From: a virus
IMG/VR virus record: IMGVR_UViG_3300007512_000021
Location: 16,643-80,642 of that record
DNA length: 64,000 nucleotides
Reading direction: 5' to 3' (one strand)
Of this stretch, positions 1 through 64,000 are shown in pieces. The notes below the pieces were generated by a model. The model was not told where the DNA came from. It did not search any database and saw nothing but the letters and a program-made list of their open reading frames with translations. Every line of letters begins with the position of its first letter. Position 1 is the stretch's first letter. Position numbers and translations under genes: made by a program.

Positions 1-3000
1 GATCGCTCCAGGTTGACCGAAGTGTGTGTAGTGACCTCGGTCGAAAATACTAAGACACGGGGCGTTGGTGTTCGCCGGGTTGGAAAACTGACCCGCCCCG
101 AATACGGAATCCGCTTGGAAAACCGCCGAAGCATTGAACCCGAAGGGGGAGATATCCAAGCGAGCGTTCGGGAGAGTGGCGGATGGTGGTAGACCGCCTA
201 CACCGTCTTCAACATAGATCGAACTGATTGTTGCGTTGACAAACTCATAAAGAGGAATGTCAGTCGGGGTGATACCGCCGCCAGATGCGTGTTTCGTGGG
301 GTCTCCCATAAGGTTCTGGTTGGCTCGGAATTCACCTCTACCTGTTGGGCCTTGTGGGAGAAGTAAAACTTCTCCTTGGACAGGAATCCCCATCCCGGCG
401 ATGCCAGAACGATTGTGACTCCCTACACGAGATTTGCGATACGGGTTCATCCCCGTTGCATCGAGAGATCGGAAGGCCCTTTCGTAAACTGCCGTACCTG
501 GGGTACGGAAGACCAGACCAGAGCTAATATGGGGGAACAGCGTATCGCTGATCCCTAAGCCCAAGCTCTTTTGGATCGCACGAGACTTAAATTCTCGTGA
601 ACCACTGTAATTTCCGTGGATAACACTTATCCCTGCCGTACTGCCCGACGCTGCTGTGTAAACAGTCAGCATATCAAGGGCCATGTTGCCGCTTACTGCG
701 GGGCCAGAGTACACTTGTGAAGCGGCTTCGGCGGCCAGCATGTTTGCAGCCAAACCTTGAGCCGCCCAAGGGCTTTCAAAAACAATGCGACCTTGAGGAT
801 TAGCCACAGACAGTTCCCCATGGAACTCTGCGGTATTGAAGGTAGAGGGTAGCTCCACTCCAACATCAGCGGGTTTCAAGCCATTGTAGAAAGGCCATGC
901 CCCTCGTCCCCAAACCGTCATTTGGCCGATGCTTTCGACCTGTCGGGATCGGGGCGTTGCTCGGAAAGCGGTTGCTTGAACTAAGCCCAAACCACCATCC
1001 ATAATAACGCCGGGACCAAGCCGTCTTGGGTATCCAAGATGGTTGACCCGCCCTGTTTCGGGGTCTACTACAAACTCGCCTTTAGCGTTGTCGCTTGCAG
1101 CCCCATCCAGCAGTCCAGCGGAATCCGCCAGCACCACCATCCTTGCAGAAAAGGGAACTGTTTGAACATTGTATTCTTCATCTTCGCCCATAAACGCTGC
1201 ATCGTTTACCGCAAAGAAAGCTCGACTGAAGTGCTGTCCGAAACGCCCAACTTGGTCGTGAACCCCTAAAAGCTCACAGCCAGTTTGCTCGAACAACGGT
1301 GCATTACCGGAGTCCGCCGCATAACCTTCAGTATTATGGGAAGCGGGGTGTTGATAGCTCGCAAGGAGTGGGATCAATTCAGCCGATAGGGAGGACTTTC
1401 CAGCCACAAGCTGCGGATCAAGCGTCAGGCCCCGCAAAGACATCGGAGCACCTGTTGGAGACCCACCGGGGTCTACGACATCCGCTGTCATAATCGCATG
1501 AGCACCTAAACGGTCTCGGAAAACGCCCCAAAATAGTCCGTCGCCCGCCAGTTGCCAATCATCTCCGATTGGTGACGGTGTTACCGGAGCGAAGGAACTG
1601 AGTTTAGCGGGCTTGAAATCATCAAGATTCTTTCTCTTAAAGCCCTCAATCCGAATCAAAAGGGTTGCCACCACTTGTGATTCACGCTGACGACCGGGGC
1701 TTAAAGCGTCATCCCGTCCAGAAGGCCGACCTAAAGGCTGGTGCATGTTGGGGGCATCTGAAAGCGGTCGAGTATTCGTAAGCACCGGAGCGGATACAAT
1801 ACGGAATAAGCCTGTGGACCATTTCTCAGAATTAGTTCCAAAACTGGGCGGGGAAATCTTCGTGTTTGAAGTAATCGGCTCATCCGACAACCGTAGATAA
1901 GAACCAACCAAAGAAGGCATCAAAATCGGCGGCTGAGAGGCCAATCCCATTTGGCCTACATGATAACCAAGCTGACCCGTACTTAAAGCGGCGTGGCCTG
2001 CGGCGGAAATGCCCGTAACAGGGTCGCCCAACCAATCCGCAACCCAATCCCCGCCCGCTGCCCCTCGTAAGGCCAATAGGTCTGCGCCTGTCAAAGCGAT
2101 TTGAATCGTAGTTTCCTGAATCACCACCCCATCAGGAGCTAATGTCGTTAGCTTACTTGGAAGGTGACCTGCGGAAACATCGAATCGCCCCGAAATTTCT
2201 CCGCCGCTTCGAGGAAATGCTGTCGCATACCGAGAGCGAAGGGGGCGAACATTTCGCAACCAGAGGTGAGCATCACCACTGATTCGGATACCACCAACAC
2301 CACCAACACGAGGAGCCTCATTAGAAATTCCGTGGGTGCTGGCTACCGCTGTGTTCTTTCGTTTACGGTCGGTCCAATAACCTTGAGTGTCTAAGCCGCC
2401 ATCACTGGAAAGTACGGAGGCTGTCGTTTTGAAAGAGGCTTTCGCCATCCCACCCAAAGTGGTTGTGAAGGCACCAGCTTCTAAGTACACCGAGGACTGA
2501 CTAAAATCTTGTGGTGCAAGAGAGTCCGGGCGGTAGCCGTGAATAACATTGTGAAGGGCAAGGCCCGTAGGTTCTAATGCCCCCATTGAAGAGAACAAGG
2601 AAACCCTGCCCGCCCCAACCAATACGGAAGAAGGAGTGGTGGATGTCCCACCAGATAGCCCCTGATCTTTGACAGAAACATCCATGTTCCTGTTGTGGAC
2701 CAGATGGGCTACGGCGGCATGTGTGCCGCCCAAGGGAGAAGGAACAATAGAAACACTTGTTGTCAGCGTCCCCCACAAAGACCCGAAGGAAGATAAGGGG
2801 AGAACTTGATCAGGACTCGTAATCGCTGTGGGGTCGAACCCCGCCGTGACACCAGCACCCCTTACAAGAGAAGTGCTGTTACGAGGACCAGCTAAAACAT
2901 ACAGGTGTGGTGAGGTTTTGTGTTTTGCCAGAACCCGACCTTCAATAGAACATTCAATGGCTTGGTTACCTTTGGTGACTGAGCCGAAAGAAACAATGTC

Positions 3001-6000
3001 TCCGAACGCAATATCGCTCCAAACGGTTTCCGGTAACTGCCACTCGCTTCTATCAACGGGTTTCGTTTCCAACAGAAAGGAAGTGTGGCTTATGGGGTAT
3101 GGGTCGAACAAAGCCCGACCGAAAGAGTTCTCGTTGAACTCCTCTACACCAAAGGTCATATAGATATTGGTGATCCCAGCATCTTTACCGTGCCGACCTT
3201 CGGGGAGAATTTCTGGCCTATCCCAAGGCCAAGACCAACGTCCGGCCCAACCTGAAGCGGGGTGGTCATACGCAATACCACCCGTCCTACCGAGAAAGTT
3301 TGCTTCGCCAACAGTTGTGGCGTTCGGGTCTGTGAAGGGCCTTTGGGTTTTACTTACCCCTCCAACAACATGAACATCAAGCCCAAGCCCTACGGCCCCC
3401 ATCAAGGATTGATCGTTAAACCAATCGGACATGCCTCCAGTTGGGAACTTGACATCAAATAAGTAGCCCTTGCCACTTCTTCTAAAGCTGGTGATGGGGA
3501 AAGAGCCTGCATATCGCCCTAAGGGGCGGGTGCCGCTTCGTTCAAAACCAAGTTCTTGAACATTCCCTCGCAAGGTAAGAGAGTGGTGATCCCACGACCC
3601 CGTGTTCACAGACGTGGGGTACTCTTCAGGTCCACTCACATAGGAGTTATCTCCATAGAACAATCCACAGCGGGACTTCCCTGACTGGTGCTCAAATGTC
3701 CCACCGAGGAAATGAACTAAACTCTCTCTCTCTTTCCCGTCACTACTGGCTGGCCGCACTTCCAACAATACGTTGTGAAAGGGAGCGGCTTTCCGATGAA
3801 GCTCACTTGCGTTACTGGCATTCATGCCACCCAACTCGCTCTCAATATTGAGAGCGACCCCTCGGCCACCGCACAAGAGAGCAACTTGGTCTCCCGCTTC
3901 TGCGGGGTGTCGATGATCGTTTCGAGCCGTGAAGATCAACTGGTGTTCGTACTTAACCGCATCTAAGGTAAGAGGTCCGGCGGTAGTCGTAACCGTCGTA
4001 GTGTTCTGCAACTCAGGGTTTTCAGATGGGGTCAGGATATCCTGAAGGAAGTTAGCTTTACCCAACGCAACTAATGTAGAGGGGTTCTGAGAAGTCGCTA
4101 CGTCGGAGTACAGTCCCGTCTTATTGAGGTAATCGGCTAACTCAATTGGATTGGTGCAAGTAACTGGGTGGACGGGTTTTGGGATCACCATCTCATAGTG
4201 AATCCAAGCCGTAGGTGTTCTTGGGTCTGCTGATCGTAGGTCGATCAGAAATCTCAATGCTGTCTTGATCTCAACTGGAAATTCAAGTTTAGATACCAAG
4301 TAAGGAGTTTCGGGGAGGGCTTGAATTTGCCGCCCCGTGGCCGTCAGTACCTTTTGCTTGTGAACAGGATCTGAGTCAAAATCTACAACATTCCGATTGG
4401 CACCCGTTAGAGTCCGTAAACCATAGCGTCCAGCAGGGGTTCCTGTGTTCAGGTGGTCAGAAATATCTTTCCAAGTAAGCACCCCATCAGAAGTGGCGGT
4501 AGCCCACCAAAGCGGATTTGATGCCGCTTCCGCCCTACGCTTATCGGTGGACCCGATGGTAACCATGTCTCGTTTGAGGGCATACCCAAAACGCTGACCC
4601 TTTGCCGGGATGTTTTGGGTAATGACAACAGAGCTAACTGTGGCACCCTCAACAACCGCCGATAAAAGATTCGCTATACCGTCTTGTTCGTGGGACTCGA
4701 AAAGCTCAAGAGCGTTCCAATCTCCGGTATTGGTATTCCGAAGGGCGATTGAAAAACCATTAGGAACAGGAGAGCCTACTTTTGGTTGGACTCCAATATC
4801 CTCGATCAGACCAGCGACCCGTCGCCATTGAACACCAGATGCGGGAGAGGACTCCCAATTGGTGTACATACGACCACGAGAGACTTCGATTCCGATCTCA
4901 TGTGTTTGATCGGGGGCTGGCAGGTGGCCAGAAGGCATCCATGGAGGATCGTCAGTTGACCATCGTTGCGTTTTAGCGTCGAAATGGAACCGAGAGATTT
5001 CTGATGTTTTCCCGTCTCCGAGGTCTCCAAGAGGGAAGAAGGCTCGCAACTCTTCGGCGGGACCAGCCACCGCTGTCGGCATGACCGTCATCGAGCCGTC
5101 GAAATTGTAGGTCACATTTCCGTAAGCTAATCGGACAACATCCGTGCGAGCACTGCTACCGTAAGTCGTATCAAAACGATGATCTAAATCCCCACGGTGC
5201 CTGAAAAAAACACCCGTATCTTGATTAAGAGTGATCGTGTTTGGCCCTATCGTTGAGAAAGGCCCTACTCCAACTTGGAAGTAGATTTGTCTGAAGGAGA
5301 TTTCCTCTGGACCCCATTTGATCCCGTCGTAATAGATATGGAGATCCGACAAAGGATGGTGATCTTGCGTATCCAAATAGGGAAGACCAGAAGGCTGCAT
5401 CGCAAGGGTGAGGTGACCCGTTTCTGGGAAACTCCCTACTTCAAAGGAGCCTCGAAGTACCGTTAAGGTATCCCCCCAACTGTAATCCTTTACCTTGGGA
5501 AGATGCCGCAACATCTTTTTGCTTGAGAAGACATCTCGTTGAGTGGGGTTTGGGTAACCCAAATTTGCCGAATGTAGATCCCCGCCCGTCATTCGGACAG
5601 AGGAACCTCGTTGGCCGCCTTCCATAGAGTAAGGCACAAAAGCAGCCCATAAGAGAGGCCGCCCCGCCTTATCCAAAGCAATGTCTCCGCCCGGTTTAGG
5701 GGTGTGGGAGAACTTCACGACACCCGAAGCGTAATCAATGTCTACATATTGGGTTTCGTCTAAATCGGGATCGAGAATCAACTCACGGGAAGCTAATGGC
5801 CTCTCATAGTCTGGTCGTTCAGCTTTGCTTTTATCCGAAGGGAAAAGAACCATTCGGAAACCGAGGTCCAAAAGACTCCCAGGATCAGTGTACTTTTGTG
5901 TGTTCGGGATCGCTCGATCTGCTCGTGCGGAAGAGCCTCCGCCGGGAACATCGTTTGTCCCATGCACCTTTAAGGAACGGCCAACTTCTTTCGGGTCGAT

Positions 6001-7437
6001 CAAACCCGTCAAACGAGCCGAATCTAACGCATCGGCATCAAAGTTAACCCCTGGCCCGTGAAGAGAATCAATCCCATCGTGGGCGGTACAATGGAGTTCG
6101 CCAACACCCGGCCCCTGAGTACGTAACTCGTGGTTAGGGTTCGCCAAAAAGAAGGGAACCCCTGTTTCAGGGTCTACGGTGTTGTGGTGTCGCAGTTCTA
6201 CAAAGTATCCCTTTGACTTCGTTCGACCAATCTTGACTGCTTCAAAATAGCCGAGAGCACGTTTCGCCGTTGGGCAAACGGCAGGTAGACCTTCTTTGTC
6301 GAGATTGACTTCCGAAATGTGGATAATCGTAGTTTTCGGGTCTCCACCACCCAACCGCTTATCAAGCCACTCATAAACACCTTTCTTGACTCCGATGCGG
6401 AACCGTCCAGGTGGTGAAATCCCTAAGAAGTTCACATGAAGCGGAGCTTCGTGACTCAAGATCGCTTTGAATGTGCCGTGATCTGAATCGTATTCGGGGT
6501 CGAGGCTGATTGCTACAGGTCGAGGAATCGGCAAAGCCACTCGGCCCATGTAGTCGGCGGTGTCCCCTTTCCAAGCCACACGGGGCATCCAAAGATCGTC
6601 CGAAGCGGCGGAAGTTGGGGGAGTGACGACAAAGGACCGATTGTTGGAACCTCTAACGGGAACCAGCCGTGCGGTCTTCGCTTTTAATATGGTGATAGCT
6701 TTGAAAAAGCGTTTGTTGGAAGTGCTGGTCGTCTCGAAATACTCGTCGAGAGTCTTCGGGCCTTCCAAATCAATAATAGTGTTGTCTCGGATACTTTTGA
6801 TACGAAACAACTCGTATCGAGCCGTACCGAGATGCTTTTCGGTCTCTACATGCCCTCTCTCTGGAAGGGTGGGGGGCTTGGAGACTTTCTTTGTAGTGGG
6901 GTCGTAAAGAGGACCGCCAGGATCGGTAACTACAATCCAATAAGGGTGGTTTTCCACATCGTCTGACTTAAGGCCATAAATGTTGCTAATTGCCGTGCTA
7001 AATTCCAAACGGCGGGGGCCAGTAACTGCCCACTGGTGTTGCGCCAACTCTGCGTTTTTAAGAGTTGGTCCATGCACCTCAAAGCTAACGGGGTGGCCTA
7101 CAAGGGATAGCCCTAAATCCCCTTGGGCATTTGTGTTCCAAGCATACGGAACAAAGTTGATCTCTGGATAACCTCGCCGCCCCAAACGATTGTCAAAGCC
7201 GCTAATCGGTGCGGGAATATCAGCTTGGGTCGGTAATTTACCGTGTCCTAAGGTGTAGGATGCCGCCCAACTACCAGCGAAATCCTTTACTGCTTCTGCT
7301 GCTCGAATTGCTCTTGGAGGCACAGAGTCTTGACGACCAAACAATTCTTGCCAAGGCTGGCGTAATTGATCCGTGTCAGCGGCCTCTGCGAGCAACTTTC
7401 GCAAGCGATTTAATAGATCGTTCGTGCCCGTGGCCAT
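1..7437 (-). CDS. Giant appendage protein, at least 2479 residues, 3' end outside window
   Basis: I read this frame codon by codon from ATG 7437 to base 1 and found no stop, giving 2479 residues so far. The ATG follows GGAG at an 8-nt spacing. The N-terminal 60 residues (MATGTNDLLNRLRKLLAEAA) are helical. The rest is beta-rich, with repeated Asp/Gly turns and many His, Trp and Tyr. Examples are YWIVVTDPGGPLYD (about residue 165), WKDISDHLNTG (about 990) and LLIRIEGFKRKNLDDFKPAK (about 1950). No catalytic motif was recognised. It is the last of the appendage series and may be a long tail fibre or an assembled adhesin. Codon use looks continuous with its neighbours. Confidence 0.65.
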   Translation of the reverse strand, partial: MATGTNDLLNRLRKLLAEAADTDQLRQPWQELFGRQDSVPPRAIRAAEAVKDFAGSWAASYTLGHGKLPTQADIPAPISGFDNRLGRRGYPEINFVPYAWNTNAQGDLGLSLVGHPVSFEVHGPTLKNAELAQHQWAVTGPRRLEFSTAISNIYGLKSDDVENHPYWIVVTDPGGPLYDPTTKKVSKPPTLPERGHVETEKHLGTARYELFRIKSIRDNTIIDLEGPKTLDEYFETTSTSNKRFFKAITILKAKTARLVPVRGSNNRSFVVTPPTSAASDDLWMPRVAWKGDTADYMGRVALPIPRPVAISLDPEYDSDHGTFKAILSHEAPLHVNFLGISPPGRFRIGVKKGVYEWLDKRLGGGDPKTTIIHISEVNLDKEGLPAVCPTAKRALGYFEAVKIGRTKSKGYFVELRHHNTVDPETGVPFFLANPNHELRTQGPGVGELHCTAHDGIDSLHGPGVNFDADALDSARLTGLIDPKEVGRSLKVHGTNDVPGGGSSARADRAIPNTQKYTDPGSLLDLGFRMVLFPSDKSKAERPDYERPLASRELILDPDLDETQYVDIDYASGVVKFSHTPKPGGDIALDKAGRPLLWAAFVPYSMEGGQRGSSVRMTGGDLHSANLGYPNPTQRDVFSSKKMLRHLPKVKDYSWGDTLTVLRGSFEVGSFPETGHLTLAMQPSGLPYLDTQDHHPLSDLHIYYDGIKWGPEEISFRQIYFQVGVGPFSTIGPNTITLNQDTGVFFRHRGDLDHRFDTTYGSSARTDVVRLAYGNVTYNFDGSMTVMPTAVAGPAEELRAFFPLGDLGDGKTSEISRFHFDAKTQRWSTDDPPWMPSGHLPAPDQTHEIGIEVSRGRMYTNWESSPASGVQWRRVAGLIEDIGVQPKVGSPVPNGFSIALRNTNTGDWNALELFESHEQDGIANLLSAVVEGATVSSVVITQNIPAKGQRFGYALKRDMVTIGSTDKRRAEAASNPLWWATATSDGVLTWKDISDHLNTGTPAGRYGLRTLTGANRNVVDFDSDPVHKQKVLTATGRQIQALPETPYLVSKLEFPVEIKTALRFLIDLRSADPRTPTAWIHYEMVIPKPVHPVTCTNPIELADYLNKTGLYSDVATSQNPSTLVALGKANFLQDILTPSENPELQNTTTVTTTAGPLTLDAVKYEHQLIFTARNDHRHPAEAGDQVALLCGGRGVALNIESELGGMNASNASELHRKAAPFHNVLLEVRPASSDGKERESLVHFLGGTFEHQSGKSRCGLFYGDNSYVSGPEEYPTSVNTGSWDHHSLTLRGNVQELGFERSGTRPLGRYAGSFPITSFRRSGKGYLFDVKFPTGGMSDWFNDQSLMGAVGLGLDVHVVGGVSKTQRPFTDPNATTVGEANFLGRTGGIAYDHPASGWAGRWSWPWDRPEILPEGRHGKDAGITNIYMTFGVEEFNENSFGRALFDPYPISHTSFLLETKPVDRSEWQLPETVWSDIAFGDIVSFGSVTKGNQAIECSIEGRVLAKHKTSPHLYVLAGPRNSTSLVRGAGVTAGFDPTAITSPDQVLPLSSFGSLWGTLTTSVSIVPSPLGGTHAAVAHLVHNRNMDVSVKDQGLSGGTSTTPSSVLVGAGRVSLFSSMGALEPTGLALHNVIHGYRPDSLAPQDFSQSSVYLEAGAFTTTLGGMAKASFKTTASVLSSDGGLDTQGYWTDRKRKNTAVASTHGISNEAPRVGGVGGIRISGDAHLWLRNVRPLRSRYATAFPRSGGEISGRFDVSAGHLPSKLTTLAPDGVVIQETTIQIALTGADLLALRGAAGGDWVADWLGDPVTGISAAGHAALSTGQLGYHVGQMGLASQPPILMPSLVGSYLRLSDEPITSNTKISPPSFGTNSEKWSTGLFRIVSAPVLTNTRPLSDAPNMHQPLGRPSGRDDALSPGRQRESQVVATLLIRIEGFKRKNLDDFKPAKLSSFAPVTPSPIGDDWQLAGDGLFWGVFRDRLGAHAIMTADVVDPGGSPTGAPMSLRGLTLDPQLVAGKSSLSAELIPLLASYQHPASHNTEGYAADSGNAPLFEQTGCELLGVHDQVGRFGQHFSRAFFAVNDAAFMGEDEEYNVQTVPFSARMVVLADSAGLLDGAASDNAKGEFVVDPETGRVNHLGYPRRLGPGVIMDGGLGLVQATAFRATPRSRQVESIGQMTVWGRGAWPFYNGLKPADVGVELPSTFNTAEFHGELSVANPQGRIVFESPWAAQGLAANMLAAEAASQVYSGPAVSGNMALDMLTVYTAASGSTAGISVIHGNYSGSREFKSRAIQKSLGLGISDTLFPHISSGLVFRTPGTAVYERAFRSLDATGMNPYRKSRVGSHNRSGIAGMGIPVQGEVLLLPQGPTGRGEFRANQNLMGDPTKHASGGGITPTDIPLYEFVNATISSIYVEDGVGGLPPSATLPNARLDISPFGFNASAVFQADSVFGAGQFSNPANTNAPCLSIFDRGHYTHFGQPGAI

Positions 7438-7470
7438 CAATCAATCTCCATGCTTCTGTGAAAGGCGGGG

Positions 7471-7475
7471 TATAG
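7471..7475 (-). promoter_or_regulatory. CTATA motif, candidate late-promoter element
   Basis: CTATA (context TTGCCTATACCCCGCC) in the 51-nt gap before the leftmost gene, 33 nt ahead of its ATG. The surrounding CCTATA.CC.GCC resembles the copy at 48711-48707. Confidence 0.4.
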
Positions 7476-7488
7476 GCAACGCATTGGA

Positions 7489-10400
7489 TTACTTCACTCC
7501 CGCTACACGTATGCCGCACAAGCCTTGAAGATGTTGTGGGGGAGCGGTTGGCCCACCCATTTCAAAGTTCAGATATTTACCGCCACCTTGATACATGATC
7601 ACCTTCACCAAAATTACCGCCCCATTTAGACCCTCAAACAACTGCGCTGGGGGTCCGAGGTTGCACCTTACCGTGCATCTATTGATCCCCATCTTCGGCA
7701 TCGGGGTCAGATCCTTTGTCTCTGGCCCGACAACCATACAACCAGCACCATCAGCAAAGGGGTCTTGCTTTGATGGGCCTTCACCATCTCTTCGCCCAAT
7801 ATCCATCCAAGAGGTCAAACCCGGAACCTTGATAAGAATCGCCAGTTCGGGGCTGCCCGGTTCTGGTGCCTCCCATTTGAACTGCTCAAGGTTCAGACCA
7901 CGAATTTCCAAATCTACTAAAGAAGCCCCGACCGCATCATGACCAAGACCGAAGGCCCGTACCCAACTCCGACCTATACTTATATGGTCAGCCATATCCG
8001 CCGCCTCAATGCCGCTGTAATCACAAGCGGAATTTTGAGTCGGTAAGTAGTTCTTGGTGTAGTCGTGTTGGGGGTAGATCAAAATCCCGCTGGTTGGCGT
8101 AGGATCTGTCACACCAAACTTAATGAATGGGTTTCGATCTGGCCAACCTGCAACTTGAAGCTCAAGCCGTTGGGCCGCTTCAGTTAGGGGCACCGTATGG
8201 GATTTGGATGTCAGCCAATGAATTGCGTCCCAAGCTGTACCGTGAACATCTTCAAGTCGAATAGGAACATGGAGGTTGGTAATTACGCCATGAGGGAGTC
8301 CTGGCCCACACAAAGTTTCAGTATCTTTTAGTCCTAACGGCAAGCTGCCATCAGGAGCTTTGAAATCGCTACGGTAGCGGTATGTTTCATCGAGAAAGAG
8401 TTCCTTAGGGTCTTTAGCCCCATGCCAAAGATCCTCATGGGTGGTGGGATCGGCAGGGGTGGAAAACCAGATGTCCGTTAGGTTGCTGTATCTTACGGGG
8501 TTGGGGCGATCCTTACTGTGATCTGACCCGTGCCAGAGCAAAGTGGCATCTTTAAGACCCTCACCGTAATTATAGATACGGATACCTAAATCAAAGAAAT
8601 GGTCGTGATGGTTCATATGCCGACCATGATTAAGAGGGCGGCGAAAGAACGCTCGTAAAGAAGCATCTTGTGAAAACTTCGGGAGCGTGTCCCCATCAAA
8701 ATACAGAGCGGGGTCGTCAATCTGTTCGAGCAACATTTGGGCTACCGTATCCTCAACGGGAACGGGAAAGGATGCGTTATCGGATAAGAGGTGTCCTGTA
8801 CCGAAATGGATGCGACCTCTTCGGAAATTGATTTCTTGCTGAAACGCTTCGGCTGGCTCTCCTCCCCCTACCGTAGCAACAGTGGTATCCGCAGCGGGAG
8901 TGAACGCCGAAGTTCCCAAAAACGCAGGGAACATATTGCCCATGTATAAGGCATCCCCTGTGATAGCCGATTCGCCATACCCATCCTTACCGTCATGCGT
9001 CAGGAAAGAAGTCTCAAATAGGCCATATACGGGAGGTGTGGCATCGTGGTCTGGGGCCTTTAGAGTAACAACCAGCCCTTCAGCCCGTAAACCCGTCGTA
9101 TAGTTTTGCTCATAGCCAGCAGACAGAGCGTACTCAATCCCGCTTACGGCCATCACCTCTCCGACCTCCCAAGAGACCTGCGCTATATCATGTTGTCCTT
9201 CCCCATCTACAATCGGAGGTACGGGGTGTTTACAGAACTCGCTGTCCTTATCTCCAAGGACATCCTCGTAAACATTGGATCGAAGCACATGGTAACAAGA
9301 GGAATGGACAGGATCGGTTGAAGCCCGAACCTTGTTCCACACAGATCCGAGATGGCTCCAATCAACCAGATTGGCACTATACATCTTGTCCTGCGTAGGC
9401 ATTTCAAGATCCCGCACCATCTCCTCGAAGTAAGCCTCTTTCTTGAAGTGGATTAGGACATAGTGACCGCAATCTCGTGGGTCATATTCAAGGAGAGTGT
9501 CGTCAGGGAGAAGGAACTGGTGGCGGTAGCGAGCTACCTGATAGGTCCAGTAGTCTTTGGCAAAGGATCTAAAGTCCCCTGCGTGTTCAAGATCAGTACC
9601 GGGATCGAGCGCAGCGATTGAGGGCTTCTCGTAAAACCGATAAAGCTCTTCGGGCGGAGTCCAAGGCAAGCCGTGGGGTTTGGTGTAATCAACTAAGTAA
9701 GGCAACCGATAACGGAAAAAGTTGCCCTTATGCCCACCACCACGAGCAATTTTAGAACCGCCAAGAATCGGGATGCCGTCAGGGATCAATTCGATGCCCG
9801 CATTAGGGTCTGTGCCAAGACGAACTTGACCAGCAGCCGGTGCTCCTTGGCTTCCGTCTCCATCAAAATCATAGAATTCGTTTGGAAGGTCGTTCCCGTG
9901 AAGATCCCTGCCCATATGGATCTCAAACAAGTTGTACTGACCTGTGGCCCGTCCGGGGAATGTAAAGGGGTCGTAGGAGTGGGGGGCGCAATCGCCTCCG
10001 TGCTCACCGAGCCAGAAAATACCACCCGGATACCCATCGCACTTATCAAGGATGCCTTGGCCAAGATTCAAAGCGGCCAAGACTCGAAGTTTGAAGTCTT
10101 CGGGGTGGTGAAGGTGTGCGAATTCCCCATTCGGCTCAAACCGAATCAGGGCAAGGGTTCCACGGTCGGCGGGGAACACAACTCCAGAAACGACAACTTC
10201 CTTACCTCCCTCTGGCCCACTGGAAGGAATGATCTCGTGGGTCATGGAAAGGCGGTTGTTCTCGGAGTTTTCATCCTTTTCTCTAACAAAGGCTCCAGCG
10301 TGAGCCTTGCCAACACCGCCACCAAGATAGGAGCCGTCTTCTACATTGAAGATCGGGTCGGTGTAAGGGTCGTTGCCCTTGGGCAAGAACTCTGTCGCCC

Positions 10401-10893
10401 CTCTCGGAGATCGCCAGAAGTAAGGGTAGATTTCAAGGCCCGTATCGGGGTCAGGAATTGGATCTCCATCAGGCCCCGGAACTTGGTAGTCCAACCAACA
10501 CCAATCTCCAGAGAGAATGTGGTGGGATCGAAGGAACCAAGTGGCATCGTCGAGCTTTAGAATCCCCCAATCAGGGATACTTGTCGTTTGAAAATAATGA
10601 AGGCTATGGCCCACAGTTGGGGGCCGGGGGGGTACGAGAGCAGCGAGTTCATCCAGCACACCCTCAACATTAGAGGCATCATAGATTTTGGGTACATCAT
10701 CGACTGAAACTGAAGATGCTGGATGAGCATCATGCTCATCGATAATATGCTGCACCATGCCAGCACCCGCACCACCAGCGGCGGGAGCACCTGGTTCACC
10801 AGATCCCGGAATAAAGGCGTTAACCTCAACGCTGTCGGAGGCGGCCAATCCGTGTCCGACCTTAATCGTTGCTGGGTCTATCTTTCGTGGCAT
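7489..10893 (-). CDS. Large appendage structural protein, 1134 residues
   Basis: ATG at 10893, one base after the previous TAA, with GGGGGA upstream; TAA stop. The N-terminal 60 residues are Ala/Gly/Pro-rich and may be a flexible anchor. The body is rich in aromatic residues and His, with clusters such as RHMNHHDHFFDLGIRIYNYG. The C-terminus carries PELAILIKVPGLTSWMDIGR and, near the very end, NGAVILVKVIMYQGGGKY, two strand pairs that look like a folded tip domain. No enzyme motif recognised. It belongs to the appendage cluster. Confidence 0.5.
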   Translation of the reverse strand: MPRKIDPATIKVGHGLAASDSVEVNAFIPGSGEPGAPAAGGAGAGMVQHIIDEHDAHPASSVSVDDVPKIYDASNVEGVLDELAALVPPRPPTVGHSLHYFQTTSIPDWGILKLDDATWFLRSHHILSGDWCWLDYQVPGPDGDPIPDPDTGLEIYPYFWRSPRGATEFLPKGNDPYTDPIFNVEDGSYLGGGVGKAHAGAFVREKDENSENNRLSMTHEIIPSSGPEGGKEVVVSGVVFPADRGTLALIRFEPNGEFAHLHHPEDFKLRVLAALNLGQGILDKCDGYPGGIFWLGEHGGDCAPHSYDPFTFPGRATGQYNLFEIHMGRDLHGNDLPNEFYDFDGDGSQGAPAAGQVRLGTDPNAGIELIPDGIPILGGSKIARGGGHKGNFFRYRLPYLVDYTKPHGLPWTPPEELYRFYEKPSIAALDPGTDLEHAGDFRSFAKDYWTYQVARYRHQFLLPDDTLLEYDPRDCGHYVLIHFKKEAYFEEMVRDLEMPTQDKMYSANLVDWSHLGSVWNKVRASTDPVHSSCYHVLRSNVYEDVLGDKDSEFCKHPVPPIVDGEGQHDIAQVSWEVGEVMAVSGIEYALSAGYEQNYTTGLRAEGLVVTLKAPDHDATPPVYGLFETSFLTHDGKDGYGESAITGDALYMGNMFPAFLGTSAFTPAADTTVATVGGGEPAEAFQQEINFRRGRIHFGTGHLLSDNASFPVPVEDTVAQMLLEQIDDPALYFDGDTLPKFSQDASLRAFFRRPLNHGRHMNHHDHFFDLGIRIYNYGEGLKDATLLWHGSDHSKDRPNPVRYSNLTDIWFSTPADPTTHEDLWHGAKDPKELFLDETYRYRSDFKAPDGSLPLGLKDTETLCGPGLPHGVITNLHVPIRLEDVHGTAWDAIHWLTSKSHTVPLTEAAQRLELQVAGWPDRNPFIKFGVTDPTPTSGILIYPQHDYTKNYLPTQNSACDYSGIEAADMADHISIGRSWVRAFGLGHDAVGASLVDLEIRGLNLEQFKWEAPEPGSPELAILIKVPGLTSWMDIGRRDGEGPSKQDPFADGAGCMVVGPETKDLTPMPKMGINRCTVRCNLGPPAQLFEGLNGAVILVKVIMYQGGGKYLNFEMGGPTAPPQHLQGLCGIRVAGVK

Positions 10894-10894
10894 C

Positions 10895-13800
10895 TTAATC
10901 CCCCACCGTCATGAGCATGTCTTTGGTTCGGTAAACTGCCGCACAAGTTTGGGTGTCCGACTCACTAAAGCGAACAGTGTTGTCGTCGTCGCACTCACCA
11001 AAGCGGCAAAAAACGATCATCAACAACTCTCCTTTTCGGAACAAACGGCAGTCTTGTAGCGACCTTGCCAAGACGGGGTAAAAAACTTTGTGCCTCACAA
11101 CCCCTGAATGGCTCTGTGAGAGCACGGTGGGGCGATAAGAAGCATCATCTGCAAAGGGATAGACGGCTCGGAACTCTTGATCCGCAAAGGGCGGATGTTC
11201 CAAGCTACCCAAGCTCAAGGGGGTAGTCTTATCCATTGGTACAAAAGGGTGTAGGGCTAATAGGCCCGTTGTGGCATCGAAATCATCAACCGAGGAGACC
11301 GTTGAGGCACAGAAATGCCACTCGTGGGGGTGAGAATCACCCAATTCATCGCTGGTCACGGTTGGGATCTGATCTAAAGGAGCCACATAAGGGAACCCAA
11401 GTTCCAGTGACCCCATACCAATCTGACCCGTCCAAACCTCATTAGAAATCGCCATAACCTCTACTTCGAGGTTGGTCGGTAAGGGGCCAGCACCCCCCGC
11501 TTCAAGGTGGAAATCGCCCTCTTTTACACCACAAGTTTGAGGCGCATTGGTTCGATAGTAGATGCTGACTTGATAACCATTGTCCCCATCCCCCCAGTTT
11601 GAAATGGGGTCTTGGGAGTAATAAGTCACTTCACAAAGGGTCTGCTCGCCTACCAGCGCATCTCCCGACTTTAGTCGAACGATGCGGGAAGATGACCCAA
11701 ACTCGGTTCCAGGGTCGCCCACACCGCCCACATGGGCCTCATAAACATCGTTGGTAATGGTGTCTTCAATCTCAACCACATAGTTCTTGTCTCCCCATAA
11801 TCTTCGGGGGGTCCGAACCATCTGACGAGTGTTAGATACAAGCGTGTCTTTAATGGGATCAAACGGCTCCGCTCCGGGGGCGCAATCCTCACCACAGTTT
11901 ACAACCATCTCAACGGCAACCTCTCGGAAGCCTTCTCGGAACCTTGGAGCTAATGGCTTTTCCATCTCCAAAGGTTGTGTGGCTGGATTTGGGTTGTTCT
12001 CAATCAACTCTCCATACGGGTAAACCGTTTCGGATGTTGGGTTCACAAGACGGTCGGGAGTCTCGGTTAGGCCCACACCAAGCGGGTAACTGATCTCAAC
12101 CTCTAAAAAGATTCGCCGTGGAGAACCGTTGTCCCCCACTACCCCATCCCCAACAATCGGGTATTCGGCAACATCAAGGCCCCCCGTTGCTTGAGAATGG
12201 TTAGCGTCTAAAGACACTGTTACATGGTGGCTCCCAACGCCCGTGACCGTAGCGACTTGGGTAGATTGATCGATGGCTGTCTTGTAGTTTCCATCATCAT
12301 GCCAAATGCCTAAAACATCGGTGATTTCTGTGCCGGGGGGCATAGCGTCTGCCACAGTTTTGACATAGCCGTGCATCGTGGGGTCGGGTGACCAGTTTTC
12401 CAAAGTGGTCGCATCCAACTCTGTTAGGTCAAGATGAAGCTCATCGCCTTCATACCACTTTGTAGTTCCAACCATTTTGGTGACATATTTACCCGCATTT
12501 ACGGCTACATCATCGTCAGTAAAGAACTCTACAACCATCCGTTCAACGACAGGTTGTGTCCCAAACCTCCGTGCAACATGGTCAAATTCTCGGATGAACT
12601 CACCAAACTCGGTGTCGCCAGAGTATAGGTTTGCCCCGGCACTATCCCAATCCCGACCGATCTCGTTGCATACAAGGTATTGGGTCGAAACATCGCCTGA
12701 CTCCCCACCTAAAGTGTTTCGGGAGGTGGCATCGATAGCCCAAGTGAAGAACTGGCCGTCAAGTAAGTGTTGGATCTGTCTGCGAAGTTCGGCGGATAAG
12801 TCTGCTCCCGTAGGGAGACTGTGCTTGCGAAGATCAAGGATGTCCCAATCTTCAATCACATCACAGAAGGCACCGTCTGGACGATCTGAATGTCCAGCGG
12901 GGATGCTGCCCATAATCGCATTTCCACCACCGCCACCACCGCCATAAACTAAACCAGCGTGGTTCCAAGGCAGTGCGCCGTTTGTGTTGTTCAAGGGGTC
13001 AAACCCTGTGCCAGAACCCTCTCCTCCCGACTCACCTATGTAAGCGTTGCTGCGACGAAATACGAAACAGATTGGAATTGCATATACGAAACCGTCTACG
13101 GCTCCGAGGTCAAGAGCGGATTGTTCAGAGCCATCGCCCGCAATCCATAGCCCACTATCTTTACGTTGGTATGCAAGAGCACTGGAAGGAGTAGGCCCAA
13201 CAGGGTCTACACTCTCACCGTCTGCTCGAAGGAAGCGGTAGTTGCTTACAGGGGCCGCCATAGCCCCCTGTGCCAGTACATCGGGTCCACTGAACCCGTC
13301 ACACTCAGTCTTATGGTTGACCGCCTCTGTGGAGCCTGTGGCTCGAATGCGGTATTGAACTTGAACTCGTTGGGTGGACTCTGCTGCAACCGCAAGGTCT
13401 CGAATATCATCGTCCAAGTGGACGGCTTCGGGAGACTGTGTGTTTCCGTGGCGGTAGAGCGTGTCCTGTGAAGGTTTGTTTGGAGTATCCATACCGCCCG
13501 AAAGCTGACATTTTCCAGCTACGGGAGGGGTGTGTGGTGTGATGGCGGCTGCGTTGACGGTGGTGAACTCGTAATAACAATCGTTACCCAAATCACCTGT
13601 GACAGTGGAACGGAGATAAACGATGTCGGCTGTACCTGAGGCGTTGAACCCTACGATGGGATCAATGGCATCTCGAAGGCTCGCCGCAACTTGATTGACG
13701 TTCCAGGCTCCGCCCATTCCGTCATCTAACTGAAAATCAACCCCCGCTTCGAGGGTGGTAGAAGCTCCAACACTATCGGTGAGAGTGATTGTGTCACCGT

Positions 13801-14326
13801 TCACAAGATTGTGGTTGCCGTCCACATCTATCGCATTGATCTGAATCCAACCTTGAGCACTTGGGCTGGAAGTCACTTGTGCTAACCAAACCTCCAAGAA
13901 AACGAAGTCTGTTCGTTTTACATCAGGGGGGGTGCCGCCAGGAACCGAAGCAGCTTCAAGTTGGATGCGGTTAAGGCTCTTTTCGATATCCGTGTACTCA
14001 ACCACAACAGGACGGCCAGCAACATTGGCGACCATCTTTTTCAAGGCAAAACAATCTTCCTTAAAGTCCTCATCTCCGGGCTTTAGAAAAAGGTAGTCCT
14101 CAAAAGAGTCATATGCGGTTTGTAAGCGTACAAAGCCTGAAGGGTGATGGACACTACGAAAGAGTCGTTCAGCGTAGGCTAAAACATCTGGGGAGAGGTT
14201 TAGCTCGCTATCCAGTACAGGTTTACCCGACTGGTACACAAGCGAATCGAAAGAGCGTTCACCCGGCGGCAAATCTCTTGATACGCTGGTTCCTGTCTGA
14301 GTAAATCTTTTATTGTGAATCGCCAT
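10895..14326 (-). CDS. Large appendage/baseplate-attached structural protein, 1143 residues
   Basis: ATG at 14326 with a G-rich site (TAGGGG) upstream, TAA stop. The N-terminus (FDSLVYQSGKPVLDSELNLS) has the form of phage proteins that begin with a Q-x-G-x-P-V-L-D-x-E-L-N element, followed by RTDFVFLEVWLAQV. Residues about 160-280 resemble an inserted beta domain of the kind repeated in tail fibres (NLVNGDTITLTDSVGASTTL). A seven-glycine run lies near residue 465. The rest is beta-rich with many Asp and Gly. Tightly coupled to the next gene (TAAGATG). Probably a fibre or fibre-anchor protein. Confidence 0.55.
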   Translation of the reverse strand: MAIHNKRFTQTGTSVSRDLPPGERSFDSLVYQSGKPVLDSELNLSPDVLAYAERLFRSVHHPSGFVRLQTAYDSFEDYLFLKPGDEDFKEDCFALKKMVANVAGRPVVVEYTDIEKSLNRIQLEAASVPGGTPPDVKRTDFVFLEVWLAQVTSSPSAQGWIQINAIDVDGNHNLVNGDTITLTDSVGASTTLEAGVDFQLDDGMGGAWNVNQVAASLRDAIDPIVGFNASGTADIVYLRSTVTGDLGNDCYYEFTTVNAAAITPHTPPVAGKCQLSGGMDTPNKPSQDTLYRHGNTQSPEAVHLDDDIRDLAVAAESTQRVQVQYRIRATGSTEAVNHKTECDGFSGPDVLAQGAMAAPVSNYRFLRADGESVDPVGPTPSSALAYQRKDSGLWIAGDGSEQSALDLGAVDGFVYAIPICFVFRRSNAYIGESGGEGSGTGFDPLNNTNGALPWNHAGLVYGGGGGGGNAIMGSIPAGHSDRPDGAFCDVIEDWDILDLRKHSLPTGADLSAELRRQIQHLLDGQFFTWAIDATSRNTLGGESGDVSTQYLVCNEIGRDWDSAGANLYSGDTEFGEFIREFDHVARRFGTQPVVERMVVEFFTDDDVAVNAGKYVTKMVGTTKWYEGDELHLDLTELDATTLENWSPDPTMHGYVKTVADAMPPGTEITDVLGIWHDDGNYKTAIDQSTQVATVTGVGSHHVTVSLDANHSQATGGLDVAEYPIVGDGVVGDNGSPRRIFLEVEISYPLGVGLTETPDRLVNPTSETVYPYGELIENNPNPATQPLEMEKPLAPRFREGFREVAVEMVVNCGEDCAPGAEPFDPIKDTLVSNTRQMVRTPRRLWGDKNYVVEIEDTITNDVYEAHVGGVGDPGTEFGSSSRIVRLKSGDALVGEQTLCEVTYYSQDPISNWGDGDNGYQVSIYYRTNAPQTCGVKEGDFHLEAGGAGPLPTNLEVEVMAISNEVWTGQIGMGSLELGFPYVAPLDQIPTVTSDELGDSHPHEWHFCASTVSSVDDFDATTGLLALHPFVPMDKTTPLSLGSLEHPPFADQEFRAVYPFADDASYRPTVLSQSHSGVVRHKVFYPVLARSLQDCRLFRKGELLMIVFCRFGECDDDNTVRFSESDTQTCAAVYRTKDMLMTVGD

Positions 14327-14340
14327 TCTCTGCCCCTACC

Positions 14341-14988
14341 TCAGAAGGTCAATCGCCACGTTATGGTCAAGATGGCCGTTGAAGGCTTCGAGATCACAGG
14401 GAAGGTCAGATAGTTGACTAAAATATCCTTTTCCGTGAGGTCCACCGTTGGGTCATAATGAGGCCAATCAGCGTTTACGGGGTTTTTGATGGATGGGTCA
14501 CTGGAAAACGGGGATATTAGCCCCATCTCGTTCAGTGGCCCTACCGCCTCCGCCTCTCCATAAGAAGTCGTAAAATCGACTACATTGGTTGGTACGGCAC
14601 TCACACCGCCTTCCGTGTCCCTGTAAATCACGGAAGCAAACTGCTTTCGCCCGAAATCTAACTCTGAATTTAACTTACGCTGGTTGATGTGTGGGGCATC
14701 GGGGTTCAACAAAGACCCTCTCGCACCTGATCCCACAGTCAACATATGAAGGCCACGAGCAACGCCGCCGAAGTTTTGAAACAACATGGCGGCAAGTACG
14801 CCACCATCCTTTGTGATTACATTGTCACGTTCCCAAGAAACAAGGATCTCGCCCGTGAGAGCGTCCTTCATCTCCAAGATGAAGGTTCCCTTCCCGATTG
14901 GAAAGTGGTCGGCGTGTTTTACGCTGGCTCCCAGTTTCATAGCTTGCCTCATCCGTTTCACATTTTCCCGATGTAGGGCCGAACTCAT
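14341..14988 (-). CDS. Small conserved-looking virion protein, 215 residues
   Basis: ATG at 14988 behind AAGGAG, TGA stop. The sequence starts with a basic helix, then a beta-rich body with SWERDNVITKDGGVLAAMLF, MLTVGSGARG and a C-terminal NYLTFPVISKPSTAILTITW. This layout is familiar to me from medium-sized structural proteins found beside tail-fibre genes in large phages, but I cannot name a function. It lies between two large appendage genes, so it could be a connector or collar for one of them. Confidence 0.55.
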   Translation of the reverse strand: MSSALHRENVKRMRQAMKLGASVKHADHFPIGKGTFILEMKDALTGEILVSWERDNVITKDGGVLAAMLFQNFGGVARGLHMLTVGSGARGSLLNPDAPHINQRKLNSELDFGRKQFASVIYRDTEGGVSAVPTNVVDFTTSYGEAEAVGPLNEMGLISPFSSDPSIKNPVNADWPHYDPTVDLTEKDILVNYLTFPVISKPSTAILTITWRLTF

Positions 14989-15026
14989 TTGTCTAACTCC
15001 TTCGGGGTCTCTCTCTCCGTGTATTC

Positions 15027-15031
15027 AATAG
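15027..15031 (-). promoter_or_regulatory. CTATT variant of the gap motif
   Basis: CTATT (context CGACCTATTGAATAC), 38 nt before the ATG at 14988, in a 75-nt gap. A CTATC lies 15 nt further upstream. Both differ from CTATA in the last base. Confidence 0.25.
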
Positions 15032-15063
15032 GTCGATTACCGATAGAACGGCCTGTTGTTGAA

Positions 15064-18000
15064 TCAATCTTCCCAAACGCCACTCCCTTCATTGAAAGAC
15101 CTCCTTATATGAGAGGGTTCGGGCAAGGATGCCCCACCGAATAGGACCATTCCAGACGGAAGAGAACCCCCATTCAACATTGATATAGGGGCTAAAGCCT
15201 CAATACCGCCCCACGGACCTAATCTCGAAAACCCTGCGCCAACCAGCATTTCATACTCAAGGCTGGAAATAATTGGTTGAGGGAAACTTTCTTCCGAAAA
15301 AGGTGGTGGAGATCCCGTCCCCGCATCCGTTCTTAGATCCCAAAAAGTACGAACACTTACTAAACTGGGTTTGCCTGTAGGTCGAGAGGGTGCTGACGGC
15401 CATGTTACGGCTCCTTGCACCTCTCCCCCACCTAAAGTTCCTGACAGTGCGTCACCGCCCCCACCTAAAGTGAGGAAAGCTCCGGGAGCACCACCCCCTT
15501 GCTCAAAGGGGTATGCGGGAGGTGGAGCCGCAACCTCCACGAACATACGACCCTGAAGGTCGATTTCAGCCAAACCTTTAGCGGGGGCAATCCCGTCATC
15601 CAATGTCGAGATCAGCCCTGTTTCGTTCCCGTCCTCAACCTGAAAGAAATCTACGGAGGAGTATGCTGACTCATGGGAAAATTCTACGAGAGTAGTTGGG
15701 TCTTGTGATGCAAAATCAGGATCTTCGGAGATCAAGTCGATGATCTCATCTTCTCTTGGGGCCTCCCCCGCAAGCGCCCTCTGGAGCTTCCCAAGCTGCG
15801 TTAGCAGATAAGGGGGCGTTCCTTCGTTGAGCTTTGTGATCCCATCCTTGAGAGGCTGGTTCAACAAATAGGTTTTCGTAATCGGCCTTCCAGGGGAAAA
15901 CGCCACCTCTGCTGTGGATTGGTTAGGAAATTCAAGGTCTTGGATAGTAATAGTTTGAGCCGTCTGATCAAAAGTCCAACTGCTGTTAGCAAGCTGATCC
16001 CCGTTCACGGCGACATGAAAAATCCGTTTCGCTCGGATATTGGCATCCCGAAGACGCAAAGTGTCTTTTCGGACCTTTACTCGAACATTCTCAACTGTGA
16101 TATCTCCCGTGTACTCACCACTACTAAGGACATTCCAACGGTTAAGGATGGCCATTCGAGGAGGAACTCGGTCTTCATTCTCTTGGATGTACACTCGGTA
16201 ACGAAAGTTGTCCCAAACAGAAGTCGCTAACGAACCAGAATTCTGCATCCCAAAGTGAATGGTGGAAATAGAGGTTCGTAAAATAGGAAGATGCTCCCAC
16301 TCCACTGTGGCCCACGCTCCCGTGGGGTCATGTCGGCTTGTTCGCCCATCTCCCACATAGCCATCTGGTGGAGGCAGGTCGGGTCGCATCAAGGAGGCCC
16401 CCCAACCAGGATCAATCACCACCATCGTAGTGATTTCTTCATCCCACCCCATCTCAACAACATGGCCGTCTGAATCACGGGGCGTTTCCCAACTGCTCAA
16501 AAGTTCAGGGTCGCCACCCTTCCAGATACCAAGTGTGCGTTTCAAGTCGGGCGGGGGAAGCTCTCGGACATGGAATGAATAAAGATCCAAGTTCCATTCG
16601 GGTGCTCCGAACCCAACTAAATACGCTCGAACATTCGTGGAGGAAGGGTCGAAGTCAGCAAGGTTAGCTTGAGCAACCTCAACCCCATCTACATAGAGAA
16701 TCGCTTTCGGAACGAATGCTTGTGTGTCCACCACAACTTTGTAGTGGTGCTCTTGGCCGTCTAACCAATCAAACATGGCAAAAGCCAGATAGTTGACCCC
16801 ATCCGAAGTTAGGATCAGCTTTCCGTTGGCAAACAGCAGGGCAACGCTTCGATCCCCCACATCCATACCGAGTACGATGCCCGCATCATCAAGATCATTG
16901 AAGGTGGCGTAATTGAACTTCAGCCGTGCTTCCAGCACACGAGCAGAAGTTACCCCCTCATATGGAAGTTCATTGACGAAAGAGCCTAAAACCCGTTCTG
17001 CTTTGGATAGGTTGATGCTGAGTCCTTCAAAAAGATACTCAAACTCCCCTTGTTCTTGCCATCCCTGATCTTCAAGAGATTGCCCGCCAATCAAAGATGC
17101 GGAAGCGGCGATAAACATCTCAGGTTCAGCATCGGGTTCAATACTTGACCACAGGACGCTTTCTCCTGGCTCATACTCACCCCGATAAGGAATTGTACAA
17201 ACCATCACATCATGGTTTGGGCCAGTGATTCGGATGCCTGCGTCACCCCAAGAAGTCGGGCTTTCTACTTTGAATACAGAGGATACCTCCACGCCCGCCA
17301 TCTCCGGGATCAAGGCATCCAACTTCTCAAACCCTGTCTTCTGTGGTCCGCCAATCGCCTGGAGACTCAGCCGATCATCTATCAAAGGCTCGGCCAGCCC
17401 ATAGGCGGAAGTTGCTCTCCAAAGCGTTTGTTCCGTAGGAAGCTCGTGGAGCGTTAACGCTTCCAAGTGTCCAATAGAAGTAATGTTGTAGTCGTCTGGT
17501 ACGGTTAGATAGCGAACGAAATCCCAACGGGAGTTCCCACCCGCAACCAGATTTCCGAAGAGTATCTCTCCCCGCCCATCCTGATCTGTCAAATCTAAGG
17601 GGGTAGTGCCTGCGCTGTACAGCACATGAGCATTGATGGAAGGAATGTCTACGGTGGCACTAAAAGATACGGCTCCCGTAAAAGCGACCCCAATAGGCTC
17701 GTTGTCTGCTCGGCCTACCAAATGAAAGTTGAATCGAGTCTCTTGCCACGGGATTTCAAAATAGACTTCAGCGAACCCGCCTCCCCATAACTTTACATCA
17801 GCGGGGAAATCTGGGGTAACGGACAACCAGTAGTTGCCAGTGGAGAGTTTTTCAATTGCCGTGACGGTGTAGTGACCTGTTTGACTTCCATCGGGGACAA
17901 CAACTCGAAGCCCCACATAGAAGAGTTCGGGGAGATCGGCGGCTTGGATCTCCATGCGCCCACCACTTAGGAAGGTCGCTGTTGCCGTACACACAGGTTG

Positions 18001-20085
18001 CCAAGACTCTGCTTGGTCAATCTGATCCCCAACCAGCATGGCGATATAGGACACATCATCAATCTGAACCCCCGCCAAAAGACGGAGATCCTTCGTGTCG
18101 TGGAAAGCGATTGCAGGACCAAGCGTAAGTCGGTTGTTGACCGTTGTGGTCGCCACCGACTCAACTCGGCCAACCAAAGTAAATGCCGCCCCTACGGGGT
18201 TTGACTCGACCTTTTTGTACACGCCCGCAGCGAGATCGGAGGTCAGATCGGCATATCCGTCACTGGCATCTAATTGAAGAGTGGCGTTGCCTCGAACTTC
18301 CCACCCTTGTTCGAGAGTGCCCTCGAACTTCCCACTTTGGGAATACTGAGCGTAGCTTTTCCTCGTTCGGTTGCCGTAAGGGTCGGCATTGAGAACCAAC
18401 GCTGTCGGGCTGTTCAGGCTCGCCGTGTAGGTGTTATCGAACCCGATATGCCGATGAGAAACCCACTTAGGGCGCACTCGTGGTGGCTGTAATAGAGTAA
18501 GAGCAATCGGGAACCGCTCTCCTTCTTTAGAGCCGCCACCGAGGTTTTCTATCGCCAGCGTAGAACTTTGGACTTCGGGGTTCCGTCGATGATCCCACTT
18601 GTTCAAAACCAGACCGGGGTGGTTCAACGAACGGAAAGACATTTGTGGTGTCTCGAACCAGAAGTAATCTGCCTCTACGACAATCTCCCCAACATTCATT
18701 TTCGGTACTGGCGTTTCGAGATAAATGAAGCCCAAATATGGGTTCACATCTACAACCCCAACCTCAACACCATTAACTCGAACGGCCACGTCATTGATAC
18801 CTGCGGGAGTAGCATCCCCCCACCCTTTCGTAAGAGGGCCACGGTCAACGATAATCTTGTTTTTGACTTGATCCAAAAGACCGAAAAAGGTCGCCTTCGC
18901 CTCATGAACAAAGTTCCCGTCTTCCGAATACATTGTGTCGGAAGCCGTTAGAGACACATCCGATACAGAGATGGAGCCGCTTGTTTCGAGTTGGACTCCT
19001 GAAGCCCAAGAAGCGGGGGCTACCATATCCTCTACGGCGGCACTAAAGACGGGGTTGCCATCCAACAGGACCGCCACATGCCCTGTGAGAGAGTTTCGTA
19101 AGACTGTGACCTGTTCTACCGCTGTCCAATCGTAGGAGAAGACGTGATCGATTTCTGGCAAACTCTCGACCCGAACTCGCTTGGTCAGCCCATCTGTTTC
19201 CAGAGCCACTGAGAGCGTCCTATGGGCATCGCTGACACGGACAGCTAAAGAAGGTGCGTCCAGATCGGCAAACTTCACATCTGCTCGGAAAGCACTGTTC
19301 TCCCCCAACTGACCAACTGCTTCGGGATCAATGTAGAAAGACCACCCATAGGAATCGCCTTCGTTTGCTTCCATCAGGAAATGACTTCCCTCAAAGAGGG
19401 TGCTCATGCCCGATCCGAACTCGTCGGCAAAGTCAGGGAGGTCGTTTGGTCGGTATTGAATCGCCCGTGAGGGGCCTACTGTGAGTTCATAGGTGGCTTC
19501 GGTAAGCCCTCGGCAAAAGAGCTTGGTTTTCTTGCTCTTGTGTCCGACCCCTATCACTAAGGGTGTGACGGGGTACTCCGTAGAGATCACATAATGGTCA
19601 AGGTTGTCTTTGCCTTCCGCTAAAGGCTGATCAAATAAAACCGCAAGCTGGTTTCCCGGCTGCGGCTTTATTTTAATATCGAGTTCGTTCCCATGAGCTA
19701 AAAACAGACCTGAACTGGAACCCGCTCCGAGAGGGTAAGAGGGGTTGTTCTCTAAATCGTAAAAGCTCTTGCAAGTTAGGGTGTAGGGGCTGCCAAGCGT
19801 GGTTCCGCTATGCTTAATCTGTACGGTTTTCGGGTGATTGCCCTTTGGCCGAATCCCCTGAATAGTGGGGATTCGTCCGAAGTTGGATGTGATCTCCCAA
19901 TTATCGGGGTCTAAAAAGGCTTTAGTGACCAGAACTGGCTCACTAAACGTGACTTCTAAGATCCGACCTGTCAGAGAAACGACAGAGACGACTTCGGGCC
20001 TCCCTGTGTCCAGAGACCCGTAGGGGTCGGAGCCATATGGCCCCGTTCCATATCCCTTACCATTCTTATGCGGATCACTACTCAT
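15064..20085 (-). CDS. Large appendage protein with Ig- and lectin-like segments
   Basis: 1673 residues, ATG at 20085 with AGAGG 7 nt upstream, TGA stop. Residues about 30-100 resemble a bacterial Ig-like fold (SbsA type): VVSVVSLTGRILEVTFSEPV. Several later segments read as concanavalin/LamG-type beta-sandwiches. Examples lie near residues 230-390 (FRADVKFADLDAPSLAVRVS, GHVAVLLDGNPVFSAAV) and 1020-1180 (ARLKFNYATFNDLDDAGIVL, YKVVVDTQAFVPKAILYVDG). Such folds usually bind glycans. The last ~300 residues are Gly- and Pro-rich. Acidic, with few cysteines. Best read as a host-recognition appendage; domains are by eye and need profile confirmation. Confidence 0.55.
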   Translation of the reverse strand: MSSDPHKNGKGYGTGPYGSDPYGSLDTGRPEVVSVVSLTGRILEVTFSEPVLVTKAFLDPDNWEITSNFGRIPTIQGIRPKGNHPKTVQIKHSGTTLGSPYTLTCKSFYDLENNPSYPLGAGSSSGLFLAHGNELDIKIKPQPGNQLAVLFDQPLAEGKDNLDHYVISTEYPVTPLVIGVGHKSKKTKLFCRGLTEATYELTVGPSRAIQYRPNDLPDFADEFGSGMSTLFEGSHFLMEANEGDSYGWSFYIDPEAVGQLGENSAFRADVKFADLDAPSLAVRVSDAHRTLSVALETDGLTKRVRVESLPEIDHVFSYDWTAVEQVTVLRNSLTGHVAVLLDGNPVFSAAVEDMVAPASWASGVQLETSGSISVSDVSLTASDTMYSEDGNFVHEAKATFFGLLDQVKNKIIVDRGPLTKGWGDATPAGINDVAVRVNGVEVGVVDVNPYLGFIYLETPVPKMNVGEIVVEADYFWFETPQMSFRSLNHPGLVLNKWDHRRNPEVQSSTLAIENLGGGSKEGERFPIALTLLQPPRVRPKWVSHRHIGFDNTYTASLNSPTALVLNADPYGNRTRKSYAQYSQSGKFEGTLEQGWEVRGNATLQLDASDGYADLTSDLAAGVYKKVESNPVGAAFTLVGRVESVATTTVNNRLTLGPAIAFHDTKDLRLLAGVQIDDVSYIAMLVGDQIDQAESWQPVCTATATFLSGGRMEIQAADLPELFYVGLRVVVPDGSQTGHYTVTAIEKLSTGNYWLSVTPDFPADVKLWGGGFAEVYFEIPWQETRFNFHLVGRADNEPIGVAFTGAVSFSATVDIPSINAHVLYSAGTTPLDLTDQDGRGEILFGNLVAGGNSRWDFVRYLTVPDDYNITSIGHLEALTLHELPTEQTLWRATSAYGLAEPLIDDRLSLQAIGGPQKTGFEKLDALIPEMAGVEVSSVFKVESPTSWGDAGIRITGPNHDVMVCTIPYRGEYEPGESVLWSSIEPDAEPEMFIAASASLIGGQSLEDQGWQEQGEFEYLFEGLSINLSKAERVLGSFVNELPYEGVTSARVLEARLKFNYATFNDLDDAGIVLGMDVGDRSVALLFANGKLILTSDGVNYLAFAMFDWLDGQEHHYKVVVDTQAFVPKAILYVDGVEVAQANLADFDPSSTNVRAYLVGFGAPEWNLDLYSFHVRELPPPDLKRTLGIWKGGDPELLSSWETPRDSDGHVVEMGWDEEITTMVVIDPGWGASLMRPDLPPPDGYVGDGRTSRHDPTGAWATVEWEHLPILRTSISTIHFGMQNSGSLATSVWDNFRYRVYIQENEDRVPPRMAILNRWNVLSSGEYTGDITVENVRVKVRKDTLRLRDANIRAKRIFHVAVNGDQLANSSWTFDQTAQTITIQDLEFPNQSTAEVAFSPGRPITKTYLLNQPLKDGITKLNEGTPPYLLTQLGKLQRALAGEAPREDEIIDLISEDPDFASQDPTTLVEFSHESAYSSVDFFQVEDGNETGLISTLDDGIAPAKGLAEIDLQGRMFVEVAAPPPAYPFEQGGGAPGAFLTLGGGGDALSGTLGGGEVQGAVTWPSAPSRPTGKPSLVSVRTFWDLRTDAGTGSPPPFSEESFPQPIISSLEYEMLVGAGFSRLGPWGGIEALAPISMLNGGSLPSGMVLFGGASLPEPSHIRRSFNEGSGVWED

Positions 20086-20089
20086 ACAA

Positions 20090-20103
20090 AGCCTCTAAAG
20101 GCT
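20090..20103 (-). promoter_or_regulatory. Hairpin covering the ribosome binding site of the 1673-residue gene
   Basis: AGCCT and AGGCT pair around a TTAG loop in the leader; the AGAGG binding site overlaps the 3' arm. Five base pairs is weak, so a real effect on translation is uncertain. Confidence 0.25.
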
Positions 20104-20109
20104 GAGTAG

Positions 20110-20114
20110 AATAG
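20110..20114 (-). promoter_or_regulatory. CTATT variant of the gap motif
   Basis: CTATT (context GAGGCTATTCTAC), 24 nt before the ATG at 20085. It differs from CTATA in the last base but holds the same position in its gap. Confidence 0.25.
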
Positions 20115-20134
20115 CCTCACAACCGACTAACGGA

Positions 20135-21109
20135 TTATAGGATCACCCACTTTGAAGAACCGTCACCACCCTCATCAGGATCACTGAATGAGGTACAAAG
20201 CAAGTGGACCGTAGCGTTATCTGAAAGCTCTACGGGGTCAGCAGACCCGTTGATCTCACCGCCAGCAACCGTGACTTCAACCATTCGACCAGTTTCCAAG
20301 CCATCATCTACGATGAAACAATGTCGGCCTACGGTGACTTCACCGCCCAAGGTGAGTTCAACAGCGCAAACTTCCGAACCGTCCCCTGCGAGTGCCCAAG
20401 CTCCCATCAAGAACACAACCGTACCGTCCGACAAATCGATTGCTTTAGTAGTGCTGTCACATACTTCCGTTACGATTTCTTCTGGTGAACAAAGTGCGGC
20501 TTCGTGACCACCTTCTTCCACAGACGCTTGCATTGCGAAATGTGCGTCGGTAGCAGGCATGTAGTCTTCGTCTTCAGGTAATCCGTGCTCCGCTGATGCG
20601 GGGATGAAAGTTAGGACTTCACCGCCCGCCAGACTTGAAGGGTCGGCTTCAACATCGGTAAGACCGTCTAAGGCAACGGGGTCTCCACCTGCGGGGGCAT
20701 CTTGGGCTGACCAATCGCCAGCACCAGAACCGTCTCCACCTGCGGGATCCCAGACCCACTGAAGAATTTTGCCGTCAGCGGCTTCTTGGGCCGCAGCATC
20801 CAAATCCGCCATCGGATCTTGGAGTGGCATCCCTTGGTTGATGGCATACCAACCAGCCCCGTCCAGGCCGTCGTGGTCGTAGCTAAGGATCAAACCAGTA
20901 TCGGTAACATCTCCAAGAAGCGTGTAATGGGTGTCGGTGAGATTGATCATCTCCGAGACACCACCGCCGCCAGAGTCATCCGTGCCGGGTTGGAAAACAA
21001 TAATACCGTCGCCTATATCGACGGCTTTAAGAACTTGACCTTCAGTTGCCCCTTCGGGTTCAACGAGATCGAGGCGTTCTTGTAATGAACGAGTTAGAAA
21101 ATGTGACAT
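20135..21109 (-). CDS. Acidic fibre-like protein, 324 residues
   Basis: ATG at 21109 (MSHFLTRSLQERLD) follows AGAGGGG at 6 nt. A longer form from ATG 21151 adds 14 residues, but its binding site is one base from the start. The N-terminus has an LQERLDLVEPEGATEGQVLK segment, typical of short fibre heads or trimerisation stretches. The middle is acidic and Gly-rich, probably flexible. The C-terminal ~100 residues (about from KAIDLSDGTVVFL) end SSKWVIL and align in pattern with the C-terminus of the preceding beta-helix fibre: strand, F.I.D, ING, NA/RA.V, W.I at the end. Probably a short appendage using the same tip fold. Confidence 0.55.
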   Translation of the reverse strand: MSHFLTRSLQERLDLVEPEGATEGQVLKAVDIGDGIIVFQPGTDDSGGGGVSEMINLTDTHYTLLGDVTDTGLILSYDHDGLDGAGWYAINQGMPLQDPMADLDAAAQEAADGKILQWVWDPAGGDGSGAGDWSAQDAPAGGDPVALDGLTDVEADPSSLAGGEVLTFIPASAEHGLPEDEDYMPATDAHFAMQASVEEGGHEAALCSPEEIVTEVCDSTTKAIDLSDGTVVFLMGAWALAGDGSEVCAVELTLGGEVTVGRHCFIVDDGLETGRMVEVTVAGGEINGSADPVELSDNATVHLLCTSFSDPDEGGDGSSKWVIL

Positions 21110-21142
21110 TATTAGCCCCTCTGAGTATATGAAATTGGCATC

Positions 21143-21157
21143 AGGGGACATGCCCCT
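21143..21157 (-). other. Short inverted repeat in leader of 324-residue gene
   Basis: AGGGG, a 5-nt loop and CCCCT form a 5-bp GC-rich hairpin in the untranslated leader. It overlaps a first AGAGGGG copy; a second copy serves the ATG at 21109. No T-run follows, so it is not a terminator. It could mask the upstream copy of the binding site. Confidence 0.25.
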
Positions 21158-21177
21158 CTCATAGATAAGGGACCAAA

Positions 21178-21182
21178 TATAG
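21178..21182 (-). promoter_or_regulatory. CTATA motif, candidate late-promoter element
   Basis: CTATA (context AAGTTTCTATATTTGG) in the 93-nt AT-rich gap before the 324-residue gene. It lies 68 nt before the chosen ATG at 21109, or 26 nt before an alternative ATG at 21151. Confidence 0.35.
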
Positions 21183-21202
21183 AAACTTGATTGACGACTA
21201 TT

Positions 21203-23119
21203 TTAGAAGATATACCATTCCAGCAAGCCATCCTCGGTCAAACCAGCAGAAATAATTTGCACCGCTGCACGATTTTTTAAGATCAAGTCGTTCGGGTTGC
21301 CATTAATTGTGGAAGTGTCCCCTTCCAGTGCCTTGGGCCGCACCAAAACCCGCCCCAAACCAGTTTCATCTGTAATGAAAAAGCGGCGACCTTCGGTAAC
21401 TTCCTCCTCCAAGTGTGGCAAAACGACAACATGATCGGTATCTGTTTCGGTTTTCACACCAATATAGATATCTTCGGGTTGGCAAGTGTGGCTCCCTTCA
21501 ACCACCGTGCGGGGAATGTTGTGTAGTCCAACCGCAGTAAGGGAACTAACCAGAACTTCTACGGCGGATAGCCGCACTTCAGCCTCGGCCAATGAGGTTT
21601 GGAGGGCCAAGATTTCAGCTTGCGCTGTGTTGAGTTCATTACCAAGAACAGTTTCGAGTGAGGTCAGGTCGTCATCAAAGGCGAGCTTGTTTTCGTCAAC
21701 ATGCACCCGACCCGCCACATCAGACCAAACAGAGGGTTCGGTGTTTACGGGTGGTTGGGCTTCTTGATGGGTCAGTCGAACAGCCCCATCAATAACGATG
21801 TTCCCCGTCTCCACATGCTCTGGCATTTCAACGGAAGAGACACGCAAACTCGGTACGCCCATTGTGGGGTCGTAGCTGTACTGACCCGTAAGCTCCGAAT
21901 GGAGGATATGTGTTTCCCCTCCCAATTCTGGATTGAGAGTTGAAGGGTCAACCAAAAGAGAGGTGGTTGTTGAAATGAGCTTGGAGTTCGAGACGGATAG
22001 GGTTCCTGATGAGTGGATCGCCGCCCCGTCTACATGAAGGGAAGTGATTGTGGATCGCCGCACATTAGCTGTGGCGGCCCCGTCAAAAATATGAATCCCT
22101 TCCGCACCATCAATCGTACAGTTGTCTACGAAGACTTCGCCGCTCCCATGAACAGCCAACGCACACCGACCGGCATTAGCATCTGCGATATTAGTTAGGG
22201 TAGTGCCTTGAAGGGTTGCTGTACCCCCCAAAACTTCTACGCACGGCCCTTGTGAAGCCCCGTTTGCATAACGAACCACATGACATTGGATAAGGTTTAC
22301 GGGGCCATCTATGGAGAGGAACCCTTCTTCCATCGCCACATCTTCAGAGTAAAATGTGATTCCGTGGAACCATCCGCCCGCTAACTGGTGCATTTCTCCT
22401 TCGGCGGTGTTTTCAATTTTCACCACACCTTTTGAAGGCATCCCGATTAGATTGATCCCTACAGGAACATTCAAATCCTCAACATATCGGCCAGGTCGGA
22501 GCACAATCGTCCAAGTGTTGTCGATGTCTGCACCAATACCGCCAACACCGCCCGCAACAGCGAAATCCACGGCCTCTTGAATACTATAGAAATCAGCGTG
22601 GCCTTCGGCGGTTTCGGTGTTCTGATCGTTTTCGCTATCTTTCCCACGGTTTGCGTCTACATAAAGAAGCCGCCCACTGGCCGAAAGCCGTGACACATGG
22701 GCCAGCAATTCCCTCAAGTTGTGGTTTTGATCTAAAGCCCAACCCGCACCCGTCGCATCAGAAGGGATCGTTGAGTCCCCCATCTGTTCGCCACCAGCGA
22801 CTAACTTGAGAGATCCAAACTTTGTGAGTGACCGTAAGCGCAAATACTGCTGATCTTCGGCTTCCGTGCCGGGATCTACCACCAAGCGAATAAGGTACGG
22901 ACCTTCGTTGTCTACCGTAAACTCACAGTAGTTATCAGCGACCGTCAGTTCGGCTTCTGACTCGTTCGGGGTGTAGGCAAGCTCCCAAGAGTATTCAAAT
23001 AGAGCGGCATCGTCAGACGTACAACGAACCACATCCCCCGTGCGTAAATCATCTCGACTACTACCAAGGGTTGCTGTCGTTTCATCCCCATTCAACATTG
23101 TCTGAATATTAGCTGCCAT
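21203..23119 (-). CDS. Tail fibre / tailspike-like protein with beta-helix
   Basis: 638 residues, ATG at 23119 behind GGAGCGGAG, TAA stop. Residues about 25-95 look Ig-like. Residues about 155-400 read as a right-handed parallel beta-helix of the pectate-lyase type: YSIQEAVDFAV, then TIVLRPGRYVEDLNV, followed by short repeating strands with a regular hydrophobic pattern. A coiled-coil-like stretch follows (about 485-525: LETVLGNELNTAQAEILALQ). The C-terminal ~90 residues (EDIYIGVKTETDTDH to WYIF) resemble the end of the next gene's protein. Beta-helix fibres bind or cut host polysaccharides, but no catalytic set can be assigned here. Probably trimeric. Confidence 0.6.
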   Translation of the reverse strand: MAANIQTMLNGDETTATLGSSRDDLRTGDVVRCTSDDAALFEYSWELAYTPNESEAELTVADNYCEFTVDNEGPYLIRLVVDPGTEAEDQQYLRLRSLTKFGSLKLVAGGEQMGDSTIPSDATGAGWALDQNHNLRELLAHVSRLSASGRLLYVDANRGKDSENDQNTETAEGHADFYSIQEAVDFAVAGGVGGIGADIDNTWTIVLRPGRYVEDLNVPVGINLIGMPSKGVVKIENTAEGEMHQLAGGWFHGITFYSEDVAMEEGFLSIDGPVNLIQCHVVRYANGASQGPCVEVLGGTATLQGTTLTNIADANAGRCALAVHGSGEVFVDNCTIDGAEGIHIFDGAATANVRRSTITSLHVDGAAIHSSGTLSVSNSKLISTTTSLLVDPSTLNPELGGETHILHSELTGQYSYDPTMGVPSLRVSSVEMPEHVETGNIVIDGAVRLTHQEAQPPVNTEPSVWSDVAGRVHVDENKLAFDDDLTSLETVLGNELNTAQAEILALQTSLAEAEVRLSAVEVLVSSLTAVGLHNIPRTVVEGSHTCQPEDIYIGVKTETDTDHVVVLPHLEEEVTEGRRFFITDETGLGRVLVRPKALEGDTSTINGNPNDLILKNRAAVQIISAGLTEDGLLEWYIF

Positions 23120-23131
23120 CTCTCCGCTCCA

Positions 23132-24652
23132 CTACAGATAAAATTGATCTGATACGTTCTCAGACTCTACACGTTTGGGAAGGGTAGCTCCGAGCCGATC
23201 CACCCCCACTTCGTAGTCCTGAACATCAACTTGGTAAGGCATCCACGGACGGATTTCGAGAATCGATTGAGCGATCTGAAGCTCATGCGACTCCCACGGC
23301 CCCTTTCCTGGCAAGCCGCCTTTGATCCCAAGCACCATCTCAATCCGATATTGGCCTTTATTTGGACCCTCTAAAAACTCGAAAATCTCATCCTCAACAA
23401 TCGTACCCAAGTCCACATTTTCGCTGGTCCCAAGGTATTCCATCGACTGATCTTGCACTTTCCCATCCGTCACCACAGCGAAACCGACCAGCCCAGTTGG
23501 GATGGTTTTATAGGCTCGACCAACACTATCTGTAGGATAGGGAAGCCTATGGACCTCCTTCACGGCATACTTGCCCTTGTTGGGGCCAGATGAGATTTCT
23601 ATGGGTGACCCTGGCAAAACGCTGAGAAAGTCCTTGTGGGGGTCAATTAGAAAACCTTTATTAGTTTCGGAGGTTTTAGCCTCTCCAGTGATGCTTTTCG
23701 CACCTCTCCAATTCTTGCGTAAATCTTCATACTTCCATGAGAAATAATCCCATGTCGGGTCGTCCTGAAAGACTTCTCCAAAGAACTCCACGAACATATG
23801 CCGATACTGGTACAGCAGATGGGCGGGCTTTAGGGCTTTCAGGATCAGTTTAATGTTGTGCTGAAGAATAAACGGGGCTTCGGGAAACTCTTGAACATAG
23901 TCGTGGGTGTGTTCAGTACGGTCAGCGGCCACATACGGTTGGATCACGAAATCCGTAACGGTGTGGCAATGGTAATCCTCCGACCCATCTGAAGAATAAA
24001 CCCCATAGGTTTTGCCGTTCCCTTCCGAATTCACTCGGATACGGTGCCAGTGGTCGTCCTCTTGCCCTGTGTGTTTGAGAGCAACCGCATTGACCTCGAT
24101 TTCAAACTGATCTTCTAAACCGACCCCCGACCCTGGTTTCCGCTCAAAGGCTACGGTTTCGACAATATCCACACCAAGATCCGCTAAGAGGCCAACACCT
24201 TCTTCCACAGGATCTTTTCGGGAACCTTCCAGCAACAGAACAACCATCTCTCGGAGAAAGTCTCGCATGGAGATATCTCCATCGAGTTCAATCAATTCTG
24301 AATGTGGACGCATAGAATCGGGGAAAACCACCCGACCAAGGATCTGATAAAGAAATTCGGACCTCGTAAGGTCGAACTTCATATCATCCACATTTAGCTC
24401 CATCTCAACTTGGAATTCCGCAAGCTGTTTGGCTATGGCCCTAAAAAGATTGGAGTACAGCGGTCCCTGAACCTGTGAAACATAGTTTGATGGCAAGCGT
24501 TTCAGGAACAGCCGCATAATGGCATCCTCAATCGCCCGCCTTCTTACGTTTGAGGTTTGGCCCTCTGGTGTAATTTGAGCGGGGTTTTCAACCCTGCTCA
24601 AAAGACGATTTCCTACATACCGAGGCTTCTTTTTGTCATCATCGTAAGCCAT
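23132..24652 (-). CDS. Tail protein I-like baseplate wedge component
   Basis: 506 residues, ATG at 24652 overlapping the J-like stop, AGGAG upstream, TAG stop. Residues 30-130 are helical with RAIEDAIMRLFLKRLPSNYV, the kind of start seen in gpI/gp7-type wedge proteins. A beta-rich domain with several histidines follows (about residues 195-265: DDHWHRIRVN, DYHCHTV, EHTHDYV). A helical segment comes next (about 270-300: ILKALKPAHLLYQYRHMF). It partners the J-like protein in other contractile tails, and the gene order here is the same. The His-rich region might bind metal; that is speculation. Confidence 0.65.
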   Translation of the reverse strand: MAYDDDKKKPRYVGNRLLSRVENPAQITPEGQTSNVRRRAIEDAIMRLFLKRLPSNYVSQVQGPLYSNLFRAIAKQLAEFQVEMELNVDDMKFDLTRSEFLYQILGRVVFPDSMRPHSELIELDGDISMRDFLREMVVLLLEGSRKDPVEEGVGLLADLGVDIVETVAFERKPGSGVGLEDQFEIEVNAVALKHTGQEDDHWHRIRVNSEGNGKTYGVYSSDGSEDYHCHTVTDFVIQPYVAADRTEHTHDYVQEFPEAPFILQHNIKLILKALKPAHLLYQYRHMFVEFFGEVFQDDPTWDYFSWKYEDLRKNWRGAKSITGEAKTSETNKGFLIDPHKDFLSVLPGSPIEISSGPNKGKYAVKEVHRLPYPTDSVGRAYKTIPTGLVGFAVVTDGKVQDQSMEYLGTSENVDLGTIVEDEIFEFLEGPNKGQYRIEMVLGIKGGLPGKGPWESHELQIAQSILEIRPWMPYQVDVQDYEVGVDRLGATLPKRVESENVSDQFYL

Positions 24653-27600
24653 TAGTAGCTCCTACCTCGATAAGACACGTCTGTGGGCTGATCCTCGTCA
24701 AATGACAGAGTGATCTCACCAATCTCGAAATAAGAGGACGGACTACACTGCAAATCCGAAACACCGCTATCCCCTGCACTTGCATAGGTAGCGGTGAAGG
24801 AATGGTCTAAAGGAGAAGCCCCTACGGGTAAGCTGATCAGGATCTTATTGCCCGTAAGCTCTTTGCGACGGGCTGCGATTTCTTCATCGGTCACATAGCC
24901 TTGCGCTCGAATCGTCACATCGTCCGAATAGTTCGGGATCGGGAGGCCGTTTTCGCCAATGATATAAGACTGATCTACTTGACCCCCAATAAGTTGAGGG
25001 AACACATCAATTAGGTCCGTTGAAAAACCGTCCTTCTCAATCATCCTATAAACGCCATACTCTGCCCCACCTCCCACAGTGGTCGTGTGGTTCAAAGTCT
25101 CGTGGAGAAGGAATACGCTTGCCCCCCCAGTTGACCAATCAAGAAGAAGGGAATGGTCGCCCGCTTGGTCGGAAGCCAAGCTCTCTTGGATAACGTAGGA
25201 GCCGTCCGATAAGGTCATCTTCGTCATTGGTAAAACGACATAAGAGACACCTGCCGCACTATCAATCGCCTCTACAACATCAGATTGACGGATAGGGTCG
25301 CCCATTTGCAGCCCCGCAAACAGGGTTGCCAGCGAGTACCTAACAGATGCGTCTACGGTCGATGCCGCTTGCCCTCTTGTCGTAACTACCGTGGCCGAAA
25401 TGTCTACTTGGATTGGGATCGATTCTTTGATCAAGACATCGGCGGCGAGATGTTTCATCCCATCGATAGTCTCTTGGGTAGTCGCAACGATTAGGTTGCT
25501 TGTGTATTTCACCGTAAAGTTCTCATCGTGCTTATAGCTGATGAGAACGGTGTCTCCATCCCCGATTTCTTGTCCTTCAATACGCTTGATCGCTATGGGA
25601 GTGGTTTGATCCCCTTCTATGATTGTGTAGTCGAAAACCCCAGACGGATCATAAGGGCCTCGGTATTCGGTCGCCCCGTCCTCAGATGTGACTTTAATGG
25701 TTAGATTGATCCCACCAAGGTTCGAGAGGTATTCGATATACTCCCCGACCAAAACATGAGACTCATCCTCCACCTCAATCAGTTCGCCCGTGGGTACAAC
25801 AACATCTTCGCTGGCTTCCACAGGGGCAGTGACTTGAACGTAGTCCCCCGCTTCGGCAGAGAACCCCAAAGTAGTTGGGGGAGTCGCACGAGTAAGGGTG
25901 TACACACTGGGATCAAGCTCACCCGCAACTGTGCCCGTCATCGAAAGGATATCAGACACCGGCTGCCGCCCGAAAACATAGGCGGAACCCGTTCGGTAGC
26001 GATAATCCCCCAACACCACATCCCCGAAATCGACCGATGGCTGGTCAATATCTGTCGAAAGCGTGATGACGTTGTACGAAGAGATTTCTACATCAGTGAG
26101 GTCGAAGTATTCCCCCGTGGAAGCGTTTACTAACCCCAACTTAGGAACTTCATAGTTCAGCATTTCCATAAGCGGATTCTCAAGGGACAGATTGTCGTCA
26201 AGAACACGGAATGTCAGACTGTCTAAATGGACCAATTCAAACTGAACGTCCTGTTTCGTCTCGAAAGTGAACGCAAAAGTATCTGCTATGTTGGTGTCTG
26301 TGGTCCCTCGGACCCACACATCCACCTTTCCTCCCAAATGTTTATTGTAATCGGGATCAAAGTCCCGCCTCATCAGGTCATCCCCCGCAGCCACGCAAAG
26401 GGCTTCTTGCACCCCTGCGATTGAAGCAACCGCTTGGTAGTAGCCTCGTTTTGTGCCTGTATCGATTGAGGCTATTTTTACGAGAGTTCGATTTGCCAGA
26501 ACACCATTTGATTCGCCCGAAGCCCCCCCATAAGTGGGGGCATCATTAGTCACAGAAAGCCCTTGGATTGGAGTGGTGCTAAGTTCACCGGAATTTAGGT
26601 TCCCGCCCTCTCCGGTATTCAAAGCGACGACCCCCACCTTGACGGAATACCGCTTAGTGGTGGGGTCGTAGTACGAAGAGGCATCCTCATAAGGGATAGA
26701 AGCGGAAGATGTTGTTAAAAAGGTTGTAGAACCCCCCTTCACTCTTGATCCCAATGGGATGAATAGGGTTGTGAGCACTTCAGATGTATAAAAAGTGGCT
26801 TCGCCCCTTGCTTTCAACCCGCTCCTTCGAGCGACCCCATAATTTGCTGCCATCTTATCAAAACACCCGTCGATCAGCGGCTGCACTGCTTCGGGCGATC
26901 CGAAATGGAAAGCGTTTGCTAATGCGGTTTTATATGGGGACTCCGACGCTTGGATGCTGGAACCAACTCCAAAAGGGTCATCGATTTCCAGCAAGGTATG
27001 AAAAGACGAGGATCGGTGAAGAAAGTCCACCAACATTCGGATTCGTTGAGCTTCGCTAATGTAGGGGTCAACAATCACATCCCGCAAAATGGTCCCCGGA
27101 TGAAAAGAGACATCTGGGTTCGCTAAATAGATGTTCGCCGCCACATCAGACAGAAGCATCTCTTTAGTGACGGTGGGGATAAGTCCTGATTGAGCAAGAA
27201 CGGGCTGTGGTTTGGCTTCCACTTCAACGGAATATGCGGACTCATATTCAACCCCGTTCGGGTCCATATAGACCGATGTCGCCACATAATAGAGAGGATC
27301 AGCATCTTCCGTAGCGAGAAAGTCATTGTTAGAAATCGTTGCGGGCGTGTTGTTTGGGCCGCCTGTGCGGGAATGGGCAAAAGAGTAGTTATTCGTTCGT
27401 GTGTACTTCTCCACTTTCATCTGCAACCGCAGCTTATCCATGAGGTCGTCTACAACCATGACCTCATCCACTTCTCGTGAAATCACCTCTTGTGTTCCAA
27501 AATCTGCTTGTTGTGCGATGATTTGAAGCACCTGAGGAGACTTCAAAAGATTTCCGTCCTCATCTCGTGTGACTTCCATGTCCACATCCATTGAGGCCAA

Positions 27601-28137
27601 TTCGGTTCCATAGCGGTTAACTTCGGGAAGGGTCACCAAGTTCAAGTTGATCTTTGTGTACCCCGCATCTCCACCCCCCGAAACGGTTGAGCAGTAAAAG
27701 TTGTAGCCAAGCAACCCTGTGCGATCCTCTGGCCCTTCAACCAAAACTCTTACAAAAGCCTGATAAGACTCGACTCTGACACCACTTGGGGGAGGAGGAG
27801 GCTCTCGGAGGGTGTCGGGGCCAACTAATATTAGATTGATTTCCCCAAGATCCGAATGCTGACCCTTTAGGTTAGTGGCCCGCACAATAACCGTATTGTC
27901 GCCGGGAAATAGATCCAACCCTCCAATATAGGCTTCTGGGTTGGGGACTACGAAACCACCCTTCGTAAAGGAGATCAGGTCGGGGCTTGATACGAAGGCT
28001 TTCCCTCGAACGGAAACTTCTAAGTCAACTGTGTTCTCTTCATCGTAGGTTCCAGTGATGAAACGGCTTTCAACAGTTGTTGAAAGAGCCGTCTTAGATA
28101 GATACTGGCCGTTCGGCATTAGAAAATAGATGGCCAT
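24652..28137 (-). CDS. Baseplate J-like wedge protein (gp6/gpJ type)
   Basis: 1161 residues, ATG at 28137 directly after the previous TAA, with GGGGAG upstream. The first ~320 residues look like Ig/fibronectin-like segments, with a PPPPP linker near residue 115. Residues about 320-560 match the J-type core: a helical start (LLSDVAANIYLANPDVSFHPGT), an IPLGSRVKGGSTTFLTT strand pair, then a conserved-looking YGGASGESN. Further beta domains follow, then a helical TIDGMKHLAADVLI segment and a C-terminal region with DVVEAIDSAAGVSYVVLPM. Usual J proteins are 300-660 residues, so this one is much enlarged. Its stop overlaps the ATG of the gpI-like gene (TAATG). It would bridge hub and fibres in the baseplate. 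Confidence 0.8.
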   Translation of the reverse strand: MAIYFLMPNGQYLSKTALSTTVESRFITGTYDEENTVDLEVSVRGKAFVSSPDLISFTKGGFVVPNPEAYIGGLDLFPGDNTVIVRATNLKGQHSDLGEINLILVGPDTLREPPPPPSGVRVESYQAFVRVLVEGPEDRTGLLGYNFYCSTVSGGGDAGYTKINLNLVTLPEVNRYGTELASMDVDMEVTRDEDGNLLKSPQVLQIIAQQADFGTQEVISREVDEVMVVDDLMDKLRLQMKVEKYTRTNNYSFAHSRTGGPNNTPATISNNDFLATEDADPLYYVATSVYMDPNGVEYESAYSVEVEAKPQPVLAQSGLIPTVTKEMLLSDVAANIYLANPDVSFHPGTILRDVIVDPYISEAQRIRMLVDFLHRSSSFHTLLEIDDPFGVGSSIQASESPYKTALANAFHFGSPEAVQPLIDGCFDKMAANYGVARRSGLKARGEATFYTSEVLTTLFIPLGSRVKGGSTTFLTTSSASIPYEDASSYYDPTTKRYSVKVGVVALNTGEGGNLNSGELSTTPIQGLSVTNDAPTYGGASGESNGVLANRTLVKIASIDTGTKRGYYQAVASIAGVQEALCVAAGDDLMRRDFDPDYNKHLGGKVDVWVRGTTDTNIADTFAFTFETKQDVQFELVHLDSLTFRVLDDNLSLENPLMEMLNYEVPKLGLVNASTGEYFDLTDVEISSYNVITLSTDIDQPSVDFGDVVLGDYRYRTGSAYVFGRQPVSDILSMTGTVAGELDPSVYTLTRATPPTTLGFSAEAGDYVQVTAPVEASEDVVVPTGELIEVEDESHVLVGEYIEYLSNLGGINLTIKVTSEDGATEYRGPYDPSGVFDYTIIEGDQTTPIAIKRIEGQEIGDGDTVLISYKHDENFTVKYTSNLIVATTQETIDGMKHLAADVLIKESIPIQVDISATVVTTRGQAASTVDASVRYSLATLFAGLQMGDPIRQSDVVEAIDSAAGVSYVVLPMTKMTLSDGSYVIQESLASDQAGDHSLLLDWSTGGASVFLLHETLNHTTTVGGGAEYGVYRMIEKDGFSTDLIDVFPQLIGGQVDQSYIIGENGLPIPNYSDDVTIRAQGYVTDEEIAARRKELTGNKILISLPVGASPLDHSFTATYASAGDSGVSDLQCSPSSYFEIGEITLSFDEDQPTDVSYRGRSY

Positions 28138-29217
28138 TTAGAAACTCCCCATCGAATTGACTACCACACCATCCCTACGAACTAATGCGGATGCGCCCGG
28201 TGCCGTATAAACAATACTTATTGTCACGGGGGCACCCGAATAGTTTTGAACTACGACATTACACAAGTAAGTAGTGGGGTCTTTTCGGTGCTGCTGCACT
28301 CGAACATCCACCACTCGATACAACCGCTCTTTCGTAGTCACGCTTTGGTATTTCGCTTGTTGGGCTTGGATATCCTTATGGGTCTCCAACACTCGGTTGA
28401 TCTCATCCGAAATTACACCCCCAACAGAAGCGTTGCCCTTTTTACCGACCATCTTCATGATCTGAGAGCCATACCAACGGTGCTGAAGGTTTGACCCTAA
28501 ATCTGTAAGCAGAGCCTTTAAGCAGGATTGATACAGATGATCCTCATCTCGAATCATTTGAAAATGGCCCGCCGCATCCACTCGAACATCATTCTCAACT
28601 CTCGTTGCCATACATCTGCGACACCGATTAGCTTCCGTTGTGTAAGTCACCTCAAAACGGTTGTTATTCCGCTGTTTTACGGGATAGAAAAACCGAGGAT
28701 AAGATACTGTCATGTACCCGTCTCGAAGCCCGATACCCCACGGGGGGGCGATTTCTTGCCCCGAACTGGCCCGCTGACCACTAAAACCTAAGGTCTCTAA
28801 AGACGATCCCGAAAGGGAGATTCGGCTTCCAACACCAAGCTGGAGACGATCCTCAAACAAAAGACGACCCCCTTCGTCGGACACCACCACCCCACCAAAT
28901 AGCTTGCCTAAAGTATGGGCGAGATCCTTCGTCGTATGTAGCCCAACATCCAGTTCGACTTCCTTAGTCATGCCCATGTAGGTAATCCCAAACACTCTCG
29001 CATCTGGATAGACCCGATAGGCCCCTGGAGCACCTGCGAGCAATCTTGCGGGTGTTTGTAGCCCTTCTGGTGGGATCTCTCGGTCATTCATATAAACCTT
29101 CACACCCCCCACCACTGTATGTGAGGTCTGGAGAGTCACCCCGTCTGATGAGAGCAGCACTGGCTCTCGAATCATCTCATGGGGGCAAGCAAAGGCTAAT
29201 TGAAATTCAATGGACAT
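28138..29217 (-). CDS. Baseplate wedge protein with gp25-like C-terminal domain
   Basis: 359 residues. ATG at 29217 (MSIEFQLAFACPHE) follows AGAGGAAG; the earlier ATG at 29238 lacks a binding site. Residues about 225-345 resemble gp25/gpW-type wedge proteins: QSCLKALLTDLGSNLQHRWYG, then a helix and a beta-rich end with VVDVRVQQHRKDPTTYLCNV. T4 gp25 is about 130 residues, so this protein carries some 220 extra N-terminal residues. These include a hook-like beta domain (about 85-150) and a cysteine pair CRRC at 199-202 with another Cys at 11. The TAA is followed directly by the ATG of the J-like gene. Adjacent gp25-, J- and I-like genes form the classical wedge cluster of contractile tails. Confidence 0.65.
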   Translation of the reverse strand: MSIEFQLAFACPHEMIREPVLLSSDGVTLQTSHTVVGGVKVYMNDREIPPEGLQTPARLLAGAPGAYRVYPDARVFGITYMGMTKEVELDVGLHTTKDLAHTLGKLFGGVVVSDEGGRLLFEDRLQLGVGSRISLSGSSLETLGFSGQRASSGQEIAPPWGIGLRDGYMTVSYPRFFYPVKQRNNNRFEVTYTTEANRCRRCMATRVENDVRVDAAGHFQMIRDEDHLYQSCLKALLTDLGSNLQHRWYGSQIMKMVGKKGNASVGGVISDEINRVLETHKDIQAQQAKYQSVTTKERLYRVVDVRVQQHRKDPTTYLCNVVVQNYSGAPVTISIVYTAPGASALVRRDGVVVNSMGSF

Positions 29218-29245
29218 ACACTTCCTCTGTCTGACCATAGGAAGC

Positions 29246-29250
29246 TATAG
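29246..29250 (-). promoter_or_regulatory. CTATA motif, candidate late-promoter element
   Basis: CTATA (context TTTCTCTATAGCTTCC) in the 46-nt gap before the gp25-like gene, 28 nt ahead of its ATG. It would start a unit holding gp25-like, J-like and gpI-like genes. Confidence 0.4.
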
Positions 29251-29263
29251 AGAAACCAACCAA

Positions 29264-30199
29264 TCACTCGTCATCGTCCACGGGTGGGGCGGCCAGATTG
29301 TTGATCACCTCAATCCTGTTTTCCCCTTCCAGCCTCATCCATGGGGTTGTCCCACCTACCCAATCTTCACTTCCATCCTGTCGATCCAACATCAGGAAGT
29401 CATAGTGGCCTTCCTTGTAACTCTCTGGATTCGCCCTTCCGATGATGGGAATGTCCTCCTCATCCACATCGAAAAGGATGCGGTCCAAAATATTTATGTG
29501 GTGTTGTAACGTATAGGCACTGGCCCACTCTTGTGGGAGCGGCAACCCCTCAAGCAGGTTTGCAAGGCAGGACTTCAATCGGACCTTCCTCTCGTTTCGT
29601 AGCTGCTCCGCCAAGTCCATCAACTTCACGATCCGCCACTCTAAATTTTGCCTTTTTTCACGAATCGCCTGAGATGCCCAAGCACGGGAATTCACAACAT
29701 GCTCCGCTACGATTTCGGCTTTATCCCAAACCATCACCTTCCCAATACGGAGTCGGGGGTTCTTGCCGTAAATGATCTCCCCACCAGTATCGAATCCCGC
29801 ACCAGGGTTTTGACGAGTCCTTACTGTGATCAGCCCTCCGTAGGGTTCAAGATATTTCATCGTAACGGCCCCCTCATCGTCTTCCTCGAAAACCACCCCG
29901 TTTTCGGGATCAAGGAACAAGGAGATATCAAAAGGGTTCCCACCTTGAGCGATATACGCTCTCATAAGTTTTGCTAAAGTGGATTTTGGTGGAAAGGCCG
30001 CTACACCGATTCGAGTTTCCGTAGCGTGAATATCCTCAGTGTCTTTTTCCCAAAGCATAACAATGGAACCAATGCGATTGATCTCTTGAGTACACTGCTC
30101 CAAGTGTTGGTCTACATTACGGAGTTCTTGGAGAAGAAATCGGCGTAGAGCAATCCAATCGCCCATCCGAAACACACCAAGCCAACTGAAAGAAGCCAT
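29264..30199 (-). CDS. Conserved-looking baseplate-module protein, unknown function
   Basis: 311 residues, ATG at 30199 after AAGGGG at about 9 nt, TGA stop. The sequence is helical at residues 10-45, has a mixed alpha/beta middle with GGLITVRTRQNPGAGFDTGG, then a helical, charged region (about 165-215, including REKRQNLEWRIVKLMDLAEQ) and an acidic C-terminus. No enzyme motif is visible. It sits directly before the gp25-like wedge gene, so a wedge or wedge-to-hub role is plausible. Confidence 0.6.
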   Translation of the reverse strand: MASFSWLGVFRMGDWIALRRFLLQELRNVDQHLEQCTQEINRIGSIVMLWEKDTEDIHATETRIGVAAFPPKSTLAKLMRAYIAQGGNPFDISLFLDPENGVVFEEDDEGAVTMKYLEPYGGLITVRTRQNPGAGFDTGGEIIYGKNPRLRIGKVMVWDKAEIVAEHVVNSRAWASQAIREKRQNLEWRIVKLMDLAEQLRNERKVRLKSCLANLLEGLPLPQEWASAYTLQHHINILDRILFDVDEEDIPIIGRANPESYKEGHYDFLMLDRQDGSEDWVGGTTPWMRLEGENRIEVINNLAAPPVDDDE

Positions 30200-30202
30200 T
30201 TG

Positions 30203-32896
30203 CTAAACCCCTTCATCGGCTAAGAGTGCCGCCGCATCAATTTCTTCTTCTCCACCGCCGCCCCCTTCAGAAGACTCCTTCGCAGCAATGATCGCTTTGA
30301 TTAGATCCAGAATAACCAGAGGCAACCCGCCAGCCACCACAACGGCACCATGACCAACTTCTTCGGGGCCGCCATCAGGCTTGCTTTCCGCTGTCATAAA
30401 CTCGCTGATCAAGCCTTGGGTTCCCGCCCCCGTTACAACCAACATCTGAAAATCAGCGGAAATCTTGAAGTCTGAAAGCATCCGAAGGATGCCCTGAATC
30501 CGTCGAATCAACTGCTGAATCTGCATGATCCGAGACTCAATCATCTTAATGTAGTTCAAAATCTGCTGAATGATTGCCAATAAGCCTTCTCGAAGCCCTT
30601 TTAGAAACTGTAATAGCTTCTCAATGAACTCCTCCACAGGCTGTAAGAAGGTGTCCAAGGGTCTTATTACGATCCACTTCCCCTCGGAAGATAGGCGAGT
30701 AGCAACATTAAGTACGGTCAACGCTGAATTAAGGACATCTTTACTAAAAAGGTTTCGGGCGGGGATCGCAACAGCGTTGCCTTCTCTAAACTTTGTGACC
30801 CACTGCTCATCGTTTAGCTTCGCCATGTCAGCACGGGACATCGCAGTTTTTTTCATCCCCACAAACACGGGGACATTGTCCATATTAGCGTCAAGCTGTT
30901 GGATAGAATAAGTTGCAGCTTGAATCCCCAGAAAAGCATCGGTCGCCCACCGTGGGTTACAGCCGTCAAGCGCACTCTTGAAATTCCAACACCAAGCCAA
31001 TCGCATCATATGTACGCCAGGGGTAGCCTCCGAGAAGGTGTTGAACCGATTACAGTGCTCATAAATCGTGAGCTTTTTGGCTTCTTCAACGGCGAACATA
31101 TATCCAGGTTCGGGCACCCCACTACCGATACTTTTACTGACGTCGCTCCCATCAGCCGTAAAGAGTGAGGTGCCGTTAAATTCTAACATTTCCATAGGAA
31201 ACAGGAGGGCAGATGAATGTTGTTCAACTAAACCCTCGAAAACAGCTTCGGGGATGCCACTCGACATCCGAGTAAACTCTTCCGCTATCGCATTAGCTGC
31301 GACCGCAAGTTTCGTTCTGGACTCAATACCGGGTGACCAATCGGACCATGGTGCAATACCCCCAAGGGCTTTGTTTAACTTGCCCGCAAGCGGTAGGAAG
31401 TTCGTGACTGCCTGTCCAAAGGGAGCCTCCTTTTGCGACTCAGCGTCCAAATCCCCTCGGCATAAAAGAGCGATGACGGCAGCGTTCTGCACCATCTGCA
31501 TGAATTTCTTCTTTGCATCAGACGGGAAGCTGATCTTGATCTCTTGAGAGCTTCGACTCCGAGAAGCGGGTTCGGGCCAAACCCTGCACGTCACAGGCTT
31601 GGCGGGGTTAGCGATGTTGATGATCTCGAAGCCAGATTGCCCCTCGTTCTTTTCTTCATCTCCCATCCACTTAGGGGCACCATCATGGCCCACACCTTCA
31701 CCACCAGAAGCTATCGAAACCCAAACATCACGGGCTGGCTCATCCTCAGGGGTCGGTTTCCCCGACGCAACACTCTTGATTGCATAAGGCATCTCTTCTT
31801 GAACGAGCTTGAACTTGTACTCAGGGAAAAAGAACCGAGTCGCAGCGTTCATGTGAATGACATGCTGCTTTTGTCCAATTGGACCGCCTTGGGATGCCTC
31901 TGCCTTGATCAACTCGTTTAGATAGACAGGCTCTTTGTCTTGTGGGCCTTTCACCAACCAAACACCCTGCTGGCCAGGGCCCGCAGGGGTGGTCACTGGC
32001 CCGTTGCCTGTTCCTAAATATTGCTTGTCCTTCACCAGACAGGCGGAACCCCCAAAGATCCTCAAAGGCCCGCCACCAACCTCAATCGGAGCTTGAATAA
32101 AGCCGTTCTCCTTCTTACCAGCGGGTCCGGTGCCTCCCGCTTGCGGTCTGGAATATCCAGGCCACCACCCTCCAGGAAAGGTTGAGATTTCTACAATGCA
32201 ACATTCAGGGGGGAGTGGGGTAAGGGGCATCGAATAAGGTTTAGCGGGTGAGGCCGAAAACCCCCAAGTCAGGTTAGCCCTTGTTGGCGGGCTGTCGGGG
32301 GATTCCCAATGGTCCTTCAAATTCCCCCCGAATCCGAACTCGGATACGAACTCATACTTCACATCGGCAGGGGTTTGGAGGAACTTGCCTCCACCCACAT
32401 TGGAGAAAAACTTTACCAGCCCCATAATCGCATTGTAGGCTTTTATGAGGTCTGAATAATCAACTCCCATGTAGAAAAAGAGACCGAGAACGCCAGAAGC
32501 GGTACTGAAATCAGGGCGGGAAGGGTCGGTGCTGTCGATCAGCCAGTTAAAGGCTCTGGCCTCAAACGCCCCGTAGCCCCCCTCCAGTTCCTGAAGGGCT
32601 GCTTTCCAATCCGATGCGTTAACCCAAGTGTCCCAATCTCCTCGGAGATACAGGCCCGCTTTCCTCAGGTCGTTAGCGAGACTTTCAACGAGCGCAATAA
32701 GCGCATCTAAAATAGCGAGCATTGGAGACAGCAAACCGAGAACGAAAACCTTACAAATCTCGATAATGATCAATACGATATCTAAGAACACCACAAGGAG
32801 TTCTAAAGTATCGTTGATAGCCGTAATGATCGGCTCTAAAAAGGGTGGGGGAACTTCAATCGAGGCCCCGCCCCATTTGGCTGCCTCCTCTGCCAT
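30203..32896 (-). CDS. Large virion structural protein with hydrophobic N-terminus
   Basis: 897 residues, ATG at 32896 directly after the previous TAA, TAG stop. Residues about 20-75 are a long hydrophobic helical stretch (IVLIIIEICKVFVLGLL within it). The middle is polar with many Pro and Gly. Residues about 760-800 form a long amphipathic helix (IIQQILNYIKMIESRIMQIQ), followed by a conserved-looking VVTGAGTQGLISEF region, VVVAGGLPLVILDLIKAI and an acidic Gly-rich tail. I associate this C-terminal layout with structural proteins near baseplate genes in giant myophages, but I cannot name a function. The hydrophobic N-terminus may pack inside the baseplate or contact membrane. Confidence 0.6.
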   Translation of the reverse strand: MAEEAAKWGGASIEVPPPFLEPIITAINDTLELLVVFLDIVLIIIEICKVFVLGLLSPMLAILDALIALVESLANDLRKAGLYLRGDWDTWVNASDWKAALQELEGGYGAFEARAFNWLIDSTDPSRPDFSTASGVLGLFFYMGVDYSDLIKAYNAIMGLVKFFSNVGGGKFLQTPADVKYEFVSEFGFGGNLKDHWESPDSPPTRANLTWGFSASPAKPYSMPLTPLPPECCIVEISTFPGGWWPGYSRPQAGGTGPAGKKENGFIQAPIEVGGGPLRIFGGSACLVKDKQYLGTGNGPVTTPAGPGQQGVWLVKGPQDKEPVYLNELIKAEASQGGPIGQKQHVIHMNAATRFFFPEYKFKLVQEEMPYAIKSVASGKPTPEDEPARDVWVSIASGGEGVGHDGAPKWMGDEEKNEGQSGFEIINIANPAKPVTCRVWPEPASRSRSSQEIKISFPSDAKKKFMQMVQNAAVIALLCRGDLDAESQKEAPFGQAVTNFLPLAGKLNKALGGIAPWSDWSPGIESRTKLAVAANAIAEEFTRMSSGIPEAVFEGLVEQHSSALLFPMEMLEFNGTSLFTADGSDVSKSIGSGVPEPGYMFAVEEAKKLTIYEHCNRFNTFSEATPGVHMMRLAWCWNFKSALDGCNPRWATDAFLGIQAATYSIQQLDANMDNVPVFVGMKKTAMSRADMAKLNDEQWVTKFREGNAVAIPARNLFSKDVLNSALTVLNVATRLSSEGKWIVIRPLDTFLQPVEEFIEKLLQFLKGLREGLLAIIQQILNYIKMIESRIMQIQQLIRRIQGILRMLSDFKISADFQMLVVTGAGTQGLISEFMTAESKPDGGPEEVGHGAVVVAGGLPLVILDLIKAIIAAKESSEGGGGGEEEIDAAALLADEGV

Positions 32897-33205
32897 TTAG
32901 ATGCCGCCCCCATGCTTGATCTTCTTGATCTTCATGTGAAGGTCTTGGACAAGTGCTCGATCTTTCTGAAGCTGCATCTCTAATAGCTTTTGCACCTCAG
33001 TCATCATTTGAGCACCGTCTTTCATGTACTCCAACTCATCTGCACCAATGTCTCTGGTTATGTCCAACTTTCCCGAAGTCATGCCTTCTCGCAAGACTTT
33101 CAACTCAACCAGTTTCGCCCGAAGCACTTCCACCGTTTCATTGTGTTCGGTTTCTAAAGCCTCTCGGACTGCTTTTGCTTTATCTTTTGCTTCTTGATCA
33201 CTCAT
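32897..33205 (-). CDS. Small helical virion-module protein, 102 residues
   Basis: ATG at 33205 (MSDQEAKDKA) follows GGGAGG at a 5-nt spacing and overlaps nothing: the giant gene's TGA ends one base earlier. A longer start at 33268 would overlap the giant gene by about 60 nt and has no binding site. The protein is almost wholly charged and helical, with heptad-like Leu/Val/Met spacing from residues 10 to 95, and ends in a short His-Gly-Gly-Gly-Ile tail. It is probably a coiled-coil adaptor or assembly factor for its neighbours. Its TAA is followed directly by the ATG of the next gene, so the two are translationally coupled. Confidence 0.7.
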   Translation of the reverse strand: MSDQEAKDKAKAVREALETEHNETVEVLRAKLVELKVLREGMTSGKLDITRDIGADELEYMKDGAQMMTEVQKLLEMQLQKDRALVQDLHMKIKKIKHGGGI

Positions 33206-33206
33206 A

Positions 33207-36200
33207 TCAACCTCCCATTGATTCCTGTAAACGCCGCATACGCTCTCGTTCAATGAGGCGTTCAACAAGCTGCGCTTTCCAATTACGAATATTAGCCAAA
33301 GTACCGTCAGTTTTAGTTGTCCGAAGGAAAAGCCACGCCAACCGCTTCTGTCGAATACGGTCTGTCTTATCCAAAATCTGATCGATTCGTCCTAACAACA
33401 ACGGAAACCCATCCTCCTCTGAGAACTTCGTATAGAAGGGATCTGGAGTATCGTTAGGGGGATGTTCAATATCGAGAAGGATATCCTCCAAGATTACCCG
33501 TCGATCCAACGCCGATAAGCAATCGGAATCATTCAGGAAAGGGGCATACTGGTATTGGCCCGCCAAACCGTACAAGAAGTTGTTTCGAGGAACCCCCAAC
33601 CCTGTGTCTGGGATCGTCGGGTCACCTAAATCAAAGGAGTGTCGCTCGTTTTGGAAATCCCAATACGTCCCACTCTTGTCTCCCCGCATGGCCCCCTCGA
33701 AGTTTTCCATAAGAGACAGAATCCGCTCACGGTGGAACAAAATCATCTCTACCGTGTCATCTTTCAGGAACTTCGTGGGTCGAATGACCTTGTACGAAAA
33801 GGGTCCAATCGAGAACGGGGTTTCCTTGAAGGAGTTGTGGGGAGGAACCCCTGTTTCACCCCCTGGCTCATCCCAAGCGGGGCCGCCATTCGCCCACAGT
33901 CCTTGATGGGGATCTTCTCCAGCGAACGCCGTGGGCCGTAGATCCCCTTGACCTTCTCGACCGTTTGCCGTCCCATCCAGCGGATCAATCTCTCCTGATA
34001 AGGAAGATGCGCTAATCGTTGGGTAAAGGGCGAAGAAATTAAGAGGGGTAGACCCGCCTCCGTGTAGCTTATCAATTGGATTTGGTTGGCCTGAAGACCC
34101 GATGAGTTCGGAAGCTCCGAGCCGATTTGGACTCACCTGCACCCGTGTTTCTTCGATCTTCTCGATCTTGTAATAGCCTCGGTTATCGTCAAGCTCGCCC
34201 GGATAACCTTTCTCGTAACCATCAGCTTCGCTGACTGCGGTGCCAATATCTCCAAAAGGCCGTAAGCCTTCTTCAACGGGGTCGGGCTGTTCTTGTGTGT
34301 TGTCCCAACCTTCCACTTCTCCGGCAGGGTCAATAAGGAGATAGTCCCCTTCCTCGATGCCTTCCGATTGGAAATTGATCTGGCCGTCCTCCAAGCCAGC
34401 ATTTGTGTCCGTGAGAAAGTTTACGGACGCACCATATATGTCTGTATTGGGGTGTGGGGGATCGCCGGGTTCGGGAACGGGCAAGCTGGAAGCGTCCCAC
34501 TTCACAATGCCGCCAGCGGCGGGGTAGCCGTTTTCGTCATTCCCCGGCCCAAGTGCCGCCCGCCGAGTCATGATGATCTCTTCGGTAGCCAACTCTAAAA
34601 GCTGTTCGTTGGACTGCTGGTGAGGCACAGGTGGCCTGAACAAGTAGATTTCAAGCTGGTCCCCCGCTATGGGATCGTCTCCCACAAACCCTGGCGGCCC
34701 GATCTGAATCTCTGTTCCTTGCAGCCAACCAGCCCCTATATCCTCCAAGGTGCCTTCGACCTTGCTGATTTCCCCCCAACCTCGAAGCTCCCCCGTGGTC
34801 GTGTTCATCACTCGCACAATGTCGCCAACATTGATGTTCACATCATCATCGGTAAGAGGCCCAAGCTGAGTTCCCCAACCTGTAATGTCTTCGGCATCGG
34901 GTGGGGGCTTCACTATCAACTTACCGAAGGTGTACCCCTGCGTATAAGAGACACACTCGGAACGGCGGGTTTCATAAGCGAAGCGTAAGCCCTTCATGGC
35001 ATCCGATAGTGGGTCCAAAACATAGTTATGGAACCTACGGATGCGACGAACGGAGAACTGTACTCGTTCTACAAAGTGATCAAAGGGGTAATCTGGAACC
35101 GTGTCACCATCTTCATCAGCGATGAAGTCTAAGACAGTTCGTTCACCGACCTCATTCGGGTCAAGGCTTTCCTCTGTGGCTGGCACAGTGCCGTTATCAT
35201 CACAAACAACTGAACGGGTCGCCCGACCTAAATCAAAGGTCGGCCTTGGGAAGTTGGGTTCAAGGAAAACCCCCGCCTCTGCCCAAAAGGTCGCATTGAA
35301 TACCGTACCAGGGAGCAGACAGTTGAGACAGTTGTTTGCCACCGAAGCGGTGGGGTCGTTGATCCCAAATTCTCCACCAAGAGACAGAAACGAAATATCA
35401 ATGTATGTGGGGATAGTCTCGTAGGCGGCCAGAGCGTTCTCGTCTTCTTGGAACTCTCCATGAACCCAACCCGTCGCAGGGGTCTTACCTACCAGAATAT
35501 GTCCCTCTGGACCCTTATCGGGGTTGACCCCCATCCAATCGTGTTTGCGGATACGGGCACGGTTGTAAAGCCCGTCATAAGGCAACGGCGGTTCGTAATC
35601 CCCGTCTCCATGGGCGGTCCAAGTTTGGGTGTCCCCATAAGCCATATCTTCATTTTGAAGCTGAATATCTACGAACCCACGAATAGCTCGATGCTCTCGT
35701 AAGCCGTCTACGCCGAGATCGGTCGCCCTTGGGTTCGGGTCGTCGGGAAGCTCGCTCCAATCATGGCCTGACAGTCGAATATCGGGGTACTTGGTAGTGT
35801 TGGGGTGTTTGATATTGATTGGAAAGAACTTCGCTCCTGTGATGTTCTTTCCAACAGAAGCGATCACTAACTCTTTAGCGTCCTCGTAAGAAAGAACGGT
35901 GCCTCCCCCTCCTTTTGCCGTATCGAGATCAAGCGTAAAAGTTCCTGCCGCCGCATCAATCGCCGTGTATTCGCACCGAAGAACCGCTTCATCCAAGTCG
36001 GTCTGGTTCATACTGTCGGTGGGGTTTTCAAACAGGATGTAAAGGTAAGCCTCAAAAAGACCTACACCTCCGGGGTCTAACCAACTTGTTCCGTTCGTAG
36101 TGGGTGCGCCGTCAAAAGTTCGGAGACCTGAAACGGTAAGAATGTCGTTGGCCTCATCAAAAGCTGTGATAGCTGGAACACGAAGGTCCAACCACCCATC

Positions 36201-39200
36201 ATTTGTGTTCCAATTAACTGTTTCTTCGGATGCTCGAACAGGTCGCATCGGGGCTTTTTGCCCGTTGATGGTTCCAGTTCCTTCCCAAGCGGGATCGGGA
36301 TAAAACGTCCCCCCCGCTGGTGTCAGATTTTTCCCGTCCGAATGGTTTTGGGGGTCGAGGCCGTAGCGCACCAAATAGGTGCCGACTTTAGTAGAGGCGT
36401 ACTCTCCTGGCCCTGTTTGAATGTAAACCACATCTCCCGCTTCCACTTCGGGGCACTTGAAGGAGCACTCATCGGGATCGTTCAGATATGGCATAGTTTC
36501 ATCCATACTGTACGTTGAGATACGATTCGGGAACGAGCTTGAACCCGTTAACGGGTCTGCGTCTGCGTCTTGGTGCCAGAGCATGTCCCCATATCTTCCT
36601 TCGGGCAGATTGGGGGGGATCACCAGCGAGGTTGGTGTCAGGTCAGAGGACGGGATCGCCGCTGTCTTGGCCGCTTCTGTGAAGGTGATTGGGACATTCC
36701 CGTGGGCTTCAAAGCCCATCACTCTCAAGACCCCATAACCAGTTCGCCAATAGCCCACACCGTCAATCGTAGGGGGTTCCTCTCCAGCAGGTATGTTGTC
36801 GGGATCGATATCCGTCATCCAATCGTGTCGAGGAAGGAAGGTGAACGGAACGCCCCCATTAACATGCGCCATGTCGTTTACGTTGAGGGGGATCTCTACT
36901 GGCAATCCTATCCAGTTGAAGTAATCGGAGTCGGTTTCAATCGCTTGCCCCGTGACCTTGGAGACGTTCAGATCCATTTCCAAGTTGATCTCGGAAATCG
37001 GATGGGTGGTGCCTCGAACTTTCCCGTTACGGACATCCACAGGGCAGGTGAAGGTCAGACGGTCTGAATCAATGTACGCATTGACTCCATCGATAACCTC
37101 CACGCTCATAAGCACTTCCTCATAAGCGTCGGCAAAATCGCTCACAATGGCGGGGGAGTGATCAATAATATCCCCTTCCCACACCTCGGCATGGCCCCAT
37201 GTGTAGCGTTCACGAGGGATAAAGGGGGCAATACTTGGGTCTCCCGAACCATCGTTGATTTCATACGGAAGGTTGTCCGTCAGGTCGATATGGACAAACC
37301 TCGTCCAATCGAACCATGAACTCACGGCGTTGGGATCATGGTCAGGATTAGCCAACCCTTCGTCGGGGTGGCCTGGAGGGAACGGGTCTGAATACTGTTC
37401 GGGAGCTTCGGGGTGGTAGGTCCGAATCACCATCACCGCACTCGGAGAGTCGTTGGTGGTGTACAGCCATTGTTCGTGCAGGGTTCCACCTACCCCATCG
37501 GGTGTTTGGATATACCCGATGGGGGAGCCGTCTATTTCAAGTTGGAACACATGCGCTGCACCTGCCCCGCCCATAAGTTCGGGATCGTCTCCCATCGTGA
37601 CTTTGACGACATCGAGCGTAAGGAGCACGGAGCCGTCTCCCGCAAGCGCATCGGGTTCGTAAGAGTAAGTGATTGGCGGGCCGGGATCTTCGATCAAAGT
37701 CGCCCGTTGTAGAAGCTGGAAGGTCAGCTTGGTTCCGACTTCTGCTTGTGCAAGAAGGTCATTCAACCCCCCTGTAGCAACATCATATCCGGGCGTACCG
37801 CTGGAAGGATCGTAGTAGCCACTTCCAAACGGAGTGGTGTCGTTCGCCGCCCCGTCATCTACATTGAAGCCGATGATCTCGAACTCAAGCCTTGTCTCGG
37901 TGTATCCCTGCTCATGGGGGAAAAGAGGGTCCGAACCATTTACAACGGTCTCTCGAACCCGAAGCCCCGACTCCACATAAATAGCGTCCGACTCGAAGTT
38001 CCCCATCGTCGCCATGGCCCGATTGATTTCATAGTTGATCGGGGTTTCAGGCTTCGACCGAGTAACGAATCGAGGGACCGAGATAACGGAATACCTGTCT
38101 GGCTCTTCTCCATGAACGGTGTAGCCGCCTACAGACAAGAACCCTTGGACCCCTGCTGGTGCAGGGAGTGGAGCACCTTGATCTGTTTCAATAAGGACCA
38201 AATCTCCCGCTCGGAGATCCCCCAACCCACTACCATCCTCGTAAGTACCACCCACAGGGGCAGCGTCAGCCTCTAACTTCAACCCTGACCCGTCTGCTTC
38301 TGCAAGAGGGAAAGCCGTGTTGAAAATCTCATCGGGATAAACAGACTTCCACACATGGGGGAGTGGGGTGAAAGTGCTGTCCTGCTGCATAATGGCGATA
38401 ACGCTCGCCATAGCCTCCCTGAGCCGCACCAACTCTGTGTTGGTAGACTTCATATAGGGGAGGGTGTAATCCCCGCTGTCGTCCCGTGTCTCGCCTTTGA
38501 GGGCGGGGATCGCAAGGGGGGTCAAGCTGGAATTATAGAAATCCGCATCCCCCTCAATACGTTGATGTGGGTTCGGCCCGTGTTGCCCAAACATCTCGTG
38601 TATTCCGAGCATTGGAGTGGACCATTCAGGGAAAGTAAGGTCTCGAATCCGCCCGCTTCCTGAAACAGTGTAATCAAAGCCTTCTCGGTAGGTGGGTAGG
38701 CTGGAAGCGTATGCTCCCAAGTCACTAAATGAGGGATCGTCGGGGTCTACGCCTTCCGTTGAAACCCCGTCTCCGACCAGCATGACCAAAGTATCAGAAT
38801 GGGCCAGCGTGATTGGCTCCTCGTTGTTAGCGGGATCAATGATCATGTTGGGATTGGTGATGATGTCCCCTGAAGCAAAGGTCATCACGCAGCCCTTGAT
38901 GATTTCTCCAACGAAGAGTTCCTTGAACTCCTCGTTCGGACCCCACCCAGTCTTTTCGTTGTATTTCGGAACCACCATATCGCCATTCGGGTGTCCGAAT
39001 TGGAGCCTCATACCAACGGCCCATGGTGGAACATGATCTTCCCAGTTACCCGTATTCAGGTCGGGCAATCCGTTTTCAGGGTCGGTGGTGGCAAACGAAG
39101 CTATGTTGGGCCAGCCCTCCTTTAGGGGGAAATCGGGCAAATCCACCACACTGGCGATTACGGCGGGGCGGGGGATCTCGGAAAAGGAATTTGGGTCTGC

Positions 39201-42200
39201 AACCCCACCATCAAACAACTCCTCGTCCAGTTCGGGGAACCCGATAATACTGTATCGAAACACCCGTGCTCGTGCGGTTCGTGGCCGCATGGTGGTGTCC
39301 GTAACATTTGTAATGGGGCCAATAACAGGGTTCTCCACTTGACCGATAGTCGATAGGAAAGTGCTTCGGAGTTTCCAATCCATGATCTTGAGGAAAGAAT
39401 ATGTCCCAAAGTCCATATTCTTAGGGTCAGCCCCTAATCCCGGATAGGTGGTGGTGAAGTAATTAGCCTTATTCGGGAAGATGCGAGAAAGATAATGCGT
39501 CTCCTCCATCGAACGAATCCGACCCTTGATCTCAATCTGAGGCCAACCAGGAAAACGCCATCGGATACCTGAGACCCTAAAACCAATCACTACTCGGTCG
39601 TCCACATCGTTTTTGATGTATTCCATCTGATTGTCGATCAGCAGTTCTCGCCAATCGGAAGATGGCATTACCCCATCCAACTCTTCGGCAGAGTCGATGG
39701 AGAAATCTGTCGGGTCCACAATCAAATCATCTTCGTCTACGATGACATCTGTATCCGGGGGCATAAACCTCAAGAAGGCTCGCCCATACGCATAACGAGG
39801 GTTCAATTTCCCTGAAACAGGGTTGGTGAAGCCAGGGGGTGTGTATTCCAGCCCCTCTCCAACCCAAAAACGGAACTTACCGTCTCGATCTCCAACGATT
39901 CGGCCCGTAGCGGCCTCGCTGATCTGTTCAAACCCAACGCAAACTTCATTGAAGAAGCTCAGATAGGCACGGGCTGCCCGATCAGTGTCATACAAATGAT
40001 CTTGTTCAACCTTGATCCCAACCCGACCGTTCTCCCAGTTCTTATCTCCACCAACAGCAAGCGTAGAGCCGTAAGAACTTTGCTTGGCGGCGGCCTTCTT
40101 GATGATTTCTGTTGCCGCTTCGCCCGCAAAATCCAACAGTGGGATGGCTCGGTAATAGAACGAGTCTGGTGTGTGATAGGAATACGTCCCCATCAGCAGG
40201 TTCCCCAACAAACCGTTGCCTTCAGATGGGGCAACCTCGTGAAGGTATCGAAGATTGAAAGTGGGGAACTGAGGGTAGCCCTCGACCATTTTAGGCTTCA
40301 CTACTCGGATTCTAATCCTACGGAAAGTTAGCCGTTGGTCGCTCTGAATGTACTGTTGGATTGGGTACTGGAAATCGATATCCCCTGTTTGGGGATCAGC
40401 GATATAGTCTTGGAACGGGGTCATTGTGCGACCTGGAAGGGTCGTCCCAAACTTATCGACCTCTCCCCACAAAACGACATCGGTCTCTTCGGATGCCAAA
40501 AAGGGCCTTCCAAAACCTAAATACGTCGTATCGTCAGGGGGGTAGATGGGTCGGGTGCTGACCAACACTTCATCGTCCCCGTACAAAATGCCCTTAGGAA
40601 GGGGTGGGGTGATGGAAACGGTTGTCCTTGTGCCGTCCTCGGACAGTGCCAACCCTGTAATCGTATGGGGAGAGCCGCCGATCTCAATCAAGAAGCCTTG
40701 GCCCAACGCCTCGATCAAGTTCGCAAAGAAAATAACCTCTCCCCGTGTTTTCGGGGTTGGCTCAAAACCTACGTTGGAGGGTTCGGGTTCATCGGGGTTT
40801 CCGAAAACAAGCCGTTCCCCTATCGGAACCAGAAACCCGTGTGGTGAAGAAGCTGTGTTACCCCAAAGGTTCCCACTTGGGTCTTCGGAGATCACCACGG
40901 GATCAGAAGGATCTACCTCTCTTGCTACAGGCCATTCCGTAATCAGGCTTAGAACATCATTTCCAGGTGCTCTGGACCCTGCTCCCGACGATGGGCTTTC
41001 AGGATAAAAAGTAACTGTGGTTAGGTCTGTTTCCGCATCGTAGGCGACAGCTTTCAAGTAAAAGAGAAACGACACAAGACGCATCAGTTGGCCGGGGTGT
41101 ACATCCGCACTCCGATCTTCTAAAAGCTCAAATGAGGATACCTTTCCATCAAGGAAAAACGGTGGGCGGTACACGGGAGGTGCCGAAACCGTATAAACCG
41201 ACTCTCCCCCAAAGGCTTCAAGCACCGCATAAGTAATCGTGACCTTACGGCCAGCCAAAGTAGCGGCATATGTCCCATCCCAAACAGGAGTCGTCTCAAT
41301 TATGGGGGAGTCAGGGTCTAAGGGGTCGGACAGCACAGCTTCAGGAAGGTCGGGTACATCGTATTCAAGTGTGATCTCATTCGTTTCGTAATCGACCGAC
41401 GCTATGATCGGCCCATATTCTGAGGCCATCTCTGGACCCACATAGATAATAGGCTCAATGTCCTGACGGACTGTTCGCCCTGTCGGATTGAACTTGAAGG
41501 TGGTGTTATTGACCTTCTCACATTCTTCGGCTCGAACATGCAGCGGTAGGAACTCGACGATTTCTGGCAGGATGTTGTCGTCGTCATCTTTTAGAAGCTC
41601 TCCCGCCGCATTTGTCGTCTGATAGGTGGCTTCCACAATTTGCCACTCAAGCAACTGCTCTCGGAACATGAAAGCACCAGCCATCGGATTGAGAAACACA
41701 TCGGTTTGATCCTCTGTGACCATCCGAGAATCCCAATACACTTGCTCACCCATATTGTTCGCAATATCGATCTCGCTAAGAGCAATCGTGCCGTCAACCG
41801 AGTTCACCTCGGCTTTCCCCGCTTCCAACAGTTCGGGAGGGAAAAGAGTCTCTTCGTAAATGACGATTGCTTGACCATAATCGTCAAGAATCTGACTGCT
41901 GAACTTTAGCTCACGAGTATCTGCTGTAATTTCAACCCCTGTGGGGTCTTCACTGAAATCATCGCTTGTCGGAACTTCGACAAGCTCATCCGAAGCAATA
42001 AGAAGCGTGGCGATCCGAAGCCGATAATCCCCCGAAGCAAGATGGGTGTCGTCAGGGATATGGTTGGAAGTCAGAAACAAGGAAGCGTTCGCCAAAAGTC
42101 CTAACTCGGTAGTTTCCAACCACCGCACTGCGGCCCTTGGCGCAAAGTAAGATAGCCCGTCTACTTCGGATTCGATCAAAGTGTGGTGCAGCCCAAAACG

Positions 42201-45200
42201 AATCCGAACTCGTCGTTCACGAGCCAAGTCTTGACTCACATTCGCTATTAAAGCGTCAGTCCCGATCACCCCAACAGGAGATAGTAGGTGAATCTGAAAC
42301 GTCTCTCGTGGCATGTGATTGAAGCGTTTGTAGACATAATCAACACTCAATTGATCGTCGATCTCATCGGGGGTTCGTAACGAGTAGACCTCCCACGAAA
42401 CCACCCCATCTGAATCCGATGGGAAATTGGGCCACACGGTAAGAGTGTCCTCGTCAAACGCCTCGATCAAATAGGAGCCGACAGAATCCCCTGTGAGGAC
42501 TTTCAGGCGGGCACCAATGGCAATGTCAGGGATAGCGTTGAAGCCAACCCCCTCAGGCCCCGCTGAGTCGTCTGTGAACACATTCCCACCCTCATCGAAG
42601 GTGCCTTTCGCCCCCAAGGATAGAAGTGCTCCGATCTCCTGAATCAGGATAGCGTTCCCTGTCGCCCCTTCTTGGGGAAACAAGTAATCTTCTCCGTCTG
42701 TTTGATACTTATATCCGTCCGTACCGGGATCACGGCTTAAGAAGAAGCCTTTGAGGGCGGGATGTAGGCTTTCGGGAACAACCCCTTGAACCCCGAAGCT
42801 GATTGTAGATACGGGGGTCTTGGTTTGAAACGCTACCGCCCTACTCCCCAACCAAACAAAGCGACCGATCCCAAACTGGTGGAGGATATCCTCCATGTGG
42901 ACAAGACTTCGCTGGTATGGACCATCAAAAATCTCAAAGAAAACCCCTTCATCAACACCAGCCACATCTTCCAGCGGGGCTTGTTGAAGGAACATATAGG
43001 GGGAGCCACCAACATCCCCCAAATAAAGGCTTTCAATGCGGTTCGTGGCCCGAAAGTCGGGAGTTCCGTCATCGTTCCCCTTATTGAAAGGGGTTCTTTT
43101 GAAGCCGATGCAACCCCCGGTATCTGGTAGCCAGTTCAAGTCTAATGAGGTGCCAGCCAAATTGACATCTGTAAGGGGGTAGGATGTCTTCCAGAAGGGG
43201 TTGAAGCCTAAAGCCGCACACCCTGAAAAGTCCTTCTCTCCGTCCACCCCTGGAAGGATCTCAATCATCCCCTCACCCGAAGTGGCCGTTAGGAAAAGAC
43301 GGTTTCCGATGTAGCCAGCTTCGTAGCCGCTGCCGTCCAGAATAAGGTTGATGCTTTCGGAGACTTCCTTCGCCGTATATGTGTCGGGATCAACCGTCAC
43401 TTCTTCTGTAAGTGAGAGAGCTTCCCAGATTTTGTAATGACTTCCCCCAACAACTAACTGCAAAACCTCGTCACCACGAAGAGCGTAGGGTCCATCTTTC
43501 CGAGAAAACATGCGGATATCGGACGCATAAAAGGCTGGCGTAAAGTCTGTGTTTTGGAAGTAAAGTGGCAACCCCTGTCGCTCATCTTGGTTAGGGGCTG
43601 ACCGATTGAATACAAGGGGTGAAGTCTCCGCCCCACCATGATTAGAGGAGCCATAAGTAGTGTAAACCTGAGTCAGGCTTGGGCCAAAAACCCCATCCAA
43701 GTCATCGGGGTCTTTTTTGACCACCAAATCCTCAAAAGCCTTATTGGGGTTGAATAGGAAAGTGTCTCCAACCCCCCGACACTTCCGAACTACGCCTGAC
43801 TTCCCCGGCCTTCGTCCAACGACCTGACTAAAATTAGGCTCTCGCCCTGTCTTGTCCTCTTCGATCCTTATTCCAGAAACACCAAGGCCGGGAACTGGAA
43901 TCGCTACGGGAGCGTTATACCCATCAGACTCCGTAAACTCATCGGTCACAAGTGCGGGAGCCTTTAACGGTTGGGCAACTCGGCACATAGCAACGCCGTC
44001 GTAGTAAAGGGTAGCCCCTGACCACAAAGGCTCAAAATCATCGTTTGGGGCATCCACCTCCCCCATATCCGCTTTTGTTATGTCAGCGGCACTCAACTTG
44101 ATTTGACCTGTCGTCAAAGACACGCCAACTTGACCCGTGTTGATAATCGAATCGCCCAACTGCTGATCGTTATCCGCAAACTGAACGTCCAACCACTGTC
44201 GATTTCCGATCTTCAGTAGGGGTCTTTCTGTAGAACTTGGGATCGGAGAAATGAATAGAGGTTCGAGATCCGTGCCAAGGATCTTCCCCACTTCACCTTC
44301 AGACTCCGACTCGAAGATATCTTGTATGTACCAAATAGTCTGGCCCGCATACTGAGCAAAGACTCCTGGGTGCCACTGAATAATGCCGTTCTTGTCCCCA
44401 ACGATCCCAACGGGAGCGGGGTCAAGCACAGAAAAGTCGTAGGTGGCATCATCAATAATGCTGTCAGGTACAACCAAGATCCCACGGAAACCAATCGTGC
44501 CTGCCTCATCGTCCCCTAAAGGGATTGATCCAGCATCAGGACGAACCCCTAAGCGCACCATGGCTACGGAATCAGGGATTTGTGTGCCGACTAAGTAATC
44601 CCCGACAACCAGATTCTTTGGTCGAGGGGCTAACTGAGTTGTGGCTTTTTCAGCGTCCAATCGGCCCAAATTCTTGATGGGGCCGCCCTTGTAGGGTGCC
44701 CAACGCTGATCTTTCCCGCTAAACCCAAAACGAGTTTGAGAAGGGTCATTGCGAGTCCACCAAAACTTAGGGGGGGACAGATAATAACCAACCTCTGTGA
44801 CCCGATCTCCTCGTTTATGGCTCAACCCCGCCACAGAGTTCTCAGTTGGACTCAGCACACCCCGATTGAAGACGGTGTCCTCAACATAGATCACGCCAGA
44901 GTTGGGGGCGGGGCAAGAAATGTTGCCATCGGCTACCGAAAGGGTCACATCATCCCAATCGTCTGACCAATCCCCTCTACGGACGTTGATATAAGCCACC
45001 CCTGATATGGTTCGGCCACCGTCATCTGTCAAAATGACTCGGCTGCTGGCCGTCAAAGGAGCTAAAACCTGCGCCACTACCTCTAAGGCTTCAGGAACAA
45101 CCTCTCCCTCTGGCATATAGAGTTCAAACGGCTCTGTAAGGGTCAGACTGTCAATGTCCAACACCTCCGCCACAGTTACGGCGTATTCAGTCCCAAAGGA

Positions 45201-45701
45201 ATCCTCAAAAATAATGGTGGCATCAGTGCTCAGTTCAGAAACAAAATTTGTCCCAAGCCCTGTCACCAAAGTCGAGTCGTTCATAAACGCTACGATGCCC
45301 GTCAAGAACACGGGAAGAGTATCGTCCTCATCGAGACTGTTACAGGACTCAGACCCGTTTACAGGTATCCTACAAGAGCCTTGGGTCACCACGAAGTCGC
45401 CACCCTCAACCGTAGCGACACTCCCTGTGGTAGCGGCGAATACCAAGTATTCCTCTAATTCGCCCTCATTCCCCATAAGAACTGAAGAACGGTACTGATC
45501 GACACAAGGATGGGTTGGGTGATCTCCCCAAGCAGTTCGGAAGCCTTCGGAATACCCAAACCCAATGGGAGTGTGAGGTTCCGTTCCGTCAGAGAGCTTC
45601 TTAATGTCGAAATCGACACCCCCCCGTGGTGCCCCCGTTTTGGGGTCATTCGAGGGGGCTACTCTTGGCCCTCTAAGTACGTGTCCATCAAAATTGCTCA
45701 A
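33207..45701 (-). CDS. Giant structural protein, 4164 residues
   Basis: A single uninterrupted frame of 4164 codons starting TTG at 45701 (MSNFDGHVLRGP) and ending TGA. There is no strong ribosome binding site; only GGTGTAGTGG precedes the TTG. No better in-frame start exists before residue 76. The protein is very acidic and mostly beta-like. Residues about 735-835 resemble a hook/flagellin-type repeat fold also common in baseplate proteins, with TAKEVSESINLILDGSGY then a hydrophobic strand and LGF. Many short Ig-like or beta-sandwich segments are likely elsewhere. The last ~150 residues are helical and basic (near FHRERILSLMENFE and ERERMRRLQESMGG). It lies between spike and wedge genes, so a baseplate or baseplate-attached giant is the likeliest role. 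I recognise no enzyme motif. Among the larger phage proteins known in general. Confidence 0.7.
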   Translation of the reverse strand: MSNFDGHVLRGPRVAPSNDPKTGAPRGGVDFDIKKLSDGTEPHTPIGFGYSEGFRTAWGDHPTHPCVDQYRSSVLMGNEGELEEYLVFAATTGSVATVEGGDFVVTQGSCRIPVNGSESCNSLDEDDTLPVFLTGIVAFMNDSTLVTGLGTNFVSELSTDATIIFEDSFGTEYAVTVAEVLDIDSLTLTEPFELYMPEGEVVPEALEVVAQVLAPLTASSRVILTDDGGRTISGVAYINVRRGDWSDDWDDVTLSVADGNISCPAPNSGVIYVEDTVFNRGVLSPTENSVAGLSHKRGDRVTEVGYYLSPPKFWWTRNDPSQTRFGFSGKDQRWAPYKGGPIKNLGRLDAEKATTQLAPRPKNLVVGDYLVGTQIPDSVAMVRLGVRPDAGSIPLGDDEAGTIGFRGILVVPDSIIDDATYDFSVLDPAPVGIVGDKNGIIQWHPGVFAQYAGQTIWYIQDIFESESEGEVGKILGTDLEPLFISPIPSSTERPLLKIGNRQWLDVQFADNDQQLGDSIINTGQVGVSLTTGQIKLSAADITKADMGEVDAPNDDFEPLWSGATLYYDGVAMCRVAQPLKAPALVTDEFTESDGYNAPVAIPVPGLGVSGIRIEEDKTGREPNFSQVVGRRPGKSGVVRKCRGVGDTFLFNPNKAFEDLVVKKDPDDLDGVFGPSLTQVYTTYGSSNHGGAETSPLVFNRSAPNQDERQGLPLYFQNTDFTPAFYASDIRMFSRKDGPYALRGDEVLQLVVGGSHYKIWEALSLTEEVTVDPDTYTAKEVSESINLILDGSGYEAGYIGNRLFLTATSGEGMIEILPGVDGEKDFSGCAALGFNPFWKTSYPLTDVNLAGTSLDLNWLPDTGGCIGFKRTPFNKGNDDGTPDFRATNRIESLYLGDVGGSPYMFLQQAPLEDVAGVDEGVFFEIFDGPYQRSLVHMEDILHQFGIGRFVWLGSRAVAFQTKTPVSTISFGVQGVVPESLHPALKGFFLSRDPGTDGYKYQTDGEDYLFPQEGATGNAILIQEIGALLSLGAKGTFDEGGNVFTDDSAGPEGVGFNAIPDIAIGARLKVLTGDSVGSYLIEAFDEDTLTVWPNFPSDSDGVVSWEVYSLRTPDEIDDQLSVDYVYKRFNHMPRETFQIHLLSPVGVIGTDALIANVSQDLARERRVRIRFGLHHTLIESEVDGLSYFAPRAAVRWLETTELGLLANASLFLTSNHIPDDTHLASGDYRLRIATLLIASDELVEVPTSDDFSEDPTGVEITADTRELKFSSQILDDYGQAIVIYEETLFPPELLEAGKAEVNSVDGTIALSEIDIANNMGEQVYWDSRMVTEDQTDVFLNPMAGAFMFREQLLEWQIVEATYQTTNAAGELLKDDDDNILPEIVEFLPLHVRAEECEKVNNTTFKFNPTGRTVRQDIEPIIYVGPEMASEYGPIIASVDYETNEITLEYDVPDLPEAVLSDPLDPDSPIIETTPVWDGTYAATLAGRKVTITYAVLEAFGGESVYTVSAPPVYRPPFFLDGKVSSFELLEDRSADVHPGQLMRLVSFLFYLKAVAYDAETDLTTVTFYPESPSSGAGSRAPGNDVLSLITEWPVAREVDPSDPVVISEDPSGNLWGNTASSPHGFLVPIGERLVFGNPDEPEPSNVGFEPTPKTRGEVIFFANLIEALGQGFLIEIGGSPHTITGLALSEDGTRTTVSITPPLPKGILYGDDEVLVSTRPIYPPDDTTYLGFGRPFLASEETDVVLWGEVDKFGTTLPGRTMTPFQDYIADPQTGDIDFQYPIQQYIQSDQRLTFRRIRIRVVKPKMVEGYPQFPTFNLRYLHEVAPSEGNGLLGNLLMGTYSYHTPDSFYYRAIPLLDFAGEAATEIIKKAAAKQSSYGSTLAVGGDKNWENGRVGIKVEQDHLYDTDRAARAYLSFFNEVCVGFEQISEAATGRIVGDRDGKFRFWVGEGLEYTPPGFTNPVSGKLNPRYAYGRAFLRFMPPDTDVIVDEDDLIVDPTDFSIDSAEELDGVMPSSDWRELLIDNQMEYIKNDVDDRVVIGFRVSGIRWRFPGWPQIEIKGRIRSMEETHYLSRIFPNKANYFTTTYPGLGADPKNMDFGTYSFLKIMDWKLRSTFLSTIGQVENPVIGPITNVTDTTMRPRTARARVFRYSIIGFPELDEELFDGGVADPNSFSEIPRPAVIASVVDLPDFPLKEGWPNIASFATTDPENGLPDLNTGNWEDHVPPWAVGMRLQFGHPNGDMVVPKYNEKTGWGPNEEFKELFVGEIIKGCVMTFASGDIITNPNMIIDPANNEEPITLAHSDTLVMLVGDGVSTEGVDPDDPSFSDLGAYASSLPTYREGFDYTVSGSGRIRDLTFPEWSTPMLGIHEMFGQHGPNPHQRIEGDADFYNSSLTPLAIPALKGETRDDSGDYTLPYMKSTNTELVRLREAMASVIAIMQQDSTFTPLPHVWKSVYPDEIFNTAFPLAEADGSGLKLEADAAPVGGTYEDGSGLGDLRAGDLVLIETDQGAPLPAPAGVQGFLSVGGYTVHGEEPDRYSVISVPRFVTRSKPETPINYEINRAMATMGNFESDAIYVESGLRVRETVVNGSDPLFPHEQGYTETRLEFEIIGFNVDDGAANDTTPFGSGYYDPSSGTPGYDVATGGLNDLLAQAEVGTKLTFQLLQRATLIEDPGPPITYSYEPDALAGDGSVLLTLDVVKVTMGDDPELMGGAGAAHVFQLEIDGSPIGYIQTPDGVGGTLHEQWLYTTNDSPSAVMVIRTYHPEAPEQYSDPFPPGHPDEGLANPDHDPNAVSSWFDWTRFVHIDLTDNLPYEINDGSGDPSIAPFIPRERYTWGHAEVWEGDIIDHSPAIVSDFADAYEEVLMSVEVIDGVNAYIDSDRLTFTCPVDVRNGKVRGTTHPISEINLEMDLNVSKVTGQAIETDSDYFNWIGLPVEIPLNVNDMAHVNGGVPFTFLPRHDWMTDIDPDNIPAGEEPPTIDGVGYWRTGYGVLRVMGFEAHGNVPITFTEAAKTAAIPSSDLTPTSLVIPPNLPEGRYGDMLWHQDADADPLTGSSSFPNRISTYSMDETMPYLNDPDECSFKCPEVEAGDVVYIQTGPGEYASTKVGTYLVRYGLDPQNHSDGKNLTPAGGTFYPDPAWEGTGTINGQKAPMRPVRASEETVNWNTNDGWLDLRVPAITAFDEANDILTVSGLRTFDGAPTTNGTSWLDPGGVGLFEAYLYILFENPTDSMNQTDLDEAVLRCEYTAIDAAAGTFTLDLDTAKGGGGTVLSYEDAKELVIASVGKNITGAKFFPINIKHPNTTKYPDIRLSGHDWSELPDDPNPRATDLGVDGLREHRAIRGFVDIQLQNEDMAYGDTQTWTAHGDGDYEPPLPYDGLYNRARIRKHDWMGVNPDKGPEGHILVGKTPATGWVHGEFQEDENALAAYETIPTYIDISFLSLGGEFGINDPTASVANNCLNCLLPGTVFNATFWAEAGVFLEPNFPRPTFDLGRATRSVVCDDNGTVPATEESLDPNEVGERTVLDFIADEDGDTVPDYPFDHFVERVQFSVRRIRRFHNYVLDPLSDAMKGLRFAYETRRSECVSYTQGYTFGKLIVKPPPDAEDITGWGTQLGPLTDDDVNINVGDIVRVMNTTTGELRGWGEISKVEGTLEDIGAGWLQGTEIQIGPPGFVGDDPIAGDQLEIYLFRPPVPHQQSNEQLLELATEEIIMTRRAALGPGNDENGYPAAGGIVKWDASSLPVPEPGDPPHPNTDIYGASVNFLTDTNAGLEDGQINFQSEGIEEGDYLLIDPAGEVEGWDNTQEQPDPVEEGLRPFGDIGTAVSEADGYEKGYPGELDDNRGYYKIEKIEETRVQVSPNRLGASELIGSSGQPNPIDKLHGGGSTPLNFFALYPTISASSLSGEIDPLDGTANGREGQGDLRPTAFAGEDPHQGLWANGGPAWDEPGGETGVPPHNSFKETPFSIGPFSYKVIRPTKFLKDDTVEMILFHRERILSLMENFEGAMRGDKSGTYWDFQNERHSFDLGDPTIPDTGLGVPRNNFLYGLAGQYQYAPFLNDSDCLSALDRRVILEDILLDIEHPPNDTPDPFYTKFSEEDGFPLLLGRIDQILDKTDRIRQKRLAWLFLRTTKTDGTLANIRNWKAQLVERLIERERMRRLQESMGG

Positions 45702-45713
45702 ACCACTACACCA

Positions 45714-46310
45714 TCAAGAAATCATGTTGCTTGGACTTGATCCCGCCGCCACAGCGGGAGCGGGAGTCACGGGGGAGATTGCACCTGTCCCAAACCCTAA
45801 GGCAAGGTTCAAAGCAATCCCATTTCCAATACCTGTTGCTAACATGGGTAACAATACCCCCTTCATACCCACGGCCTTGAATCCGCTCTGAATCGACTTG
45901 ATTAATTTAGGTGAATTAGACACCACCACCTTAGCAATATCGGCCCCACCTGAAACACCTGCAACCGACCCCCTGTAATATGCGCTTTGATTTATAGTGT
46001 TCGAGAACCCGATAGAGATCGCAGTCGCCATCTCCACCATCTTGACCCCCTTTAGGCCAGCAGCAAGGCAAGCCCCTATCACCACTGGCGGTGCCGGGGG
46101 GCAAATTACCTTACCGCTCGATATCATCCCCGCACCCGCTGGCCCTACTGGACAAACACCGACCAGCATCGCATTAGAGGTTTGGGCATTGATCCAGTTC
46201 TGAACCCCCATCCCAATCCCATTGGTCATCATCAACCAACCCGGAGCCGTGGACTTGAAACTGCTTGCTGAACGAATGTTTTGAGCAAGCGACACCCCAA
46301 TAACAGGCAT
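45714..46310 (-). CDS. Small hydrophobic Gly/Ala-rich protein following the spike
   Basis: 198 residues. ATG at 46310 (MPVIGVSLAQ) follows AAAGGAGG at 5 nt and leaves an 11-nt gap after the spike gene. A longer start at 46388 would overlap the spike gene and has no such signal. The sequence has two Gly/Ala/Val-rich hydrophobic blocks, one near residues 43-85 with three cysteines and prolines, and one near residues 150-195. Its place after the spike is where tip (PAAR-type) proteins are often found, but I see no PAAR histidine/cysteine pattern. It may be a spike-associated or membrane-contacting component. Function unknown. It ends in TGA, in the same frame as the giant gene downstream. Confidence 0.6.
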   Translation of the reverse strand: MPVIGVSLAQNIRSASSFKSTAPGWLMMTNGIGMGVQNWINAQTSNAMLVGVCPVGPAGAGMISSGKVICPPAPPVVIGACLAAGLKGVKMVEMATAISIGFSNTINQSAYYRGSVAGVSGGADIAKVVVSNSPKLIKSIQSGFKAVGMKGVLLPMLATGIGNGIALNLALGFGTGAISPVTPAPAVAAGSSPSNMIS

Positions 46311-46321
46311 AGCAGCCTCCT

Positions 46322-48673
46322 TTATACGAAACGCATCCCGTAGGCCGCTGTCGTAATCATCTTGTACTTCAACCCTGTAATCGGACAAAGGGAGCCGCCC
46401 GTAACAGGGCTGCCTGGAGCCGCTGCATTAGCCGCTGCCGTGAAGGTAAACAAACAAGCGTTCGCATCATGTTTACCTACCGTATCTGTACTGTACCCTG
46501 TCAGGCCCGTCAGGGACATGGCCGCCAACTGCGCTTTGTGGGAGATCCCACCAACCAAAGTCGAATTCGTATAACCGTTCGCAAAATCTTGGACGGTTTT
46601 GTTTGTGCCACACTTACTGGTTCGTTTACCTAACCCGATGATGTGTTTCTCATCCCCAAGTTTGCGATTGACCTCACCATCCCCCGCATCAACCGTGCAT
46701 TTCGTACTGCCATAAAGATAGTGGCTCTCATCCACAACAGTCGGGTAAGCAGCGCAACCAGAGGCGGGGCTACTGGTGAACTCTGTTTTTCGACACGGGC
46801 CGTCTTCGGAAGAACCCCCACCATGGGTGTATTTGGCGGTTTTCGACGTAAATACCTCTTGGTTGTCTCCGGCAAAGGATATCTTTGGAGACTCTACCTG
46901 ACACGATGATTTTACACGGCAATCGAAGGTATCAGCGTCATGGAAATCAAAGCTCTCTTGAGCCGAAAAACGGGCACTTCCCGCCACCGTCATTTTTGAA
47001 TGGCCGCCAGAATTCAACATCAGGGCAGGGTCATCCTTGGATTGATCTTTCTCGCTCCCTCCCGCCGAGGACATGATGGCATCACCACCAAACATGGGGC
47101 GAGCCGCATTGATCGTTACTGGTCCAGCGGGAGCATCTAATGACACCCCTTCCCCGCCTTCCCCCACAACACTCATCTTTTCAGTGCTCTCAATAGAGTA
47201 CGGGCTGGCCGTTCGGAAGGAGTAACCACCTTTGACAAACACTTGAAGGCCGTTCTCGATCCACACAAGCATCTTGCCGTCTTTACGAGAAGCCACCCAA
47301 GAGGAACCCGACCTCGCCGTAACTGTCGCAGGGTTTACTTTCAGCATCATGGAGGCGTGTTCGCCTATGGGCTTTCCTACACCTGAAGACAGAATTCCTT
47401 CCCCATTGACGATTTTTGGAGCAATTGGCTTTCCGTAAAGGTCCGGGTCACCGTAAAAATCATTCCCAACCACTGACCCCAACACGAACTCAACCATGGG
47501 GGGCATCGCAGTCCCTCCCATGGGAAGACGATCCGCATCAAAGTTGTCTGTCGCTTCCGTAACGGGAAGCGTAGCGTCTGTCGTTTCTGCGACCTCTACT
47601 CGAAACTCAGGGTCAAACCCCCACATACCGAGAGCGGCAGCATTGTGTGGTTCCCCCATCGGAGCCGCCTTGGACCCCACGTGCGCCCCGTACCGCCAGA
47701 ATCCTTTGCCTCCATAGTAAGCGAAGTCCTCGGAAACATTTTTCGCCCTACCTTCATCATTGATAAACCCACCAGCTTCTAAAAAGCCAAACGGGTCTAA
47801 AGCACCGAACGGCACCCCTTTGCCTTGCATTTCAACTATAAAGATATTTTTTTCATCTTCGTCCCTTCGGAAAGGAAGAGCGGGGTTCAAATAGCCGTCT
47901 TCCTGAAGACCAAAACGACCATCGGCTTCGGCACTTGGGAGCTTGTCTAAGTAGTTCAAGAGATCGGCATGTTCCCAATCTTGTCCGTCCGAGAACATCT
48001 CCGTAGGCAAGATATTAGCGTCTCGTTGAATTGGCCCCGCATAAACACGGGTGCCAGACATCGCCATGTGCGTGACTACTGAACGAGTGATCAAGGCTTG
48101 ATCCTGATCTTGTAATCGGATCTCGTTGCCCCTTCGGTTCGCCAAAGTAACGGACTCGTCTAAGACTAAATCTGAACCTTGTGCCGAAGACGCAACAATA
48201 TGTCCCGGCTCCATATGGCGTAATTTGAACCGCTCTCGATCAGAAATGCCCTTAACCATCTGCCGAACACCAGTGGTGTCCATTCCCTCACCCCGCTCAA
48301 ACTCCTGAGCGGGAACCCAATCACGAGCAAGCATTGGAGGAGGCGGGAACCAACTTAAAACCATAGGGCGTTTTGCAGAGGCTTGGCCCGATGAATTTGA
48401 GGAGATCCAGCCAACCACACAGTAATCGCCTATGGATGGCATCGACCCCAAGAAAGAACGCCTACCGCCACCTGCATAAGTGATAGGTACGGGGGCCAAC
48501 TGGTTGTTTTCAGGGTTGCCCGTAAGCATTTGAAGAGTCACATGATGTGACTCATATTCAACGAAGATGACTTTAGCGACAGCTAAGGACCACGCAGACC
48601 AGCCGGAGCCTGTCTTCATCCCTTCAAGTTCGGTTTCTTTTCGGTAGAGTAGATCGAGATAGGTATCTGCCAT
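46322..48673 (-). CDS. Baseplate central spike protein (gp5/gpV-like)
   Basis: 783 residues, ATG at 48673 after TAGGAGG, TAA stop. The N-terminal ~110 residues look like the OB-fold of T4 gp5-type spikes: beta-rich, with VAKVIFVEYESHHVTLQML and GSMPSIGDYCVVGWI. A long insert follows with acidic loops. From about residue 480 short alternating beta repeats rich in Gly, Ser, Val and Thr suggest a triple-stranded beta-helix. The C-terminal 200 residues hold about eight cysteines, unusual for a phage spike. The spike is carried on the hub (the previous gene) and punctures the outer membrane or wall. No lysozyme insert like that of T4 gp5 is recognisable. Hub and spike genes being adjacent supports the call. 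Confidence 0.7.
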   Translation of the reverse strand: MADTYLDLLYRKETELEGMKTGSGWSAWSLAVAKVIFVEYESHHVTLQMLTGNPENNQLAPVPITYAGGGRRSFLGSMPSIGDYCVVGWISSNSSGQASAKRPMVLSWFPPPPMLARDWVPAQEFERGEGMDTTGVRQMVKGISDRERFKLRHMEPGHIVASSAQGSDLVLDESVTLANRRGNEIRLQDQDQALITRSVVTHMAMSGTRVYAGPIQRDANILPTEMFSDGQDWEHADLLNYLDKLPSAEADGRFGLQEDGYLNPALPFRRDEDEKNIFIVEMQGKGVPFGALDPFGFLEAGGFINDEGRAKNVSEDFAYYGGKGFWRYGAHVGSKAAPMGEPHNAAALGMWGFDPEFRVEVAETTDATLPVTEATDNFDADRLPMGGTAMPPMVEFVLGSVVGNDFYGDPDLYGKPIAPKIVNGEGILSSGVGKPIGEHASMMLKVNPATVTARSGSSWVASRKDGKMLVWIENGLQVFVKGGYSFRTASPYSIESTEKMSVVGEGGEGVSLDAPAGPVTINAARPMFGGDAIMSSAGGSEKDQSKDDPALMLNSGGHSKMTVAGSARFSAQESFDFHDADTFDCRVKSSCQVESPKISFAGDNQEVFTSKTAKYTHGGGSSEDGPCRKTEFTSSPASGCAAYPTVVDESHYLYGSTKCTVDAGDGEVNRKLGDEKHIIGLGKRTSKCGTNKTVQDFANGYTNSTLVGGISHKAQLAAMSLTGLTGYSTDTVGKHDANACLFTFTAAANAAAPGSPVTGGSLCPITGLKYKMITTAAYGMRFV

Positions 48674-48706
48674 GGGTGCCTCCTAAGGACTCTACCCTGT
48701 GGCGGA

Positions 48707-48711
48707 TATAG
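48707..48711 (-). promoter_or_regulatory. CTATA motif, candidate late-promoter element
   Basis: CTATA (context CAGCCTATATCCGCC) lies in the 56-nt gap before the spike gene. It is 33 nt before the ATG, leaving room for a short leader containing TAGGAGG. It is one of seven gap motifs of this type. Confidence 0.4.
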
Positions 48712-48729
48712 GCTGTTCAACCGAGGAAG

Positions 48730-51700
48730 CTACTCGTCCCCCTCATCAACCTCTTCGGAAGACCCGACATTCCCACCTTGATCGGTGTACATATCTTCCT
48801 CTTCTGGGGGAGCATCGCCTTTGAAGGTTTGGTAATACCATCCCGTTTCATCATTCGGCCACGAAGTCGCTTTACCCTCCTCCCAGTCCGTCATGTGTTC
48901 GGCTACGGACTCGTTTAAGTCATCTTGGGCCTGAGCGGGGTTGTGCCACTCATCAGCATCCCCATCAAAGATTTCCATCCACCTATTGTGTTGGGTTGAC
49001 CCGACCTCATTGAGCTTATCGTACAAATCAGCCAATCTGGGATCGTCGGGAGCGTCACTAAACGCCGTAGCTAATTTCTGGAATGCTTGGCCCGCTGCGC
49101 TGTTCTCCCAATTCCCATCCCCGCCCCAATTATCGAACATATTGGCAAAATCGATAGCGTCTCGTGGCTTCTCGATCTGACCCCGCAGAGCGTCCTGAAT
49201 GATTGTGTGATCTATTGAGGATTCTACAACTTGCTGCTGAACCGTTTTGACCACATTCGTTTGCAGATCCCCATCTTTGCCGTCTGGGGAAACATAAATA
49301 AATTTGGACTCGTCTGTGGCAATCATTCGGACCATGGAATCGTATAAGATTTCATTCCCCGCCACGGGATCAAGCCCACCACCGGGGAAGATATCCACAA
49401 TGTTATACGCAGCGTTTAGGGGATCTGTGGTGCTGCCGGGAGTGTCTTCTCGTTGGAAATAGTTAATGAGACCCGCCGCCATGACTTTCCGTGTGGCCGC
49501 ACTGCCCGTAATCCCCTTTTGCTCAATATACTGCGCCGTAGAAACGATGGCCTTGTCGTCATCCGTAGCTACTTTTAGAGTTCGTTGAAGTCTTGAGAAA
49601 GCCGCAGGGTTTGTTGTTTGCATCAACATGATCGCATCAAGCATCGTCGGAGTTGCTGCACCTGTGGCTGCGGTCGCCGTTCCAAACCCTGACAGAAGAG
49701 CCAACTTTGTGGAGCCTTCCTTCAATATGTCTCGAACAAACTTATCAATAACAGTGTCGTCGAGGGTTTCAAGAGGGTCTTGGGCCAGCAGCTTCTCGAA
49801 GCCTTGGCCCTCTTCACCAATCCGCAACCCACGCCCATACGCATAGCTTCCATAATGCCGATATCCACCCGCATCGCTGATCGGAAAGACGGGGGACAGC
49901 ACCTTTGTTTTCCGTCGAAACGACCCGGTTGCATTGTAATGCCCGCTTGCACTAATGGCCCAAGGCTTTAGCCACTTCTCACCACTAAGATTGAATGTGT
50001 CACATATGGCCTTCTGGAAAGAATTCAGTTCGAGGAAGCCATCTTTCGCCGCATCTGTATTCCTTTGCGCTTTGGTTTTGAATATTTTCCCCCACGCTAC
50101 CGCCGAATACTTCAGTATGTAATATAGTCTGAAAGCAACCGCCTTAGCCGCTAACGTGTAAACCCCGTGCGACAGCTTCTTCATATCGACTTCTTTTTCG
50201 TCAAACCTCGGTCTGTCCGCTCTTTGTATCTGCCGCCTACCCTTTTTATAGCACTTACATTTGTCGTTGCCCTTGGGAGATTTGCCGCCTTTACAGTAGT
50301 TGTGCAAAAAGTAGTGGGAGGCTTTGACTTTGCTCATATCCACGGTTTTGTCTTTGTTTTGAGAGGCATCCAAGTCACTGTGGGGGAAGTCCGCTCTGAC
50401 GTTACTACCAAACTCTTCCTCTAAGCCCCAACTAAGAGCCGAAAGTGCGCCGTCCCATTTTGCCGTAACTGACGTAGGTGGCGGAGTGTGCTTGCCGAAA
50501 GGGTTGTTCGCCGCCGTCCACCACGTTCCTGCACCAGGAATCGCAAGAGAATCCAACTCCGCAAGAATCGGCCCGAACCAATCCTCCATCGTATCGGTTG
50601 CTGCTGGCGGGCCGTATTTAATTCCCCAGCGTTTCACAAGTGCTTCTGCAAGGGCTTTTTCAAGCCCGCTGGCTGGGGATGGTGCGCCTGTGTGGGATGA
50701 CGGCACCATGGCCTTCAAGTCTATCCCCAACTGCGAAAAAACAAGCGTGTAGATTTGATCTGTAGGCAAGTCCTCTGTTCTCGATCCAGCCTTAGCAACT
50801 CGAAAGGCCCTTACCTTACTTTGTTTTGAGTCGTCCCATGCCGCAAACCGCTTCTTCAAGTTATCCATTCCTTGAATAGCTTTTGGAACTTTATCCGCAT
50901 TACTTCCCGCATGGAACATCCCATGGGAAGCATCTGCCATATCGTCGTAAGCGTCTTTTATGTTTGCACCCCCCGAACCCGGCATTGTGAAAGTGTATCG
51001 AGTCGGAGCTTGATTCTCTCCTACGGGGTGTGCCGATGAATAATATCGGTAATAGCCGGGGGTAGAGGCGTTGCTGAAATTAGATTTCTTATCTCCCAAG
51101 AGATTCAAAATCTGTGCCGAATCTAACTTGTCTGGCTCATGTGCTTGGTTCCCAAGAACCCAAAGCACAGAAGTCAAAAGGTCAAAGATATCCGCTGTCC
51201 CCTTAGGGACGGTCCCGATAGCTTTCTTTTCATATGCTTTGATGTAGTCTGTGAGGGTGTCTTGCCAATCGCCCGTAACATCGAAATCCGCCCCCCCTTT
51301 ACCGACATCCTCCTTTTGTTTTTCCATAAAGTCTTTGTAGGTCTCGACCTGCTTCTCAATTTCCGAAATTTTAAGCTGTTTGTAGTCCCATACAATAGAG
51401 CCGTTTTTCGTCACGTATTTCGACGACCCTGATCCAAGTCTCGGAACCCGAACCCACAAATCCGCTGCACCCACTGTAGAGGTGGTATCAAAAAGAGCTT
51501 TAGCTTTAGTTTCACTCAATGCAGCCCCGGCACCAGAAGTGGAGGTTGTAGCGAGAGATGAAGAGGATTCTCGGATCAAGGGTTCTTTTTGAGCGGGGTC
51601 TTTGAATGATGCCAGCGTTTGTTTGCTGTCGTGCCCGCAAAGGAGCAGGACCATGTTTCGGACATTTTGTGCATTTGACAGGTCCAAAACATCTTGGCCC

Positions 51701-53613
51701 AAAGCCCACGCAAAAGGGCTTATTCCAGCGGGATCGAGGGCCATGACCACATTCGGAAAGCCAGCAAACTTTACTGCACCTTCTCCAGAACCTTTATCCT
51801 CCATCACTAATGGAAAATTCGGCAAATCGACACGATCTAATCGCACCCCGTTTATCCCATTAGCATCCCCGCTCGCTGATTGGTTGCTGTCCCCCGGAGC
51901 CATAAACTTCTCTCGCCTCGCCACGCATTGAAGAGAAGTTGTACATTGACCCCCATAACTAAAGCTGTGAGACATGGACTTGATGTAATAAAAGCAATCT
52001 AAGTGCTCCACATACACGGGAAAGCCCGGTCGTAGTTCAGGACGTAATGGGATCGTAATGTTGGCCGAGTTCATCGCCTCATTAAGAATATCAATCCGAG
52101 CAACCGCAGCCCAAAACGCCCCACGAGCACTACTATAAAACTGTGCGTCCAAGTCTCCGGGTCGCCACCCAAACTTTGCCACCAAAGGGTAATCGATATA
52201 CTGTCCTCGAATACCCCATTCGCCATCAAGACCCACACCCGTCATGTTCGAGAAGGCACTCGATTTGACTGTCATATATGTAGCAGTAGGTTCGGCAGCG
52301 GCTCTGGTGATTGAGATGAGGTCTTGGGGAGCAATCCTGTACGCCTCCAAATTACGAGTATCCAGATTGTAAAGAGGTGGCTTGAACACCAAATCCCCAT
52401 CCACATCTTGATAGAACTCGTAACCCACGGCGGTAGCGGCTGCGCTGGCAATATCCAACTTGGAGGTGTACGAGGCTTCCCACAAGTTGACGTTGCCCCA
52501 CTGACTAATATCATGCACAAAGGCTTTCAGTTGGGCTGCTGATACAGCCACACCCGACTTTTCGCCCGCTCTCGGCATGTATTGAAGCCTATCCGCAGGG
52601 AAAGAACCTTGGGTGTACCTTCTTGCATCCTTCACATCAGTTGCCATTTTCCAGATATCTTCGTTTCCTCGAAAAAGATCTGAAGGCTCCGTCTGTGTGT
52701 TTCCAGTATGTCGCAAGTTGATCTCTGCCGCCGTGTTCAATTGCTTAGTCGTCATACGACCAATCATGGCCGTCTGGACCGAATTCAACTGCTCTCCGTT
52801 CACACCAAACATGCGTAGGTTGTACACTTTACTTCGGAAGCGTTGCTCCCAATACTTTTGGGTCATCTCAAATAGAGAGTTACCTGTCCCAAAGAACTTC
52901 TTGGCTTGGTTGCTGGAAGCACTCAACGCAAACGCCACACCTCCCGCTGCCCCCGCCGTATCCTTGTAAAGCGAGTAGATGATCGAAAACGGGGTCATGT
53001 TGGTAAAGTTGTGGCCCACCAAACTCATTTTGAGCTTTGATCCCGTAGGCCGAGTACCAAACAACGAAGCGTTTGTACTGATGTCGTGGTACTGCCAAAA
53101 ATGCAACATTCCAGTACACGACATATTGATCGAGTAGAAACCACCGCTGTAATCAATGTTGGCGGTAGTCGTGACCCCATGAAAGCAGTGGTAATAGGGT
53201 CGGAGGGCTAAATCCGTGGCATTATCCCCAAGAGCATCCCGCAGTGCTTTCACTTCTGTAGCATCTAAAGTATTCGCCATCCCCTCCACAGGAAAGTAGC
53301 CTCTCATATAAATATGAACTTCCAATCCTGGCTGGAAAACTGAATGCCCGTCCGAAAATAGAGAACTCCCAATGTCATTGGGAATAGACATGGTGAAGGA
53401 ACCAGAACAGGAACCCGCCTCCACACCAGAATCCACAGAAATCTGCGTGATATACCGCTGGATATCGATCTTCTTTTGTTTCGTAGACTCTGCTTTTGAA
53501 GACGTAACGGAAACATCGCCGTTCAGAAACAGGACGGCATCTGGCGTGTATCGGATCACTCCTTTGCGGTTCGGCACCCAATTACCAGCGTGTGGTCGAT
53601 CAAAGACTCCCAT
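48730..53613 (-). CDS. Baseplate hub protein (gp27/XkdQ-like) with giant C-terminal extension
   Basis: 1627 residues, ATG at 53613 after a perfect AGGAGG at 8 nt, TAG stop. Residues 1-570 read like a gp27/YqbQ-type hub. They have a beta-rich start, a middle domain with aromatic clusters, and an end with IPLRPELRPGFPVYVEHLD then YYIKSMSHSFSYGGQCTTSL, a pattern typical of hub C-termini. The hub joins tube, spike and wedge. Residues 571-1627 are an extension I cannot assign. It contains coiled segments, a basic patch with H1100, H1104, C1107, C1119 and C1121 that could bind metal, and a motif ISDAGGYRHYGSYAYGRGL. The last 150 residues are strongly acidic. No lysozyme, transglycosylase or peptidase motif was seen. 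Normal hubs are about 350-450 residues, so this one is exceptional. Confidence 0.7.
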   Translation of the reverse strand: MGVFDRPHAGNWVPNRKGVIRYTPDAVLFLNGDVSVTSSKAESTKQKKIDIQRYITQISVDSGVEAGSCSGSFTMSIPNDIGSSLFSDGHSVFQPGLEVHIYMRGYFPVEGMANTLDATEVKALRDALGDNATDLALRPYYHCFHGVTTTANIDYSGGFYSINMSCTGMLHFWQYHDISTNASLFGTRPTGSKLKMSLVGHNFTNMTPFSIIYSLYKDTAGAAGGVAFALSASSNQAKKFFGTGNSLFEMTQKYWEQRFRSKVYNLRMFGVNGEQLNSVQTAMIGRMTTKQLNTAAEINLRHTGNTQTEPSDLFRGNEDIWKMATDVKDARRYTQGSFPADRLQYMPRAGEKSGVAVSAAQLKAFVHDISQWGNVNLWEASYTSKLDIASAAATAVGYEFYQDVDGDLVFKPPLYNLDTRNLEAYRIAPQDLISITRAAAEPTATYMTVKSSAFSNMTGVGLDGEWGIRGQYIDYPLVAKFGWRPGDLDAQFYSSARGAFWAAVARIDILNEAMNSANITIPLRPELRPGFPVYVEHLDCFYYIKSMSHSFSYGGQCTTSLQCVARREKFMAPGDSNQSASGDANGINGVRLDRVDLPNFPLVMEDKGSGEGAVKFAGFPNVVMALDPAGISPFAWALGQDVLDLSNAQNVRNMVLLLCGHDSKQTLASFKDPAQKEPLIRESSSSLATTSTSGAGAALSETKAKALFDTTSTVGAADLWVRVPRLGSGSSKYVTKNGSIVWDYKQLKISEIEKQVETYKDFMEKQKEDVGKGGADFDVTGDWQDTLTDYIKAYEKKAIGTVPKGTADIFDLLTSVLWVLGNQAHEPDKLDSAQILNLLGDKKSNFSNASTPGYYRYYSSAHPVGENQAPTRYTFTMPGSGGANIKDAYDDMADASHGMFHAGSNADKVPKAIQGMDNLKKRFAAWDDSKQSKVRAFRVAKAGSRTEDLPTDQIYTLVFSQLGIDLKAMVPSSHTGAPSPASGLEKALAEALVKRWGIKYGPPAATDTMEDWFGPILAELDSLAIPGAGTWWTAANNPFGKHTPPPTSVTAKWDGALSALSWGLEEEFGSNVRADFPHSDLDASQNKDKTVDMSKVKASHYFLHNYCKGGKSPKGNDKCKCYKKGRRQIQRADRPRFDEKEVDMKKLSHGVYTLAAKAVAFRLYYILKYSAVAWGKIFKTKAQRNTDAAKDGFLELNSFQKAICDTFNLSGEKWLKPWAISASGHYNATGSFRRKTKVLSPVFPISDAGGYRHYGSYAYGRGLRIGEEGQGFEKLLAQDPLETLDDTVIDKFVRDILKEGSTKLALLSGFGTATAATGAATPTMLDAIMLMQTTNPAAFSRLQRTLKVATDDDKAIVSTAQYIEQKGITGSAATRKVMAAGLINYFQREDTPGSTTDPLNAAYNIVDIFPGGGLDPVAGNEILYDSMVRMIATDESKFIYVSPDGKDGDLQTNVVKTVQQQVVESSIDHTIIQDALRGQIEKPRDAIDFANMFDNWGGDGNWENSAAGQAFQKLATAFSDAPDDPRLADLYDKLNEVGSTQHNRWMEIFDGDADEWHNPAQAQDDLNESVAEHMTDWEEGKATSWPNDETGWYYQTFKGDAPPEEEDMYTDQGGNVGSSEEVDEGDE

Positions 53614-53624
53614 CAGCCGTCCTC

Positions 53625-53873
53625 CTAATCATCATCGTCTACCGCCTCGCCTACACCGGCTCCCGCCACGCCGCCCGCCACGGCACCCCAAGGACCAGCG
53701 AGACTCCCGACTGCGGCACCGACTACGGCACCCGCAATGACTTCGTTATTGTCGCCTGAAAGAGTGCTGTCCCACCAACCCGCTTCGTCGTCTTCGGGGG
53801 CTGTCTGAATACCTTGAAGGCCCCAGCCAGCGGTAGACTGTGCGGTGGGTCTACCCCTGTATTGGCCCCCCAA
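53625..53873 (-). CDS. -1 frame extension of the 590-residue gene: glycine-zipper tail
   Basis: This frame gives about 80 residues: an acidic stretch (APEDDEAGWWD), then a 29-residue Gly/Ala/Val segment with glycine-zipper spacing (AGAVVGAAVGSLAGPWGAVA and on), then EAVDDDD and TAG. It overlaps the end of the zero-frame gene by 151 nt. It has no ATG; the only possible start is TTG at 53873, with a weak AGTAGGT about 7 nt upstream. A TGA at 53879-53877 closes the frame just upstream. A -1 slip on the G6 run would instead join it to residue 543 of the upstream protein, giving about 623 residues. Its TAG lies at the AGGAGG of the next gene, the tight packing seen elsewhere. An assembly error in the homopolymer would give the same fusion. 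Glycine zippers occur in membrane-inserting proteins. Confidence 0.6.
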   Translation of the reverse strand: MGGQYRGRPTAQSTAGWGLQGIQTAPEDDEAGWWDSTLSGDNNEVIAGAVVGAAVGSLAGPWGAVAGGVAGAGVGEAVDDDD

Positions 53874-55495
53874 CCATCAAGACCTACTTGAGCGTTCCAA
53901 CTATCCTGTGCGCCCTCACTTGTTTGTACATTGAAAAAGGCATCGCCCCCCTCTTGCCCTTGATTCTGAACGGATTGAATAAAGGAAGCCATTGTTCGGA
54001 TCTCGTTGGGATCGTCTCCAAACCGAGAGCCGTTGTTCGGATTGTTCATCCTCAAAACGCTGTTTGAGCGTTCGTCGGTGTGTCGGATTTCTGTAGCGGT
54101 AAAGTCAAAGGAGAAGTTCACCCCACCAAGGTTGTTCGCTTCTTCAAAGGTCCACTCCAACTTATCGAACTGCCCGATATATCGAACACCGTCATAGGCG
54201 ATCTCGACCATACCGATCATCCAGTTCGCCTGACTTCCCCCAACTGTGTCTCGAATGTAGCCGTTGTTTCGGTACAACATGAACAGGTTCATCAAGTTCT
54301 GGTAGGCGGGGGACACCCTGCGACACGCCTCTTGAACACCCGATGGGTGTGTCGTTGCGCTATCTCCAAAACCTGATGAAGTAGCCAGTGAGCCAGATAC
54401 CGCAGGGCCAGTAAGGGCCGATGGGCTTTCCCCTCCGTAATAGGCTCCAATACGACCTGAAAAGTTGATTGTTGGAAGCTGCTCGCCCCACGCCTGATAA
54501 ATATAGCCGTACCGAGTTCGTTCTTGGAACGATTGGATCTTGGCATAGGTAACATTCATCGAAGTGGGGTTGATCAAAAGGATCAAGGGCGGAGTCCTCA
54601 TCATTTGGATCAACTGCATGTAGATATCAGCGACATTCGCTTGCCCAAATAAGGGGATCGTGTCTTGAACCCCGGCCAAGTCGTTTGAAAGGGTGCCCTC
54701 TGTCGCAGAGGTGATCTGGCCGTTGTAAACCATCATCTCCAAGTTGCTGATAACCGCCTTAAAACCTATATCCGCCGCCGCTCGATCCGCCGCCGATTTT
54801 GCATCGCTGCCAGGGGTCCAAAAGGAAGTTGTTGCCGTTGGATTCGCCATTCCCATCAACGCTTGAGTCTTAACCGAAAGATTACCCAACCCTGTCCACG
54901 AGTAAGGATCTGAAGCCGTAGCTGCCCCCACTTCCTTGGGAGGTAACAAACTAATCGTAAAAGGGCTTAGATGACGGATGTTCTTGTTTGAGGCATCCAT
55001 AGGAGGATTCTGTTGATCCTCCACACTCCAAGAAGCCCTTTCAGCCGACAACCCACTAAAAACATGAAGGGGTTGGTGCTCGTAAATGCTCGCCTCCCCA
55101 AACATACCCACAACACCTGTCGGAATAGGGTCCGACACGTCTGGCAAAATCCCGCCTGAATCAAACCCCGCTGGCGTGGAAACCGCAGGTGGAACTTCTG
55201 CTTCCCCAACCGCCTGTTCAGCCGTTTCCACTGTACCAATAGTGAACGACCCTTCCTCGGCGGCGATCTCAAACGCTACCAACATAGCGTCCTCGGAAGT
55301 AGCGGTGGCTCTCGATATTGTGATCCCGCTTTCTTCCCCGTAGGACTCCGAAACTTGAACCGCATATTCAGCCGCTTCGGGCTGTAACCCCACAGCATTG
55401 ACTACCGAGTTCTCCAACAGAGCCGCTTCTTGGATTTTTTGAAGCTCCTCTTTCTGGATCGAAACCTGGTCGGGGGTAAGTGTAATGGCACCCAT
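53723..55495 (-). CDS. Tail adaptor / hub-type protein, long paralogue (zero-frame product)
   Basis: 590 residues in the zero frame, ATG at 55495 after a GAGGGGGG-type ribosome binding site, TAG stop. Residues about 300-510 match the preceding 221-residue protein: NPTSM at 309-313, W336-G337, then a YQNLMNLFMLYRNNGYI segment and a beta-rich end. The N-terminal 300 residues are extra, acidic then Ala/Thr-rich. From residue 544 the zero-frame sequence changes character: it loses its acidic residues and becomes rich in Pro, Lys, Thr and Arg. The -1 frame over the same bases stays acidic and ordinary-looking. This suggests that translation leaves the zero frame at the G6 run at 53871-53866. The adaptor role is inferred as for its paralogue. 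Confidence 0.65.
   Translation of the reverse strand: MGAITLTPDQVSIQKEELQKIQEAALLENSVVNAVGLQPEAAEYAVQVSESYGEESGITISRATATSEDAMLVAFEIAAEEGSFTIGTVETAEQAVGEAEVPPAVSTPAGFDSGGILPDVSDPIPTGVVGMFGEASIYEHQPLHVFSGLSAERASWSVEDQQNPPMDASNKNIRHLSPFTISLLPPKEVGAATASDPYSWTGLGNLSVKTQALMGMANPTATTSFWTPGSDAKSAADRAAADIGFKAVISNLEMMVYNGQITSATEGTLSNDLAGVQDTIPLFGQANVADIYMQLIQMMRTPPLILLINPTSMNVTYAKIQSFQERTRYGYIYQAWGEQLPTINFSGRIGAYYGGESPSALTGPAVSGSLATSSGFGDSATTHPSGVQEACRRVSPAYQNLMNLFMLYRNNGYIRDTVGGSQANWMIGMVEIAYDGVRYIGQFDKLEWTFEEANNLGGVNFSFDFTATEIRHTDERSNSVLRMNNPNNGSRFGDDPNEIRTMASFIQSVQNQGQEGGDAFFNVQTSEGAQDSWNAQVGLDGWGANTGVDPPHSLPLAGAFKVFRQPPKTTKRVGGTALFQATITKSLRVP
53832..53871 (-). promoter_or_regulatory. Candidate -1 ribosomal frameshift signal
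   Basis: The minus strand reads TTGGGGGGCC, with zero-frame codons TGG GGG GCC. Nine nucleotides after GGGGGGC comes a perfect 7-bp stem, GGTAGAC (53855-53849) with GTCTACC (53838-53832), and a 10-nt loop. Slip run, 5-9 nt spacer and stem-loop is the layout of bacterial and phage -1 frameshift sites. The heptamer is not canonical: P-site Gly re-pairs perfectly, but A-site Ala on GGC would mismatch at the middle base. RNA polymerase slippage on the G run is an alternative mechanism. Confidence 0.55.
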
Positions 55496-56160
55496 TATCC
55501 CGCCCCCCTCGAATAGTCATCAAAGCTGCCAGCAAGAGATTTGAATTCGTGTCGCTCACTCTCAACTGTAAAGGATGCCGAAATCGAAAACTCGTATGGC
55601 TTTTCGGCTTCTTCTTGGACGGTGAAGTTACTGAACCACCCAAACCAGTGATGACCGTCAAAGGAACACTTGATCTTTCCACGGGTAATGATCGTTCCGT
55701 AAGCATCGTAAATCGCACCGTTACAATGGAACAAAGCCAAGAGGTCTAAGAACTTGTCATAGGCAATCGTCTGGCGGCGAGTACCCCCCGTGTCTAACGC
55801 TTGCATACGGCTCGGTAAGCGGTCGTTGTGGAAGGTCGGCCCTGTGGTGTTGGAAAGACCCGAATAGAGCCTCATAAAGCCGCCTGTGGCCGCCTCGAAG
55901 CTAATCTCGGAAGGGATGTCACCCCAATGCTGTTCGACCCACCCACCCATCGTCTGGATGCGCTCAATGAGCTTCGTCATGCTGATGCTCATCGACTTCG
56001 GGTTCACATGCAAAACAAGCCGCATCCCCTCAGGGAGCATACTGGTCACGCCATCGGGAGCGAGGATATCAAAGATAACAGGGCGGATGCCCTTATCTGT
56101 GATCTCATCATATTCGTCGGTAAAAGCCGACTTGATGATCTGTTCGTACTCCCTCGCCAC
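55495..56160 (-). CDS. Tail tube adaptor / hub-type protein, short paralogue
   Basis: 221 residues. GTG start at 56160 with GGTGAGAA just upstream; the stop TAA overlaps the next ATG by one base (TAATG). Residues 53-57 are NPKSM and W79-G80 lie in an EQHWG motif. Around residue 120-140 is a YDKFLDLLALFHCNGAIYD segment, followed by a beta-rich C-terminus. The same sequence elements, in the same order and at nearly the same spacing, occur in the next gene (its residues about 300-510), so the two are paralogues. This type of protein sits between tube, tape measure and baseplate hub in myophages and injection systems. Exact role (tube initiator or adaptor ring) is inferred from position after the tape measure. 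Confidence 0.6.
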   Translation of the reverse strand: MAREYEQIIKSAFTDEYDEITDKGIRPVIFDILAPDGVTSMLPEGMRLVLHVNPKSMSISMTKLIERIQTMGGWVEQHWGDIPSEISFEAATGGFMRLYSGLSNTTGPTFHNDRLPSRMQALDTGGTRRQTIAYDKFLDLLALFHCNGAIYDAYGTIITRGKIKCSFDGHHWFGWFSNFTVQEEAEKPYEFSISASFTVESERHEFKSLAGSFDDYSRGAG

Positions 56161-56173
56161 TTCTCACCATCCC

Positions 56174-59100
56174 CTACGCTTTGAACTTCTTCATGGGGTG
56201 GCCGAAGTTGCCCTTACCAGCCCACGCTTTCTTAGACCCGCCCGGACCCGTCATCCGAGCACCCGCATAAACGGCTTGCTTCACCTTTTCGAGATCCATT
56301 TCTTGACAAACATAAACAAAGACACTGCCACCACCACCGACACCACCCGTCGCTTGATCGACAGCACCACCGGGCTTCATACCAATGAACTCATCCTTGG
56401 TGTTGATTGGGCGGATAACCCCGCCTTGTGACCCGCCTTGATAGATGAAGTCTTGTAGGGTGTTCATATCGACCCCAAGCGACTTAAAGTCTTTTAACAA
56501 AAGGGCTTTTCGAGGGTCGTCGTTGTCCAACCGTTTGTACATTGAAGCAGGGCTGTCAGGGGTGTTGAGCGATCCAGCCTCACCCTTCGCCAAATTCTTA
56601 GCGGCATCGCCAGTGGGGTCAAGACCGAGGAAGGTCGCAGCGTTACGAGAGAGTTCGGACTTCTTTGCTTCGGCCTCTTCCGTCTTGCCCTCTGCCAGCA
56701 GCTTCTTGATCTCTTTACGGACCTTCTCGGCGTTCCTGGCGTATTTCCTAACCTTCTCCTGTTCATCTTTTGATTTTTTGATGTTGTCCCACGGGCCTCT
56801 TTGGTTAGCCGCCATCCAATCCTCAAACTTTTTCTGAGACATTTTGTCGGCCCCGACCTCCAAGGTCGCCTTCACGAAGTCTTTCTTCAAATCCTCAGTG
56901 GTGTAGTCGTCGCCATCCTCCTTTTGTCCTGCATAGCCAGCCGCTACCTGCTTTTCGAGCAGCTTGAACATATGGATAATGTCCCCACCGCCCTCGGCAC
57001 CCCTAAAGCTCGTGTTCATGTCGTTGGAAAGATTGGCCTGAGCATAGCCAGAACCCCTGGCATCAGCCGTTTTGCCGTCCTTGTCTTTCTTACTTTGTTC
57101 AGCCGTTACATATCCAGTAGTGCTTTGGCCTCTGCGGTCCAGCTTACCGTCCGTAACTCCGGGGGAGTATGTGACAGCAATCGAGTCGGTCACCTTCTCC
57201 AAGTTCAACCCAAGGCCCTGCATCCAAATAGCCATTTCAGCCATTTCAGCGTTGATATCTTCGGCGCTTCGATTTGTTGCGTTACCTGCGGCATCTGAAT
57301 TAAAGGTGGCATACGAAGCATCGCTGGGAGCAAGATGGGTTGTTGTTTGCCCGATGCTTGTTATCGCTTGCGGCTGGTGTGTCCTAAATGTGCCCGCAAC
57401 CCCTCCCGACAAAGCCTGACCATGGGACGTAACTTCGTCATCCCTACCTCTGATGCGTAAAGTCCTTCTTGTATCGGTGTTCCTTAGGTTCTCTGAGGAA
57501 ACGCCGATGCCACGGTGCTTATATGTTGACCCCTCTCCCGTGATAGATACACCAGATATGTTTGAGGGCGCATCGGAAGCTCCCGTCCAGGTCGTCCCAG
57601 CTTCCTTCCTCGACCGATTTGGGTCTTTGAAATCATGAAGCATCCGCCCTGTTACCACCTCAGGAGCATCTTCTTTCCATGCGTCTTGCCTCTGCTTGTT
57701 AGTAATGGCTCCGTGACCAGGAACATCGATGCCGTGAACATCCTGCGTATGGAACGAGCCATGGACAGCGTCCCCACTCATGGGGTTGTCGGGGCTGGAA
57801 AAACCGCCCGCCCGATCAGGGTCTTTGATCGTGAACGCTGTCATGTCCTGATCAGCATTTATCGATTGGGTAACCAAGTTGGCATTATGGATGTTCCGCC
57901 CTGTGGTCACCCTTGCAGCTTTGGACGTTGCAATTTGCTCCTCCGTGTACCCCATTTGTTCGGCTTCGGTTTTCCAGCCCTCTTGTCGGGCGAACCTTCT
58001 TGGAGCAGCCTGCTTGAGCATGTCCATAAACTCAGGGTTGGCTTGGGCTTCCTTCAGCATTCCCCGTGGTAAGCCACCATCCCCGTAGGACGCATATGAG
58101 CCTTGCGTCCTGGAGATGAAACCAGAAGCGCCTGTACCCAAGTTAGCGTTCATATTAGGGGTGCCGTCTGCATTAAACGCATTGTTCGCCGCATATTTAG
58201 CTCCCTGATATTTGATGTTCATGGTTTCCCGCTTGTCTTTCATCTCCTCAACTTCTTGTTTCATCGTCTGCGCTTTATTGAAGTCTTTTTCTTGAGCGGC
58301 TGCTTTCTCTTTTTTCCTGATCTCACGACTCAAAATTTGGATGTCACGGTTTGTTTTAGTAGCTACTTTTGAATACCTGCTTTGCGCTTCAAGGGTGGAT
58401 TTGAACGAATTGTCCCCAACGATTGATGTGAGAATCCCCTGAACCACTTTGAAGATTTGGTTTAAGACCATTGTGATCCCAGCATTCAAGGCATCCGCTA
58501 TTGAGAAGGTGTTGTCAGCAATCTCACGGGAAAGCTCCTTATCTTCACTGAAGTTAGCGACCTGTGTTTGATGCTCAACACGGGCACCCTGCGACTGGTA
58601 GTAGTCCTCAATGGAACCGACAACCCTTTCAACGCCGTTAGCATCCTTAGTGATCTGAACATTCCCTTTTGAGTCCAAGGTGGCTGCCAACATCTTTCCA
58701 TTCATCCCAACGACCGCACCATACGCTTTCACCTGCGCTCGCTGACTCGCTGAAATCTCCTTCGCAGTCATATCTCTTTTGACACCATCTTTCTCAACGG
58801 TGTAACCATTCTTCTCTACCTCCTTCGCCATGTCTTTCATCACTTCATAATTACCGTCAAAGGCTTGCGTTAGATTTCGCATCTGACGCAACTGTTCCCC
58901 TTGCATCCCTGTGGCACTTTCTAAAGCCGCCAATTGCAACGCACTTAATTCATGGATTTCTTTACCGGGGAACATGCCTTTCATTGAATCTCGAAGCATG
59001 TTGAGCTTCCCGCCCATATCCAACTGATCGAGATTCTTCGCCATATTAGTCAGCCCACCCTTAGAGGCTTCCGAAATATTAGCCAAAACCGTCAAACGGT

Positions 59101-60721
59101 TTCGCATCCCGTCAGCCGCCGCCGCATCCCGTTTGGTGGCTTCCATGTGGAATTTAGCGAGCATCTTTTTCTGTTGGGTCGGACTCAAGTCCTTCAAGAC
59201 CTTCACCAACTCTTTCTTATCCATTGTTCCTAAGGTCTTATCGCCCCCAGCAAGGCCAATGGACCCCATCGTTATGTCCCCAAATTTCTTATTCTTCGCC
59301 AAATCCTTAACGAAAGCGTCCGCTGTGTTTTCTGCGGATCTGGTAACAGTCGCTTTTGTTCGGCCTACTCCCGCCAGCTTGACACGCTTAAAGCGAGCCG
59401 TCATAGACTCATCTACGAAACCTTTAGATAGGGTACTAAGGAACTCCCCACCTGTTTTCTGACCAAGGATCTTCCCGATCCGCACCAACAAAGCGGAGGC
59501 TTCTTCGAGACGCACGTTGTACATGGACATGCCAGAAGTGGCTTGGATCACCATCGAAAAGAACCGCTTGGTTGAGAAACCAGATTCCATCGCAAAACGG
59601 CCAATAGTGCTGAACTTTTCAGCTACGGTTTCCAAGGTGAGGCCCAACTCTTCAGATTGGGTAGCCATATTTTGAGCAACGGTGCTTGCGCTCTCACCAA
59701 TCATACGGCTGGTGTTGATAACCAACGACATCGCCTGCCCGTATCCAGTAAGAGCAGATTTGGCACTTGTCATATCATTGGTCATTTCACGAATGGTCGA
59801 ACCATGTTCGTGAAGGGTTTTGATAACTTCAATGTTGTCTTTTGCAAGAGAACGTAACGAAAACTGCATGTTGATTGCAGCGTCTCGCATGGCATCGATG
59901 GAATCGGTCGCACTATCGAAGCCTTGTCCAAGCATATCCGCCCCACCAACGGTGGACAGCAAGGACTTGTTAAACTCCTTCATCTTCGAGTCGGCAGCCA
60001 TAATCACAGCAACAATGCCCATGATCACGCCGACCACAGCCCCAATTGCGGCGGCTGCGGCCCCAAGACCCGCAACTACAGCCCCTAACATCCCGACGAC
60101 TGGACCCAGAAGGGCACCCACTTTGCCAAGCATTCCAGCGGCCTTACCCATCCCGGCCATGGCTTTACCACCGCCAGCCAGCTTCCCTAAAAAGCCACCC
60201 TTTTTACCACCCTTGGCTTTCCCTTTGCCGCCAACCGCACCGGGGCCGCCCGATTTGCCCCCCATTTTATTGAGAAGGCCCAAATGCTTTTTGGCCATGT
60301 TGTTGACTGCGGCCCAGGCTTTTTTGCGTTCCGTGAGAAGCATTTTCTCTTGCTTGAAAATATTGCGGATAGCAGACAGTCGGCTCTTGCCCTGCTTGTC
60401 ATCTTGCTTCGCAGCCGAAGAACTCGACTTAGCTACCTCTGTAGCTACCTGTTGCTCAATCTTGATCCGCTTCGAGTGATAGTCGGCAAGCTGCCTGTCT
60501 AACTTTGAAGTATCTACCGTGAGTTCTTGTGTCAGGGCCTTCTTAAGGGTCTCCCCGATCTGTTTTGAGGCAACATCAGCATTTCGCCGCATGGCATCAA
60601 AACTAACCGCCCCAAGACCTTTTTCGATCTCAGTTTGCAAAGCCTTGCTTGCTTGCTCAACGCTTTTTGCGTTGAGCATAAATGCAAGTTCAAGTTGTTC
60701 AACTTTGCCGCCGCCAGCCAT
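56174..60721 (-). CDS. Tape measure protein
   Basis: 1515 residues. ATG at 60721 follows GGAGG at a 9-nt spacing; TAG stop. The protein sets tail length inside the tube and is usually ejected ahead of the DNA. Residues 1-150 are helical and charged. Residues 152-200 are rich in Gly and Lys. Residues 197-242 form a long Ala/Gly/Val/Ile hydrophobic stretch typical of tape-measure membrane segments. Helical, Met- and Ala-rich sequence follows, then long polar regions and a Gly-rich C-terminus. At the usual 0.15 nm per residue for a helix this implies a tail of roughly 230 nm, an estimate only. I see no lysozyme or peptidase motif. Length, composition and position after two chaperone-type genes make this the most secure call in the window. 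Confidence 0.9.
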   Translation of the reverse strand: MAGGGKVEQLELAFMLNAKSVEQASKALQTEIEKGLGAVSFDAMRRNADVASKQIGETLKKALTQELTVDTSKLDRQLADYHSKRIKIEQQVATEVAKSSSSAAKQDDKQGKSRLSAIRNIFKQEKMLLTERKKAWAAVNNMAKKHLGLLNKMGGKSGGPGAVGGKGKAKGGKKGGFLGKLAGGGKAMAGMGKAAGMLGKVGALLGPVVGMLGAVVAGLGAAAAAIGAVVGVIMGIVAVIMAADSKMKEFNKSLLSTVGGADMLGQGFDSATDSIDAMRDAAINMQFSLRSLAKDNIEVIKTLHEHGSTIREMTNDMTSAKSALTGYGQAMSLVINTSRMIGESASTVAQNMATQSEELGLTLETVAEKFSTIGRFAMESGFSTKRFFSMVIQATSGMSMYNVRLEEASALLVRIGKILGQKTGGEFLSTLSKGFVDESMTARFKRVKLAGVGRTKATVTRSAENTADAFVKDLAKNKKFGDITMGSIGLAGGDKTLGTMDKKELVKVLKDLSPTQQKKMLAKFHMEATKRDAAAADGMRNRLTVLANISEASKGGLTNMAKNLDQLDMGGKLNMLRDSMKGMFPGKEIHELSALQLAALESATGMQGEQLRQMRNLTQAFDGNYEVMKDMAKEVEKNGYTVEKDGVKRDMTAKEISASQRAQVKAYGAVVGMNGKMLAATLDSKGNVQITKDANGVERVVGSIEDYYQSQGARVEHQTQVANFSEDKELSREIADNTFSIADALNAGITMVLNQIFKVVQGILTSIVGDNSFKSTLEAQSRYSKVATKTNRDIQILSREIRKKEKAAAQEKDFNKAQTMKQEVEEMKDKRETMNIKYQGAKYAANNAFNADGTPNMNANLGTGASGFISRTQGSYASYGDGGLPRGMLKEAQANPEFMDMLKQAAPRRFARQEGWKTEAEQMGYTEEQIATSKAARVTTGRNIHNANLVTQSINADQDMTAFTIKDPDRAGGFSSPDNPMSGDAVHGSFHTQDVHGIDVPGHGAITNKQRQDAWKEDAPEVVTGRMLHDFKDPNRSRKEAGTTWTGASDAPSNISGVSITGEGSTYKHRGIGVSSENLRNTDTRRTLRIRGRDDEVTSHGQALSGGVAGTFRTHQPQAITSIGQTTTHLAPSDASYATFNSDAAGNATNRSAEDINAEMAEMAIWMQGLGLNLEKVTDSIAVTYSPGVTDGKLDRRGQSTTGYVTAEQSKKDKDGKTADARGSGYAQANLSNDMNTSFRGAEGGGDIIHMFKLLEKQVAAGYAGQKEDGDDYTTEDLKKDFVKATLEVGADKMSQKKFEDWMAANQRGPWDNIKKSKDEQEKVRKYARNAEKVRKEIKKLLAEGKTEEAEAKKSELSRNAATFLGLDPTGDAAKNLAKGEAGSLNTPDSPASMYKRLDNDDPRKALLLKDFKSLGVDMNTLQDFIYQGGSQGGVIRPINTKDEFIGMKPGGAVDQATGGVGGGGSVFVYVCQEMDLEKVKQAVYAGARMTGPGGSKKAWAGKGNFGHPMKKFKA

Positions 60722-60723
60722 GA

Positions 60724-61986
60724 TCAGTCGCCTCCACTATAACGAGGCAATCGAGAGGTTATTTTATCTTGAAGGTTGCGGTCATCTTTTTTGGGTTTCG
60801 GGATCTCTTTTCGAGCAACTAACTTGCCGTCCTCTTCAACTAAAGCTCCCGCATCCTTTTCCGAATCTACCCACTTATCAAAGGCGGCCTGCTTCCGAGA
60901 TGTGGGATATGAAACCGTCCGTGCTCCAGGCCGATCAGCATCAAAGCCCCCTTCTTGCATCATTTGAGCTACTTGATCCCCTGTGTACCCAACCAAACGG
61001 GTTCGAGGACGGGTGCCAAGATTCTCTTCTCGTTCTCGGATTTCCTGTTGGGCTTCGGCCATCGCTTGATCTCGTGCCGAACGCTCTTGGAGCATCCTTT
61101 CTTTGATCTGATCTTTGTATTCAGCAACCACCTTATCGTGAAAGTCCATATCCCCAGTGACCCAACGGCGCATTTCATCGGCCAACTCATCAGAGGTGTA
61201 CGCCATGCTGACCTGATCTCCCACATAAGGGTCTACAACAGATCCGTCTTTCGTGATCAGTTTGCCGTCTTCATCCAAAACACCCGTTGCTTTGTAGTAC
61301 CACTCGTCCGATTTCTTGGCCCGATCTTGAAGACGAAGCTCTTCCTTTTGCTTCTCTTGCTTATTCATCCTCTCAACAGCTTTTGGAGCATGGGGGGCAA
61401 TCGTTTGTTTCGTCAGCGTCCAATTAAATTCATCCCGTATTCGCTGGTCCTCTGCGTAATTCCACGCTAACCAAACCTTTTGGGAAGCGTTCAAACCCAA
61501 CCCTTCAAGCCCCGTCATACCTGTTAAGGTATCTAAATTGGGCGGGCCACTTCCCAGACCTCTCCAAAGGTCACGAGAGCGATCCTCAAACAAAAAATAA
61601 AGGATGTTTTCTTGCGCTTTCGACATCCGCCGAATCAATCCCAAAACACAATAAAAGAGAGCGTCGAAGGCCCCCCTCGGTAATGAGTTCAACACCTCTC
61701 GAAACATCAGCTCTTTGCCAGGGGTGTTGAAATAAGGGAAGCCATCAATCAACCAAACCAGCCGAGCAACCATCGCAATAGACCAATTTCGTTGGGCGAC
61801 CGCATCCTTCTGCACAGAAAACGCATTTTCTAAAAGGAAGTAATCTGACGGAAAAGGGCTGCGGATATTAAAAGTGAGATCGCCTACGGTAATTCTTTCG
61901 GAAAGAAACCCCGGCGTAATCAACGATTCGGTGTCTTCTAATAGCTCTAAACGCTGCTCCTGTGTTGTGGGAGGGAGCCGAGCCAT
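60724..61986 (-). CDS. Second chaperone-position tail protein
   Basis: 420 residues, ATG start at 61986, TGA stop. Residues 1-200 are a mainly helical domain rich in aromatics, with several W/F/Y clusters such as VWLAWNYAEDQR near residue 171. Residues 203-230 and 280-325 are highly charged and probably coiled coil. The C-terminus is basic and polar. It sits directly between the first chaperone-position gene and the tape measure, where many phages carry the second (T-type) chaperone. No good ribosome binding site precedes the ATG. The only G-rich stretch, GGTGAT, overlaps the previous stop and is too close. Translation therefore probably depends on coupling to the previous gene or on readthrough. 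A structural role cannot be excluded. Confidence 0.5.
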   Translation of the reverse strand: MARLPPTTQEQRLELLEDTESLITPGFLSERITVGDLTFNIRSPFPSDYFLLENAFSVQKDAVAQRNWSIAMVARLVWLIDGFPYFNTPGKELMFREVLNSLPRGAFDALFYCVLGLIRRMSKAQENILYFLFEDRSRDLWRGLGSGPPNLDTLTGMTGLEGLGLNASQKVWLAWNYAEDQRIRDEFNWTLTKQTIAPHAPKAVERMNKQEKQKEELRLQDRAKKSDEWYYKATGVLDEDGKLITKDGSVVDPYVGDQVSMAYTSDELADEMRRWVTGDMDFHDKVVAEYKDQIKERMLQERSARDQAMAEAQQEIREREENLGTRPRTRLVGYTGDQVAQMMQEGGFDADRPGARTVSYPTSRKQAAFDKWVDSEKDAGALVEEDGKLVARKEIPKPKKDDRNLQDKITSRLPRYSGGD

Positions 61987-61989
61987 TGA

Positions 61990-63105
61990 TCACCGTTTCT
62001 TCGGTGGTGTAAACCTTGGGTTCGTCGAAGGCTCTGCTACCGAAGGCTCTGCTATCGAAGGCTCTGCTATCGAAGGCTCTGCTTCGGCAACTTCTTCGGC
62101 CACCGTTTTCGCTGCTACGTGAGGGGGGACTCGCCTTGACCGAAGCTCTTGGATGCGTCGAGTTTCTGCTGCCATTGCCGCTTCCATGGAATCCCCATCG
62201 CTCTTATCCACCCAACCACCATCCGCCGCCGCACTGCTTACTGAACCCGTAGCTGAAACAATGGTTTCAGCTTCCGTAGGGGCTTCCTTCGAGGTTTGTG
62301 GTGATGGGGGTTCAGAGATCGGCGCTTGCTTTTCTACTGGTGTGGCCGAAGTGGGGATAGCTGAAACACGACCCCCATCGGTTGTTGGGGTCGCATGGGA
62401 AACCGCATCGGTATCGGTTGCTGTATCGGTTGCTGTATCGGTTGCTGTGTCAGTTGCCGGGAGTGTTGCTGTACCCCACCGATTTGTTTGGGGTGTTAGT
62501 GAAGGGGTGGGGTCAGCTTCTTCACCAGTTATCGGAAGACCGTCTCCCGACAAGACCGCTGTTGTAGCTTTGGATACCTTCATGTCCTCCAAAGTTTGCA
62601 ACCGCCCCAAGAGGCGTTGGATTTCCGTTTCAATATCTGGAGGATTAAACTCAACAGCCTTATCAGACTGTAGTTCACAGCGTTCCATTATCTCGTTGAA
62701 CTTCCGAAAAACGGCTGTCAATAATGGGCGAGGCCATGTCTCCAACATTTGACGAACCGCCTCAGTTCGCTTGACCTTAACGGGCTGGCCGTTCGGGAGA
62801 GTTTCCCCGGTGGCTACGTAATCTTCATTACGAAGATCCAAACCATTGATCTCAACCAAAGAGTAAGAAAGACAACCCAACTTGAAACGGTTTAGATACT
62901 CGACCGCCAAGGAATTGTCCTTTTCTTGATCCTCTTCGGGAGTAGCCAAGATTTTTGCTTGCGCCCACCTCTGAATTTCAAGCTCTTCCGCCGGACAAAG
63001 CACACGCATTACAACAACAATACCATCAATTTCAAAGCGTTCTTCAACCTCACCAATCTGCTTGATTGGTTGAAGGGTAGCTTTAAGGGTGGCGAGATCG
63101 AGCAT
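61990..63105 (-). CDS. Tail assembly chaperone-like protein with repeat-rich C-terminus
   Basis: 371 residues. The ATG at 63105 follows AAGGAG at a 7-nt spacing. Residues 1-180 are a compact, charged alpha/beta-like domain. Residues 186-371 are low complexity, rich in Pro, Thr, Ala and Ser. They include a run of TATD repeats (about 217-233) and four EPS[IV]A-type repeats (about 343-360), both encoded by near-perfect tandem DNA repeats. The gene lies two places before the tape measure, the usual place of a G-type chaperone that coats the tape measure before tube polymerisation. Such proteins are usually shorter, so the disordered tail is unusual. It ends in TGA, in the same frame as the next gene. 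Function is inferred from position and shape, not from a decisive motif. Confidence 0.5.
   Translation of the reverse strand: MLDLATLKATLQPIKQIGEVEERFEIDGIVVVMRVLCPAEELEIQRWAQAKILATPEEDQEKDNSLAVEYLNRFKLGCLSYSLVEINGLDLRNEDYVATGETLPNGQPVKVKRTEAVRQMLETWPRPLLTAVFRKFNEIMERCELQSDKAVEFNPPDIETEIQRLLGRLQTLEDMKVSKATTAVLSGDGLPITGEEADPTPSLTPQTNRWGTATLPATDTATDTATDTATDTDAVSHATPTTDGGRVSAIPTSATPVEKQAPISEPPSPQTSKEAPTEAETIVSATGSVSSAAADGGWVDKSDGDSMEAAMAAETRRIQELRSRRVPPHVAAKTVAEEVAEAEPSIAEPSIAEPSVAEPSTNPRFTPPKKR
62026..62085. repeat. 15-bp tandem repeats encoding AEPS(I/V)
   Basis: Four 15-bp units beginning CGAAGGCTCTGCT on the plus strand, differing only in the last bases, lie near the 3' end of the chaperone-like gene. 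They encode repeated Ala-Glu-Pro-Ser-Ile/Val, a probably extended, unstructured spacer. The unit preserves the frame. Confidence 0.85.
62405..62458. repeat. 12-bp tandem repeats encoding TATD
   Basis: Three exact 12-bp units (GTATCGGTTGCT on the plus strand, 62411-62446) are followed by one degenerate unit and preceded by a partial one. They lie inside the chaperone-like gene and encode repeated Thr-Ala-Thr-Asp. Copy number may vary by slippage without breaking the frame, because the unit is a multiple of three. Confidence 0.85.
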
Positions 63106-63117
63106 TGGACGTCTCCT

Positions 63118-63122
63118 TATAG
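63118..63122 (-). promoter_or_regulatory. CTATA motif, candidate late-promoter element
   Basis: CTATA occurs in this gap, 12 nt before the start codon at 63105 and immediately before the ribosome binding site. The same 5-mer is found in four other gaps of this module. This copy is closer to its start codon than the others, so it is the weakest candidate of the set. Confidence 0.25.
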
Positions 63123-63138
63123 ATATACATCATTCAGA

Positions 63139-63163
63139 TTCTACCCCTAATGCTTTGGTAGAA
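63139..63163 (-). other. Inverted repeat in gap after tube gene
   Basis: TTCTACC and GGTAGAA form a perfect 7-bp stem with an 11-nt loop in the 70-nt gap between the tube-like gene and the next gene. No T-run follows on the minus strand, so it is not a classical intrinsic terminator. It could be a processing or partial-attenuation hairpin that lowers expression after an abundant tube gene. That role is inference only. Confidence 0.35.
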
Positions 63164-63175
63164 CTATGGAGAGAC

Positions 63176-64000
63176 TTATCCGAGCGTGGAGATATCGCCT
63201 TCAAGACCCGTTGTGCCACCAGCGTCCACCATGCTTCCACCCCGAATCGGCGTAGAGCCAAACCGAACAGAACCAAGCTGACCGAGAGTTGGGTCATTAC
63301 CAGTAGCAAGAAACTCACCGTAGTAGCTGGAGAAATCATGGACATCAGAAACGATTACCGACCCTGTTTCCATGATCATGCCAGCATCCTTAGCGAAGGA
63401 TGCGCTCCATGCCGTAAACCAACAGGCTTCGTACATGGTGATGATGGCCGAATGGCCTCGGTCATTAGTATTTCCAGCATTTGACGCTGGTGCCGCACTG
63501 TCGGGGTTCGGGGTTTCGGTTGTTCCTGAAGCGGTCGTCCCTGAAGCGTATCCGCCCGCCGCCTTGCCGTCTTGGGTAACTTGTCCGTAGGCTGTTTGCT
63601 TGACACCGCCGTCAAAATCGCCCGATGCGCCACTCGCACCTGAGTTTGCTTCCGCCAGATCCCAATCCGCAAGCGTGGAGAACACAAGCTGCTGTTCAAT
63701 GTCGAAGGGCCACCTGTGGTGTGCAAGAGATCGAACTGGACCGTCTACACCTGAAGCATAGCCAGTGGCTTGCCAAAGGTTGCAGAGATAAAGCAACGCC
63801 CGCTCAAAGTCGCCTGTAGTAGGCTCCGTCACGGAAGGCACGAGTTCCGCCACCTGATCCCCGAAGCCGATACCACGAACAGGTTCAACCGTTCGACTTT
63901 GACTTGGGTTAAAAGAGGACAAAACACCCATCTGATGTAGAGAAGTGTTTTCACCGTACACAGGAGTCAGAATACGCACTTTCTGCGAAACTGCCGTTCG
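63176..64000 (-). CDS. Tail tube-like virion protein, 5' end outside window
   Basis: The frame is open to the window edge, giving 274 residues ending in TAA. The GTG at 63979 has no ribosome binding site, so the true start is probably upstream, outside the window. The N-terminal half has a segment with LAHHRWPFDIEQQLV, of the kind I associate with tube subunits of large myophages. The middle is Gly/Ala/Ser/Thr-rich and looks like an inserted loop. The C-terminal half has an EACWFTAW segment followed by beta-prone sequence. Its position just before the chaperone and tape-measure genes is where a tube subunit is usually found. A tube subunit polymerises inside the sheath to form the DNA channel. 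The assignment rests on position and general sequence character; another major virion protein is possible. Confidence 0.55.
   Translation of the reverse strand, partial: RTAVSQKVRILTPVYGENTSLHQMGVLSSFNPSQSRTVEPVRGIGFGDQVAELVPSVTEPTTGDFERALLYLCNLWQATGYASGVDGPVRSLAHHRWPFDIEQQLVFSTLADWDLAEANSGASGASGDFDGGVKQTAYGQVTQDGKAAGGYASGTTASGTTETPNPDSAAPASNAGNTNDRGHSAIITMYEACWFTAWSASFAKDAGMIMETGSVIVSDVHDFSSYYGEFLATGNDPTLGQLGSVRFGSTPIRGGSMVDAGGTTGLEGDISTLG

Follow-up and report, generated by a model that had tools for sequence, protein, structure and literature searches.

A giant protein, probably structural, encoded among the baseplate genes of uncultured huge phages

The gp7 and gp10 proteins of bacteriophage T4 are peripheral multidomain proteins of the baseplate wedge. 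Huge phages, most of which have not been cultured, are common; for the most part their tail machines are unknown. Their predicted proteins range up to 7,694 aa, and some of these have been tentatively called structural (Al-Shayeb et al. 2020, PMC7162821). On the strength of that passage giant virion proteins are therefore a known kind; the family described here is itself new, and the passage identifies neither it, its gene order nor its relatives. Judged by the J protein, the nearest isolates to the virus analysed here are Tunturi_5 and Bacillus phage G. Tunturiibacter phage Tunturi_5 is a contractile-tailed jumbo phage (PMC11924767). Its gp240–gp257 cluster contains homologues of the hub, gp25 and J genes found here, together with a match to the spike; the gp184–gp189 cluster of phage G contains the homologous hub, gp25 and J together with a gpI-like match. 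In the slot ahead of gp25, phage G has a single gene of 334 aa and Tunturi_5 has several large genes. A profile of the giant protein described below found no detectable homologue among the frames of phage G, Tunturi_5 and Virus Rctr197k.

The window, the whole stretch of 64,000 nt that was analysed, is taken from a virus record of 80,642 bases (IMGVR_UViG_3300007512_000021). Its features are collected in Table 1. The giant gene comprises 4,164 codons with zero internal stops, starting with TTG at 45701 and ending with the stop codon at 33209–33207; the probability of a frame of this length arising by chance is near 10^-84. The same locus is present in an independent record of 152,523 bases (IMGVR_UViG_3300007760_000001), with 7 differences and no indels in 23,863 bases (99.97% identity), and the frame is therefore not a private assembly error. 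Thus the single intact frame of 12.5 kb claimed in the original prediction is borne out, with relatives that are also intact.

Table 1. Features of the giant gene, its neighbours and the sheath matches of relatives. Coordinates refer to the window unless a record is named; residues are those of the giant protein
Feature	Coordinates	Strand	Remarks
Giant baseplate protein (probable)	33207..45701	(-)	4,164 aa, 456 kDa, TTG start
Extra barrel-like module, residues 124-192	45126..45332	(-)	insertion in the giants of the window and L053; phrog_17834 E=0.0086 here, 1.3e-6 in L053
Domain common with gp25 N-terminal extension, residues 727-822 (tentative)	43236..43523	(-)	hhalign prob 86.5, E 4.6e-6
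Small barrel-like module common with gpI-like 506-aa protein, residues 1024-1082	42456..42632	(-)	reciprocal hmmsearch
Conserved core, residues 1487-2460	38322..41243	(-)	long helix near 1896-1932; AlphaFold2 pLDDT 80
Variable region, residues 2461-3545	35067..38321	(-)	lineage-specific modules in relatives; median pairwise identity 0.29-0.31 vs 0.36-0.44 elsewhere
Conserved C-terminal part, residues 3530-4164	33210..35114	(-)	helical domain at end; AlphaFold2 model
Hub, 1,627 aa	48730..53613	(-)	53 loci; phrog_52 E=7.8e-4; Tunturi_5 gp254 E=2e-39; phage G gp185 E=2e-6
Spike, 783 aa	46322..48673	(-)	56 loci; family members match baseplate families phrog_4011, phrog_9992; Tunturi_5 gp253 E=1.2e-9
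g224, small Gly/Ala-rich protein before giant	45714..46310	(-)	62 loci; alignment: probable true start Met27
g123, short, probably helical from its sequence	32897..33268	(-)	listed frame overlaps giant 3' end; few loci
g897, after giant	30203..32896	(-)	60 loci; hydrophobic N-terminal stretch
g311, conserved partner gene	29264..30199	(-)	51 loci
gp25/W homologue, baseplate wedge	28138..29238	(-)	42 loci; N-terminal extension; phrog_975 E=1.4e-9; phrog_43 E=2.6e-6
J / gp6 homologue, baseplate, 1,161 aa	24652..28137	(-)	41 loci; PF04865 E=7.4e-20; phrog_6 E=1.8e-25
gpI-like wedge protein, 506 aa	23132..24652	(-)	phage G gp189 N-terminus E=6e-18; phrog_1160 baseplate E=8.5e-4, one member
Sheath match	G002:C1:169105-170244
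Sheath match	G003:C1:169823-170992
Sheath match	G004:C1:284523-285695
Sheath match	G005:C1:214855-216009
Sheath match	G007:C1:181079-182218
Sheath match	LR745208.1:330442-331572

The giant family is real, widespread and undescribed; a search of the literature gave no description of it or of its place in the baseplate cluster. A tblastn search of 50,697 phage records found 1 relative, an unannotated 3,642-aa frame in LR745208.1, an uncultured huge phage of 485 kb. It is collinear with the giant of the window from the first residue to the last, and their best segment shows about 32% identity. Viral contigs scanned with a profile gave 72 loci with relatives. A second scan found 7, most of them shared with the first, which form a clade further removed, their giants being about 3,007–3,049 aa long. 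The complete frames number 59, which reduce to 49 of 3,007–4,164 aa that are non-redundant at 90% identity, starting with ATG (37), GTG (9) or TTG (3). The median pairwise identity in the family is 0.38. Bacterial and archaeal genomes, when scanned, gave no relative and hence no pointer to a host. At one locus (L006:9638-10012) the giant carries at its start 125 additional residues of 'GIASAEAFG' repeats, which match a minor tail protein PHROG (4.6e-18).

The 48 other non-redundant loci all keep the giant as a single intact frame (3,007–4,024 aa), that of the window being the longest, and the closest pairs have a dN/dS of about 0.1–0.3, corresponding to purifying selection. These observations, together with the second assembly and the full-length collinear homologue, leave a negligible probability that separate genes were joined in assembly or that the frame is unexpressed. 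Slices of the protein were also compared with known separate proteins that such an artefact might have joined, and none matched. The split frame in one record (L051:9992-21135) is what such a reading could draw upon. It is the sole split giant seen, its two frames (2,189 and 1,589 aa) sharing an overlap at 16366–16561, and results from a frameshift that is either an assembly error or recent. The artefact was already refuted by the relatives.

The order hub, spike, g224, giant, g897, g311, gp25, J, gpI-like is kept across tens of loci, so that the giant belongs to a conserved myophage baseplate cluster. It had been placed between the spike and wedge genes, and the spike and gp25 genes do flank it; the slot is shared with g224 upstream and with g123, g897 and g311 downstream, and the giant is therefore not the sole gene within it. 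The further suggestion that it replaces standard wedge proteins absent from this DNA is not supported, since gp25, J and the gpI-like protein are all encoded directly downstream in the same cluster. The cluster is dispersed in LR745208.1: its spike and J genes lie elsewhere in the genome, and the giant still adjoins a g897 homologue of 867 aa; adjacency to the wedge genes is therefore not obligatory.

The pairwise distances of the giant follow those of the core baseplate genes, with correlations of r=0.93 for J, 0.92 for g897, 0.89 for g590, 0.88 for the hub and g221 and 0.85 for the spike and gp25. The median identity of the giant (0.38) lies close to those of the spike (0.385) and the hub (0.33). 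Such correlations rise with ancestry shared across the whole genome, and therefore show common inheritance rather than contact. Because it has evolved together with the tail-tip machinery, the giant is most likely a very large component of the apparatus by which the host is gripped and pierced. It might instead be delivered into or onto the host at infection as an effector or lytic component, as could be imagined from the adjoining spike gene and the hydrophobic N-terminal stretch of g897. This seems very improbable, as the giant evolves at a rate matching the core tail genes, and Pfam scans (the whole giant of the window; in relatives, the variable and C-terminal regions) gave no enzyme domain.

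Tail sheath genes place the giant-bearing viruses among contractile-tailed phages. The sheath of phage G finds a match in six of eight giant-bearing records (E 8e-27 to 2e-38; Table 1); the fragments G001 and G009 gave none, and the PF04984 sheath model gives nothing in the relatives. The frames containing the sheath are 1,607–1,833 aa in length. Among the tabulated sheaths considered from a review (PMC9230969) the longest has 1,283 aa, less than any of these frames; the review also states that sheaths of three or more domains are encoded by most phages whose genomes exceed 100 kb. With both the giant and the sheath frames oversized, the enlargement therefore affects several tail proteins. These phages have large genes for the sheath, the hub and the baseplate alike, and the giant family suggests that tail proteins grew by the addition of modules.

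The complete giant of the window gave no match when scanned against Pfam and PHROG, and in the searches run its conserved body has no counterpart among Pfam, PHROG or PDB families. Profile searches with three slices against PDB sequences gave chance-level matches only. PHROG 2885, labelled 'baseplate wedge subunit', is likewise very long, with a profile of 4,179 positions. It matches an 84-residue module in the giant of locus L056 and, weakly, L031, and matches neither the conserved body nor the giant of the window; there is thus no homology over the body. Structure prediction by slices with AlphaFold2, as proposed at the outset, gave two folds that are confident at the level of domains, for residues 1487–2460 (pLDDT 80.3, pTM 0.57) and 3530–4164 (pLDDT 83.5, pTM 0.83). 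These models span about 1,600 of the 4,164 residues. Foldseek searches (two models against the PDB, one against BFVD) gave no match at E≤0.001 for either fold. The best remaining hits were short beta-barrel pieces and one low-TM match of 342 columns to a J-like protein (1.8e-3). Within the slices searched and the residues folded, the giant thus resembles no solved baseplate protein in sequence, nor significantly in fold, T4 gp7 and gp10 included. These last are possible functional analogues, with no relation of sequence or fold in the searches of solved structures.

The protein is acidic, as predicted, with a pI of 4.34 (645 D/E and 298 K/R residues) and a range of 4.2–5.2 in the family. It is also rich in beta structure in the models, where the one for the C-terminal part has more strand than helix over its first 420 residues and the elements assigned in that of 1487–2460 are mostly strand. 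The basic helical end that had been described stands in part. The last 215 residues (3950–4164) are 52% helix in the model; the last 64 are basic here (pI 11.4), which is not a family trait, the values for the family running from 4.1 to 11.7 with a median of 6.8. Internal repeats are weak (1517–1572 with 1649–1704, prob 92; 437–543 with 1261–1315, prob 85) and do not form an array.

Two modules, the second of them tentative, link the giant with its wedge neighbours. The module at 1024–1082 and the gpI-like protein find one another by hmmsearch in both directions (E to 8e-8 and 6e-8), with 27 of 28 matches at this position and no decoys. The N-terminal extension of gp25 matched four giants by hmmsearch, all at 727–822 (best E 1.7e-4, no reversed decoys), although the link is the weaker one. 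The variable region has recruited further modules in single relatives. PF21722 Gly_rich_2 is present in one member (2.4e-23); L062 carries a glycine-rich insertion and phrog_2295. The modules of L030, L031 and L056 match families with baseplate wedge, tail fibre, virion structural or head closure labels, and there are others besides; the L056 module found no match in the phage collection. As virion proteins share these small modules promiscuously, they argue for a structural role at the surface and for no particular position. The recruited modules are also present in head-protein families, and so alone do not prove a location in the tail.

A beta-rich chain with glycine-rich and fibre-family modules in single members could also be a long tail fibre or receptor-binding appendage on the baseplate, and not part of the wedge ring. 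We consider this unlikely. Tail fibres have a conserved N-terminal anchor and a variable C-terminal tip, whereas the variability of the giant is internal (2461–3545) and both ends are conserved, and its divergence equals that of the spike and hub. It contrasts with a 638-aa fibre-like protein of the same cluster (21203–23119), whose conservation among relatives is mainly N-terminal, as for a fibre with a fixed anchor. The virion proteins of T4-like and phiKZ-like phages are known to be processed, and the length of the giant and the differing character of its domains along the chain might suggest a polyprotein cut by a phage protease into several baseplate proteins. The absence of any match between a slice and a known separate baseplate protein, and the single frame kept by complete relatives, make this improbable.

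The giant is very probably a structural baseplate protein, as the original prediction had proposed; the gene order, the distances to J, g897, hub and spike, and the modules common with the gpI-like protein and less strongly with the gp25 extension argue for this. That it is a modular protein associated with the wedge, with its variable modules outward, is the reading we favour, with rather less assurance. Counting against it are the missing matches to solved baseplate proteins and predicted viral structures, the displaced spike and J of LR745208.1, and the want of a detectable giant in phage G and Tunturi_5. A folded appendage, the alternative in the original prediction, may also be its form. 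It would form one very long structural chain in the baseplate of a contractile-tailed huge phage, a string of small beta domains followed by the conserved C-terminal helical domain. Such a chain may have arisen as modules were added to an ancestral set of baseplate genes like those for hub, spike, gp25, J and gpI. In the virion the conserved core and C-terminus would most likely join the wedge ring of gp25, J and the gpI-like protein, contacting the wedges and surrounding or extending them, with the giant in six copies or a multiple. Residues 2461–3545 would face outward and bear exchangeable modules of surface or fibre type. It is possible, if doubtful, that the greater part of the peripheral baseplate consists of one such chain per wedge, 3,000–4,200 residues long, into which a slot for exchangeable surface modules is built. 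Six copies would then amount to about 2.7 MDa, and host-facing change would occur inside a baseplate protein and not only in separate fibres. The family provides a defined and widespread set, with conserved gene order, alignments and two confident partial models.

Some minor features of the surrounding genes were also observed. The protein g897, whose hydrophobic N-terminal stretch is long, has in its C-terminal part a weak match to a tape-measure PHROG (E=0.004), and there is a separate tape-measure-like gene at 56174–60721. In another locus (L089:13142-19687, minus strand) a frame of 2,181 aa is a fusion, matching the gpI-like protein and a 1,673-aa protein that are encoded by separate genes in the window. 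At 62025–62457 of the window tandem repeats of 15 and 12 bases lie within the gene for a 371-aa protein, and encode short repeated peptides.
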